This document shows positions 1-42,627 of a stretch of 42,627 nt of DNA, piece by piece; position 1 is the stretch's first letter; every line of letters starts with the position of its first letter. Origin of the DNA: Blastococcus sp. (GTDB taxonomy: Bacteria; Actinomycetota; Actinomycetes; Mycobacteriales; Geodermatophilaceae); the NCBI GenBank assembly GCA_025965795.1, contig JAOPWH010000247.1, forward strand, positions 1 to 42,627, written 5' to 3'. Both the position numbers and the translations under genes were made by a program. The notes under the pieces are model-generated. The model had not been told where the DNA came from. It did no database searches and was given only the letters and a program-made list of their open reading frames with translations.

Positions 1-363
1 GTGCTTCGCGACAACGCCCGGGTGGTCTGCGTGAGCTCCCAGTCGGGGATCGCGGGCAACCGCGGCCAGACCAACTACGCGGCGTCCAAGGCCGGCGTCA
101 TCGGCATGGTGCGGGCGTGGGCGCCGGAGTTCGCCCGGCGCGGGGCGACCATCAACGCGGTGGCGCCGGGGTTCATCGTCACCGAGATGACGGCGAAGAT
201 GCCCTTCGGCACCCGGGAGGTCGGCTCGCGGATCAACTCGCTGCAGCAGGGCGGGCTGCCGGTCGACGTCGCGGAGACGATCGCCTGGCTCTCGCAGCCG
301 GGCAGCGCCGGGGTCAACGGTCAGACCGTGCGGGTCTGCGGCCAGTCGATGCTGGGCGCCTGA
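1..363 (+). CDS. fabG4: 3-oxoacyl-ACP/CoA reductase, C-terminal part (FabG4-type SDR), truncated by window edge
   Basis: This is the last 120 residues of a short-chain dehydrogenase/reductase; the reading frame is open to base 1, so the true start lies upstream. The catalytic Y-x3-K motif is seen as NYAASKAG, followed by the usual INAVAPGFI strand after the active-site helix and the tail [14 protein letters not shown]. That tail resembles the long mycobacterial FabG4 proteins more than the short FabG of fatty-acid synthesis. The family reduces 3-oxoacyl thioesters with NAD(P)H. The stop codon shares one base with the start of the next gene, a MaoC-type dehydratase, so reduction and dehydration are probably coupled, as in the mycobacterial fabG4-htdX pair. 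The specific FabG4 assignment rests on the tail and the neighbour. Confidence 0.85.
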
Positions 364-1217
364 TGGCCGTCACGGTTCTCGACGCCGCGCCGAAACTCGG
401 GGTGCTGTACGCCAAGGCGGCGGCCACGGCATGGGGCCGCGGTGGCGACCTGCCGGCGGAGCACCTCGCCCGCCACGGAGTGACGGTGGACCCGGCGCAC
501 CTGGCCGCCTACACGCGGGTGTGCCGGCTGCCGCTCGGCGACGTCCTGCCGGCGACCTATCCCCACATGCTCACCTTCCCGGTGCAGATGGCCTTGATGA
601 GCGACCGCTCGTTCCCCCTCGCGCTGCCCGGGCTGGTGCACGTGCGCAACCGGATCCAGGTCGTGCGGGCCATCCGGTCCGGCGAGCCGCTGGACATGGA
701 GGTGTGGGCCGAGAACTACGCCACGCATCGCAGCGGCGCGGCCGTCGACCTGTGCGCCACGGTCACCGCGGGCGGCGAGGAGGTGTGGCGCTCGACGTCC
801 ACCTACCTGGCGCGCGGCGCGAAGGCCCCGTCCGGTGCGCCCGAGGCCGACATCGAGGTGCCGGTCGGCGACCTCGAGCGGGTGGCGGCCACCTGGCGCA
901 TTCCCGACGACGCCGGACGCCGCTACGCCAAGGTCTCCGGCGACGTGAACCCGATCCACCTGTCGGGGCTGACCGCGAAGGTCTTCGGGTTCAAGCGGGC
1001 GATCGCGCACGGGATGTGGGTGAAGGCCCGGGTGCTCGGCGCCCTGTCGGGCAGGTTGCCCGACGCCCTGAGCCTGGACGTCGGCTTCCGGAAACCGCTG
1101 TTCCTGCCGTCGACGGTCACGGTGTCGACCGCGCAGGCCGATGGTGGATGGGACGTCGCCGTCCGCAACGCGAAGACCGGCACCGAGCACGTCGTCGGCA
1201 CGCTCCGCCCGCTCTGA
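363..1217 (+). CDS. htdX: MaoC-like (R)-specific 3-hydroxyacyl dehydratase/enoyl hydratase (HtdX-type)
   Basis: A 284-residue double hot-dog protein. The C-terminal half carries the hydratase-2 motif, YAKVSGDVNPIHLSGLTAKV, in which the Asp of GDVNP and the His of IHLS are the catalytic pair. The N-terminal half (to about residue 170) is a degenerate hot-dog without this motif, the usual arrangement in HtdX/HtdY-like two-domain dehydratases. The ATG overlaps the upstream reductase stop (TGATG), so translation is probably coupled. The inferred role is reversible hydration of trans-2-enoyl thioesters next to a 3-oxoacyl reductase, in fatty-acid or hydroxyacyl metabolism. Nothing links it to the aromatic cluster downstream, and it is more likely the edge of a chromosomal housekeeping segment. 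Confidence 0.85.
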   Translation: MAVTVLDAAPKLGVLYAKAAATAWGRGGDLPAEHLARHGVTVDPAHLAAYTRVCRLPLGDVLPATYPHMLTFPVQMALMSDRSFPLALPGLVHVRNRIQVVRAIRSGEPLDMEVWAENYATHRSGAAVDLCATVTAGGEEVWRSTSTYLARGAKAPSGAPEADIEVPVGDLERVAATWRIPDDAGRRYAKVSGDVNPIHLSGLTAKVFGFKRAIAHGMWVKARVLGALSGRLPDALSLDVGFRKPLFLPSTVTVSTAQADGGWDVAVRNAKTGTEHVVGTLRPL

Positions 1218-1464
1218 TCGCGCCGTCGCCGGCTCCGCGCCCGACACGCCGCGCCGCGTGGCCGCCCACGGCATGACCGAACGTCGCGAATACCCGTTTC
1301 CGCAGGTAGACGTGCCGCATGTCGACAAGGTGCCCTCCTGGACGAGGGGTCATCGGCCGCCGAGCGGGCCTGTCGCAACGATCCGATGACGGGGCTCCCG
1401 CGGGGGTGTCCGGACCCGTCGGCGCGACCTCGCCGCGCCCTACCTTTCGTCTTGACCGCGGCAC

Positions 1465-2328
1465 GTGAACGCCGCGGCGGGGGTGCTGAGGAGTCCGAAC
1501 GTGGCCATGGGCGTAACGCTGGCGTGGCCGGTGGCGGTGGGGCTGGGGTTCGTCGTGCTGACGTGTCTGGTGATCGCCCTCGGGACGAGTTCGTCGGCCC
1601 GCTACGAGTTCGAGCACAACGGCGCCCGGGAGCGACAGCGGGCGGACGCGCGCGCCGCGGGCAACCATCCCGCCGGTAGTCGTTCCGGGCGGACCCCGAC
1701 CGCCGGCTCGGGCAGCCGGTCGCAGCCGCAGGCGGTCGACGTCGCCGTGCGTCCCGCTCCGGCCCCTGCGGCTCCGGGCCCCGGCTGGTGGCTGGTCGAC
1801 GAGTGGGCGCAGGTGGTGGCCGGTCCGTTCGGCGACCAGATCGACGCGGACTGGGCGGCCCTGGCCGACGACCTGCCGGCCGTCTCGGTGTACGGCAAGC
1901 GGAGTGCCGACGGCGGCGTGGCGCCGCGGCCCTCGCCCGAGGAGCGGGCCTGGCTCACCGAGCTCGGCAACCAACTCGACCGGCTCCCCTCCGACTGGGA
2001 CTCCCTGCTCTCGGACACCGACCCGCTGACCACATTGGTCGTGGAGGTCGCCGCCGCACTGGTCGAGGCCGGCCTTCCGTTGCACGACGCGTCGAAGATC
2101 CAGCCGGCCGGTGGCGTCTGCCTGATGCCCGCCGGCCCGTTCGGCGGGGTCCTGGTCAGCTGGCGCACCCACGACCGGATGGGGGTGCACGACCTGCGCG
2201 GCGCGGCGGCCACCGACACGGTGTCGCAGTCGATGAACGTCGCCGTCGCCGACATCCTGTGGAACCTGGGATTCGTGGTCGAGTCCCTCGGTGCCGCCGG
2301 CCCTGCTCTGGTGACAGCGCTGCGCTGA
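1465..2328 (+). CDS. Unknown protein with one N-terminal membrane anchor
   Basis: A 287-residue protein that I cannot assign to a family. Residues 14-40 form one hydrophobic helix (AMGVTLAWPVAVGLGFVVLT and onward). A basic, Ser/Gly/Pro/Ala-rich low-complexity linker follows to about residue 105, then a compact acidic C-terminal domain starting at GWWLVDEWAQVV. A signal-anchor with a soluble domain is the simplest reading; which side the domain faces is not certain. The domain has no Cys cluster, nucleotide motif or protease triad that I can see. The GTG start is chosen because it precedes the helix; a second GTG at 1501 is possible. The 247 bases upstream of it hold no convincing gene. The gene stands alone between htdX and the broken ornithine cyclodeaminase. 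Confidence 0.6.
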   Translation: MNAAAGVLRSPNVAMGVTLAWPVAVGLGFVVLTCLVIALGTSSSARYEFEHNGARERQRADARAAGNHPAGSRSGRTPTAGSGSRSQPQAVDVAVRPAPAPAAPGPGWWLVDEWAQVVAGPFGDQIDADWAALADDLPAVSVYGKRSADGGVAPRPSPEERAWLTELGNQLDRLPSDWDSLLSDTDPLTTLVVEVAAALVEAGLPLHDASKIQPAGGVCLMPAGPFGGVLVSWRTHDRMGVHDLRGAAATDTVSQSMNVAVADILWNLGFVVESLGAAGPALVTALR

Positions 2329-2358
2329 GGGGTAGGCGCCCCGTCCCGGTGGTTGGAT

Positions 2359-2369
2359 CGGTCCGACCA
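2359..2369. promoter_or_regulatory. GntR/FadR-type operator-like palindrome
   Basis: CGGTCCGACCA contains the perfect inverted repeat GGTC-C-GACC. It differs from the 11-base site at 11378 only in the first and middle positions. It lies 17 bases before the start of the small ORF at 2387 and about 1.7 kb from the divergently placed GntR gene start. It fits the general GntR/FadR-subfamily pattern (GTnnnAC core). Control of the ORF-methyltransferase pair is inferred. Confidence 0.35.
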
Positions 2370-2386
2370 TCGACCCGGGGAGCGCC

Positions 2387-2572
2387 GTGCTGCTGATCGA
2401 CAACGCCACGACCGCGGCACTGCTGACCATGCCCGGCGTCGTGGACGTGCTGGAACGGACCTGCCGTGACCTCGCCGCCGGGGAGGCGGTGTGCCGGATA
2501 GCGGGCCCTCGCCCGCGCTCGAGGGCCCGGCCAGGACGTACCGACCTCGCTGCTCCTGCAGGACATCGGTGA
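2387..2572 (+). pseudogene. Ornithine cyclodeaminase remnant (N-terminal stub)
   Basis: The first 35 or so residues (MLLIDNATTAALLTMPGVVD, then a helix ending in DLAAGEAVCR) read like the start of ornithine cyclodeaminase/mu-crystallin proteins, which are about 310-340 residues long. Here the frame stops after 61 codons. After AVCR, where relatives continue with an Arg-Pro-Arg-x-Asp segment, there is an Arg/Pro-rich stretch encoded by a perfect hairpin (2502-2529), then RTDLAAPAGHR and TGA. That last piece resembles the continuation of the family motif, so the hairpin may be a small insertion. The NAD-binding domain is absent. The GTG of the downstream methyltransferase overlaps the stop (GTGA), so the stub may survive as a translational leader. 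Family assignment rests on a short stretch. Confidence 0.55.
2502..2529. repeat. Perfect 10-base inverted repeat inside the broken cyclodeaminase
   Basis: CGGGCCCTCG at 2502-2511 and its exact reverse complement at 2520-2529 enclose an 8-base loop. All stem pairs match and most are G-C. There is no T-tract, so it is not a classical intrinsic terminator. It falls where the cyclodeaminase homology breaks and could be a small insertion, an attenuator or a chance GC-rich palindrome. Confidence 0.6.
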
Positions 2573-3267
2573 CCGAGCCGCGGCCCACGGGTGGCCCCGA
2601 CGCCGACTGGACCGATCCGGAGCGGGTGGACCGCTGGGTCGCCAAGGACGCCGGCCGGCCGGCCGTGCAGGCCGCGAGGGACGTCGCCGCGGCGATCGTC
2701 GCCCTCGACAGCGAGCCGGCGCTCGTGCTGGAACTGGCGGCCGGCGCCGGTAGCTTCCTCGCCACGTTCCTGCGCACGTTCCCGGCAGCCCGCGGGATCT
2801 GGTCGGACAGCTCGGAGCCCATGGTCCGGCACGCGCGCGAGACGCTGGCGGAGTTCCCGGCGCGCGTGGACTTCGTGGTGGCCGATCTGCGCCGGCCGGC
2901 CATCGCCGGGGAGGCCGCTCCGGACGTGCTCATCTGCTCGCGGGTGACGCACACCCTCGATGCGGCCGAGCTCGCCGATCTCTACCGCCACGCCGCCGGT
3001 CTCCTCGTCCCCGGGGGATGGCTGGTCAACCTCGACCACATGACCGTGTCGCCCACCTGGGACGCGCGGTACGGCGAGCTGACGCCGCGGTTCTACGACG
3101 GGATCGAGGCCTCCCGCGGGAGCGCGCCGGGCAAGGACCGGGGCAGCCACACGCTGGCGGCGCACCTCGAGGCGCTGTCCGCGGCGGGTTTCACCGACGT
3201 GGGGACGCCGTGGCGCCTGCTGTCGACGGTCCTGCTCCTCGCCCGCAGCCCGTCCGACCGCCGGTAG
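2569..3267 (+). CDS. Class I SAM-dependent methyltransferase
   Basis: A 232-residue Rossmann-fold methyltransferase. Motif I is seen as LVLELAAGAGSF (about residues 50-61), followed by an acidic SAM-ribose region around WSDSSEPMVRHAR and motif II/III segments FVVADLRRP and VPGGWLVNLDHM. The GTG at 2569 is preferred because AGGA at 2560-2563 gives a 5-base spacing and because it overlaps the stop of the preceding stub by four bases. The frame stays open further upstream to 2491, but that part would overlap the remnant and looks non-coding. The substrate cannot be read from the sequence; small-molecule methyltransferases of this class act on metabolites such as acids, amines or quinones. It converges with the GntR gene with only nine bases between the stops. 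Confidence 0.75.
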   Translation: MTEPRPTGGPDADWTDPERVDRWVAKDAGRPAVQAARDVAAAIVALDSEPALVLELAAGAGSFLATFLRTFPAARGIWSDSSEPMVRHARETLAEFPARVDFVVADLRRPAIAGEAAPDVLICSRVTHTLDAAELADLYRHAAGLLVPGGWLVNLDHMTVSPTWDARYGELTPRFYDGIEASRGSAPGKDRGSHTLAAHLEALSAAGFTDVGTPWRLLSTVLLLARSPSDRR

Positions 3268-3276
3268 GCGGAAGGG

Positions 3277-4050
3277 TCAGCGGCCGCCGTTGACCTTGGC
3301 GACGCGGTCGGCCGTGCGGTCGAGGTGGGCGCTCATCAGCGTCTTCGCCCTCTCCATGTCGCGGGCCGCGATGGCGTCGACCAGCGCACGGTGCTCCTCG
3401 ACGCCCCGGCGGCCGTGCAGCGGAGCCGCCTCACGTGCACGCTCGAGGGACATGAGCAGCGGGCCGTGCAGCGAGGAGACGAGCATGGTGACCGCGCGGT
3501 TGTGGGCGCTGGCCGCATAGCGTTCGTGCCACTCCGCCGACAGCTCGAGGGGGTAGTCGTCGCCCTGCAGCGCCGCCTTGCTGCGGTCGCAGATCTCGTA
3601 CAGCGCCGCGATGTCCTCGTCCGTCGCCCGTTCGCAGACCAGGGGGACGATGCCCAGTTCGAAGACGCGCCGCGACTCGGTGACCTCGGCCGCGGTCAGC
3701 GTGGCCAGGGAGATCAGGTCGGCGATGCCCTCGCCGACCAGGCGGCTGCTGGGGGCGGTCACGAACGCGCCACCGCGTGCACCGACGCGGATCTCGACGA
3801 GGCCGTTCGCCTCGAGCACGCGGAGCGCCTCGCGGACGGTCACCCGGCTCACGCCGAAGCGCTCGCACAGTTCCCGCTCCGAGGGCAGCCGGTCGCCGGC
3901 GGCGAGCTGTCCCTGACGGATGAGCAACCGGACCTGGTCGACGATGACCTCGGAGATGCGCCCGATGCTCACGCGGCTGAGCAGGTCGCCCTTGGTGCTC
4001 CCGTGCAGGGACGCGGCGCCCGAGGCAGCATTCGTTCCCACGGTCGTCAT
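3277..4050 (-). CDS. GntR-family transcriptional regulator, FadR subfamily (FCD domain)
   Basis: A 257-residue regulator. A winged helix-turn-helix occupies about residues 30-100, with the signatures GDRLPSERELCERFGVSRVT and VREALRVLEANGLVEIR. A C-terminal all-helical FCD ligand domain (about 115-250) contains the metal-binding type His residues in AEWHERYAASAHNRA, EEHRALVDAI and SAHLDRT. FadR-type regulators usually bind short palindromes with a GTnnnAC core and respond to carboxylic acids. Sites of this kind are scattered through the window (2359, 4917, 11378, 16880, 41226), so it is the best candidate for the local catabolic regulator, although no site is obvious in its own 90-base upstream region. 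The ATG is the first in frame; about 26 non-conserved residues precede the DNA-binding domain. Confidence 0.9.
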   Translation of the reverse strand: MTTVGTNAASGAASLHGSTKGDLLSRVSIGRISEVIVDQVRLLIRQGQLAAGDRLPSERELCERFGVSRVTVREALRVLEANGLVEIRVGARGGAFVTAPSSRLVGEGIADLISLATLTAAEVTESRRVFELGIVPLVCERATDEDIAALYEICDRSKAALQGDDYPLELSAEWHERYAASAHNRAVTMLVSSLHGPLLMSLERAREAAPLHGRRGVEEHRALVDAIAARDMERAKTLMSAHLDRTADRVAKVNGGR

Positions 4051-4141
4051 GAGGTCATCCTAGGGCCGCGATCGGTGAGCCAGACCGGAATCGACCAGTT
4101 CGTGGGGTATGTGGCACGGGCCACGAACCGCGACCGGACGG

Positions 4142-4885
4142 TCAGCCACCCTCCGATGCGACCGCGGCGGCGGCCCTCGCGGCCGCCTCGGGCTCCAGGT
4201 ACTCCCCGCCCCGGACCGCCGGCGCCCATCGCGTATCGAGGTCGTACCGCAGCGGCATGCCGGTGGGGATGTTGAGTTCCACGACCTCCTCGGGGGAGAG
4301 GCGGTCGAGGTGCGCGACGAGCGCACGCAGCGAGTTGCCGTGCGCGACGACGAGCACGGTGTGTCCGGCGGCGAGATCCGGGACGATCGCGTCGTACCAG
4401 TGCGGCAGCAGGCGACGGCGGACGTCGGCGAGGCTCTCCGTGCGCGGCACGAGGTCCTGCGGCAGCGCGGCATAGCGCGGGTCGGTCGAGGCGTCCCAGG
4501 CGCTCCCCGGCTCCAGCGGCGGCGGTGGCACGTCGAAGGACCGGCGCCACAGCCGGTACAGCTCGTCACCGAACTCGCCCCGGACCGCCTTCCGGTCCCT
4601 CCCCTGCAGGGCCCCGTAGCAGCGCTCGTTGAGCCGCCACGTCCGGCGGACCGGGGCCCAGGCGCGACCCGCGGTCTCCAGGGTCAGGGAGCCCGTCCGG
4701 ATCGCGCGGCTGAGCAGCGAGGTGTGCAGGACCGTGGGGAGGAGGTCCGCATCGCGCAGCAGCCGGCCGCTGCGGCGTGCCTGCTCCTCGCCGGCCGCGC
4801 TCAGGGCGACGTCGACCCAGCCGGTGAACCGGTTCGAGGCGTTCCACTCGCTCTCGCCGTGGCGGAGGAGTAGAAGCGTGCGCAT
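4142..4885 (-). CDS. gpmA: 2,3-bisphosphoglycerate-dependent phosphoglycerate mutase
   Basis: A 247-residue member of the histidine phosphatase superfamily that interconverts 3- and 2-phosphoglycerate in glycolysis/gluconeogenesis. The phosphorylated His lies in [10 protein letters not shown] (His9) with the family continuation [18 protein letters not shown]. The second active-site His is in [11 protein letters not shown], and the [12 protein letters not shown] segment is typical of GpmA. One oddity is [10 protein letters not shown], where the family nearly always has ERHYG or ERMYG, so a Cys replaces the residue after the active-site Arg. Length and start agree with the family. It is divergent from the ferredoxin gene and shares its upstream region, including a palindromic operator-like site. 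Confidence 0.9.
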
Positions 4886-4916
4886 GGGCGCACCCTAGTG
4901 CGCCGTGCCACCATCA

Positions 4917-4935
4917 TGGTCTAATGGACAGACCA
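4917..4935. promoter_or_regulatory. GntR-type operator-like inverted repeat between gpmA and the ferredoxin gene
   Basis: TGGTCTAATGGACAGACCA has perfect 6-base arms (TGGTCT and AGACCA) around a 7-base spacer. Its arms match those of the 11-base site at 11378 (TGGTC-A-GACCA), but the spacing is wider. It lies 31 bases upstream of gpmA and 51 bases upstream of the ferredoxin TTG, so it could act on either promoter. Confidence 0.45.
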
Positions 4936-4986
4936 AAGCTGTCCGGCACTGTCCGGCCGCTGGCGCCGACGAGAGGACCAGGAACC

Positions 4987-5310
4987 TTGCCGAAGGTGAT
5001 CTACGTCGGTGACGCCGGCCAGGAGCGGATCGTCGACGCGGCCGCGGGCGAGACCGTGATGTCCGCGGCCGTGAAGAACGGCGTCCCGGGGATCATCGGC
5101 GAGTGCGGCGGCAACGCGTCCTGCGCGACCTGCCACGTCTGGGTCCGGGACGAGTTCCTCCACCTGGTCGGTACGCCCGGCGAGACCGAGGAGGACCTCC
5201 TCGACATGGGTGTCGACGACCGGCGCGACGGCAGCCGGCTGGGGTGTCAGATAGCGCTGAGCGACGAGCTCGACGGGCTCACCGTGGACGTGCCGCCCGC
5301 CCAGCTCTGA
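4987..5310 (+). CDS. [2Fe-2S] ferredoxin of the adrenodoxin/rhodocoxin type
   Basis: With a TTG start this is a 107-residue soluble ferredoxin, the normal length for the family. The cluster ligands are Cys40, Cys46, Cys49 and Cys87 in C-x5-C-x2-C-x37-C spacing, with the typical segments GIIGECGGNASCATCHVW and RLGCQIALSDELDGLTVDVP. An ATG at 4924 is also in frame, but it lies within the operator and would add an unneeded 21-residue tail; the TTG follows a purine-rich GAGAGGACCAGGAA ribosome site. The protein should carry electrons from an NAD(P)H ferredoxin reductase, possibly the one at 39893-41146, to the Rieske oxygenase encoded 105 bases downstream. Confidence 0.9.
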   Translation: MPKVIYVGDAGQERIVDAAAGETVMSAAVKNGVPGIIGECGGNASCATCHVWVRDEFLHLVGTPGETEEDLLDMGVDDRRDGSRLGCQIALSDELDGLTVDVPPAQL

Positions 5311-5322
5311 GCGCCGGGACGG

Positions 5323-5350
5323 TTGACAGCCGCGCCCAAAGGTATGACAG
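5323..5350 (+). promoter_or_regulatory. Possible promoter with partial GntR-like site before the Rieske oxygenase
   Basis: TTGACA (5323-5328) is a consensus -35 box. AGGTATGACAG (5340-5350) shares the octamer GGTATGAC with the sites at 16880 and 41226 but is not a full palindrome. The spacing from TTGACA to TATGAC is 14 bases, shorter than ideal, so the exact -10 box is uncertain. Confidence 0.3.
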
Positions 5351-5414
5351 TTAGCCCACTCCACCTGGACGCCCGCGACGGCGACGGGTCGGCCCCGGAA
5401 ACAGGGAGACGCTT

Positions 5415-6701
5415 GTGCTTCGCGCGGACATCAACGAACTGCTCACCCAGACCGGGCCCAAGACGCCCATGGGTGAGCTCTTCCGGCAGTACTGGATGCC
5501 CGCCTGCCTCGCCGAGGAACTCCCCGAGGACGGCTGCCCGCCCATCCGGCTGAAGCTGCTCTCCGAGCGGCTGGTCGCCTTCCGCGACAGCTACGGCAAC
5601 TACGGCCTCATCGACGAGTTCTGCGCGCACCGCGGCGCGTCGCTGTGGTTCGGCCGGAACGAGGAGGGTGGCCTGCGCTGCCCCTACCACGGCTGGAAGT
5701 ACGACACGACCGGTCAGTGCCTCGACGTCCCGTCCGAGGCCGACAACTCCAGCTTCGCCGCGAACGTGAAGCTGACGTCCTACCCGCTGGTCAAGATCGG
5801 CGACGTCCTCTGGACCTACATGGGCGACCCGGCCACGCAGCCGCCGCTGCCGGAGTTCGAGTTCGCCCTGGTCCCGCCGGAGCACACGTACACCTCCAAG
5901 CGCTGGCAGCAGAGCAACTGGCTGCAGGCCTTCGAGGGTGGCATCGACTCCAGCCACGTGACCTTCCTGCACTCCGGTGGCCTGAAGACCGATCCGCTGT
6001 TCAAGGGCGCCAAGGGCAACGAGTACAACCTCAACGACACCAAGCCGTTCTTCGAGGTGGCCGACAGTGACGGCGGGCTGTTCGTCGGCGCCCGGCGCAA
6101 CGCCGAGGACGGCAAGTACTACTGGCGGATCACGCCCTGGGTCATGCCGAACTTCACGATGGTCCCGCCGCGCGGCGACCACCCGATCCACGGCCACTTC
6201 TGGGTGCCGATCGACGACGAGAACTGCTGGGCGTACAGCTTCGACAACCACCCGGTCCGCCCCCTCACCCGCGAGGAGCGGCAGGCCATGATCGACGGCC
6301 ACGGCGTGCACAGCGAGAACATCCCGGGCACCTACCGGCCGGTCGCCAACATGGACAACGACTACCTGATGGACCGCGAGGCCCAGAAGCGCGGCGAGTA
6401 CTACTCCGGCATCAAGGGCATCGCGATCCAGGACTCCTCGCTGCAGGAGAGCATGGGCCCGATCGTCGACCGCACCAAGGAGCGCCTGGTGCCGGCCGAC
6501 AGCGGGATCATCAAGGCGCGCGCGAAGCTGCGGAAGGCGGCGCTGGCACTCCGGGACCAGGGCATCACGCCCCCCGGCGTGGACCCGGCGCACCACCACG
6601 TGCGCTCCGCGGCCGTCGTCCTGCCCCAGCGGGAGGCGTTCCTCGACGCGGCTCGCGACGACGTGAAGGTCAAGCCCGGCATGCCGGTGGCGTCGGTCTG
6701 A
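5415..6701 (+). CDS. Rieske non-heme iron oxygenase, phthalate 4,5-dioxygenase-like, oxygenase subunit
   Basis: A 428-residue aromatic-ring-hydroxylating oxygenase alpha-type subunit. The Rieske cluster ligands are Cys70, His72, Cys89 and His92 (CAH...CPYH). The mononuclear iron ligands are in GGIDSSHVTFLHS (Asp178 bridge, His181, His186). The N-terminal region (LLTQTGPKTPMGELFRQYWM) and the C-terminal EREAFLDAARDD-like tail are typical of the phthalate dioxygenase/vanillate demethylase group, which works as homo-trimers without a beta subunit. The GTG start follows GGGAGA with good spacing. The enzyme should dihydroxylate or O-/N-dealkylate an aromatic acid in the cytoplasm using electrons from the ferredoxin just upstream. 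Substrate cannot be fixed from sequence; a phthalate-like acid is suggested by the decarboxylase-like genes nearby. Confidence 0.9.
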   Translation: MLRADINELLTQTGPKTPMGELFRQYWMPACLAEELPEDGCPPIRLKLLSERLVAFRDSYGNYGLIDEFCAHRGASLWFGRNEEGGLRCPYHGWKYDTTGQCLDVPSEADNSSFAANVKLTSYPLVKIGDVLWTYMGDPATQPPLPEFEFALVPPEHTYTSKRWQQSNWLQAFEGGIDSSHVTFLHSGGLKTDPLFKGAKGNEYNLNDTKPFFEVADSDGGLFVGARRNAEDGKYYWRITPWVMPNFTMVPPRGDHPIHGHFWVPIDDENCWAYSFDNHPVRPLTREERQAMIDGHGVHSENIPGTYRPVANMDNDYLMDREAQKRGEYYSGIKGIAIQDSSLQESMGPIVDRTKERLVPADSGIIKARAKLRKAALALRDQGITPPGVDPAHHHVRSAAVVLPQREAFLDAARDDVKVKPGMPVASV

Positions 6702-6702
6702 C

Positions 6703-7206
6703 ATGACCGTCGACAGCAGCCTCCTGAGCAGTTGCGCCCGGGCGGCCTCGGCCGCGGAGGCACGGTTCCGGATCGACGCACCCGTCGAGTCGCGGTCCGC
6801 ACGGGTCGTCGCACTCGATGACCGCGCCGCGGACGTGCTGCGCTCGGTCGCCGACCTCGGCTGGATCAGCGCGCGGTTCCTGGTGTGCGAGACCGTGATC
6901 GGTGGTGGCGTCGCCGCGGGCGACTTCCTGCTCCGCGACATCGACGGGGATCCCGCGGTGCTCGCCGACGAGCTCAGGGGCACCCACGTCGTCGTCATGG
7001 TCGCCACCCAGGACTCCGGCGCCGACGCCGCCTACGCCATCGGCAAGGCGTGCTGGGAGCGGTCCATCATGACCGCCGGCCTCGTGCTCGGCGACGGCTT
7101 CGAGGTGCAGGACGCCGTGGCCGCGCTGCGGCCGCACGCCCGCGTGCTGCTGCCCACGGCCGACGAGAGCGACGTCGTCGAGCTGCTCCGGGCCCTCCGG
7201 GTCTAG
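6703..7206 (+). CDS. Unknown protein in the Rieske oxygenase operon
   Basis: A 167-residue protein starting two bases after the oxygenase stop, so it is almost certainly co-translated. I do not recognise a family. The C-terminal two-thirds look like an alpha/beta nucleotide-binding type fold: a strand at THVVVMVATQDSGADAAY, another at SIMTAGLVLGDG and a third at HARVLLPTADESD. This pattern distantly recalls the core of tubulin/FtsZ-like or Rossmann proteins, without a diagnostic glycine signature. Single Cys residues occur near positions 12, 65 and 115 without spacing for a cluster. The tight placement between the oxygenase and the PanB-like gene suggests an accessory or chaperone role for that pathway, but this is only context. 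Confidence 0.7.
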   Translation: MTVDSSLLSSCARAASAAEARFRIDAPVESRSARVVALDDRAADVLRSVADLGWISARFLVCETVIGGGVAAGDFLLRDIDGDPAVLADELRGTHVVVMVATQDSGADAAYAIGKACWERSIMTAGLVLGDGFEVQDAVAALRPHARVLLPTADESDVVELLRALRV

Positions 7207-7290
7207 GCACGCCGCTCCCCGGTACCCCTGGGACGCTGTTCCGGGCTGCCCGGACGCCGATCCGCGCCCCGCGACGAGAGACGAGACGAG

Positions 7291-8124
7291 ATGGACCAGA
7301 AGGTCACCCTGCGCACCCTGCAGCAGATGAAGAACGAGGGTCGCAAGATCGTCGGCGTCGTCGCCTGGGACTACCAGATCGCCCGCATCGTCGATCGCGC
7401 CGGCGTGGACATCGTCTCCGTCGGCGACACCGTGGGCGTGAACCTCTGGGGGCAGACGAACCCGTTCGAGGTCACGATGGACCAGATGCTGACCGTCACC
7501 CAGGCGGTGCGGCGCGGCGTCACGCGTGCGCTGGTCAGCGCCGACTTCCCGTTCGGCCCGCTCCAGGAGGGCGCCGACGGCGCCGTCCGGGCGGCGATCC
7601 GGTTCGTGAAGGAGGCCGGCGTCGACATGGTCAAGCTCGACGCCGCGTCCGACTACCCGGAGGCCGTCGAGGCGGTCACGCGGGCCGGCATCCCGGTCTT
7701 CGCGCAGTTCGGCATCACGCCCCAGACCGCGCTCCGGTACGGCGTCGAGTACAAGGCGATCCCGACCGTGGCCGACGCCGTGCCGGTGGAGCTGCTCGAC
7801 GACCTCGTCACCGAGGCCAAGCGCCTCGAGGACGCGGGCGCGGCGCTGCTGAACTTCACCAACTCCGGCCCGGTCGTGGGTGCCGCGGTCGCCGCGGCGG
7901 TCACCATCCCGGTCGTCGGCGGCTTCGGCGGCGGGCCCTGGCTCGACGGCCGCATGCGCATGGTGAACGCCGCGATCGGCTACGCCGCCTCCGCGATCGA
8001 CGGAGCCCCCGACACCTACGTCAACGTCGCGCAGCTCACCCTCGACGCCATCACGACCTACGCCGACGACGTCCGTTCGGCGCGGCAGCTGCCCGGCGGC
8101 ATCCCCGTTCCGCCGGCGTCCTGA
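7291..8124 (+). CDS. PanB-like (ketopantoate hydroxymethyltransferase family) protein, catalytic Glu missing
   Basis: A 277-residue TIM-barrel protein of the PEP mutase/PanB superfamily. Conserved elements include VSVGDTVGV (Mg-ligand Asp46), SADFPFGP (Asp85), MVKLDAASD (Lys115, with Asp where PanB has the Glu ligand), FGITPQTALRYG and GGFGGGPWLDGR (PanB: GIGAG..CDGQ). PanB's catalytic Glu lies in an LECVP motif; here that place reads LNFTNSGP (Asn188), so ordinary ketopantoate synthesis is unlikely. Position in a Rieske oxygenase operon, with a beta-hydroxyacid dehydrogenase two genes later, suggests a repurposed aldolase, retro-aldolase or lyase in catabolism. Start ATG follows a GACGAGACGAG purine tract. 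Automated annotation as panB would probably be misleading. Confidence 0.75.
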   Translation: MDQKVTLRTLQQMKNEGRKIVGVVAWDYQIARIVDRAGVDIVSVGDTVGVNLWGQTNPFEVTMDQMLTVTQAVRRGVTRALVSADFPFGPLQEGADGAVRAAIRFVKEAGVDMVKLDAASDYPEAVEAVTRAGIPVFAQFGITPQTALRYGVEYKAIPTVADAVPVELLDDLVTEAKRLEDAGAALLNFTNSGPVVGAAVAAAVTIPVVGGFGGGPWLDGRMRMVNAAIGYAASAIDGAPDTYVNVAQLTLDAITTYADDVRSARQLPGGIPVPPAS

Positions 8125-8152
8125 CGCCGGCCCGACCGAGAGGAACGCGCCC

Positions 8153-9019
8153 GTGCCCACCGCCGTCGTCGACGGGATCTCCACGCGCTACGAGGTGAGC
8201 GGGGACGGACCCCCGCTGCTGATGTTCTCGCCGGGCGGCTTCGACTCGACGTTGGAGAGCTGGCGGACGGTCGGCATCTACAAGCGGCTCTCGCTGATGG
8301 ACCACCTCACCGAGCGGTACACCTGCATCACCTTCGACCGGCGCGAGTCGGGGCAGTCCGGCGGGCGCCTGGAACGCATCTCCTGGGCCGACTACGTCCG
8401 GCAGGGTCTGGGGCTGCTCGACGCGCTGGGCATCGGGTCGGCCCACCTGATGGGCGGCTGCGTCGGCTGCTCGGCGGTGGCCGCGATCGGCGTCGCCCAT
8501 CCCGAGCGGGTGCGCTCGATGGTGCTGTACTCGCCGGCCGGCGGCGTGAAGTACCGGATGAAGCAGCACTCCCGGTTCGAGTCTCACCTCGCCTACGTCG
8601 ACGAGCACGGGCTGGGCGCGGTCGTGGAGCTCGCCCGCGCGTCCGGCGCGACGTTCACCAAGGACCCGCGGGTCGGCCCGTGGAACAGCGTGCTGCGCAC
8701 CGACGAGGCCTTCGCCGCCGCCTACGCCGTCGCCGACCCGGCCCGCTACCGCGTCACCGTGGCCGGCCTGGTGCGGCTCATGTTCGACCGAGACACGGTG
8801 CCGGGTGCCGAGCCCGAGGACCTGCTCACGCTCGACGTCCCGGCACTGATCGTGCCCGGGCAGGACGAGTCGCACGCCCCCTCGGCGGCCCGCTACCTGC
8901 AGGAGTGCCTGCCGCGGGCGCAGTACTGGGACGTGCCGGTGGCCGAGCAGACGGAGCAGACGGCGCCCGCCCGGATCCTGGAGTTCCTCGACGCGGCAGA
9001 GCAGGAATCAGGCGCCTGA
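8153..9019 (+). CDS. Alpha/beta-hydrolase with Cys nucleophile
   Basis: A 288-residue alpha/beta-hydrolase. The nucleophile elbow is HLMGGCVGCS (Cys103 in G-x-C-x-G), so Cys replaces the common Ser, as in dienelactone hydrolases. The oxyanion region LLMFSPGGFDS and the FDRRESGQSGG segment are typical of the family. An acid residue is likely in PALIVPGQDESHAP. The C-terminal position that normally carries the catalytic Gly-His reads DVPVAEQTEQTAPARIL with no His, so the triad is incomplete or uses another His (for example in DESHAP). The GTG start follows a GAGAGGAA ribosome site. It probably acts on a C-C, ester or lactone intermediate of the oxygenase pathway. It overlaps the next gene by four bases if that gene begins at the CTG. 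Confidence 0.8.
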   Translation: MPTAVVDGISTRYEVSGDGPPLLMFSPGGFDSTLESWRTVGIYKRLSLMDHLTERYTCITFDRRESGQSGGRLERISWADYVRQGLGLLDALGIGSAHLMGGCVGCSAVAAIGVAHPERVRSMVLYSPAGGVKYRMKQHSRFESHLAYVDEHGLGAVVELARASGATFTKDPRVGPWNSVLRTDEAFAAAYAVADPARYRVTVAGLVRLMFDRDTVPGAEPEDLLTLDVPALIVPGQDESHAPSAARYLQECLPRAQYWDVPVAEQTEQTAPARILEFLDAAEQESGA

Positions 9020-9843
9020 GTCTCGACGTCGGCGTCGTGGGCCTGGGCGCGATGGGCCGCCCGATCGCCGAGCACCTGCTGGACAGCGGCGCGCCCACGA
9101 CCGTCCTCGACCTGGATCGGGCGACCGTGGAGCAGGTGGTGGCGCGCGGCGCGCAGGCCGCGTCGACGCTGCCCGAACTCGCCGCCGCGAGCGACGTCGT
9201 CGTCGTGATCGTGCCGTCGGACGACGACGTCCGCCGGGTCTGCTTCGGCGAGGAGGGTCTGCTGGCGGGCGCCCGCCCCGGCTCGGTCCTGCTGATCAGC
9301 GCGTCCGTGCGCCCGGAGACCTGCGACGAGGTGGCCGAGGCCGCCCGCGGGCGGGGGATGGACGTCCTCGACGCCGCCCTCACCGGTGGCGTGCGCGGTG
9401 CCGAAGCGGGGAAGATCAACCTGCTGGTCGGCGGCGACGAGGCGGTGCTCGACCGCATCCGCCCCGCTCTGGCGCCGTGGACGGTCGCGGTGCACCACCT
9501 GGGTCCGCTGGGGGCAGGCCAGGTAGGCAAGACGGTGAACAACCTCGTCCACTGGGCGCAGATCGCGGCCATCCACGAGGCACTGCTCCTCGGCCAGCGG
9601 CTCGGGGTGCCGGCGTCCAAGGCACGGGCCGCGCTCTCCGACAGCCCGGTGGCCAGCCGGACGCTCGCCGAGATCGAGCAGATGCGCCTGACCTGGTGGA
9701 AGAAGGACATCGACAACGCCCGGCAGATGGCCGCCACCATCGACTACGAGCTGCCGGTCACCGACGTCGTGTACTCGCTGATGCCGGGCATCACCGTGGA
9801 GCGGATCGCCGATCTGGTGAACGACCGAGACCCGGACGCCTGA
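9016..9843 (+). CDS. NAD(P)-dependent beta-hydroxyacid dehydrogenase (3-hydroxyisobutyrate dehydrogenase family)
   Basis: A 275-residue member of the 6-phosphogluconate/3-hydroxyisobutyrate dehydrogenase family. The dinucleotide motif VGVVGLGAMGRPIAEHLL is at the N-terminus, the substrate motif is ALTGGVRGAEAGKINLLVGG, and the catalytic Lys is in GAGQVGKTVNNLVHWAQ. The family oxidises 3-hydroxy acids or reduces the corresponding semialdehydes. The start is unclear: no ATG is near the first strand. CTG at 9016 overlaps the previous stop (CTGA) behind an AGCAGGAATCAGG ribosome-like site; GTG at 9037 would cut into the first beta strand. It is the last gene of the plus-strand group and converges with rpiB, with 29 bases between. 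Confidence 0.85.
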   Translation: MSLDVGVVGLGAMGRPIAEHLLDSGAPTTVLDLDRATVEQVVARGAQAASTLPELAAASDVVVVIVPSDDDVRRVCFGEEGLLAGARPGSVLLISASVRPETCDEVAEAARGRGMDVLDAALTGGVRGAEAGKINLLVGGDEAVLDRIRPALAPWTVAVHHLGPLGAGQVGKTVNNLVHWAQIAAIHEALLLGQRLGVPASKARAALSDSPVASRTLAEIEQMRLTWWKKDIDNARQMAATIDYELPVTDVVYSLMPGITVERIADLVNDRDPDA

Positions 9844-9872
9844 CGCCGGCGGTCTCGATCAGCAACGGGGCC

Positions 9873-10328
9873 TCAGCTCAGCCGTTCCCCGCGCTCGAGG
9901 GCGGCGATCATGTCGATCCGCCGTTGGTGCTCGCCCCCCTTGAACGGTGTCTCCAGCCAGGTGCGCAGGATCTGCTCGGCCAGGTCGGGGCCGACGACCT
10001 TGGCGCCCACGACCAGCACGTTGGAGTCGTTGTTGCCGCGGGAGATCTGGGTGTGGAACAGGTCCGGGCACAGCCCGGCCCGGATGCCACGGATCTTGTT
10101 GCAGGCGATGGCCTCGCCCGAGCCGCTGCCGCCGATCACGATGCCCCGGTCGACCGACCCGGCCACGACCCGTCGGCAGACGTCCTCGCAGAGCGGCGGA
10201 TAGTCGACGACGCCGGTGCCCTCGGCGGCCCCGCGGTCGTCGACGGTGTGCCCGCGCTCGGTCAGCCAGCCGACGAATCGGGCCTTGAGGACGACGCCGT
10301 TGTGGTCGGCGGCGATGGCGATGCGCAC
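9873..10328 (-). CDS. rpiB: Ribose-5-phosphate isomerase B family protein
   Basis: A 151-residue RpiB/LacAB sugar-phosphate isomerase. The N-terminal strand MRIAIAADHNGVVLKARFV holds the Asp-His substrate motif. The phosphate loop GGSGSGEAIACNKIRGIRAG contains the Glu (SGE) that serves as base in the actinobacterial RpiB subgroup, in place of the enterobacterial Cys. SRGNNDSNVLVVGAKVVG is the conserved distal motif. The GTG start lies only eight bases after the stop of the minus-strand decarboxylase-like gene, so the two are co-transcribed. The known reaction is ribose-5-P to ribulose-5-P, but RpiB relatives in catabolic clusters often isomerise other sugar or acid substrates, and this neighbourhood makes a non-pentose role possible. 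Confidence 0.88.
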   Translation of the reverse strand: MRIAIAADHNGVVLKARFVGWLTERGHTVDDRGAAEGTGVVDYPPLCEDVCRRVVAGSVDRGIVIGGSGSGEAIACNKIRGIRAGLCPDLFHTQISRGNNDSNVLVVGAKVVGPDLAEQILRTWLETPFKGGEHQRRIDMIAALERGERLS

Positions 10329-10336
10329 GGCCGGAC

Positions 10337-11284
10337 TCAGGCGGTGAGATCGAGGGTGCCCGGCGCGAACAGCTCCTCGAGCGGCATCGGCCGGTCGAGG
10401 ATGCGCTGGTCGACCGCGTGCCGCATGAGCTGCTCGAGCACCGCCCGGTTCGGCTCGATGCCGTAGGGGAGCGGATCGGCGCCGGTCTCTTCCCTCACCC
10501 GCGCGTACATCCGGTCGGTCGCGTTCGGCGACTCGATCGCACCGGAGCGCAGCCGCTCGACGTAGAGCTGCTTGCTGCGGGCGAAGGCGTCGAAGACGGC
10601 GGCGCCGAGTTCGGGCCGCTCGCGGAGCAGCTCGTCCTTCACCACCACCAGGTGGTTGATCGGATAGAGGCCACGCTCGCGCAGCGCGGCGAAGCCGGCT
10701 TCGACGGGATCGGGGATCAGCGGTGCCACGTCGGGGGCGTCGATGTCCGCGCCGATCACCGCCGCGAGCTCACCGCTGCGCAGCAGCTCCTCCAGCGTGC
10801 GGCCCGGCTCCACGGGCACCACGTTGGCCGGCGGCCGGTACTGCGCCACGTGCTCGTCACCGGAGAGCACCCAGGTGACCGTGCTGAGGTCGAGGCCGTA
10901 CTCCTCGGCGAGGATCGCCCGCGCCCAGACGCCGGTGGTGACGGTGTAGCCGCGGTTGACCCCGACCTTGCGGCCCGCCAGGTCCTTCGGGCTGCGGATG
11001 CCAGAGGCGGTGTGCACCTGGATGGCTGCGTGGTGGAAGCCGCGGACGAGGAAGGCCGGCACGGCGGTGAAGGCCACGCCGTGCGCCTTGGCGGCCAGGT
11101 AGGTGGTCAGTGCCATCTCGCTGACGTCGAACTCCAGGCCGCGCACCATCCTGCGGAAGCCCTGCACGAGGACCGGGATCTCCTCGAAGTCGAACCGGAA
11201 CCCGGACGGACGGACGGTGCCGTCCTTGAGGGCGGCATTGTTGCCCTGGGTGCGGGTGACGGTCCGGAGGAGGAGCTCGGTCAC
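10337..11284 (-). CDS. PBP-fold protein, 4,5-dihydroxyphthalate decarboxylase-like / orphan substrate-binding protein
   Basis: A 315-residue type 2 periplasmic-binding-fold protein without signal peptide. It is a distant paralogue of the product at 14282-15271: both have an early GTVRPSGF/GTVRPDGI motif, a FDVSEMALTTYLAAK/FEVAEMSMSSYVKS segment, and a SPKDLAGRKVGV/KPEDLRGKVVGT strand. This subgroup is usually annotated as 4,5-dihydroxyphthalate decarboxylase or ABC-transporter-like. With no leader peptide a cytoplasmic enzymatic or sensory role is more likely than transport. The GTG at 11284 is chosen because homology starts right there (TELLLRTVTRTQGNN); the frame remains open upstream to 11365 without conserved sequence. 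It is divergent from the alcohol dehydrogenase, with an operator-like palindrome between them. Confidence 0.75.
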   Translation of the reverse strand: MTELLLRTVTRTQGNNAALKDGTVRPSGFRFDFEEIPVLVQGFRRMVRGLEFDVSEMALTTYLAAKAHGVAFTAVPAFLVRGFHHAAIQVHTASGIRSPKDLAGRKVGVNRGYTVTTGVWARAILAEEYGLDLSTVTWVLSGDEHVAQYRPPANVVPVEPGRTLEELLRSGELAAVIGADIDAPDVAPLIPDPVEAGFAALRERGLYPINHLVVVKDELLRERPELGAAVFDAFARSKQLYVERLRSGAIESPNATDRMYARVREETGADPLPYGIEPNRAVLEQLMRHAVDQRILDRPMPLEELFAPGTLDLTA

Positions 11285-11377
11285 GCAGATCGCCTCAACT
11301 CGTAGCGGGGACTTCTGGCGGGGCCTCGTCGCGGTGGGACCGCGCCGGCCGGACGCGGACAGCACTGCAAGTTAGCA

Positions 11378-11388
11378 TGGTCAGACCA
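11378..11388. promoter_or_regulatory. Perfect GntR/FadR-type operator palindrome
   Basis: TGGTCAGACCA is a perfect palindrome around a central A, flanked as ATGGTCAGACCAAT. It is the best match in the window to FadR-subfamily operators. It is centred in the 160-base divergent region, 94 bases from the decarboxylase-like start and 57 bases before the alcohol dehydrogenase ATG. That position allows control of both units by the GntR regulator at 3277-4050 (inferred). Confidence 0.6.
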
Positions 11389-11444
11389 ATAGACCTTAAG
11401 TTACGGTGCGGTGCGACAGCGGCTCCGGGAAGAAGGCATCAGGT

Positions 11445-12563
11445 ATGGCAGAGCAGGTTCTGGCGGCGGTCCGGACGGGTCCGGGCACCACCGAGATGCG
11501 CGAGTTCCCGATGCCCGACATCGGGGACGACGCCGCGCTGCTCAAGATCGAGGTCGCCGGGATCTGCGGCACCGACGTGAAGCTCTACCGCAGACCGACG
11601 ATCGACGAGCCGGTGATCATGGGTCACGAGAACGTCGGCATCGTCGCCAAGGCCGGTGCGACCTGGTCGGAGATCCACGGGCTGCACGAGGGTGACCGGA
11701 TCTTCGTCGAGCACTACGTCGGCTGCATGCACTGCGGCTGGTGCCGGCTCGGCGAGTACCGGCACTGCGAGCTCACCGACTGGCGCACCAACCACGATGC
11801 ACGCCGCTACGGCTACACCTCTTAGAACAATCCGGGGCGGCTGTGGGGAGGCTTCTCCCAGTACATGTACCTGCCCTGGAACGCGGTCACCCACAAGGTG
11901 CCGGACGGCGTCACCGCCGAACTGGCCGGTCTGGTCACGCCACTGTCCAACGGCATCGAGTGGGCGCTCAACGCCGGCAAGGTCGGCAACGCCTCCACCG
12001 TGCTGATCCAGGGCCCGGGGCAGCAGGGCCTCTCCCAGGTCGTCGCCTCCAAGCAGGCCGGCGCGTCGCTGATCGTCGTCACGGGCACCACCCGCGACGC
12101 CTCCCGGCTGCAGCTGGCCCGCGACCTCGGCGCCGACGCCGTCATCGACGTCCTGCAGGAAGACGCGCTGGCGAGGGTTCTGGAGCTCACCGGCGGCACG
12201 GGCGTGGACGTCGTCCTCGACTGCACCTCCGGAGCCGGCACCGCACCGGTCCTGCTCGGCATCGACGCACTCAAGCGCCGCGAGGGGATCATGGTCACCC
12301 AGGGCGAGGAGGCCGCGTTCCCCGACTTCCCGCTGAAGAAGATGACCGAGAAGTGCATCACGCTGGCCAGCGCCCGCGGGCACAGCTACCGCTCGGTCGA
12401 GCTGGCGCTCGCGCAGCTGGCCTCCGGCCGCTTCCCGCTGGAGCGGCTGGCCACGCACCGCTTCCCGCTGGAGGACGTCGACCACGCGATCCGCACCCTG
12501 GCCGGCGAGACGGGCGAGGACGCCATCCACATCTCGATGCTGCCGTGGGGGATGAGCGCATGA
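11445..12563 (+). pseudogene. Zinc-dependent alcohol dehydrogenase interrupted by an in-frame TAG
   Basis: Reading from the ATG at 11445 gives a medium-chain zinc dehydrogenase that would be about 372 residues. It has catalytic-zinc residues in AGICGTDVKLY and MGHENVG, structural-zinc cysteines in [15 protein letters not shown], and a nucleotide-binding loop [11 protein letters not shown]. At codon 127 (11823-11825) there is a TAG between RRYGYTS and [16 protein letters not shown]. The frame is the same on both sides, no bases are missing, and homology runs straight through. So one point mutation (or a sequencing error) separates the zinc domain from the cofactor domain. The second half lacks a good ribosome site. 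The downstream LigK-type gene overlaps its end by ATGA, so its translation would suffer if ribosomes stop early. Decay appears recent because the rest is intact. Confidence 0.85.
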
Positions 12564-13264
12564 GCGCGGTTCGCGGCAACGTCGTCGTCACCGGCATCAC
12601 GCGCGCCGACCGCTCGGCGGTCGACGGGCTGGCGGAGCTCGGCGTCTCCACCGTTCACGAGGCGCAGGGCCGGACGCACCTGCTGGACCCCGCGCTGCGG
12701 CCGGTCTTCCGTGGCGCGCGGGTGGCCGGCACCGCGGTCACGGTCAGTCTGCCTCCCGGTGACAACTGGATGGTGCACGTGGCCGTGGAGCAGTGCACCG
12801 AGGGCGATGTCCTCGTCATCGCGCCGACCTCGCCCACCCAGGCGGCCTACATCGGCGACCTGCTGGCCACCTCGCTGGCCGCGCGCGGCGTACGGGGCGT
12901 GGTCGTGGACGGAGGCTGCCGCGACGTCCGGGAGCTCACTGAGATGGGCTTTCCCGTCTGGTCACGGCATGTGTCCGCCTTCGGCTGCATCAAGGAGACC
13001 CTGGGCAGCGTCAATGTCGGCGTGACCTGCGCCGGGCAGTGGATCGAGCCCGGTGACGTGGTGGTGGCCGACGACGACGGCGTGGTGGTGGTCCCGCGGG
13101 ACCGCGCCGCCGACGTGCTGGCGGCGGCGCGTGCCCGCGAACAGCGGGAGACCGCCATCCGCGAGCGGTACCGGTCCGGCGAGCTCGGTCTGGACATGAA
13201 CAGCATGCGCGGACCGCTCGAGGCCAAGGGCCTGGTCTACGTCGAGCAGGAGCCCCCGCGTTGA
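12560..13264 (+). CDS. ligK: 4-carboxy-4-hydroxy-2-oxoadipate aldolase/oxaloacetate decarboxylase-like (LigK/ProA, RraA fold)
   Basis: A 234-residue RraA-fold protein. The class II pyruvate-aldolase signature is visible as [20 protein letters not shown] followed by GGCRDVREL, with the Gly-Asp loop, Arg and Asp that hold the divalent metal and pyruvate enolate. The segments [16 protein letters not shown] and [14 protein letters not shown] are those of LigK/GalC/ProA aldolases. The known reaction splits 4-carboxy-4-hydroxy-2-oxoadipate into pyruvate and oxaloacetate, the final step of protocatechuate 4,5-cleavage and gallate pathways. Its ATG overlaps the dehydrogenase stop (ATGA), and its own stop overlaps the TTG of LigJ, the enzyme making its substrate. 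The adjacency makes the specific assignment much stronger than fold alone. Confidence 0.85.
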
Positions 13265-14277
13265 TCATCGACTGCCATGGTCACTACACGACCGAGCCGG
13301 CCCAGCTCAAGCGATTCCGTGCGGCCCAGCTGGCCGCGCTGGAGAGCGGCGGCGCTGCGCCGGAGCTGGAGTCCATCAGCGACGACGAGGTGCGCGAGAG
13401 CGTCGAGAAGAACCAACTGCGGGTCCTGCGGGAGCGCGGCGGGGATCTGATGATCTTCTCGCCGCGGGCGTCGGGGATGGAGCACCACGTCCCCGACCCG
13501 GCCACCGCCGTGGCCTGGGCCCGGGTCAGCAACGACCTGATCGCCCGCGTCACCGATCTCTACCCCGAGCACTTCGCCGGTGTCTGCCAGTTGCCGCAGA
13601 CCCCGGGGGGGTCGCTGGACGACGTCGTGACCGAGTTGCGCCGCTGCGTCGAGGACCGCGGCTTCGTGGGGGCCAATCTCAATCCCGACCCCTCGGGTGG
13701 GAACTGGACCTCGCCGCCGCTCACCGACCCGTACTGGTACCCCGTCTACGAGGCGCTGGTCGAGCTCGACGTGCCGGCCATGGTGCACGTCTCCAGCTCG
13801 TGCAATCCGAACTTCCACGCCCTCGGGGCGCACTACCTCAACGCGGACACGTCGGCGTTCATGCAGTTCCTCGAGGGCGACCTGTTCGAGCGGTTCCCGA
13901 CCCTGCGGATGGTGATCCCGCACGGCGGCGGTGCCGTCCCCTACCACTGGGGCCGCTACCGCGGCCTGGCCATGCGCATGGGCTGGAAGGACCCGTCGGA
14001 GCTGCTGCGCAACGTCTTCTTCGACACCTGCGTCTACCACCAGCCCGGGATCGACCTGCTGACCCGCGTGATCCCGACCGGGAACATCCTCTTCGCCTCG
14101 GAGATGCTGGGCGCCGTGCGCGGGGCCGACCCGGACACCGGCATCGAATGGGACGACACCTTGCGCTATCTGGAGGCCGCGGACCTGACCGGGGAGCAGC
14201 AGGCGGCCGTCTTCGAGGGCAACGCCCGGCGGGTCTACCCCCGCCTGGACGCCCGCCTCAGTGGGGCAGGAAGGTAG
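13261..14277 (+). CDS. ligJ: 4-oxalomesaconate hydratase (LigJ-type amidohydrolase)
   Basis: A 338-residue protein matching Sphingobium LigJ (about 340 residues) along its length as I remember it. The start [13 protein letters not shown] has the zinc pair His-x-His. [29 protein letters not shown] and the [16 protein letters not shown] segment are LigJ hallmarks. [16 protein letters not shown] supplies the third His. The ligand in [11 protein letters not shown] is Glu, the LigJ-specific replacement of the usual amidohydrolase Asp. The enzyme hydrates 4-oxalomesaconate to 4-carboxy-4-hydroxy-2-oxoadipate, the substrate of the LigK-type product encoded immediately upstream. TTG start, overlapping the ligK stop. 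This is the most specific functional marker in the window and points to a 4,5-extradiol (protocatechuate- or gallate-like) route. Confidence 0.92.
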
Positions 14278-14281
14278 CTCC

Positions 14282-15271
14282 GTGTCCCGACTGCAGCTGA
14301 CGTTCGCCTGCGGCGACTACGACCGCACCCGGGCGCTGGAAGAGGGCACGGTCCGCCCCGACGGCATCGATCTCACCTACCTGCGGCTGCCGGTGGAGGA
14401 GACCTTCTTCCGGATGCTGCGGCACCGGGAGTTCGAGGTCGCCGAGATGTCGATGTCGTCGTACGTGAAGTCGCTGGACCTCGACGATCCGCCCTTCGTG
14501 GCGCTGCCGGTCTACACCTCCCGGCAGTTCCGCCACGCCGGGATCTTCGTGAACGTCGACTCCGGTATCGAGAAGCCGGAGGACCTGCGCGGCAAGGTCG
14601 TCGGCACGCCCGAGTGGCAGCTGACCGCCAACGTCTGGATCCGCGGCCTCCTCGCCGACCATCACGGGGTGCCCGTCGACTCCGTCGAGTACCGCACCGG
14701 TGGGCAGGAGACGCCGGGCCGGGTCGAGAAGGCCGCCGTCGACCTCGGCGAGCGCATCCGCATCGAGCCCATCCCGGCGGACAAGACCCTCTCGGCGATG
14801 CTCGCCGACGGCGAGATCGACGCGTTCCAGGGCCCGCGGGTGCCCTCGTCGTTCGGTCCGGGCAGACGGGTCCGCCGGCTGTTCGCCGACCCGGTGGCGG
14901 CCGAGAAGGCCTACTTCGCCGAGACCGGCATCTTTCCGATCATGCACGTCGTCGTCGTCCGACGGGACGTCTACGAGCAGCACCCGTGGGTGGCGCAGAC
15001 GCTCACCAAGGCGCTCGGCCAGGCGAAGAAGAAGGCGATGGCCGAGCTGTACGACGCCTCGGCGCTGCGTTTCATGCTGCCCTGGCTGATCCCCGGCCTC
15101 GAGGAGGCCCGCGCACTGCTGGGGGAGGACTACTGGTCCTACGGGCTGGCGGCCAACCGGCACGTGCTGGAGACGTTCCTGCGCTACCACCACGACCAGG
15201 GGCTCTCCCGGCGGCAGTACGAACCGGACGAGCTGTTCGCCCCGGAGTCGACGGAGAACTTCGTCATCTGA
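14282..15271 (+). CDS. 4,5-dihydroxyphthalate decarboxylase-like protein (PBP fold)
   Basis: A 329-residue protein of the family annotated as 4,5-dihydroxyphthalate decarboxylase. The N-terminus reads SRLQLTFACGDYDRTRALEE, then GTVRPDGIDLTYLRLPVEET, and later EVAEMSMSSYVKS, VGTPEWQLTANVWIRG and SYGLAANRHVLETFLRYHHD, all typical of the family. There is no signal peptide, consistent with a cytoplasmic decarboxylase that grew from a periplasmic-binding fold. The known reaction is 4,5-dihydroxyphthalate to protocatechuate plus CO2. The GTG start is supported by GGAAGG eight bases upstream. It follows ligJ by four bases, so it belongs to the same operon, and ends before a strong hairpin. Substrate may be another hydroxylated aromatic diacid. 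Confidence 0.82.
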   Translation: MSRLQLTFACGDYDRTRALEEGTVRPDGIDLTYLRLPVEETFFRMLRHREFEVAEMSMSSYVKSLDLDDPPFVALPVYTSRQFRHAGIFVNVDSGIEKPEDLRGKVVGTPEWQLTANVWIRGLLADHHGVPVDSVEYRTGGQETPGRVEKAAVDLGERIRIEPIPADKTLSAMLADGEIDAFQGPRVPSSFGPGRRVRRLFADPVAAEKAYFAETGIFPIMHVVVVRRDVYEQHPWVAQTLTKALGQAKKKAMAELYDASALRFMLPWLIPGLEEARALLGEDYWSYGLAANRHVLETFLRYHHDQGLSRRQYEPDELFAPESTENFVI

Positions 15272-15300
15272 GGGCGCCGCGCCCGGCCCTCGACGAGCAA

Positions 15301-15334
15301 CGGCGACGATCCCGGGTTGCCGGGACCGTCGCCG
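15301..15334. terminator. Strong hairpin terminator between convergent genes
   Basis: A 15-base stem (left arm from 15301, right arm ending 15334) with one mismatch and a GTTG loop closes the ligK-ligJ-decarboxylase operon. Left arm core GGCGACGATCCCGG, right arm core CCGGGACCGTCGCC. It sits between that operon and the small minus-strand gene at 15374 and could serve both. There is no U-tract, which is common for actinobacterial terminators. Confidence 0.75.
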
Positions 15335-15373
15335 CCGACGGCGTGCGTCCGGTCGGTCGCGGAGGCCTCCGGG

Positions 15374-15565
15374 TCAGGAGGTGGCGAGCCGGAGCCGGCG
15401 GAAGAGCGGCAGCGTGCGGCGGGCCGGCGTGGTGGCCATGGATGGGCCCTCGGCCACGGCATCGGCGACCGGCCGCTGCTCGTGCCGCTGGACCAGCTGG
15501 ACGGCGGCGAGCTGGGCGGCGACGCCGTCCTGCGTCAAGAGCATGAACTGTGCATTGCTGAACAT
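15374..15565 (-). CDS. Small unknown protein, 63 residues
   Basis: A small minus-strand gene supported by a good ribosome site: AAGAGG lies seven bases upstream of the ATG. The product begins MFSNAQFMLLTQDGVAAQLA, then a Gln/Val-rich helix to about residue 32 and a basic tail ending RRTLPLFRRLRLATS. An amphipathic helix with a positively charged tail is compatible with a small membrane- or nucleic-acid-associated protein. It resembles in style the 60-70 residue orphan proteins that many actinobacteria encode, but I cannot name a family. A hairpin terminator lies just beyond its stop, as expected for a genuine transcription unit. It has no functional link to its neighbours that I can see. Confidence 0.55.
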   Translation of the reverse strand: MFSNAQFMLLTQDGVAAQLAAVQLVQRHEQRPVADAVAEGPSMATTPARRTLPLFRRLRLATS

Positions 15566-15949
15566 GGAAGAGCCTCTTTACCCGTGCGCGTCTTTCGACT
15601 TTCGATGTGTGCGTTCCGTGCCCCCCATTTTGCCTCGTCGGCCCAGTACTTCCCACGTGATCTCCGGCATAGACCCAGGTCACTCCCCTTGTCGGCGATT
15701 TCTCGCGCATTGGTGACGGGCCCCACACCAATGCCTCGACCGTGGGCGGGAATGGCGTGAATGGAGCGCCCGGGTAGTGGATGTCTCATCCCCTGCCGGC
15801 GCGTCCCTGTCGGCGGCAGGCGCCCGGAGGCCCGAAGAGCAGGCGGCTCACGGACGGCGGCGACATACTGCGGGCCGCGAGGAGGGCCCAGGTCGTCGAC
15901 CGGCCCCGGGCGGCGATCGCCGCGTCGGAGATGAACGAAGGGACGCCGT
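15566..15949. other. Divergent intergenic region without a recognised gene
   Basis: These 384 bases separate the small minus-strand gene from the dienelactone hydrolase and are locally less GC-rich (15600-15730) than the coding DNA, as expected of a promoter region. A tandem pair of the heptamer CTTTCGA occupies 15592-15605. No clear -35/-10 pair, GntR-like palindrome or RNA gene was seen. Confidence 0.5.
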
Positions 15950-16783
15950 ATGGATCTCAAGAGCTACATCGAGTCGGAGTTGGAAGAGGAGAGGGAGTCC
16001 TCCGGCCCCGGGACCGCCGAGCCGGCGCCCGGGGCGGCAGTGGACGGTTATCCGGGCGACCCCGCCGTCTCGGTGCGCGAGACGGACGTCGCTGCCGAGC
16101 GCGTGCGGTTCGACGCCGGCCACGGCGAGGTGGAGGCGTACCTCGCGCGGCCCTCCGGGAACGGGCGCGCCCCCGCCGTGCTGGTGATCCACGAGAACAA
16201 GGGGCTGGCCCCCTACATCGAGAACGTGGTGCGTCGGCTGGCATCGGTGGGGTACGTCGCCGTTGCGCCCGATCTCCTGTCGCGGGTCGGTGGCACGGCC
16301 GCCTTCCCCGGTCAGAGCGAGGTGACCGCGGCTCTCGGCGGGATCGCCGGTGAGGACGTCGTCGCCGATGTCCGCAGCGCGCTCGGCTGGATGGCCGACC
16401 TGCCGTACGTCATACCGGACCGGCTGGGGATCCTCGGGTTCTGCTACGGCGGCGGCGTCGCCTGGCGGGTACTGACCAAGGACACGCGCCTGAGCGCGGG
16501 AGTCCCCTTCTACGGGCCCATCCCGGAGCTGGAGGAGGTTCCGGCCATCGAAGCTCCCGTCCTGGCGGTGTACGGCGGAGCCGATCAGCGGATCACCTCG
16601 ATGCTGCCGGCGATCTCCCAGGCGATGGCAGAGCACGGGAAGACGTTCGAGGCGGTGGTGCTCGAGGGGGCCGGGCACGCTTTCCACAACGACACGAACC
16701 CCGACCGCTATGACCCGGACGCTGCGCGGCAGGCCTGGGACGCCGCCGTGGCGTGGCTGGATCGCTGGCTCAAGGCTCGATGA
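15950..16783 (+). CDS. Dienelactone hydrolase family protein
   Basis: A 277-residue alpha/beta-hydrolase of the dienelactone hydrolase family. The catalytic triad is intact: Cys in LGFCYGGGVAW, Asp in VYGGADQRIT and His in GHAFHNDTNP. The activating Glu is in VIHENKGL. An N-terminal extension of about 45 residues rich in Glu/Pro/Gly precedes the core domain, longer than in the classical 235-residue ClcD. There is no Tat or Sec signal. The classical reaction opens 4-carboxymethylenebut-2-en-4-olide to maleylacetate, but most genomic members have other or unknown substrates. The gene stands alone, with a LysR regulator 215 bases downstream on the same strand and a promoter-like region upstream. 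Whether it belongs to the catabolic clusters is open. Confidence 0.88.
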   Translation: MDLKSYIESELEEERESSGPGTAEPAPGAAVDGYPGDPAVSVRETDVAAERVRFDAGHGEVEAYLARPSGNGRAPAVLVIHENKGLAPYIENVVRRLASVGYVAVAPDLLSRVGGTAAFPGQSEVTAALGGIAGEDVVADVRSALGWMADLPYVIPDRLGILGFCYGGGVAWRVLTKDTRLSAGVPFYGPIPELEEVPAIEAPVLAVYGGADQRITSMLPAISQAMAEHGKTFEAVVLEGAGHAFHNDTNPDRYDPDAARQAWDAAVAWLDRWLKAR

Positions 16784-16879
16784 GATTCGCGGCGCGCTCG
16801 GCGGGGCGGTCCTCTGGCCCTGCTGAGGTGCGCCCGGGCGGGTGACATCTCGGACGTCCAGCGCAGGGCCTTGAGCTAA

Positions 16880-16890
16880 TGGTATGACCT
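16880..16890. promoter_or_regulatory. GntR-type operator-like site upstream of the LysR gene
   Basis: TGGTATGACCT matches the palindromic pattern TGGTnnnACCA except for the last base and shares GGTATGACC with the site at 41226. It lies 108 bases before the LysR start, directly ahead of the repeated ACGTTACGTT sequence. Linkage to the GntR regulator is inferred from similarity only. Confidence 0.4.
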
Positions 16891-16998
16891 ACGTTACGTT
16901 CCGGTTGGTCCTCCGGGGAGCGCGCTCCCCGTCGGCCGTGTCCTGCAGCACGAGCCTCGAAGGGCCGACAGTTGCGCCGCACCATCCGGGGGGTGTGA

Positions 16999-17919
16999 TT
17001 GAAGCGTCCGAGCATCCATCAGCTCGAGGTTTTCTGCCGGGTCGTGCAGCTGGGCAGCATGGCGCGAGCCGCCGAGGAACTGCTCGTCGCTCCCTCGTCG
17101 GTCTCGATGCAGATCCAGGAACTCGAGAAGCGCTACCGGACGCGCCTGCTGGTGCGTGGCCCACGGCGAACGGTGCCGACAGCGGCCGGCAGTGCGCTCT
17201 ACGAGCAGGTGCTGGCCCTGCTGCAGGGGCTCGACGCCGTCGAGCGGGAACTCAGCCACATGGGCGCCGTCGAGCGCGGCACCCTGCGCTTCGCGAGCAG
17301 CCGCACCATCGGCGCCGGCGTCGTCCGGCCCGTGCTGCAGTCCTTCGAGCGCGCGCATCCCCAGGTCGACGTGTCCTACTTCATCATGTGCAGCAGCCAG
17401 CAGGCCAAGGCCGAGGTCCTGGACGAGCGGGCCGAGTTCGCCCTGGTGGGACGAATCGGCTCGGGGTGGCCGCTCGACGTCCGGCCCCTGTTCAGGGAGC
17501 CGCTCGTCGTGGCCGTCGCGCCGGACCACCCGCTGGCGGCTGAGACGCAGCCGACGCTCGAGAGCCTGTCCCGGCACGTCCTGGTCATGCGTGAGGCTCC
17601 TGTCCTCGGCCGCGAGCAGGTCTCCCAGCTGCTGGCGGAGGCAGGCATCAGCCCCGAGATCCTCGAGCTCGGCAGCACCGAGGCGATCAAGGCGGAAGCG
17701 GTGGCAGGCCGAGGTGTCGCCGTCCTGCCACGGACGACCGTCACCGAAGAGATCGCCGGCGGTGCCTTGGTCAGTTGTTCGGTGGCCGGCTTCGAGCCGT
17801 ACCGCACGGTCTACCTGACGTCGCTGTCCAAGACGCCCCTGTCGCCGGTGGCCCAGTCGTTCGTCCGCCTCATCAAGGGCCGCGGTATGCCGGCGGAACC
17901 GGTGGGCACTTCGCTCTAG
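16999..17919 (+). CDS. LysR-family transcriptional regulator
   Basis: A 306-residue LysR-type regulator of normal length. The helix-turn-helix is at the N-terminus (HQLEVFCRVVQLGSMARAAE, then SSVSMQIQELEKRYRTRLL), followed by the linker helix and the effector-binding domain from about residue 90 (GTLRFASSRTIGAGVVRPVL), with VAPDHPLA and AVLPRTTV motifs typical of CysB/CbbR-like inducer pockets. The TTG at 16999 is forced, because an in-frame TGA precedes it directly. It lies upstream of, and reads in the same direction as, the CoA-transferase/thiolase/LigAB-like cluster, so it is the natural candidate activator for that cluster. The 266-base gap between them includes inverted repeats. Confidence 0.9.
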   Translation: MKRPSIHQLEVFCRVVQLGSMARAAEELLVAPSSVSMQIQELEKRYRTRLLVRGPRRTVPTAAGSALYEQVLALLQGLDAVERELSHMGAVERGTLRFASSRTIGAGVVRPVLQSFERAHPQVDVSYFIMCSSQQAKAEVLDERAEFALVGRIGSGWPLDVRPLFREPLVVAVAPDHPLAAETQPTLESLSRHVLVMREAPVLGREQVSQLLAEAGISPEILELGSTEAIKAEAVAGRGVAVLPRTTVTEEIAGGALVSCSVAGFEPYRTVYLTSLSKTPLSPVAQSFVRLIKGRGMPAEPVGTSL

Positions 17920-18138
17920 CGAGTAAATGGGCCGGCCGATTCCGCGAGAGCGTGGCCGCGGGGGCCCGGACATCAGGAGTCCCCGAACTACCCTTCGAGA
18001 ACCTGATTGTTGTTCCGGTCGCAGTGACCTGCGAGCGTGACACCTGTGAAAACGATGCCCCGTCCGGGCGGCCGCCACCACGCGCCCAGCTCAGGGATTC
18101 CCGCCCGTTGCGTGCGAGAGACCGCGCATTCCGCCGTC

Positions 18139-18156
18139 CCCGAACGGGAATTCGGG
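18139..18156. promoter_or_regulatory. Inverted repeat upstream of the first CoA-transferase
   Basis: CCCGAACGGGAATTCGGG has perfect 6-base arms around a 6-base spacer and lies 30 bases before the GTG at 18186. It is in the 266-base region after the LysR gene, which also has GAAC-N9-GTTC near 17999-18015. Either could be an activator site; this is weak evidence. Confidence 0.25.
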
Positions 18157-18185
18157 TTCCTCGGGCTGCCGGCCGGACCGACCAC

Positions 18186-19370
18186 GTGAGCGCGCTGGCC
18201 GGTGTCAAGGTCGTCGAATTCGCCAATTACGTTGCGGGGCCCTACGCCGGTGCGCTCCTGGCAGACCTGGGCGCGGAGGTCGTCAAGGTCGAGGTCCCCC
18301 CGCGCGGCGATCCCTACCGGGGCTGGGCGAACGGCAATTACAGCAGCATGTTCTGCTCGCTGAACCGCAGCAAGCGCAGCATTCTCGCCGACCTCAAGAC
18401 CGAGCGCGGACTGGAGGTGGCGCGTTCCCTGATTGCCGGCGCGGACGTACTCGTGGAGAACTCGAGACCAGGGGCCATGGCCCGCCTCGGACTGGGGTAC
18501 GAGCAGGTTCAGTCCGTCAATCCGCGGCTCGTCTACTGCTCCATCACTGGATTCGGGCTCAGCGGCCCGGACCACGACCGTCCCGGCTACGACACCGTGG
18601 GTCAGGCGACGAGCGGGCTCATGAGCCTGCTCACCGATCTCGACGATCCCCAGCCGATGGGCATCTCCATCTCTGACCACCTCGCCGGGTTGTTCGCCGC
18701 GTACGGAGTTCTTGCCGCACTCGCGGCCCGGTCCCGAACCGGACTCGGCCAGTTGGTCGACACCTCGTTGCTGCAGTCCTCCACGTCCTTCCTCGCCGAG
18801 AACATGGCCCGCTACCTGCAGGACGGAGGCGAGCCGCCGTCGCGCCGGACGCGGGCGCGGACGGCGCAGGTCTACGCCGTGCGTGACGAGGCGGGAGCGC
18901 CGTTCGTCGTGCACCTGTCGTCGCCGGACAAGTTCTGGCACGGCCTGCTGCACGCCATCGGTCGCACCGATCTGCTCGGCGACGAGCGATTCACCGACCG
19001 ACGGCAGCGCATCGCACATCGAGAGGACATCCAGGCACTCCTCGACGAGGCGTTCGCCACCGGCACCCGGGTCGCCTGGCTCGAGCGGCTCCGGGAGGCC
19101 GACGTCCCGGCGGCTCCGCTCAACACCCTCGCCGATGTGGTCGAGGACGAGCAGATCAGCCACCTGGGCCTGATCCAGGAGGTGGAACACCCCTCCGCCG
19201 GGCGGATGCGGCTCCTGGGAAGTGGCGTGAACCTGCACGGCACACCGACGCGCCTGGGGCCGGCCCCGCTCGTGGGCGAGGACACCGGTTCCGTCCTGCT
19301 GGAACTCGGTCTTCCCGACGACTACCTGGACGCGGCGGTGCCCGCAGCGGTCACCGCGCCCGCCCGCTGA
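18186..19370 (+). CDS. Type III CoA-transferase (CaiB/BaiF family)
   Basis: A 394-residue family III CoA-transferase. The N-terminal fold starts LAGVKVVEFANYVAGPYAGA, with LADLGAEVVKVE, LNRSKRSILADLKTE and LVENSRPGAMARLGLG following in the usual order. The catalytic Asp is in RPGYDTVGQATSG and the small domain has VHLSSPDKFW. The family moves CoA between carboxylic acids, often to activate an aromatic or dicarboxylic acid. The GTG start is chosen because homology begins within four residues of it. The gene heads the likely operon running through the thiolase-like, DUF35 and LigBA-like genes and is 13 bases from the next start. It shares the HLSSP-KFW element with the two other CoA-transferases of the window. 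Confidence 0.9.
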   Translation: MSALAGVKVVEFANYVAGPYAGALLADLGAEVVKVEVPPRGDPYRGWANGNYSSMFCSLNRSKRSILADLKTERGLEVARSLIAGADVLVENSRPGAMARLGLGYEQVQSVNPRLVYCSITGFGLSGPDHDRPGYDTVGQATSGLMSLLTDLDDPQPMGISISDHLAGLFAAYGVLAALAARSRTGLGQLVDTSLLQSSTSFLAENMARYLQDGGEPPSRRTRARTAQVYAVRDEAGAPFVVHLSSPDKFWHGLLHAIGRTDLLGDERFTDRRQRIAHREDIQALLDEAFATGTRVAWLERLREADVPAAPLNTLADVVEDEQISHLGLIQEVEHPSAGRMRLLGSGVNLHGTPTRLGPAPLVGEDTGSVLLELGLPDDYLDAAVPAAVTAPAR

Positions 19371-19383
19371 GAAGGAGGCCTCC

Positions 19384-20544
19384 ATGTATCAGCGCAGCGC
19401 GGCGATCGTCGGAGCGGCTCACTCCGAGCTCGGTGAGGTTCCCGGTTCCACCGGCCTCGGCCTCATGGCCGATGCCGCCGTGGCCGCCGTGGCCGACGCC
19501 GGCCTGAAGCCCTCGGACATCGACGGGGTCGTCGTCCGGGGCCCCGACGACGAGTACGCCTTCCAGCAGCAGCTCGGCGAGCGGCTCGGCCTCAACGCCG
19601 CGTTCAGCACCAGCCTCGACAACGGGGGCGCGAGCCAGACGCTGGCCGTCATCCTCGCGTCCCTGGCCATCGAGGCCGGCCTGGCCACCACCGTGCTGTG
19701 CGGCTACGGGCGCAACTCGTGGACCCGTACCCGCCAGGCCGGCAGCCGCAGGGCCCGGATGAACCAGTCCACCCACAACCGCGCGCGTGAGTGGCGGGAC
19801 TCCTTCGGCTACTTCGGCGAGCCGGCCACCCACGCCCTGGGCGCGCAGCGGCACATGGCCATGTACGGCACCACCAAGGAGCATCTGGGGCACGTGGCCA
19901 TCTCGGTGCGCGAGCACGCGACGCGCAACCCGCATGCGCAGATGCAGACGCCGTTGACGATGGAGGAGTACCTCGCCGGCCGTCCGGTCACCGACCCGTT
20001 CGGGGTCTACGACTGCTCACTGCGCACCGACGCCGCCGGGGCGGTGGTGGTCACCAGCCTCGACCGGGCGCGGGACCTGCCGCACACGCCGGTCGTCGTC
20101 CGCGGGTTCGGCAGCCACAACAACCTGCAGGGCTGGACCGTCGACGATCACATGGTGACCACGGCGGCCAAGCAGAGCGGGGAGCGGGCCTACCGGATCG
20201 CCGACGTCACTCCCGCCGACATCGACACGGCGCAGCTCTACGACTGCTTCACCTACATGGTCCTGGCGCAGATCGAGGACTACGGGTTCTGCGAGAAGGG
20301 CGACGGGGGCGAATTCATCGCCGGTGGTGCCCTGGCACTCGACGGTGCCATCCCCACCAACACCTCTGGAGGGCAGCTCTCCGAGGGCCATGTCGAAGGC
20401 ATGCTGCAGGTCGTCGAAGGCGTCCGCCAGCTTCGCCACGAGTACCCCGAGGAGCGGCAGGTGCCCGACGCCCGACTGGCTCTGGTCAGTGGGCACGGCG
20501 GGAACACCGTCTGTCACACCACCCTGATCCTGGAGCGTGGCTGA
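19384..20544 (+). CDS. Thiolase-fold acyltransferase/aldolase (SCP-x/Ltp2-like) lacking the nucleophilic Cys
   Basis: A 386-residue thiolase-superfamily protein with strong ribosome site AAGGAGG five bases before ATG. The region that carries the acylated Cys in true thiolases reads STSLDNGGASQTLAV (residues 75-89), with no Cys. The distal motifs LYDCFTYMVLAQIEDYGFCE and PTNTSGGQLSEGHVEG, and VSGHGGNTVCHTTLIL, match the Ltp2/BbsB subgroup. These partner with a DUF35 protein, and the next gene encodes one, starting on the last base of this stop codon. Studied members are retro-aldolases of steroid side-chain degradation (Ltp2, using Tyr residues) or the benzoylsuccinyl-CoA thiolase (BbsB). A carbon-carbon cleaving step on a CoA thioester is therefore likely; substrate unknown. 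Confidence 0.88.
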   Translation: MYQRSAAIVGAAHSELGEVPGSTGLGLMADAAVAAVADAGLKPSDIDGVVVRGPDDEYAFQQQLGERLGLNAAFSTSLDNGGASQTLAVILASLAIEAGLATTVLCGYGRNSWTRTRQAGSRRARMNQSTHNRAREWRDSFGYFGEPATHALGAQRHMAMYGTTKEHLGHVAISVREHATRNPHAQMQTPLTMEEYLAGRPVTDPFGVYDCSLRTDAAGAVVVTSLDRARDLPHTPVVVRGFGSHNNLQGWTVDDHMVTTAAKQSGERAYRIADVTPADIDTAQLYDCFTYMVLAQIEDYGFCEKGDGGEFIAGGALALDGAIPTNTSGGQLSEGHVEGMLQVVEGVRQLRHEYPEERQVPDARLALVSGHGGNTVCHTTLILERG

Positions 20545-20984
20545 TGAGTGCGCCGCAACCGACGACGGAACCGATGCGGCCGCGTCGGGTTCCTCCCCAG
20601 CCGACCCCGGAGTCGCAACCGTTCTGGGACGGGTGCGCGCGCCACGAGCTGGTGGTCCAGCGATGCAGTTCCTGCGAACGGTTCTCCTTCCCGCCGACCA
20701 ACCGCTGCCAGCACTGCTGGAGCGACGACGTCGTCTGGACCCCCGTGTCGGGTCGCGGCGAGGTCTTCACGTTCACCGTCTACCGGCGTGCCTACGCGGC
20801 TGAACTGGCCGACCAGCTGCCCTACGTCGTCGGGATCGTCGAACTGGACGAGGGGCCCCGGCTGATCACCAACATCGTCGGCTGCGAGCCGTCCCGCGTG
20901 CGGGTCGGAATGCCGGTCGACGTGGTCTTCGACGACGTGGCCGACGGCGTCGCCCTGCACGCCTTCCGCCCGCGGGAGGAATGA
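20544..20984 (+). CDS. DUF35 OB-fold/zinc-ribbon protein, partner of the thiolase-like protein
   Basis: A 146-residue protein with the DUF35 layout: an N-terminal helix (PESQPFWDGCARHELVVQRC), a rubredoxin-like zinc ribbon formed by CSSC and CQHC spaced by 10 residues (about residues 41-57), and a C-terminal OB-fold (GRGEVFTFTVYRRAY to the end). Such proteins form stable complexes with thiolase-like enzymes and bind acyl-CoA; BbsA and the ChsH2 DUF35 domain are known examples. The ATG shares one base with the stop of the thiolase-like gene (TGATG), so equal expression is expected. Its position supports assigning both as one enzyme complex. Confidence 0.9.
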   Translation: MSAPQPTTEPMRPRRVPPQPTPESQPFWDGCARHELVVQRCSSCERFSFPPTNRCQHCWSDDVVWTPVSGRGEVFTFTVYRRAYAAELADQLPYVVGIVELDEGPRLITNIVGCEPSRVRVGMPVDVVFDDVADGVALHAFRPREE

Positions 20985-21033
20985 CCGACCGTTCCGCTCC
21001 CGCCCGTCCCGGCAGATCCCACTCGGAGGACCC

Positions 21034-21897
21034 ATGGCAGAGATCGTCTCGATCGTCGGCACGACGCACCACCCCTGGTACCACAAGAAGACGTCGGCGC
21101 CGGAGAAGGAGCTGACCGAGGACGCCCGCAACCTCCTGGGCTGGTCGGAGCGCGTGCAGGAGTCGTTCGCCCGCACCAATCCCGACGCCGTCGTGATCGT
21201 GGCCAGCGACCACTTCCACCAGTTCTTCCACAACAACATGCCGCAGTTCATCGTCGGTCGGATGGCGTCCTACCAAGGGACCTTCTACAACGAGATCCGC
21301 GAGTTCGACCTGCCCCGGGTGCAGCTCGGAGGGAACCGGCAGCTGTCGACCGACATCATCGAGGCCGGCTTCGACAACGGGTTCGACTTCGCCTTCTCCG
21401 ACGAGATGCGCCTGGACCACGCCTGCGTGGTGCCGAGCCTCATCGCCCAGCCGTCACTGGACATCCCGGTGGTACCGGTGCTGACCAACTGCGGGGCCCC
21501 ACCCATCCCCAAGGGCCAGCGGTTCGTCGATCTGGGCTCCGCCCTCCGCAACGCGATCGAGGGCTCCAACTCCGTGGACCGCGTCGCCGTGGTCTTCAGC
21601 GGCAATCTGTCCCTGGAGGTGGGTGGACCCGAGCAGATGATGCCGTACTCGGTCGACCCTGACTTCGACGTCCAGGCGATGGACTGGCTGACCGGGCGCG
21701 ACTTCGACGCCCTGGTCGCCGACTCGACGTACGAGCGGCTGATGACGCACGGGAACACGTCGTTCCAGTTCCTCAACATGATCTCGATGGCCGCGATGCA
21801 GGACGACATGCAGATCGTTCACGCAGAGGCCATGAAGCGGCGCGGCTCACCCGCGCCCTGCTTCATCTACGAGCAGAAGTCGGAGGTTACGCAGTGA
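21034..21897 (+). CDS. LigB-like class III extradiol dioxygenase-family protein with altered active site
   Basis: A 287-residue protein of the protocatechuate 4,5-dioxygenase beta (LigB) family. His12 in VGTTHHPWYH and His60 in VASDHFHQF match two iron ligands, and LDHACVVPS matches the conserved LDHG region. Two other key places differ. The catalytic His of the GGLSH motif is Leu194 (SGNLSLEVGG), and the Glu ligand in the C-terminal GSxGxE helix aligns best with Gln245 (GNTSFQFLNM). A two-His site without Glu and without the acid-base His is unlike known ring-cleavage enzymes. GGAGGA ribosome site before ATG. It overlaps the LigA-like gene by four bases, so the two-subunit arrangement is kept. 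Function may be non-oxidative or unusual; alignment was by eye. Confidence 0.82.
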   Translation: MAEIVSIVGTTHHPWYHKKTSAPEKELTEDARNLLGWSERVQESFARTNPDAVVIVASDHFHQFFHNNMPQFIVGRMASYQGTFYNEIREFDLPRVQLGGNRQLSTDIIEAGFDNGFDFAFSDEMRLDHACVVPSLIAQPSLDIPVVPVLTNCGAPPIPKGQRFVDLGSALRNAIEGSNSVDRVAVVFSGNLSLEVGGPEQMMPYSVDPDFDVQAMDWLTGRDFDALVADSTYERLMTHGNTSFQFLNMISMAAMQDDMQIVHAEAMKRRGSPAPCFIYEQKSEVTQ

Positions 21898-22295
21898 TCG
21901 ACCACTACGCCGTCAACAAGTTCTGCTACGACACCGATCGCAATCCGGACTTCGTCAAGCGCTACATCGACGATCCGGACGCCTATGTCGACTGGTACTT
22001 CGAGGAGCGGTTGAGTCGGCTGCTCGACAACGAGAGCGAGCAGTCGGACGTGCAGACGCCGGACGACCGCACGCGGGCCGCGCTGAAGGGCTACGACTTC
22101 GCCATGCTCTACGGCGAGGGAGCTCACCCGTTCGTCCTGTGGACCCTCATGCTCCCGGTGATCGAGGCGAAGCTGGCGTCGGGGGAGTTCGAGACCCCGA
22201 CCGCGCCGGACGGCGCCCGGCTGGAGAACCGTGCCCCGATGGCGTACTACCGGGACCGGATCCTGCCCCACGGCCGGCCGTACTTCCGGTACTGA
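21894..22295 (+). CDS. LigA-like small subunit of extradiol dioxygenase-type complex
   Basis: A 133-residue alpha-helical protein resembling the LigA alpha subunit of protocatechuate 4,5-dioxygenase. The segments YAVNKFCYDTDRNPDFVKRY (compare the LigA core helices) and LSRLLDNESEQSDVQTPDDR, and then GYDFAMLYGEGAHPFVLWTLM fit the family, in which a small helical subunit caps the active site of LigB. The GTG start overlaps the stop of the LigB-like gene (GTGA), so the two are translationally coupled. Order here is beta then alpha, the reverse of the lig operon of Sphingobium. The C-terminal part (RAPMAYYRDRILPHGRPYFR) is an extension I do not recognise. Confidence 0.7.
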   Translation: MIDHYAVNKFCYDTDRNPDFVKRYIDDPDAYVDWYFEERLSRLLDNESEQSDVQTPDDRTRAALKGYDFAMLYGEGAHPFVLWTLMLPVIEAKLASGEFETPTAPDGARLENRAPMAYYRDRILPHGRPYFRY

Positions 22296-22314
22296 AGGGC
22301 CGGGAGTCCCAGTC

Positions 22315-23451
22315 ATGTCCAGCGGGCCCCTCGCCGGTGTCACGGTGATCGAGAACGCCTCCTACATCAGCGGTCCCTACGCGGGCCTGCTGCTGGCGCA
22401 ACTCGGTGCCGACGTCGTCAAGGTGGAGGCGCCGGGCAGTGGCGACCCGTTTCGCAGGTGGGGCGGTGCCGCCTCCGGCGTCAGGGTGCGGCCGCAGTTC
22501 GCCGCGCTCAACCACGGCAAGCGCAGCGTCGCGCTCGACCTGCGCACGCCCGAGGGGCAGGCCGGCTACCTGGACCTGGCGGTGCACGCCGACGCCCTGG
22601 TGGAGAACTTCCGGCCCGGCACGCTTGATCGCCTCGGGGTCGGTGAGGCCGCGGTGCGCGACCGCAATCCCGAGATCGTCTACTGCACGGTCACCGGGTT
22701 CGGTCCGACCGGGCCGTACAAGGACCGGCCCGCGTACGACGCGATCGTCCAGGCGCTCTCCGGCTTGTGGGGCCTGCTCTCGCCGGTGTCGGCGCCGCAG
22801 GCGACCGGCCCCGCGATCTCGGACACGCTGTCGGGACTCAACACCGCGCTCGCCGTCGTCGCCGGCCTGGCCGGTACGGCACGGCATGCCGACGCCCCGC
22901 GGCGCTTCGACGTGAGCATGCTGGCGGCGTCCCTGAACCTGGTGGGTCTCAGCGTCGCGAACTACGCGGAGACCGGTGAGGTCGAGGGGCCGTTCTCCCG
23001 GGGCCGCCGGTCGCACTCCATCGCCCTGCGCTGCGGAGACGGTCGTCCCCTGGCCGTCCACCTCTCGTCGCCGGAGAAGTTCTGGGTCCGGCTCACCGAT
23101 GTGGTGGGCCGGCCGGACCTCCGCGACGACGCACGCTTCGGCACCTACCCTTCCCGCCTCGCCCACTTCGACGAGTTGCTGGGCGAGCTGGAGACCGCGC
23201 TCGCCGACCACGACCGGAACCACTGGCTGAAGCTGCTCCACGACGCCGACGTTCCCGCCGCTCCGATCTACGCGGTCGACGAGGTCGTCGAGGATCCGCA
23301 CGTCCTCGAGGCGGGTCTCCTCCGGCAGGTCGCCGGGCCGGCCGGTGAACGGTTCCTCGTTCCGCGGGGCGCCATCGCCTACGCGGGTGACCTCGACGCC
23401 TGCTCGATGGAGGTGGCGGCGCTGGGCGGAACGGTCCGCGGGGCGACGTGA
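22315..23451 (+). CDS. Type III CoA-transferase (CaiB/BaiF family), second copy
   Basis: A 378-residue family III CoA-transferase. It begins SSGPLAGVTVIENASYISGP and keeps LLLAQLGADVVKVE, LNHGKRSVALDLRTPEG, LVENFRPGTLDRLGVG, the catalytic Asp in RPAYDAIVQALSG, and VHLSSPEKFW. It starts 19 bases after the LigA-like gene. It is clearly a paralogue of the products at 18186 and 38619 rather than a recent copy, since the differences are spread through the whole protein. Two CoA-transferases flanking the thiolase-DUF35-LigBA-like block suggest that the substrate enters and an acid product is re-activated, or that two acids exchange CoA. No CoA ligase is seen in the window. Confidence 0.9.
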   Translation: MSSGPLAGVTVIENASYISGPYAGLLLAQLGADVVKVEAPGSGDPFRRWGGAASGVRVRPQFAALNHGKRSVALDLRTPEGQAGYLDLAVHADALVENFRPGTLDRLGVGEAAVRDRNPEIVYCTVTGFGPTGPYKDRPAYDAIVQALSGLWGLLSPVSAPQATGPAISDTLSGLNTALAVVAGLAGTARHADAPRRFDVSMLAASLNLVGLSVANYAETGEVEGPFSRGRRSHSIALRCGDGRPLAVHLSSPEKFWVRLTDVVGRPDLRDDARFGTYPSRLAHFDELLGELETALADHDRNHWLKLLHDADVPAAPIYAVDEVVEDPHVLEAGLLRQVAGPAGERFLVPRGAIAYAGDLDACSMEVAALGGTVRGAT

Positions 23452-23479
23452 GGTCCATGACGATCGAAGGCGGGTGCCC

Positions 23480-24613
23480 ATGAGCGACGTCGCCGTGCGA
23501 CGACATGTCCGGTCGCTCGAGGACGTGCGGGAGCTGATGATGCGCCGCGCGCGGAGCGGGAAGAACCCCTTCGCGTTCGTCGACGCGGACACGGTGGAGC
23601 GCAGGCTGCACACGCTCACGTCGCTGGACCGGGACGAGTGGGCCGATGCCTTCATGGCCGCCGCGGACGGGCTGGAGGACCGAGCGGCCGAACGCGCCGC
23701 CGCCGGAGATGCCGCAGGTGCCCGCCGGACCTGGCTCGAGGCGTACGGCTACTACCGCGTGGCGCGCTACCCCACCACGAACTCGGCCCGGAAGCGCGAG
23801 GCCTACGACCGGTACCGCCACTGCTTCCTCCGGGCCAGCGAGTACTTCGACACTCCGCTGGAGCGGGTCGAGATGCCCCTGCGGGACGCGAGCCGTCCCG
23901 GAGCCTGCGTGGTCGGCTACCTGTCGCTGCCCGCAGCGGCGAGTGCACCGGTCGGGGTCGTCCTGATGTGGGGCGGCATCGACACGTTCAAGGAGGACCT
24001 GCCCCTGCGCAGCGATCCCTACCTGACCGCGGGTCTGGCCACCCTGGCGCTCGACATGCCGGGCGTGGGGGAGGCGCCGGTCAGCGGGGCGGACGACGTG
24101 CGGCCGATGTGGGACGCCGTCTTCGACTGGATCGCCGGCCGAGCCGATCTGGACGGGGACCGCGTCGCCGCGGTGGCGCGCAGTACGGGGGGCTACTGGG
24201 CGACGTGGCTGGCACACGTCTACCGCGAGCGGCTGCATGCGTCGGTCAGTCATGGCGGGCCCGCTCACCACGCGTTCACCCCCGCATGGATCGAGCAGGC
24301 GCAACTGGGCGAGTACCCCTTCGAGCTCGCCGAGACCCTCGCTGCCGCCTGGGGCCGCTCGACGCTCGAGGAGTGGGTGGAGTACGCGCCCAGCCGGTCG
24401 CTCCTCACGCAGGGGGTTCTCGACACCAGCTGCAGCCCGCTACTGTGCGTCAACGGCCGGGACGACTCGGTCTTCCCCATCCAGGACGTCTACCTGCTGC
24501 TCGAGCACGGCAGTCCCAAGACGGCCCGGGTCTATCCCGGCGGTCACATGGGCTGGACACCCGACACCGAGCCGGCCATATCCCGATGGGTCACCGCGCA
24601 GCTGAGGCGATGA
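23480..24613 (+). CDS. Alpha/beta-hydrolase of the FrsA/2,6-dihydroxypseudooxynicotine hydrolase type
   Basis: A 377-residue hydrolase with a helical N-terminal cap (about residues 1-130, SLEDVRELMMRRARSGKNPF, then EAYGYYRVARYPTT) followed by the alpha/beta core. The nucleophile elbow is VARSTGGYWATW, with Ser in R-S-T-G-G, the acid is in CVNGRDDSVFP and the His in YPGGHMGWTPD. This cap-plus-core layout is that of the C-C bond hydrolase acting on 2,6-dihydroxypseudooxynicotine and of FrsA-like esterases. The ATG at 23480 follows the second CoA-transferase by 28 bases. A related protein is encoded at 32059-33312. C-C cleavage of a diketone formed in ring degradation is possible, but the family also contains simple esterases. 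Confidence 0.82.
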   Translation: MSDVAVRRHVRSLEDVRELMMRRARSGKNPFAFVDADTVERRLHTLTSLDRDEWADAFMAAADGLEDRAAERAAAGDAAGARRTWLEAYGYYRVARYPTTNSARKREAYDRYRHCFLRASEYFDTPLERVEMPLRDASRPGACVVGYLSLPAAASAPVGVVLMWGGIDTFKEDLPLRSDPYLTAGLATLALDMPGVGEAPVSGADDVRPMWDAVFDWIAGRADLDGDRVAAVARSTGGYWATWLAHVYRERLHASVSHGGPAHHAFTPAWIEQAQLGEYPFELAETLAAAWGRSTLEEWVEYAPSRSLLTQGVLDTSCSPLLCVNGRDDSVFPIQDVYLLLEHGSPKTARVYPGGHMGWTPDTEPAISRWVTAQLRR

Positions 24614-24658
24614 GCGCGGCCGCCCGACACCGCCCTCCCTCGCCGCGGGCGGACCACG

Positions 24659-24670
24659 TCCCACGTGGGA
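24659..24670. promoter_or_regulatory. Perfect 12-base palindrome before the molybdenum hydroxylase
   Basis: TCCCACGTGGGA is its own reverse complement and lies 56 bases before the ATG at 24726, in the 112-base gap after the hydrolase gene. It contains a CACGTG core. It may be an operator for an unidentified dimeric regulator; no -10/-35 boxes are clear around it. Confidence 0.35.
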
Positions 24671-24725
24671 TCCGGTCGCGTCCCCGACCATTGCGGGGCC
24701 TTTCCCCTGAAAGCGGCTGCGCGTC

Positions 24726-27413
24726 ATGACCGATCAGCACCAGACCGACCTCACCGTCAACGGGCGCCCGGTCTCGCTCGCGCTCGACCCGAACACACCC
24801 CTGCTGCTGGCGTTGCGCAACGACCTGGGACTCAAGGGGGTCCGCGCGGGCTGTGCCATCGGCGAGTGCGGCGCCTGCACGGTCATCCTGGACGAGGAGC
24901 CGGTGCGCTCCTGCATCACGCCCCTGGGCTCCGTTGCCGGTGGTCGCGTGGTCACACCGGAGGGGTTGGGCACGCCCGAGGCACCCCATCCGGTGCAGCA
25001 GGCGTTCCTGGACGAGCAGGCCGCGCAGTGCGGCTACTGCACGAACGGCATCATCATGACCGTCGCCGCCCACTACGACAGCGGACCGGGAGCCGGGGAC
25101 CGCATCCGCGCCGCGCTGCCCGAGCACCTGTGCCGCTGCGGCACCCACGTGCGCATCCTCCGGGCCGTGGACAGGGCCGTGGACAGGGCCGTGGACAGGG
25201 CCATCCCGCCGACCGGCGGCGGCGCTGTCGTGGCGGCCGACGCGGTGGTACGCGACCTCCGTTCGCCGTGCACCGGCGCCTGCCCGTCGAGCGGCATGCC
25301 TGCCGCGGTCACCGACGACCCCGCCGTGGAGCGGTGGCTGACGCTGCTGCCGGAGGGCCGGATCGAGGCGCGCAGCGGCAAGGTGGAACTGGGTCAGGGG
25401 ATCCGGACGGCGTTCGCGCAGATCGTCGCGGCCCAGATCGGCCTCCCGCCCGAACGTGTGGCGGTCCGGGACACGGCCACCGGCGTCAGCCCGGACGAGC
25501 GCTACACGGCCGGCTCCCGCTCGATCCAGGACGGCGGAACCGCCCTGGCGTTCGCGGCCGTCGCATTCCGCCGCGTGCTGGTGACCCGTACCGCACAGCG
25601 ACTGGGGGTGCCCCCGGGGACTCTCACGCTGGACGCGGAGGGCATTCGGGGAGCCCGAGGTCCTGGCCTCGACTGGGCCGCGATCTGCGCTGACGGCCCG
25701 GTCACCGGGGTCGTCGAGCCCACGGACGTTCCGCACTGGCACGGCGGGGCCCTCGGCACCGCTGCCCGCCGGGAGGATCTGGTGGCCAAGCTCACCGGCG
25801 CGGCGGCCTTCGTGCACGACATGGAGCTGCCCGGGATGGTGCACGCCCGTGCGGTGCTGCCACCCACCTACGACGCCTTGCTGGACTCCGTGGACGTGGA
25901 CGTGGTCCGTGACATGCCCGGGGTGAGGGGGGTGGTCCGGGAGGGACGACTCCTGCTGGCCGTCGCCGGACGCGAGGAGCAGGCTCGCGACGCCGCGGCC
26001 CGCTTGCGGCGCTCGGCGCGATGGGCCGATCCCGGTCTGGCCGTCGACCGGGACCTGGAGCGATTGTTGCGGTCCCTGCCCGCCGAGACCATGACGGTCC
26101 GGGACGATCGGCGGACCGAGGAGGTGCTGTCGGCGCAGGCACGCCGGCTGACGGCCACGTACCGCAGGCCGTACCAGGCCCACGCCGCGATGGCGCCCTC
26201 CTGTGCGGTCGCCCACGACGACGGCACGACGCTGACCGTGTGGACGCACAGCCAGGGTGTCTACCCGCTGCGGCGGGAGCTGGCGCAACTGCTGGGGATG
26301 GCCGAGTCCCAGCTGGACGTCCGCCATGTCGACGGTCCCGGCTGTTATGGACACAACGGCGCCGACGACGCCGCTGCCTTCGCGGCGGTGGCGGCGAGGT
26401 CCCTGCCCGGTGTCCCGGTGCGCTTCCAGTTCAGCGTGGACGAGGAGTTCGCGTGGGAGCCCTACGGCTCGGCGATGCTCGCCGACCTGGAGGCCGGCCT
26501 GGACGATTCCGGCTGCATCGTCGCCTGGCGGCACCGGTCCCGCACCGACGTCCACGCGTCCCGTCCTGACGGAACCGGTGATCGGCTGGTCGCGTCCTGG
26601 CTGACGGGGACGGCGGAGCGACCCTGGACGGGACCGAGGGACACCGGGTCCGGCAACGTGGTGCCCATCTACGAGATCCCCGCCGTCTCTGCGGCCACCG
26701 ATTTCGTCCGCGGCCCCCTGCGGACGAGCGCGTTGCGGTCACTGGCCTCCTTCCACAACGTCTTCGCGGGCGAGTCGTTCATGGACGAACTCGCCGAGGC
26801 GGCCGGCCGGGACCCGGTCGAGTTCCGCCTGGCGCACCTGCGCGACGAACGTGCGCGACGGGTCCTGGAGGTGGCCGCCGAGGTAGCGGGCTGGACGCCC
26901 CGGGTCGGTCCGAGTGGGCGCGGCCAGGGAATCGCGGTGTGCCGGTACAAGGAGAAGATGGCCTACGTCGCGTCGGCGGTCAGCGTGTCCGTCGACGGGG
27001 AGACCGGCCTGGTGACCGTGGACCGGGTGGTCCTGGCCTGCGACGCGGGGACCGTGGTGAACCCTGACGGCCTGCGCAACCAGCTGGAAGGCGGCACCAT
27101 CCAGGGACTGAGCCGGGCCCTCTACGAAGAGGTGCGCGCGGACGGGTCCGGCATCACCACCCGGGACTGGACGACCTACCCCGTCCTGCGGTTCGGCCAG
27201 GTCCCCGACGTCGAGGTCGTCCTCATCGACCGACCTGATCGCCCACCGCTGGGCGTGGGGGAGGCAGCGACCCCCCCGCTGGTCGCAGCGCTGGCCAATG
27301 CCATCGACGACGCGCTGGGTGTCCGCGTCCGCCGGCTGCCGTTCACACCCGCTGTCCTGCGCCGGCGCCTTCTGGACCTCGACGAGGCGGAGATGCAGCG
27401 CTGCCTGCTCTGA
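24726..27413 (+). CDS. Molybdenum hydroxylase (xanthine dehydrogenase family), fused [2Fe-2S] and molybdopterin subunits
   Basis: An 895-residue fusion. Residues 1-150 are the iron-sulfur subunit: plant-type cluster in CAIGECGACTVIL with a later Cys (SCITPLG), then the second cluster with QCGYCTNGIIM and EHLCRCGTH. After a repeat-rich linker (about 150-200) comes the molybdopterin subunit in the order seen in isoquinoline oxidoreductase/nicotinate dehydrogenase beta chains: SGKVELGQGIRTAFAQIVA, then the hammerhead region VAKLTGAAAFVHDMELPGM, and the catalytic Glu in PLGVGEAATPP near the C-terminus. There is no FAD subunit, so electrons would go to a cytochrome or other acceptor. Enzymes of this group hydroxylate N-heterocycles or oxidise aldehydes. 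Fusion of the two subunits is uncommon. The gene is flanked by a hydrolase and the ABC importer. Confidence 0.88.
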   Translation: MTDQHQTDLTVNGRPVSLALDPNTPLLLALRNDLGLKGVRAGCAIGECGACTVILDEEPVRSCITPLGSVAGGRVVTPEGLGTPEAPHPVQQAFLDEQAAQCGYCTNGIIMTVAAHYDSGPGAGDRIRAALPEHLCRCGTHVRILRAVDRAVDRAVDRAIPPTGGGAVVAADAVVRDLRSPCTGACPSSGMPAAVTDDPAVERWLTLLPEGRIEARSGKVELGQGIRTAFAQIVAAQIGLPPERVAVRDTATGVSPDERYTAGSRSIQDGGTALAFAAVAFRRVLVTRTAQRLGVPPGTLTLDAEGIRGARGPGLDWAAICADGPVTGVVEPTDVPHWHGGALGTAARREDLVAKLTGAAAFVHDMELPGMVHARAVLPPTYDALLDSVDVDVVRDMPGVRGVVREGRLLLAVAGREEQARDAAARLRRSARWADPGLAVDRDLERLLRSLPAETMTVRDDRRTEEVLSAQARRLTATYRRPYQAHAAMAPSCAVAHDDGTTLTVWTHSQGVYPLRRELAQLLGMAESQLDVRHVDGPGCYGHNGADDAAAFAAVAARSLPGVPVRFQFSVDEEFAWEPYGSAMLADLEAGLDDSGCIVAWRHRSRTDVHASRPDGTGDRLVASWLTGTAERPWTGPRDTGSGNVVPIYEIPAVSAATDFVRGPLRTSALRSLASFHNVFAGESFMDELAEAAGRDPVEFRLAHLRDERARRVLEVAAEVAGWTPRVGPSGRGQGIAVCRYKEKMAYVASAVSVSVDGETGLVTVDRVVLACDAGTVVNPDGLRNQLEGGTIQGLSRALYEEVRADGSGITTRDWTTYPVLRFGQVPDVEVVLIDRPDRPPLGVGEAATPPLVAALANAIDDALGVRVRRLPFTPAVLRRRLLDLDEAEMQRCLL
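25167..25202 (+). repeat. Three tandem copies of a 12-base unit in the hydroxylase linker
   Basis: GTGGACAGGGCC occurs three times head to tail without mismatch, encoding repeated Val-Asp-Arg-Ala between the iron-sulfur and molybdopterin domains. The unit keeps frame, so copy-number change would only alter the linker length. Confidence 0.9.
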
Positions 27414-27456
27414 GCACTGGGCTGCGGGGCCTGTCAGTTCGGCAAACGCTGAAGTC

Positions 27457-27467
27457 TGGTTCGACAA
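27457..27467. promoter_or_regulatory. GntR-like half-conserved site before the ABC importer
   Basis: TGGTTCGACAA fits the loose FadR-family pattern TnGTnnnACnA but is not a full palindrome; the overlapping GGTT-CGACA-AACC is a perfect 4-base inverted repeat. A similar AGTTCGGCAAAC precedes it near 27436. It lies about 210 bases before the binding-protein gene. Weak candidate. Confidence 0.25.
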
Positions 27468-27504
27468 ACCGGTTGTTGTATCCGCGAAATGGATCAACCT
27501 AACC

Positions 27505-27520
27505 TGTGAAGCGCCTCACA
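27505..27520. promoter_or_regulatory. CRP/GlxR-type binding site before the ABC importer
   Basis: TGTGAAGCGCCTCACA is an exact match to the Crp-family consensus TGTGA-N6-TCACA. It lies 153 bases before the binding-protein ATG in a 260-base gene-free region. Actinobacterial Crp proteins (GlxR, Mtb CRP) recognise this consensus, so cAMP-linked control of the transporter operon is likely. The region also has a weak TTGTAT/TAACCT promoter-like pair at 27476-27505. Confidence 0.6.
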
Positions 27521-27673
27521 AAGCCTGTTCGCGGGGTGCAGCCGACCCCTCGAGCGGCACGAAGCCAGGCAGCCGGGGCGCCACGCGCCGGCTCCGTATG
27601 ACGACGAGGAACGGCTCACCTGAGCGGCACTCTGCACACCTGTGTCTCACCGCTCCCGACTGAAAGAGATGCG

Positions 27674-28780
27674 ATGAAGATCCGCCAGGTAATGGTCGTT
27701 CCACTGGCCGCCCTCACCTTGCTCACCACCGCCTGCGGCGGGTCCGGTGAGCCGGCTGACGCGGCGGCCTCCGGAGACGGCACCAAGGACGGCGTCGTCC
27801 AGCGGAAGGACGGCGAGTCGGCCGACGACTACGTAGCGCGCCTGTACGAGGCGGCCCAGAAGGAAGACGGATGCGTCTTCTACACGCCGGCGCAGGAGAA
27901 GGAGGTCGCGTCCATCCGGCAGCACTGGGACGAGACCTTCCCCGAGATCGACATCGAGACCACCGCCGGCGGCTCCGACGAGATCCTCCAGCGAGCCATC
28001 GTCGAGGCGCAGTCGGGCAACACCCAGGCCGACGCGATGCTGGGGTCCACGGGCGAGATGACCCTGATGGCCGACGAGGGCATCCTGCTGAACTACCGCC
28101 CCGCGAACGAGGAGTTCGCCGATCCCGCCCTCGTCGACCCGGACGTCCCCTGGACCACGGACTTCTACCTGACCTTCCATGTCGCCTACAACACCGACCG
28201 GGTCCAGGCCAGCGAGCTCCCCACGGACTTCGAGGGCTTCACCGAGCCGCGGTGGAAGGGCAAGATCGCCATCGACCTCAGCGCGGTCGAGTGGACCGCG
28301 GGCCTGATCGAGGCGTTCGGCGAGGAGAAGGCCACCGAGCTGCTGAAGGGCTTCTCCGACAACGACGTCCTGCTCGTCGAGGGCAGCACCAACCGCACCG
28401 AGCAGCTGGCGGCCGGCCAGTTCGACGTGATGCTGGACGGCTACGGACACGCGCTCAAGCGGTTCGTGGACGAGGGGGCGCCCATCGCCGTCGCCGAGAC
28501 GCAGCCCGAGCCGGTGACCCAGGTCCTGGCCGGTACGGCGATCTTCAAGGACGCGCCGCACCCGAACTGCGCCCGACTGATCGACGAGTTCATGCTCATG
28601 GAGGCCGGACAGCAGGTCTACGCCGAGCAGAACAAGGCGGGCGCACGCGCCGAGGGTGACACCGGCAACCCGTACCCGGAGTTCTTCGGTGGCCAGGATC
28701 CCCTGCCCCTGGGAGCGGACGTGGACTTCGACCGGGCCCGTCAGATCCTCGAAGACGTCGTCGTCCGCGGAAACGGCTGA
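27674..28780 (+). CDS. ABC importer substrate-binding lipoprotein (iron(III)/AfuA-like family)
   Basis: A 368-residue extracytoplasmic binding protein. The leader MKIRQVMVVPLAALTLLTTA ends at Cys21 of LLTTACGGSG, an acceptable lipobox for lipid anchoring. The mature protein is of the class of Fe(III)-, thiamine-, putrescine- and phosphonate-binding proteins: CVFYTPAQEKEVASIRQHWD, then DEILQRAIVEAQSGNTQADAM, and later EPRWKGKIAIDLSAVEW. Such proteins also bind small organic acids, and the catabolic setting favours an organic substrate over iron; the Tyr pair that marks ferric-binding proteins is not obvious. It is the first gene of the importer operon and is followed by a strong hairpin before the permease gene. 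Confidence 0.88.
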   Translation: MKIRQVMVVPLAALTLLTTACGGSGEPADAAASGDGTKDGVVQRKDGESADDYVARLYEAAQKEDGCVFYTPAQEKEVASIRQHWDETFPEIDIETTAGGSDEILQRAIVEAQSGNTQADAMLGSTGEMTLMADEGILLNYRPANEEFADPALVDPDVPWTTDFYLTFHVAYNTDRVQASELPTDFEGFTEPRWKGKIAIDLSAVEWTAGLIEAFGEEKATELLKGFSDNDVLLVEGSTNRTEQLAAGQFDVMLDGYGHALKRFVDEGAPIAVAETQPEPVTQVLAGTAIFKDAPHPNCARLIDEFMLMEAGQQVYAEQNKAGARAEGDTGNPYPEFFGGQDPLPLGADVDFDRARQILEDVVVRGNG

Positions 28781-28815
28781 CCCGACCGCTCCACCGGTCG
28801 ACAGCACGGTGGTAA

Positions 28816-28845
28816 GTGCCCCCCGGCGTAGCCGTCGGGGGGCAC
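28816..28845. terminator. Hairpin between the binding-protein and permease genes
   Basis: GTGCCCCCCG (28816-28825) and CGGGGGGCAC (28836-28845) form a perfect 10-base stem with a 10-base loop in the 90-base gap. Such hairpins usually protect the upstream mRNA or cause partial termination, giving more binding protein than permease. No U-tract follows, and the permease GTG is 25 bases beyond. Confidence 0.7.
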
Positions 28846-28870
28846 CCACCATGGAGAGGAAGAAGCTGCG

Positions 28871-30676
28871 GTGACCATCGTCGAGAACGCGCCACCCGCG
28901 CAGACGGAGGAGGCGACGCCTTCCGCCGGGCGCCCATCCCGCGTTCCGCGGTTCGTACGGCGGATCGTCAAGGCGGATCCGAAGTACTGGATCTTCGCCG
29001 TCGTCACGGCCGTTCTCGTCTACGAGATCCTGGTCCCCCTCGTGATGATGGTGTGGTCGAGCCTCAACGAGAAGCGGCCCGGGAACCCCGAGTTCTTCGA
29101 CTCCGAGAGTCTGACCTTCGGCAACTACTCGCGGGCCGTCACCGGGACGGCGGGTGAGGCGGCGCTCAACACCGCCATCTTCGCCATCGGCGTGACCGTC
29201 GTGTCGTTCCTGCTCGGCGGGTTCCTGGCCTGGGTCGTCGAGCGCACGAACACCCCGCTGCGCAAGCTCCTGACCGCACTCTGCCTGCTGCGGTTGTTCA
29301 TCCCCGGTGTCATGACGACGTTCGCGTGGATCCTCCTGGGGAGCCCCGAGATCGGCCTGGTCAACAAGTTCTTCGACAGCGTGATCCCCGGCGTCGACGG
29401 TCCGATCTTCAACGTCTACACGATGTGGGGCATGATCTGGGTCGAGTCCCTGGACGTCATCCCCCTGGCGTTCCTGCTGATGTCCGCGGCCCTGCGCTCG
29501 ACGGATCCCTCGCTCGAGGAAGCGTCGTTGATGGCCGGCAAGGGCCGCCTCATCACCACGTTCCGGATCACGTTCCCGCTCATCCTGCCGGCGATGCTCG
29601 CCGCGGTGATCCTGATCCTCATCCGCGGGTTCGAGACCTTCGAGGTCCCCGCCCTGATCGGCATGCAGGCGGGGATCTTCACCTTCGTCATCGAGATCTA
29701 CCTCAACACCAACGGCGTTCCCTCCGACACGGGGCTGGCCGGTGTGTACGCCGTCGCGGTGCTCGCCGTCTGCGCCTGTCTCATCTGGTTCTACAACCGG
29801 ATGACGCGGAACGCCGACTCCTTCGCGACGATCGGCGGCAAGGCATTCCGCCCGAAGCGCGCCAACCTGGGGCGGGGTCGGTGGGTCACCCTGGCCATCT
29901 CACTCGTCATCATGCTGGCGTCGGTGGGTCTTCCCCTGCTGGTCATGATCTGGTCCAGCCTGAGCCCCGCGTACAAGCCCATGCAACCTTTCACGGCCGA
30001 GGGCTTCTCGAACCTGTCACTGGACAACTACCGCCTCGTCCTGGACAACCCGACGACCGTGCGGGCATTCATGAACTCGGCCGTCCTCGCGGCCGCGGCC
30101 GCCGTCCTCATCGTCTTCCTGATCTCCATCGTGGCGTGGATCACCGTGAAGACGAAGATTCGCGGGCGCAAACTGCTCGATCACCTCGCCTTCGCGCCTA
30201 TCGCCATTCCTGCGGTCACCATGGGTGTCGCTTTCCTGTGGTTCTACCTGTCCGTCCCCATTCCGGTGTACGGAACGCTGTGGATCCTGCTGCTGCTCTA
30301 TATCGCGCGGTTCACGCCCGTCGTCATGCGATTGCTCTCGGCGTCCATGACGCAGATCGACGACGAACTGATGGAGGCGTCGGTCATCACCGGTGCATCG
30401 TGGTGGCGCTCGTTCCGAACGGTGGCTCTACCGCTCCTGCGTCCTGGAATGGTGGCCGGCGGCATTTTCGTGGTCATCCACGCCTTCCGGGAGTTGTCCG
30501 CCTCCCTGTTCGTCCAGACAGGCGGCAACGAGGTCGTCGGAGTCACCATGTGGAGCCTGTGGGCCGACGGCAGCTACGCGCTCCTCACGGCCTTCGGGAT
30601 CATGGTGCTGATCGTCATCACCGTGCTGTCCCTCGCGGCCAATCTCATCGGCTCCCGCTTCGGGATTCGCGAATGA
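28871..30676 (+). CDS. ABC importer permease with two fused transmembrane domains (FbpB-like)
   Basis: A 601-residue inner-membrane protein with two binding-protein-dependent transport domains in one chain. The first domain has an EAA loop in EEASLMAGKGRLITTFRITF, then PLILPAM, the second in MEASVITGASWWRSFRTVAL, then PLLRPGM; these loops touch the ATPase. Around twelve hydrophobic segments are visible. Fusion of both permease domains is the rule in the Fe(III)/AfuB family, in agreement with the binding protein. The GTG at 28871 follows GGAAGAAGCTGCG. The N-terminal about 40 residues are cytoplasmic and polar. Confidence 0.92.
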   Translation: MTIVENAPPAQTEEATPSAGRPSRVPRFVRRIVKADPKYWIFAVVTAVLVYEILVPLVMMVWSSLNEKRPGNPEFFDSESLTFGNYSRAVTGTAGEAALNTAIFAIGVTVVSFLLGGFLAWVVERTNTPLRKLLTALCLLRLFIPGVMTTFAWILLGSPEIGLVNKFFDSVIPGVDGPIFNVYTMWGMIWVESLDVIPLAFLLMSAALRSTDPSLEEASLMAGKGRLITTFRITFPLILPAMLAAVILILIRGFETFEVPALIGMQAGIFTFVIEIYLNTNGVPSDTGLAGVYAVAVLAVCACLIWFYNRMTRNADSFATIGGKAFRPKRANLGRGRWVTLAISLVIMLASVGLPLLVMIWSSLSPAYKPMQPFTAEGFSNLSLDNYRLVLDNPTTVRAFMNSAVLAAAAAVLIVFLISIVAWITVKTKIRGRKLLDHLAFAPIAIPAVTMGVAFLWFYLSVPIPVYGTLWILLLLYIARFTPVVMRLLSASMTQIDDELMEASVITGASWWRSFRTVALPLLRPGMVAGGIFVVIHAFRELSASLFVQTGGNEVVGVTMWSLWADGSYALLTAFGIMVLIVITVLSLAANLIGSRFGIRE

Positions 30677-30719
30677 ACCACTCCCGGCGGCGGGCGACCA
30701 GTCACGAAAGGAAGCGGCG

Positions 30720-31895
30720 ATGATTCGGGTTCGAGGGCTGGTCAAGGAGTTCCCCGGCGGAGTACGGGCGGTCGACGGGGTCGACTTCGAGGTGCCGAAG
30801 GGCTCACTCGTGACGCTGCTCGGACCGAGCGGTTGCGGCAAGACGACCTCCCTGCGGTGCATCGCCGGGCTGGAGGACCCGACCGGCGGCACCATCGAGA
30901 TCGGTGACCGCGTCGTCTTCGACGCCGCCAAGAAGGTGCTGCTGCCGCCGAACAAGCGTCGCATCGGGATGGTCTTCCAGTCCTATGCGATCTGGCCGCA
31001 CATGACCGTCTTCGACAACGTCGCCTACCCGCTGCGCAACACGAAGACCAACAAGGCCGAGATCAAGGACCGGGTGATGGCGTCCCTCGAGCTGGTGGGA
31101 CTGGCCGCGCTGGCGCCCCGCCGGGCCCCCAACCTCTCGGGAGGGCAGCAGCAGCGGGTCGCACTGGCCCGGGCCCTCGTCGCGGAGCCGGAGGTGCTCC
31201 TCCTCGACGAACCGCTGTCGAACCTCGACGCCAAGCTGCGCGAGTCGATGCGCCAGGAGATCCGGGAGATCCAGCAGCGGCTGGGAATCACGACCCTGTA
31301 CGTCACCCACGACCAGGTGGAAGCCCTGGCGATCTCCGACATCGTCGCGGTCATGTCCGGCGGGAACATCGTCGACTTCGGCAGCCCGCAGCGCATCTAC
31401 GAGGCTCCGAGGACGCGGTTCGTCGCAGAGTTCATCGGGCTCGCCAACGTCGTGCCGGTCAGCAAGGTCGCGGCTGCGCCCTCGGACGACATGCTGCGCG
31501 GTGTCGCCCCGATGGGACCGATGACCTTCGCGAACAACGACACGGGGCAGGCCGTCGCGGACGAGGCGAGCGTGCTGGTGCGGCTGGAGGACATCGAGTT
31601 GTCCCGCGAACGTCCGGCCGACCAGGACAACGTCTGGCGCGGCACGGTCGTGTCCGCGCTGTTCCTGGGAACCCACTTCGACTGCGTGATAGAGGTGGGC
31701 GGTCAGCGCATGCGTGCCCATGCCCAGCGGGCCGCGAAGCTGAAGGCGGGCGACGAGGTGTGGGTGAGGGTGCCTGCGGGCTGCGCCCTGCGGCTCCGCG
31801 ACGACGGCGCGCCGGTGGCGGCCGGCTCCAGTGCGGCGGCCGACGCCGACGACTCCGCGACGGCGACGACGCCCTTGCTGGGCCTCGCACCCTAG
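30720..31895 (+). CDS. ABC importer ATP-binding protein (FbpC/PotA-like)
   Basis: A 391-residue ATPase. Walker A is LLGPSGCGKTTSLRC, the Q-loop is MVFQSYAIWPHM, the signature is LSGGQQQRVALARAL, Walker B is EVLLLDEPLSNLD and the switch His is in LYVTHDQVEAL. A C-terminal TOBE-type domain (about residues 250-370) is present, as in importers for iron, polyamines and sugars. A GAAAGGAAG ribosome site precedes the ATG. It completes a binding protein-permease-ATPase operon; dimers would couple to the two EAA loops of the permease. The last 25 residues are a low-complexity Ala/Asp/Thr tail of no known role. Confidence 0.95.
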   Translation: MIRVRGLVKEFPGGVRAVDGVDFEVPKGSLVTLLGPSGCGKTTSLRCIAGLEDPTGGTIEIGDRVVFDAAKKVLLPPNKRRIGMVFQSYAIWPHMTVFDNVAYPLRNTKTNKAEIKDRVMASLELVGLAALAPRRAPNLSGGQQQRVALARALVAEPEVLLLDEPLSNLDAKLRESMRQEIREIQQRLGITTLYVTHDQVEALAISDIVAVMSGGNIVDFGSPQRIYEAPRTRFVAEFIGLANVVPVSKVAAAPSDDMLRGVAPMGPMTFANNDTGQAVADEASVLVRLEDIELSRERPADQDNVWRGTVVSALFLGTHFDCVIEVGGQRMRAHAQRAAKLKAGDEVWVRVPAGCALRLRDDGAPVAAGSSAAADADDSATATTPLLGLAP

Positions 31896-32058
31896 CCCGG
31901 TCGATCGTGGCCCCTCGAGGGTCGCCGAAGCACGACGGCGCGGACGTCGGTTCCGCTCCTGAACGGTTCACCGGTACGCGCCGGTCCGCCTCGTCAGCGG
32001 TTCGGCGATACCGCGAGCACGACCTTGGTGGCGAGCGGAACAGTGGAGGTACCCGACC

Positions 32059-33312
32059 ATGCCGACGGGCGCGCAGGACGCGTACGTGACGACGCGCAGG
32101 TTTCGTGAGCAGCGGTGGCTTCTGGACGCCGCTGTCCGCACCATCGGCGTGGACTGGGACCAGGGGCGGACCCGGTCGGCGCTGAGCGCCTGTGGGGGTC
32201 TCGACGCGCAGGCCGATTTCCAGCGGGTCCGCGACCGCGTCAAGAAGTTCACCGACATCCACCGGGAATTCGCGTCGGCGGCCGAGCGACGCGAACGGCT
32301 CGCGGAACAGGCCCGGAGCCGCGGGCACCTGGTCGAGGCCCGCGAGCACGCCTTCGTCGCAGCGCTGCTCTGGGGCAACGCCGAGTGGCCGCTGTTCGGG
32401 CATTCCTCCCTGGGCCAGGAGTACTCCGACCGGAAGATCGCCTGTTTCGAGCAGTACAGGGAGGACGCGCCCTATCCGATCCGTCGGGTCGACATCCCGT
32501 TCAAGGACGCGGCGCTGCCCGGATACCTGCACCTGCCCCGGGAGGGCGCTGCTCCCTTCCCCTGCCTCGTCGCCATCGGCGGCATGGACGGCTACAAGGA
32601 GAAGCGCGTCGCCATGTACGGCGACAAGTACCTCGAGCGCGGTATCGCCCAGCTGGTGGTGGAGCTACCCGGCCAGGGAGAGGCGCTGGCCCGCGGCCTG
32701 GTCATCACGGAGGACAGCACGGTCGAGGCGGGCCGGGCGATCCACGCGTGGCTGTCGGAGCAGCCGGACATCGACCTGGGACGGGTGGCGATCGCGGGAA
32801 GCAGCTTCGGCTCCTACTGGGCGACCCAGATCGCCGCGACCACCGAGGGCTTCGTGGGGTGCGGCGTCTCGGGCGTGGTCCACGAACCGGGGCTCAACAG
32901 CATCTTCGAACTGGCCTCGCCGACGTTCAAATCGCGTTTCATGTTCATGTCCGGCTATCGGGACGAGGCGGCGTTCGACCGGTTCGCGGCCACCTTCGAC
33001 CTCCGCCCGTTCGCCGACAGCCTCTCGTGTCCGTACCTCGTCGTGGCCGGGGAGGACGACGAGCTCAGCCCCATCGCGCACACCTTCGAGCTGGTCTCGC
33101 GGATCAAGGCACCCGTCCGGATGGTGCTGTTCGAGGGGGAGAAGCACAGCGTCGGCGGCGGCTCGGCCAGCGCCCTCGGGCCCAACCGCAACCACCTCGT
33201 CGCGCAATGGTTCCTGGACCGTTTCGCCGGACGGGAAGCCGAGGACCGGTACGAGCACGTGGACAGCAAGGGACAGGTTCACCAGCGCCCGCCCGTCTGG
33301 CGACAGTCGTAG
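32059..33312 (+). CDS. Alpha/beta-hydrolase of the 2,6-dihydroxypseudooxynicotine hydrolase type, second member
   Basis: A 417-residue hydrolase with a helical cap (residues 1-140) and an alpha/beta core. The triad is complete: Ser in AIAGSSFGSYWATQ, Asp in LVVAGEDDELSP and His in FEGEKHSVGG. The oxyanion segment is CLVAIGGMDGYKEKR and the strand after it GIAQLVVELPGQGEA, both typical of this C-C hydrolase/FrsA group. It is longer and better conserved around the triad than the relative at 23480-24613 (R-S-T-G-G there). GGAGG lies nine bases upstream of ATG. It opens the second operon after the importer and is 31 bases ahead of the M24-fold gene. Candidate substrates are ring-derived diketones or esters. 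Confidence 0.85.
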   Translation: MPTGAQDAYVTTRRFREQRWLLDAAVRTIGVDWDQGRTRSALSACGGLDAQADFQRVRDRVKKFTDIHREFASAAERRERLAEQARSRGHLVEAREHAFVAALLWGNAEWPLFGHSSLGQEYSDRKIACFEQYREDAPYPIRRVDIPFKDAALPGYLHLPREGAAPFPCLVAIGGMDGYKEKRVAMYGDKYLERGIAQLVVELPGQGEALARGLVITEDSTVEAGRAIHAWLSEQPDIDLGRVAIAGSSFGSYWATQIAATTEGFVGCGVSGVVHEPGLNSIFELASPTFKSRFMFMSGYRDEAAFDRFAATFDLRPFADSLSCPYLVVAGEDDELSPIAHTFELVSRIKAPVRMVLFEGEKHSVGGGSASALGPNRNHLVAQWFLDRFAGREAEDRYEHVDSKGQVHQRPPVWRQS

Positions 33313-33343
33313 CCGGCCGGAGACAACGAGAGGTGTGCAGACC

Positions 33344-34555
33344 ATGACAGTGGCAGGCCAGATCGAGAGCCGGACGTATCCCACCAATGTCGGCGGCGGA
33401 TTCAGCGCCGCCGAGTACGAGCGGCGCTCTGCGGCCGTTGCCCGCCTGATGACCGACCGAGATCTCTCGGCCATCCTCTTCTACGGGGCACGGGGCGGCG
33501 GCGACGTGCACTACATGTCCAACTGGGTGCCGTCGATGGAGTCCTTCCTGCTCTGGCCGGCCGACGGCGACCCGACCCTGTTCGTCCAGCTGTACAACCA
33601 CGTACCGCAGGCGCGGCAGATGGCCGTCATCGACGACGTGCGGTTCGGCGGCGCCAACGAGCGCGGCACCGTCGACTCCTCCGCGGAGGTCCTGGGCGCG
33701 ATCCGGGCCCGGGGCCTCGACCGTGGGCGCATCGGCGTCTCCGGCGGGGTGCCCTACCGTGCCTACGACCGCCTCCGCTCGTCCCTCGGGGGCGCCACGC
33801 TCGTGGACGTCTCCAGCGACATGCGGGATCTCCGGACCATCCGCAGCGACGAGGAGTTCGAGCGGATCGCGCGGGCCGCCGACCTCAGCGACCGAGCCAT
33901 CCTCGCCCTGTCGGAGTCCGCCCGAGCCGGTCTGACCGAGATCGACCTCGGGGCGATCGTCGACGAGGCGCAGCACCAGGACGGCGGCTACACCACGCTG
34001 CGGCACATCGTGAGCACGCCCATGGCCGCCCCGGCGGCCTGCGTTCCGGCGAAGTACCTCACCGACCGCGTGCTCGAGACCGGCGACGTCTTCGTCGTCG
34101 AGCTCAGCGCCGGGTGGGGCGGCTACTCGGGGCAGGTCCTGCGCACGTTCACGATCGGCCAGGAGCCGACCCGCCAGTACGAGGAGCTGCACGAGGTGAC
34201 CATGGCCGCCTACCAGGCGGCCCGGGCGACGATCAAGGACGGCGCGGCCGTCGAGGACCTGCTCGACGCGGTCGACCTGATCGACAGGGCGGGATTCACC
34301 ATCTGCGACGACCTCCTGCACGGGGCCAACCAGTTCCCGCCCATCCTGCGGACCTGGCAGACCAGTCATGGCGTGCCGAAGGGAATGCGGTTCCGCGAGG
34401 GCATGGCCGTCGTCCTGCAGCCGAACGTGGTCACGAAGGACGGCTCCGCCGGAGTCCAGTACGGGCAGATGCTGAGGGTGACCAGCGAGGGCGTCGAGGA
34501 CCTCCACCACGCTCTCGAGGGCCTGATCGTCTGCCCGTCCGGCGGGGCGGCATGA
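33344..34555 (+). CDS. M24 (creatinase/aminopeptidase P) fold protein without metal ligands
   Basis: A 403-residue pita-bread-fold protein: an N-terminal creatinase domain (about 20-165, LSAILFYGARGGGDVHYMSN) and a C-terminal catalytic domain. The five metal ligands of Xaa-Pro peptidases are not kept. The Asp pair region reads VVELSAGWGGYSGQVLRTF (Glu253, Gly263), the C-terminal Glu positions read VVLQPN (Gln359) and VQYGQMLRVT (Gly374). A His is present at LLHGANQ (His326). Loss of metal ligands is the hallmark of creatinase, which hydrolyses a C-N bond without metal. A creatinase-like amidinohydrolase/amidase role on a small nitrogenous substrate is more likely than peptidase activity. It is coupled to the next gene by an ATGA overlap. 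Confidence 0.85.
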   Translation: MTVAGQIESRTYPTNVGGGFSAAEYERRSAAVARLMTDRDLSAILFYGARGGGDVHYMSNWVPSMESFLLWPADGDPTLFVQLYNHVPQARQMAVIDDVRFGGANERGTVDSSAEVLGAIRARGLDRGRIGVSGGVPYRAYDRLRSSLGGATLVDVSSDMRDLRTIRSDEEFERIARAADLSDRAILALSESARAGLTEIDLGAIVDEAQHQDGGYTTLRHIVSTPMAAPAACVPAKYLTDRVLETGDVFVVELSAGWGGYSGQVLRTFTIGQEPTRQYEELHEVTMAAYQAARATIKDGAAVEDLLDAVDLIDRAGFTICDDLLHGANQFPPILRTWQTSHGVPKGMRFREGMAVVLQPNVVTKDGSAGVQYGQMLRVTSEGVEDLHHALEGLIVCPSGGAA

Positions 34556-35610
34556 GGGCGGTCGTCCTGAGGGAGTACGGCGGGCCGGAGGTCCTGCACG
34601 TCGAGGAAGTGCCCGATCCGGTCGCGGCACCGGGCGAGGTGGTCGTCGAGGTGCATGCCGTCTCGGTCAACCAGTCGCTGGACCTCAAGGTGCGGGCGGA
34701 CGGCACCAATCGGGGCACCGTCCTGCCGCACGTCCTGGGGGTCGACCCGGCCGGCGTGGTCGTGGCCGTGGCTGACGGCGCCGACGGGGTCGCCGTGGGG
34801 GACCGGGTCGCCGTCATCCCGCACATCCGGTGCGGACAGTGCGACTTCTGCGCCGGCGGCCGGGAGGAGCAGTGCCCACATTCCCGGCACATCGGCGTAC
34901 ACCGCTGGGGCGGCTATGCCGAGTACGTGACGGCTCCGGCGAGGAACCTCGTCCCGGTCCCGGACGGCGTGAGCTTCGTCGACGCGGCGGTCATCCTGCG
35001 GCACGCCCCCACGGCCTTCAACCTGCTGCGCAACCTCGCCGAGGTCCAGTCCGGCGAGTGGGTCCTGGTGATGGGGGCCACCGGGGGCCTCGGCGCGGCC
35101 GGCGTCCAGGTCGCCAAGATCCTCGGCGCCACGGTCATCGCGGGCGCCGGCGCCGACTCGCGCGTCGAGGTCGCCTTGGCCAACGGCGCCGACCACGGCG
35201 TGAACTACCGCTCCCACGACCTCACCGAAGAGGTCCTGCGGATCACCGGGGGCCGCGGCGTGCAGGTGGTCTTCGAGAACATCAGCGACCCCGTGACCTG
35301 GCCCAAGGCCTTCGCCTGCCTCGCACACGGCGGCCGGCTGGTCACCGCAGGGGCGCACGGTGGCGGCAAGGTGGAGCTCGACGTCCGCCGGCTCTACGGC
35401 AGACGGCTGCGCATCATCGGCGGCGCCGGCGCGTCGCGGCAGGACGTGGCCACCGCGCTCGAGGCCGCCCGCGAGGGACTCCTGCACGCCGTCGTGGACC
35501 GGGTGCTCCCGCTGGACTCTGCCGCCGAGGCGCACCGGCTGGCGGAGAAGGGCGGCCTGCTCGGCAAGATCGTGCTCGATCCGCGGGCACGCGGAGAGGC
35601 GACGGAATGA
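34552..35610 (+). CDS. Medium-chain zinc-dependent alcohol dehydrogenase/quinone reductase-like
   Basis: A 352-residue medium-chain dehydrogenase. MRAVVLREYGGPEVLHVEEV is the usual start; the structural zinc lobe has CGQCDFCAGGREEQC (three Cys of the lobe and the fourth at QC); the nucleotide loop is VMGATGGLGAAGVQVAKILG. The catalytic zinc Cys is not evident (VNQSLDLKVR where zinc enzymes have a Cys-Gly-Ser/Thr-Asp motif); LGVDPAG replaces GHE, so the catalytic metal site is degenerate and the enzyme may be closer to quinone oxidoreductases. The start overlaps the previous stop (ATGA) and its end overlaps the next start. Likely substrate is a carbonyl or enone intermediate of this operon. 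Confidence 0.85.
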   Translation: MRAVVLREYGGPEVLHVEEVPDPVAAPGEVVVEVHAVSVNQSLDLKVRADGTNRGTVLPHVLGVDPAGVVVAVADGADGVAVGDRVAVIPHIRCGQCDFCAGGREEQCPHSRHIGVHRWGGYAEYVTAPARNLVPVPDGVSFVDAAVILRHAPTAFNLLRNLAEVQSGEWVLVMGATGGLGAAGVQVAKILGATVIAGAGADSRVEVALANGADHGVNYRSHDLTEEVLRITGGRGVQVVFENISDPVTWPKAFACLAHGGRLVTAGAHGGGKVELDVRRLYGRRLRIIGGAGASRQDVATALEAAREGLLHAVVDRVLPLDSAAEAHRLAEKGGLLGKIVLDPRARGEATE

Positions 35611-36509
35611 CGCGCATCCTCACGATGAACACCTTCTCGCGAGTGAGCACGCTGCTGGCCGCCCAGCAGCGCGGCTATCTCGAGGAGCAGGGGCTGGCCC
35701 TCGACGTGGACGACGCCGCCGACTCCCGTTCCCAGATGGAAGGGCTGCTGGCCGGCCGCTGGGACGTGGTGCACACGAACGCGGACAACATCATGAAGTT
35801 CCGGGCGCTCGGCCACTCCGGTCTGGCGACCTTCCTGGTGCTCGACACCGGCATCGCGCAGAAGCTCATCGTCTCCTCCGACGTGGACGACTGGGCGGAC
35901 CTCCGCGGCCGTGCCGTCGGCGTCGATGCGCCCGACTCCGGGTACGCCTTCGTGCTGTACGAGCTGCTGCGGCTGGGCGGCCTCGAGCCCGGCGACTACG
36001 AGGTCGTGCCCCTCGGCGCCACCGGCTTCCGCCTGCGCGGGCTGCAGGAGGGAAAGGTCGCGGCCGCCTTGCTCAGTCACCATCACGAGGCCACGGCGAT
36101 CGACGAGGGCTTCCGGATCCTGGCCGACACCCGCGCGCACTTCGGCGGCCACCCCGGAGTGACGGCGGCGACGACCACCGCCTGGGCGGAGGCCAACGCC
36201 GAGGCGCTGCAGGGCTATGCCACTGCGCTGCTGCGCGCGGCCGAGTGGGCGATGGACCCTGCTCACCGCGAGGACGTCGTCCAGGTGATCGCAGCGGGCC
36301 GCGGGGTCGACGAGGACCGGGCCCGCCGCATCCTTGACATCGAGACCGCGAGCCGGACGGGCACGGTGCGCTCCATCGAGGCCGCGGAGCGCAGCCTTGC
36401 CCAGACGGCCGCCCTGCGGGCGCAGTACACCGGCACGCAACCGACCGGATACTTCGACCCGACGGTCATGCGGAAGGCGCTGGGGGCTTCGGGGCGCGGG
36501 ACGGCTTGA
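35607..36509 (+). CDS. NMT1/THI5-like or ABC-type substrate-binding-fold protein without signal peptide
   Basis: A 300-residue type 2 periplasmic-binding-fold protein (MTRILTMNTFSRVSTLLAAQ, then QRGYLEEQGLALDVDDAADS). The NMT1/SsuA-like pattern continues with ADLRGRAVGVDAPDSGYAFV and AALLSHHHEATAIDEGFRIL. There is no leader or lipobox, so it is probably cytoplasmic, or acts as a sensor or an enzyme as in the decarboxylase-like relatives. It is the third such protein of the window (see 10337 and 14282) and is more distant from those two. Starts with an ATGA overlap and ends with a TTGA overlap to the MFS gene. The next gene codes for a transporter, but of a class that does not use binding proteins. 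Confidence 0.8.
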   Translation: MTRILTMNTFSRVSTLLAAQQRGYLEEQGLALDVDDAADSRSQMEGLLAGRWDVVHTNADNIMKFRALGHSGLATFLVLDTGIAQKLIVSSDVDDWADLRGRAVGVDAPDSGYAFVLYELLRLGGLEPGDYEVVPLGATGFRLRGLQEGKVAAALLSHHHEATAIDEGFRILADTRAHFGGHPGVTAATTTAWAEANAEALQGYATALLRAAEWAMDPAHREDVVQVIAAGRGVDEDRARRILDIETASRTGTVRSIEAAERSLAQTAALRAQYTGTQPTGYFDPTVMRKALGASGRGTA

Positions 36510-37753
36510 CCGCGGAGGAGGGCACCGCTGACGAGGTGGGGCCAGATGAGCAGGCCACCTGGCGCCGTACGTTCGCCAGCCGGTGGGCTCTCGTCTCCCT
36601 CCTCGCGCTGCTGTACTGGACCGCTTCCCACTCCCTTCGGCCGTTCGTCGTCGTCCGGCTCGACGCCCTGGGTGCGTCGACCCAGGAGGTCGGCCTGGTT
36701 GCCGCTGCCTACGCCTTCTTCTCGCTGTTCCTCGCGATCCCGGGCGGCCGCCTGATCGACCGGCTGGGCAGCACGCGGGTGCTGTACTGGTCGCTGGTCG
36801 CCATGGCCGGTCTGGGCGTGGCGTACGCGTTCGCGGAGTCGATCCTGCAGCTGTTCCTCCTGCAGATGGTCAACGGCGTCGTCGAACTCGGCGTGTGGCT
36901 GGCCGTGCAGACCCTGGTGACCGGCGCCGGCACGGGTCAGTCCCTGGCCAAGCAGCTCTCCCTGTTCTCCTTCACCTGGGGCCTCGGCATCGCCGTCGGC
37001 CCCACCCTGGGCGGCCTGGTCTACGACGGTCTGGGCTTCCGGGCGCTCGCCCTGACCTACGCCGGGCTCGGGTTGGCGATGCTGCTCGCCACCTGGTTCG
37101 CCCCCGCCATGACCGCCGGGCTGCGCAGCCGGGGCGGCCGGCTCGGCCGCGACGCCTGGCAGACGGCGATGCAGCCGGCGATCCGGAGCGTCCTGCTGTC
37201 CAGCTTCGCCGTCATGTACGTCATTTCGATCCGGAGCACCTTCTACCCCCTGATGCTGCAGGACCGCGGGATCGCCATTCCGCTGATCGGCGTCCTGCTC
37301 TCCCTCATGGGGATCGCCTCGCTCGCCGTGCGGGCCGCCCTGCCCGTCCTGGTCAAGCGGTTCGGGCCCGGTTCGGTGATGCTCGCCGGCACGCTCGTCG
37401 GGGTGGTCGGGATCAGCGTGACCCCCTGGCTGCTCCATCCCGTGCTGCTGGTGGCCGGCGCCGTCGTCACCGGCGCCGGTTATGGCTCCAACCCGCCGGT
37501 GGCGATGCAGCTCCTCGGTGAGCAGAGCGCCCAGTCCAACCGGGGCCTGGTCATGGGGCTGCGGGCCACGTCCAGCCGGCTCGCCCAGGTGCTCCAGCCA
37601 CTCGCCTTCGGCTCCCTCGCGGCGGCCGCGGGGACCGCGGCGGCGTTCCCGATCTCGGGTGCCGCCCTGACCGCAATGGCGCTCTGGATGCGCCGCGACC
37701 TCGTGGCGCTCCGCTCCGGCGCGCCACCCGACGATCGGAGACCCCCCGCATGA
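36506..37753 (+). CDS. Major facilitator superfamily transporter
   Basis: A 415-residue membrane protein with about twelve hydrophobic helices in two halves of six. The MFS loop-2/3 signature is GGRLIDRLGSTRVLYW. The second half has a shorter analogue around VKRFGPGSVMLAG. Membrane segments start at WALVSLLALLYWTAS and end at AAFPISGAALTAMALW. TTG start inferred from the four-base overlap with the upstream stop; an in-frame ATG at 36546 (MSRPP... in another frame) is not relevant. MFS proteins of catabolic operons carry aromatic acids or efflux of intermediates; direction cannot be told. The amidohydrolase ATG overlaps its stop (ATGA). Confidence 0.9.
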   Translation: MTAEEGTADEVGPDEQATWRRTFASRWALVSLLALLYWTASHSLRPFVVVRLDALGASTQEVGLVAAAYAFFSLFLAIPGGRLIDRLGSTRVLYWSLVAMAGLGVAYAFAESILQLFLLQMVNGVVELGVWLAVQTLVTGAGTGQSLAKQLSLFSFTWGLGIAVGPTLGGLVYDGLGFRALALTYAGLGLAMLLATWFAPAMTAGLRSRGGRLGRDAWQTAMQPAIRSVLLSSFAVMYVISIRSTFYPLMLQDRGIAIPLIGVLLSLMGIASLAVRAALPVLVKRFGPGSVMLAGTLVGVVGISVTPWLLHPVLLVAGAVVTGAGYGSNPPVAMQLLGEQSAQSNRGLVMGLRATSSRLAQVLQPLAFGSLAAAAGTAAAFPISGAALTAMALWMRRDLVALRSGAPPDDRRPPA

Positions 37754-38622
37754 CCCTGACCGGGATCGACGTCCACGTGCACATCCACGACGCGAAGGCG
37801 CGTGCCCTGCAGGGGCCGGAGGCCGTGCGCAAGTTCGAGGAGAAGGCCCGCTACTTCAAGCGGGAGGCCAAGCACCTCTCGGTCGAGGACCAGGCCGAGC
37901 AGTACCGCAGCCGGAACATGATGGCCGTGCTCGTCAACGGCCGGGACGAGACCGTCACCGGGCTCACCCCGTTGCCGAACGACTTCGTCGCCGAGACGGT
38001 GCAGCGGTTCCCCGACGTGTTCATGGGCATGGGGGCGATCGACCCCTGGACGGGGGAGCTGGCTCGCCGGGAGATCGTGCGGATCAAGGAGATGGGGCTG
38101 GTCGGCATCGGCGAGCTCAACCCCGCCCGGCAGCACTTCTACCCGAACGACCGGCGCTTCTACCCGCTCTGGGAGGAGGCCGAACGGCAGGGGCTGGTGG
38201 TCCTGTTCCACAGCGGCTACGCGGCGGCGGGCTCCGGGACGCCGGGCGGCGGAGGCGTGAAGCTGAAGTACTGCCAGCCGCTCCTGCTCGACGACGTCGC
38301 GGCCGACTTCCCGGACCTGAAGATCATCTGCGCCCACCCGTCATGGCCGTGGACCGCCGAGAGCCTGGCGATCGCGCGGCACAAGCCGAACTTCTACATC
38401 GACCTGTCCGGGTGGTCGCCCAAGTACTTCCCGCCGGAGCTGGTCCAGCAGGTCAACAGCGTGATCCCGCACAAGGCGCTGTTCGGGTCGGACGCGCCCT
38501 CGCTGCCCCTCGACCGCTGGCTCGCGGACTTCGAACAGCTCCCCCTGAAGCCGGAGGTGCGACAGCAGATCATGCTCGACAACGCGCTGAAGGTCTTCGG
38601 ACTCGAGGAGCCGTCGACGTGA
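37750..38622 (+). CDS. Amidohydrolase-2 family protein (decarboxylase/hydrolase type)
   Basis: A 290-residue metal-dependent TIM barrel of the amidohydrolase-2 (ACMSD/gamma-resorcylate decarboxylase) group. Ligands are seen as GIDVHVHIH (His-x-His), VVLFHSGYAA, IICAHPSWPW and FGSDAPSLPLDRW (Asp). It is distinct from LigJ at 13261, which has Glu in the last place. The family includes non-oxidative decarboxylases of aromatic acids and lactonases such as LigI, but LigI-specific segments are not recognisable, so I leave the reaction open. Overlaps upstream (ATGA) and downstream (GTGA) genes, so it is part of a six- or seven-gene translationally coupled string from 33344 to 39824. Confidence 0.85.
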   Translation: MTLTGIDVHVHIHDAKARALQGPEAVRKFEEKARYFKREAKHLSVEDQAEQYRSRNMMAVLVNGRDETVTGLTPLPNDFVAETVQRFPDVFMGMGAIDPWTGELARREIVRIKEMGLVGIGELNPARQHFYPNDRRFYPLWEEAERQGLVVLFHSGYAAAGSGTPGGGGVKLKYCQPLLLDDVAADFPDLKIICAHPSWPWTAESLAIARHKPNFYIDLSGWSPKYFPPELVQQVNSVIPHKALFGSDAPSLPLDRWLADFEQLPLKPEVRQQIMLDNALKVFGLEEPST

Positions 38623-39824
38623 GCGAAGCGGGCAACGGGCTCCCTCTGCGGGACGTCCGGGTACTGGACCTCGGGCAGTACATCTCGGGTCCCTGCGCGG
38701 CGGTCCTCCTGGCCGAGATGGGCGCGGACGTGATCAAGATCGAGCCGGTCCAGGGTGACCCGTTCCGCAAGTGGGAGACGGGAAAGATGAGTGCCACGTT
38801 CGTCGCCTTCAACCGCGGCAAGCGCAGCGTCGTCCTCGATCTGAAGTCCGACGAGGCGAGGGAGCGGCTGTTCGACCTGGTGGGCACCGCCGACGTGCTG
38901 ATCGAGAACTTCCGGCCTGGGGTGATGGACCGGCTCGGTATCGGGTCCGCCGCGCTCCGGCGGCACAACCCACGGCTGGTCCACTGCAGCATCACGGGGT
39001 TCGGCAGCAGTGGTCCCTACGCCGGGATGCCGGCCTATGACGGCGTCGCCCTGGGCTACAGCGGTCTGGCCGGTCTCCTGCTCGATCCAGACGATCCGCG
39101 CCTGCGTGGGCCGGCCCTCGCCGACGCGATCACGGGCCACTCGGCGGCGTTCAGCATCCTGGCGGCGCTCCTGGACAGCCGTCGCTCCGAGGAGGGCGCG
39201 TACCTGGAGGTGAGCATGCTGGGCGCCCTGGTGCACTTCCTCCACTCGGCGGTGTCGAAGAAGATCGTGGAGGGCCGGGAGGAGACCCCCTACCTCCGAC
39301 CGCACAGCTCGCAGGCCTACGTCTTCATCGCCCGGGACCAACGCTCCGTGCTGATCCACCTGTCGTCGCCGCCGAAGTTCTGGGAAGGACTGTGCCGAGC
39401 GGTCGCCCGCCCGGATCTCCTGTCCGACCCCCGTTTCGCCAGGCGGTCCGACCGCCAGCGCAACTACGAGGTGCTCCGGGCCGAGCTGGCGCCGGTGTTC
39501 GCCACACGCGACCGGGACGAGTGGCTCGACGTGCTGCAGGCCGACCAGGTGCCGTGCGCACCGGTGAACACGGTGGGGGAGGCACTCGACGACGAACAGA
39601 TGCGGCACCTGGCGCTCATCGACGTCCTCGACGATCCGGAGCTCGGTCCCTTGCCCCGGATCCGCCCGCCGGTCCACTGGAACGGCGCACCGTTGCAGCC
39701 GGTGGCGCGTGCTCCGCAACTGGGTGAGCACACCCAGGAAGTCCTGGCGGAGGTCGCGTCACGCCTCACCGGAGACGGTGGACGGGACAGCCCGGAGGCC
39801 GACCTCGAGGTCGTCGAGGCCTGA
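38619..39824 (+). CDS. Type III CoA-transferase (CaiB/BaiF family), third copy
   Basis: A 401-residue family III CoA-transferase. NGLPLRDVRVLDLGQYISGP opens the fold; LLAEMGADVIKIE, FNRGKRSVVLDLKSDEA and LIENFRPGVMDRLGIG follow; the catalytic Asp is in MPAYDGVALGYSG; IHLSSPPKFW is the shared small-domain element. The GTG start overlaps the amidohydrolase stop (GTGA). It is the last gene of the plus-strand operon, ahead of a strong hairpin. Compared with the two other copies, the QAxSG motif is altered to LGYSG. All three being kept and divergent suggests different acyl substrates rather than redundancy. Confidence 0.9.
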   Translation: MSEAGNGLPLRDVRVLDLGQYISGPCAAVLLAEMGADVIKIEPVQGDPFRKWETGKMSATFVAFNRGKRSVVLDLKSDEARERLFDLVGTADVLIENFRPGVMDRLGIGSAALRRHNPRLVHCSITGFGSSGPYAGMPAYDGVALGYSGLAGLLLDPDDPRLRGPALADAITGHSAAFSILAALLDSRRSEEGAYLEVSMLGALVHFLHSAVSKKIVEGREETPYLRPHSSQAYVFIARDQRSVLIHLSSPPKFWEGLCRAVARPDLLSDPRFARRSDRQRNYEVLRAELAPVFATRDRDEWLDVLQADQVPCAPVNTVGEALDDEQMRHLALIDVLDDPELGPLPRIRPPVHWNGAPLQPVARAPQLGEHTQEVLAEVASRLTGDGGRDSPEADLEVVEA

Positions 39825-39834
39825 GCCGGGGCGC

Positions 39835-39864
39835 GGTCGTCCGCCGCACATGCGCCGGACGACC
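39835..39864. terminator. Bidirectional hairpin terminator
   Basis: Arms GGTCGTCCGCCGC (39835-39847) and GCGCCGGACGACC (39852-39864) pair over 13 bases with one mismatch and an ACAT loop. It sits between the convergent CoA-transferase and ferredoxin reductase genes, 10 and 28 bases from their stops. Confidence 0.8.
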
Positions 39865-39892
39865 CGACCGCCCGTCGCCGAGCCTCCGGTCG

Positions 39893-41146
39893 CTATGCCG
39901 CGGGAGCGGCGGCGAGCAGTGTCTTCAGCGGGATGGTCGCGTCGGCGGCCAGGTGCGGCGGGATGGTCGCCCCCTGGGTGAGCGCCTTGCGCACCACCAT
40001 GTAGTCCACCGGATTGTTGACGGCGTCGACGGCGAGCAGCCGGTCGTCGGCGAAATAGAGGACGGAGAACCGCTCGGCGGCCATGTCGCCGCGGACCACG
40101 TAGGAGTCGAACCCCGTGGACAGGCCGGCGATCTGCAGGCGGAGGTCACCCTGATTGGACCAGAACCACGGGACGGCGGGGCGTTCCTCGGGCCGGCCCA
40201 CCAGGGTGGCCGCGGCCAGGGACCCCTGCGTGACGGCGTTCTGGACCGACTCCAGACGGACCCTCCCTTCGCCGGTCATGGGGTGCGGCAGGACGGTGCA
40301 GTCGCCGGCCGCGACCACCGACGGGTCGCTGGTGCGGGCGCAGGAGTCGACGACGATGCCGCCGTCGCACGCGAGGCCGAGCTGCTCGGCGAGCTCGGTA
40401 CGCGGGATGACGCCGACGCCGACCATGACCAGGTCCGCGGGCAGCTCCCGGCCGTCGGACAGCAGGACCCCGGTGACCCGTCCCTCGCAGCCGGTGAACC
40501 CCTCCACACCGGTGGCCAGCAGCACCTCGCTGCCCCGGCGGCGGTGAGCGCCGAGGTAGAACTCCGACACGACCGGTGCGACCGCGCGGCCGATGAGCCG
40601 GTCCGCGGCCTCGACCACGGTGACGGTCTTGCCGTAGGCGCGGGCCACCGCGGCCGCCTCGAGGCCGATGAAGCCGCCGCCCACCACGACGACGCGGGCG
40701 GCGTCGGCGAGGCGGGTGCGCACCTCCGTCGCGTCGTCGAGGTCGCGGAGGTAGCAGATACCGGCCAGGTCGGCGCCGGGGAGCCGCAACCGTCGCGGCG
40801 ATGCGCCCACGGTGAGTGCCAGCCGGTCGAAGGGCAGTTCGCGCCCCGCGGCCGTGCCGGCGGTGCCCGCCCCGGGCCGGCCGGCACCGTTCATGCGCAG
40901 CTCGGTGACCCGCTCGCCGCAGACCAGCTCGATGCCGGCATCGGCGTAGAAGGCGGCGGTGCGGAACTCCAGGGAAGCCCGCTCGGCCGTGCCGGAGAGG
41001 AACTCCTTCGACAGCGGAGGCCGCTGGTAGGGCGGGTACGCCTCCTCGCCGATGAGCGTGATCGCAGCGGTGTCCCCGAGCTCGCGCAGCGACACGGCGA
41101 GCTGCACGCCGGCCTGGCTGGCACCGACGATGAGAGTGCCGCTCAC
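39893..41146 (-). CDS. FAD-dependent ferredoxin reductase (rhodocoxin/putidaredoxin reductase type)
   Basis: A 417-residue flavoprotein. The FAD motif is LIVGASQAGVQLAVSLRELG, the NAD(P)H motif is VVVVGGGFIGLEAAAVARAY, and AAGDCTVLPHP is the distal FAD signature. YPPYQRPPLSKEFLSG is typical of reductases that serve [2Fe-2S] ferredoxins of oxygenase and P450 systems. The C-terminal reductase domain starts near PWFWSNQGDLRLQIAG. GTG start. The only [2Fe-2S] shuttle ferredoxin in the window is at 4987-5310, some 35 kb away, yet both genes have GntR-like sites in front. A short hairpin (GCGAAG...CTTCGC, 41176-41192) lies in the leader. It is divergent from the class II aldolase. Confidence 0.93.
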   Translation of the reverse strand: MSGTLIVGASQAGVQLAVSLRELGDTAAITLIGEEAYPPYQRPPLSKEFLSGTAERASLEFRTAAFYADAGIELVCGERVTELRMNGAGRPGAGTAGTAAGRELPFDRLALTVGASPRRLRLPGADLAGICYLRDLDDATEVRTRLADAARVVVVGGGFIGLEAAAVARAYGKTVTVVEAADRLIGRAVAPVVSEFYLGAHRRRGSEVLLATGVEGFTGCEGRVTGVLLSDGRELPADLVMVGVGVIPRTELAEQLGLACDGGIVVDSCARTSDPSVVAAGDCTVLPHPMTGEGRVRLESVQNAVTQGSLAAATLVGRPEERPAVPWFWSNQGDLRLQIAGLSTGFDSYVVRGDMAAERFSVLYFADDRLLAVDAVNNPVDYMVVRKALTQGATIPPHLAADATIPLKTLLAAAPAA

Positions 41147-41225
41147 AGGCGTGCCGACGGCAGAGGCGTGCTGCTGCGAAGCATTTCTTCGCCTCCTGGA
41201 CGAGGGCCCGAACGACGGTAGCGAA

Positions 41226-41241
41226 CGGTATGACCATTTTA
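41226..41241 (-). promoter_or_regulatory. Operator-like palindrome abutting a -10 box of the ferredoxin reductase promoter
   Basis: CGGTATGACCA (41226-41236, plus strand) matches the GntR-type pattern with one arm base off. On the minus strand TAAAAT (41241-41236) reads as a -10 box and touches the palindrome. The site is 80 bases from the reductase GTG and 78 bases from the aldolase TTG, centrally placed for repression of both. Confidence 0.45.
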
Positions 41242-41313
41242 CCGAAAACTACCCAGAAGCGATACCGTCCACGGCGACCATCTGGGGCGCGTGCAAGTAC
41301 ACCAGGAGAACCG

Positions 41314-42006
41314 TTGACCGAGGACCTGCGGCAGCTGGTCTCCCTGGGGTGCCGGGTGCTCGGCGCCGCGGACCAGGGAGATCTCATCTGGGGCCACGTG
41401 TCGGCCCGCGACCCCGAGGGGCGCGGCGTGTGGATGAAGGCGTCCGGGCTCGGCTTCGAGGAGATCGGCCCGGCCGACGTCGTCCTCGTCTCGTGGGACG
41501 GCGAGGTGCTGGCCGGCGACGGGCGCCGGCATGCCGAGTACCCGATCCACACCGAGGTCATGAGGGGGCGGCCGGACGTCGGCAGCGTGATCCACACGCA
41601 TTCCCCGGCAGCGGTCGCCCTGGGTGCCCTCGGCGTCCCCCTCCGGCCCATCTCACACGAGGCGAACCTGTTCGTCCCACCGGATCTGGCCCGGTTCACC
41701 GGAACCGCGGACCTCATCCTCACTGCGGAGCTGGGACAGCTGGTCGCCGCAGCGCTCGGCGACCGCAACGCCTGCATGCTGGTCAATCACGGGATCGTCG
41801 TGGCGGCCCCGGACGTGCCGACGGCGACGGTCACGGCCTACCTGCTGGACCGGGCCTGCCGCATGCAGCTCACCGCGATGGCCGCCGGTCCGCTGGCCAC
41901 CTGGTCGGCGCCCGACGAGTCGCTCGCCAAGCGGGAGCACTGTTACTCCGAGCCCATGCTCCGCGGCGCCTGGGACTACCTGGTCCGCAGGCTGGACCGC
42001 GCCTAG
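41314..42006 (+). CDS. Class II aldolase/adducin family protein
   Basis: A 230-residue zinc-dependent class II aldolase-fold protein. The metal His residues are in SVIHTHSPAAVALG and LVNHGIVVAA, and the metal-proximal Glu in PIHTEVMRGRPDVG. The TTG is preferred over the ATG at 41230, because AGGAG lies five bases upstream of it (41304-41308) and the upstream 28 residues are basic and non-conserved. L-fuculose-phosphate aldolase and ribulose-5-P epimerase are founding members; aromatic decarboxylases such as the 3,4-dihydroxyphthalate decarboxylase of Gram-positive phthalate degraders are, as I recall, also in this superfamily. With a Rieske system under apparently shared control, decarboxylation or retro-aldol cleavage of an aromatic intermediate is a fair guess. 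Confidence 0.85.
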   Translation: MTEDLRQLVSLGCRVLGAADQGDLIWGHVSARDPEGRGVWMKASGLGFEEIGPADVVLVSWDGEVLAGDGRRHAEYPIHTEVMRGRPDVGSVIHTHSPAAVALGALGVPLRPISHEANLFVPPDLARFTGTADLILTAELGQLVAAALGDRNACMLVNHGIVVAAPDVPTATVTAYLLDRACRMQLTAMAAGPLATWSAPDESLAKREHCYSEPMLRGAWDYLVRRLDRA

Positions 42007-42471
42007 TCAGTCCGGGCGGTCGGTGGGCAGGCCGGGCAGCCAGCGCGGTACCCGCGCGGCGTACTCCCGGTACGGCTCGCCGAAGAACGTGATGAGCCGG
42101 CGGTGGTCGGCGCGCGCCCGTTCGTCGAACCATGGCACGTGCGCCGCGGTGACGGCGAGTGCGAGCGGCGAGCGGGTGAGCAGGGTCAACCCCGTGAGGA
42201 ACACCAGGTGGCCCAGGTACATCGGGTTCCGGCTGTACGCGTAGACCCCGGTGGTCACCAGCCGGACGGGGCGCCCCTGCGACATGCCGGGCGGGCCCCC
42301 GGCCCGGCTGATCCGGTAGTCACCGGCCAGCCGGTACTGCAGATAGCCCGCCACGAGCAGGGGTGCCCAGCGCAGCCGCAGCCGCCGTCGGGCCAGGAAC
42401 TGCTCGGTCAGGACGGCGGCCGGGATCGCGGCGAACGTCCGGGTCGAGGTGCTGGACAGGGACGGTCTCAC
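42007..42471 (-). CDS. Isoprenylcysteine carboxyl methyltransferase-like (ICMT/PEMT family) membrane protein
   Basis: A 154-residue membrane protein. The SAM-binding hallmark of the family is visible: TTGVYAYSRNPMYLGHLVFL followed by two membrane segments and ADHRRLITFFGEPYREYAARVPR, with Arg-Asn-Pro-Met-Tyr and the Glu-x-x-Tyr-x-x-Tyr tail. Four or so hydrophobic helices. Family members methylate isoprenylated proteins, phospholipids or small lipids; bacterial substrates are mostly unknown. The GTG at 42471 is chosen because GGAGG lies just upstream and it overlaps the stop of the preceding minus-strand gene by four bases; a start at 42501 would overlap that gene by 34 bases. Its stop touches the aldolase stop with no space between. 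Confidence 0.8.
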   Translation of the reverse strand: MRPSLSSTSTRTFAAIPAAVLTEQFLARRRLRLRWAPLLVAGYLQYRLAGDYRISRAGGPPGMSQGRPVRLVTTGVYAYSRNPMYLGHLVFLTGLTLLTRSPLALAVTAAHVPWFDERARADHRRLITFFGEPYREYAARVPRWLPGLPTDRPD

Positions 42472-42627
42472 GAGACCTCCGGGATCGTGGTCCGGCGCCA
42501 CAGCCCCAGCGCGGGGGCCGTCATGGCCGCCCCGACCAGGGCGACGGCGGGGCCGAGGGGGACGACGACGACCAGGCCGGCCACGGCCAGCGGTGCGGCG
42601 AAGAGGGCGGCGGCGCGGAAGGTGCCG
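42468..42627 (-). CDS. C-terminal end of a hydrophobic membrane protein, truncated by window edge
   Basis: On the minus strand the last 160 bases read as an open frame of at least 52 codons ending in TGA at 42468-42470. The product is strongly hydrophobic (for example LAVAGLVVVVPLGPAVALVG) and ends LWRRTTIPEVS. It has two likely membrane segments. The stop overlaps the GTG of the ICMT-like gene (GTGA), which supports both frames. Function cannot be assigned; cotranscription with a membrane methyltransferase is likely. Confidence 0.6.
   Translation of the reverse strand, partial: GTFRAAALFAAPLAVAGLVVVVPLGPAVALVGAAMTAPALGLWRRTTIPEVS

Follow-up and report, generated by a model that had tools for sequence, protein, structure and literature searches.

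A putative CoA-transfer and retro-aldol gene module with a LigBA-like pair, set in an aromatic-acid degradation cluster of Blastococcus

What would two CoA-transferases, a thiolase-DUF35 pair and a LigBA-like pair do together behind a LysR-type regulator? This question is raised by a stretch of 42,627 nucleotides from Blastococcus sp. (here, the window), whose features are collected in Table 1. The preliminary description of these genes proposed an undescribed CoA-linked degradation module. Its gene positions and families agree with the open frames and the Pfam matches, and so do its coupled starts, the thiolase stop overlapping the DUF35 start at TGATG and the ligB stop overlapping the ligA start at GTGA. 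The set also keeps its status as undescribed within the literature searched, where no published pathway with these genes was found by title and the opening of the abstract. In this work, we propose that the block would be a horizontally moved module for CoA activation and retro-aldol cleavage serving an aromatic-polycarboxylate pathway, a reading to which we give an even chance.

Table 1. Features of the window and of the aromatic-acid cluster that hosts the block
Feature	Position	Strand	Evidence and remarks
Host cluster	5415..15271		Isophthalate-dioxygenase-like Rieske protein, small protein, PanB-like, alpha/beta hydrolase, RpiB-like, two NMT1-family proteins, dehydrogenase with internal stop, LigK, LigJ
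LigK (CHA aldolase)	12560-13264		Over both curated equivalog cut-offs (342.3 vs 179; 328.9 vs 304.5)
LigJ (OMA hydratase)	13261-14277		E 4.8e-143 to solved OMA hydratases, residues 1-337 of 338; no NCBIfam model match
LysR-type regulator, ahead of the module	16999..17919	+	Pfam; orthologues 63-74%
CaiB1, class III CoA-transferase	18186..19370	+	CoA_transf_3 PF02515, 383.8 bits; 79-83% in L013-L016
Thiolase-superfamily protein, predicted retro-aldolase	19384..20544	+	Thiolase_C_1; Gly at nucleophile position, YDCF
DUF35 partner, zinc ribbon and OB fold	20544..20984	+	zf-ChsH2 and OB_ChsH2_C
LigB-like protein (LigB'), non-canonical clade	21034..21897	+	PF02900, 78.9 bits vs cut-off 26.3
LigA-like small subunit (LigA')	21894..22295	+	Profile comparison; no Pfam match
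CaiB2, class III CoA-transferase	22315..23451	+	PF02515, 310 bits; 75-76% in L013, L014, L016
FrsA/Ayg1-like alpha/beta hydrolase, outside the conserved module	23480..24613	+	Pfam; missing here in L013, L014, L016
Fused 2Fe-2S/molybdopterin hydroxylase (XDH family)	24726..27413	+	In the comparison, window only; missing here in L013, L014, L016
ABC importer: solute-binding protein, double permease, ATPase	27674..31895	+	
Zn-type dehydrogenase, NMT1-like protein, MFS transporter (module tail, conserved)	34552..37753	+	
Amidohydrolase_2 and CaiB3	37750..39824	+	

The gene order is not unique to this strain. Among four further MAGs, the order CaiB-thiolase-DUF35-LigB-LigA-CaiB is complete in three (L013, L014 and L016), and in the fourth (L015) it is kept up to the contig end, which falls inside ligA. 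Since it recurs to this extent, we regard this order as more than chance; protein identity is 75-88% (67-74% for DUF35), and the MAGs are named for different orders. A LysR orthologue is also found at L014, L015 and L016, with only a fragment match at L013 (query residues 248-303). The hydrolase, counted earlier as part of the module, does not belong to the conserved order: in L013, L014 and L016, caiB2 directly adjoins the ABC importer genes (39-61% identity), with no such hydrolase in between. A plasmid search with the thiolase returned 568 records, all below 60% identity and with no close relative among them, and a search of 396 genomes of the phylum (E<=1e-110) returned the window's own protein only, among the few candidates scored per genome.

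The thiolase had been called Cys-less, which holds for the nucleophile position, occupied by Gly in all five thiolases, but not for the protein overall, as YDCF at residue 286, an instance of the motif YD[CH][FY] present in all five, brings another Cys. The relatives 6esq and 7yvy have, at the aligned position, a Cys that we take to be the thiolase nucleophile. In the DUF35 partner, four zinc-ribbon Cys are found in three of the four proteins aligned (window, L013 and L016) and three in L015, L014 being left out of this alignment. The steroid side-chain retro-aldolases Sal-Shy and Ltp2-ChsH2 share with the window the thiolase fold with its DUF35 partner, the Gly for Cys and the YD[CH][FY] motif, and the parts of PMC12329534 consulted describe this Gly together with YDCF in CtSal and TbSLP. 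In contrast to these systems, no hydratase (MaoC or other) or acyl-CoA dehydrogenase, as would be used for the formation of a beta-hydroxyacyl-CoA, was found among the core genes scanned, which speaks against our reading, and the window core carries CoA-transferases and LigBA-like genes instead. The window thiolase also differs in its His336, where Ltp2 has Tyr344 and Sal has Gln352. Regarding the CoA-transferases, CaiB1 and CaiB2 both pass the PF02515 cut-off and carry the conserved Asp (SD/AD motif); that of CaiB2 aligns with an Asp of 4ed9, presumably the catalytic one. The earlier proposal of a retro-aldolase-type thiolase-DUF35 pair within a conserved CoA-linked degradation module thus stands as a prediction.

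LigB' and LigA' resemble the class III extradiol dioxygenases LigAB and DesB in fold family and two-subunit make-up. However, LigB' falls in a separate clade of 64 of the 90 compared proteins (clade support 100/99), in all of which the Glu at the LigB-242 position and the His at the LigB-195 position are missing; all 64 retain His12, His60 and His129, together with an additional Glu87. The iron ligands of DesB are His12, Asn57, His59 and Glu239, and its His192Phe variant had no detectable activity, according to the parts of PMC3962378 consulted. At the four ligand positions, the window protein has His12, Ser58, His60 and Gln245, and the catalytic His192 of DesB, equivalent to His195 of LigB, is replaced by Leu194, with His in none of the 64 clade members. 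His124 of DesB (His127 of LigB), on the other hand, is retained as His129. The window LigB' also misses its NCBIfam subfamily cut-off (113.4 vs 290), while two canonical references pass theirs (437 vs 317 and 549 vs 299). Even though LigA' has no Pfam or NCBIfam match, its identity is supported by a profile comparison with five subunits annotated as LigA-type (hhalign probability of 97.3%, E 2e-11, 61 columns). An AlphaFold2 model of LigB' built from five sequences reached a pLDDT of 35.6 and a pTM of 0.28, too low for it to support the proposed metal site. Matches to the window LigB (E<=1e-30) occur in 42 of the 112 genomes of the host's family, its own included, and those of 20 of these genomes, checked residue by residue, lie within the 64. 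Thus, the earlier term "extradiol-dioxygenase-like" is right for the fold family of LigB', and its ring-cleavage activity is putative, as catalytic residues are missing. Public records nevertheless name this clade "extradiol ring-cleavage dioxygenase" or "hypothetical protein", despite the absence of residues needed in DesB.

The tie between LigBA and CoA chemistry extends beyond the window locus. In a large sister group of LigB proteins, a citryl-CoA lyase is encoded beside ligB in 45 of 48 loci, with examples in Aminobacter MSH1, Rhodococcus NBC_00297, Sinorhizobium B11, Martelella and many other genomes. These clusters share with the window the LigB'A' family (LigB identity of ~40%) and the CaiB neighbour, but have a citryl-CoA lyase instead of the thiolase-DUF35 pair, which occupies its slot in the window, and an IclR instead of a LysR regulator. 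They often include the IclR and an amidohydrolase, although the parts are not all annotated in every record, the Aminobacter stretch showing no amidohydrolase. Conversely, no citryl-CoA lyase match was found in L013-L016. The association proposed by the preliminary description is borne out by the sister loci, although it is missing in some relatives. No function for CaiB-citryl-CoA lyase-LigB-LigA clusters was found in the literature searched. Such a swap of lyases next to shared genes points to the kind of reaction and opens the catabolic step to experiment: since the window thiolase has Gly for Cys and YDCF as in Sal, both lyase versions should cleave a beta-hydroxyacyl-CoA, the predicted substrate type.

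The surroundings of the block were not noticed in the preliminary description: it sits in a cluster for aromatic acids that also encodes LigJ, LigK and a Rieske protein resembling isophthalate dioxygenase. The block comprises 20,978 bp, and the two genes that flank it are direct neighbours in the collinear cluster of a genome of the same genus (G424); in another MAG (L014/L128) the module interrupts the host cluster at a different junction. As the block is rare, we infer an insertion in the window rather than a loss in G424, so that the block appears to have been spliced into an older aromatic-acid degradation cluster. Its base composition bears no clear foreign mark (GC3 of 0.86-0.94 in 16999-37753 vs 0.89-0.97 outside). 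Of the downstream pair, the amidohydrolase is also present in the cluster of G424, where CaiB3 is missing; CaiB3 stands beside the amidohydrolase in L128. This amidohydrolase was considered as LigI, but its best solved match is the uncharacterised BB4693 (3irs), with no LigI among its three matches.

Host-cluster genes that include LigK or LigJ are found in four of the five module-bearing genomes (G000, G814, G815 and G817). Neither G816 nor G817 has a Rieske match; the LigK match of G816 is partial (48%), and the contig of G817 begins inside the neighbouring hydrolase gene. G424, G484 and G483 have the LigK/LigJ cluster with no module genes in the stretches read, the sole PF02900 match of G484 overlapping the sister-clade LigB hit. 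Since the host cluster occurs without the module, the two need not share substrates, and the idea that LigB' is necessarily the ring-cleaver of the LigJ/LigK cluster is weakened by these three genomes. LigJ, LigK and an IPDO-like Rieske protein are common to the host cluster and the protocatechuate 4,5-cleavage and isophthalate pathways; the window differs in its added CoA-dependent lyase module, and no canonical LigAB was found in it.

Putting these elements together, the substrate would enter through the ABC and MFS carriers, and LigB'-LigA', probably with the Zn-type dehydrogenase, would make or open a beta-hydroxy acid precursor at a non-canonical metal site. CaiB1 and/or CaiB2 would then move CoA onto a carboxylate, as their family suggests, and the thiolase-DUF35 pair may break the bond from the alpha to the beta carbon by retro-aldol cleavage through Tyr286 and Cys288, going by the motif shared with Sal, releasing a short acyl-CoA together with a carbonyl compound. 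In the sister clade, this cut would be performed by the citryl-CoA lyase. The other product may pass to the host cluster, where LigJ and LigK are recognised by profile and sequence match; ending in these two enzymes, the cluster would end in what we take to be their products, pyruvate and oxaloacetate. More tentatively, and with somewhat more doubt than belief, we propose that the LigB'-LigA' clade of Actinomycetota and Alphaproteobacteria has a new enzyme activity at a remodelled metal site (His12, His60, Glu87 and His129) and makes citrate-like beta-hydroxy acids ready for the transfer of CoA and the retro-aldol cut, the unrelated citryl-CoA lyase and Sal-type thiolase-DUF35 pair filling the same step.

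A less likely reading, to which we would give about one chance in four, is that LigB'A' is a working extradiol dioxygenase with a rebuilt iron site (e.g., His12, His60 and Glu87), the block then encoding ring cleavage followed by CoA-dependent lower steps. The invariance of the four residues in the 64 clade members, the retained LigA-like partner and the LigJ/LigK pair, with which a known route of ring cleavage closes, agree with it, as does the fact that all PF02900 matches of G814 and G816 are of the non-canonical clade or the window type. It has to contend, however, with the loss of the very His whose replacement inactivated DesB (PMC3962378, consulted in part), with Gln245 and Ser58 for Glu239 and Asn57, and with the failed NCBIfam cut-off that two canonical references pass.

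Improbable in our view is a patchwork of co-travelling catabolic genes without a single pathway, in which ligBA, the thiolase and the CoA-transferases act on different compounds. The extra genes that only the window has within the block (hydrolase, XDH, a second hydrolase and M24) would fit such an assembly, and related LigB'A' pairs do occur variously with a citryl-CoA lyase, with an amidohydrolase_2 or with neither; yet the core order is kept across MAGs named for different orders, starts overlap in the window, and CaiB with a CoA lyase stands beside ligBA in two unrelated versions. Very improbable is that the thiolase-DUF35 pair forms C-C bonds by a Claisen or C-acylation type of reaction, as PhlC/PhlB: PhlC and the archaeal acetoacetyl-CoA thiolase share the fold family and have DUF35 partners (PMC12329534, consulted in part), but all five proteins have Gly in place of the Cys that acyl transfer requires, and the gene surroundings are catabolic.

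The host-cluster Rieske protein, compared with IPDO by means of a hand-derived numbering offset of 23 and the pocket residues given in the parts of PMC12445078 consulted, keeps the carboxylate contacts Arg234 and His257, as well as Val178. At Phe249, Phe333, Leu198, Ile246 and Ile294, the alignment, read by hand, gives Arg, Ile, Asn, Val and Val, respectively, and its substrate may possibly bear an extra acidic group.

The gene set and coordinates proposed in the preliminary description, namely a CoA-transferase (CaiB1), a thiolase-like protein, a DUF35 protein, LigB, a LigA-like protein, a second CoA-transferase (CaiB2) and an alpha/beta hydrolase, all preceded by a LysR regulator, were recovered in the window, which is contig C90 of a source genome of 4.0 Mb (317 contigs, 88% complete). 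The coupled starts hold as well, since start and stop codons overlap in thiolase/DUF35 and in ligB/ligA. The LigA-like protein has no match in Pfam or NCBIfam, and is matched by five annotated LigA-type subunits in a profile comparison (97.3%, E 2e-11, 61 columns).

At least four relatives of this module (L013 to L016, LigB 81-85% identical to that of the window) are found in a collection with one genome per species (84,980 species according to its description), a lower bound because the scan was seeded by exact short patterns. L013 comes from a MAG named Nitriliruptorales, L014 and L016 from Propionibacteriales MAGs, and L015, whose stretch stops inside ligA, from a Micromonosporaceae MAG. 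The order CaiB1-thiolase-DUF35-LigB-LigA-CaiB2 is kept in L013, L014 and L016, where the next genes encode one or two solute-binding proteins, a permease, an ATPase, a Zn-type dehydrogenase, an NMT1-like protein and an MFS carrier. LysR precedes the module in L014, L015 and L016, and is only a fragment match in L013. The hydrolase, formerly counted as a module member, loses that place: compared with L013, L014 and L016, it lies between CaiB2 and the solute-binding protein in the window only, as does a fused molybdenum hydroxylase. Among solved structures the alpha/beta hydrolase is closest to Ayg1-type proteins (E 8e-62), 2,6-dihydroxypseudooxynicotine hydrolase being a far weaker match (7.6e-9). 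No LigB above 43% identity is listed among the sampled genomes (396 of the phylum, 112 of the family, 397 of the order, and 245 of the order of G815, another module-bearing genome) except those of the window and of G815.

Window-LigB matches at E<=1e-30, mostly of 37-43% identity, occur in 42 of the 112 family genomes and 67 of the 397 order genomes (own included in both), and in 10 of 396 genomes phylum-wide. In 48 such sister loci (L018-L025 and L071-L110), which comprise only the best matches of the genome searches, ligB is neighboured by a citryl-CoA lyase match in 45, with a CaiB match behind it in 44. Among the three loci without the lyase match, L097 begins at a contig end, the short L074 seemingly ends at one, and L020 truly lacks the lyase. 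The own genome has such a cluster on contig C93, CaiB-citryl-CoA lyase-LigB-LigA-dehydrogenase-intradiol dioxygenase. Citryl-CoA lyase, CaiB, LigB and LigA also stand together on annotated plasmids of Rhodococcus NBC_00297, Aminobacter MSH1 and Sinorhizobium B11, and nearby, but on the other strand, on a Martelella plasmid; such CoA genes are not annotated beside the LigB match in the incomplete plasmid gene tables of Rhizobium johnstonii, Rhizobium Q54, strain K84 and Polymorphobacter. A third arrangement, in L055, has a dehydrogenase in front of CaiB-amidohydrolase_2-LigB-LigA, and in the module-bearing genome G814 a further LigB-LigA of window-like type (about 46%) precedes NMT1-like and dehydrogenase genes.

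Citryl-CoA lyase and a Sal-type enzyme share their type of reaction, in that both split a beta-hydroxyacyl-CoA by retro-aldol cleavage. The thiolase-like protein has Gly at the position of Cys in 6esq and 7yvy, and YDCF at residue 286, as do its four relatives (5/5). According to PMC12329534, the steroid side-chain retro-aldolase CtSal, which has a DUF35 partner as well, also carries Gly at the nucleophile position and a YDCY motif whose Tyr302 and Cys304 it uses, whereas Ltp2 relies on YDHF and Tyr344, the latter corresponding to His336 in the window. The CoA-transferases would load CoA onto a substrate, which thiolase-DUF35 would cleave, the main support being that the place next to CaiB and LigBA is taken either by citryl-CoA lyase or by a Sal-type thiolase. 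The module would belong to CoA-dependent retro-aldol degradation, and the name of its LigB family is doubtful; among the papers listed from an open-access full-text library, none appears to describe this gene set.

As for LigB, PMC3962378 gives His12, Asn57, His59 and Glu239 as the iron ligands of DesB, whose His192Phe variant has no detectable activity. Comparison with solved gallate and protocatechuate dioxygenases places a Leu of window LigB at the His192 site. In an alignment of 90 family proteins (89 different; one per locus up to L110 with a usable match, length and E-value filters removing 0), catalytic His and ligand Glu are both present in 26, both absent in 64, and never found singly. 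His12, His60, His129 and Glu87 are kept in all 64 non-canonical proteins, and Glu occupies the position-87 column in 3 of the 26 canonical ones. The 64 have His (59) or Asn (5, the window-type proteins) at position 191, Leu (61) or Asn (3) at 194, and Gly (58) or Gln (6) at 245. Their clade has a support of 100/99 on a branch of 2.06, where the tree program warns of long branches meeting; the five window-type proteins group at 100/100. NCBIfam scores are 113 for window LigB and 91-132 for four further clade members, against a cut-off of 290, and two canonical references exceed their cut-offs. Ordinary extradiol cleavage by the window-type pair is unlikely, judging from the missing catalytic His and ligand Glu; the newly conserved Glu87 means that this LigB may have a rebuilt iron site.

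G424, a genome of the same genus, is collinear with the window on both sides of the block, which measures 20,978 bp against 61 bp in G424 by the ends of BLAST matches; CaiB3 (1,296 bp versus 50) and a HIBADH-like gene (866 bp versus 36) differ as well. The LysR-to-MFS unit has another junction in L014, continued in L128, than in the window: there it sits between the hydrolase and the RpiB/NMT1-family genes. The base composition of the block gives no clear foreign mark. From these few genomes, we infer gain in the window rather than loss elsewhere.

Host-cluster genes with LigK/LigJ accompany the module in four of five genomes, on other contigs in G814 and G817; in G817 the Rieske gene is not seen because the contig begins within the hydrolase gene, and G816 has no Rieske match and a partial LigK match at 48%. 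Rieske matches at E<=1e-90 without window-type LigB occur in 12 other family genomes (10 at 89-96% identity), with LigK/LigJ present in three of five fetched Rieske-bearing family genomes and absent from the stretch read in two. The host cluster, therefore, does not need the module; the few genomes suggest the converse dependence, and the module would be connected to this cluster.

The upstream Rieske oxygenase has as best solved match 9INA (E 5.5e-137), an isophthalate dioxygenase according to PMC12445078. Further upstream host-cluster genes encode a small protein, a PanB-like protein, a hydrolase, LigK (above curated cut-offs), LigJ (E 4.8e-143) and NMT1-family proteins. LigK and LigJ act at the final two steps in the 4,5-cleavage of protocatechuate/gallate, and canonical LigAB was not found within the window. 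Elsewhere in the genome, two canonical LigB-type gene pieces at contig ends have a common sequence stretch, and are probably one gene divided by assembly. The three NMT1-family proteins of the window, which presumably resemble 4,5-dihydroxyphthalate decarboxylase, are possible decarboxylases.

Coordinates of features in the window and in related loci
Feature	Location	Remark
Collinear with G424	2605-9019; 9886-15271	
Less close to G424	15950-16772	72%
Block	16773-37750	G424 match resumes at 37751
Small protein	6703-7206	No Pfam match; kept behind IPDO-like Rieske gene in L014, L157, five family genomes
PanB-like	7291-8124	Conserved within aromatic-acid cluster
RpiB-like	9873-10328	Conserved within aromatic-acid cluster
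NMT1-family proteins	10337-11284; 14261-15271; 35607-36509	
Dehydrogenase	11445-12563	In-frame TAG, either decay or sequencing error; single open frame in relatives at L128, L156, L157, L171
LigK and LigJ	12560-14277	
Sister cluster, own genome	C93 (L009) 199-5302	
Canonical LigB-type pieces	C254:3-500; C229:32493-33011	
Genes after CaiB3	L128 12141-17971 (Dino_bin33)	Carboxylase, biotin-domain, hydantoinase A/B; caprolactamase/acetophenone-carboxylase relatives
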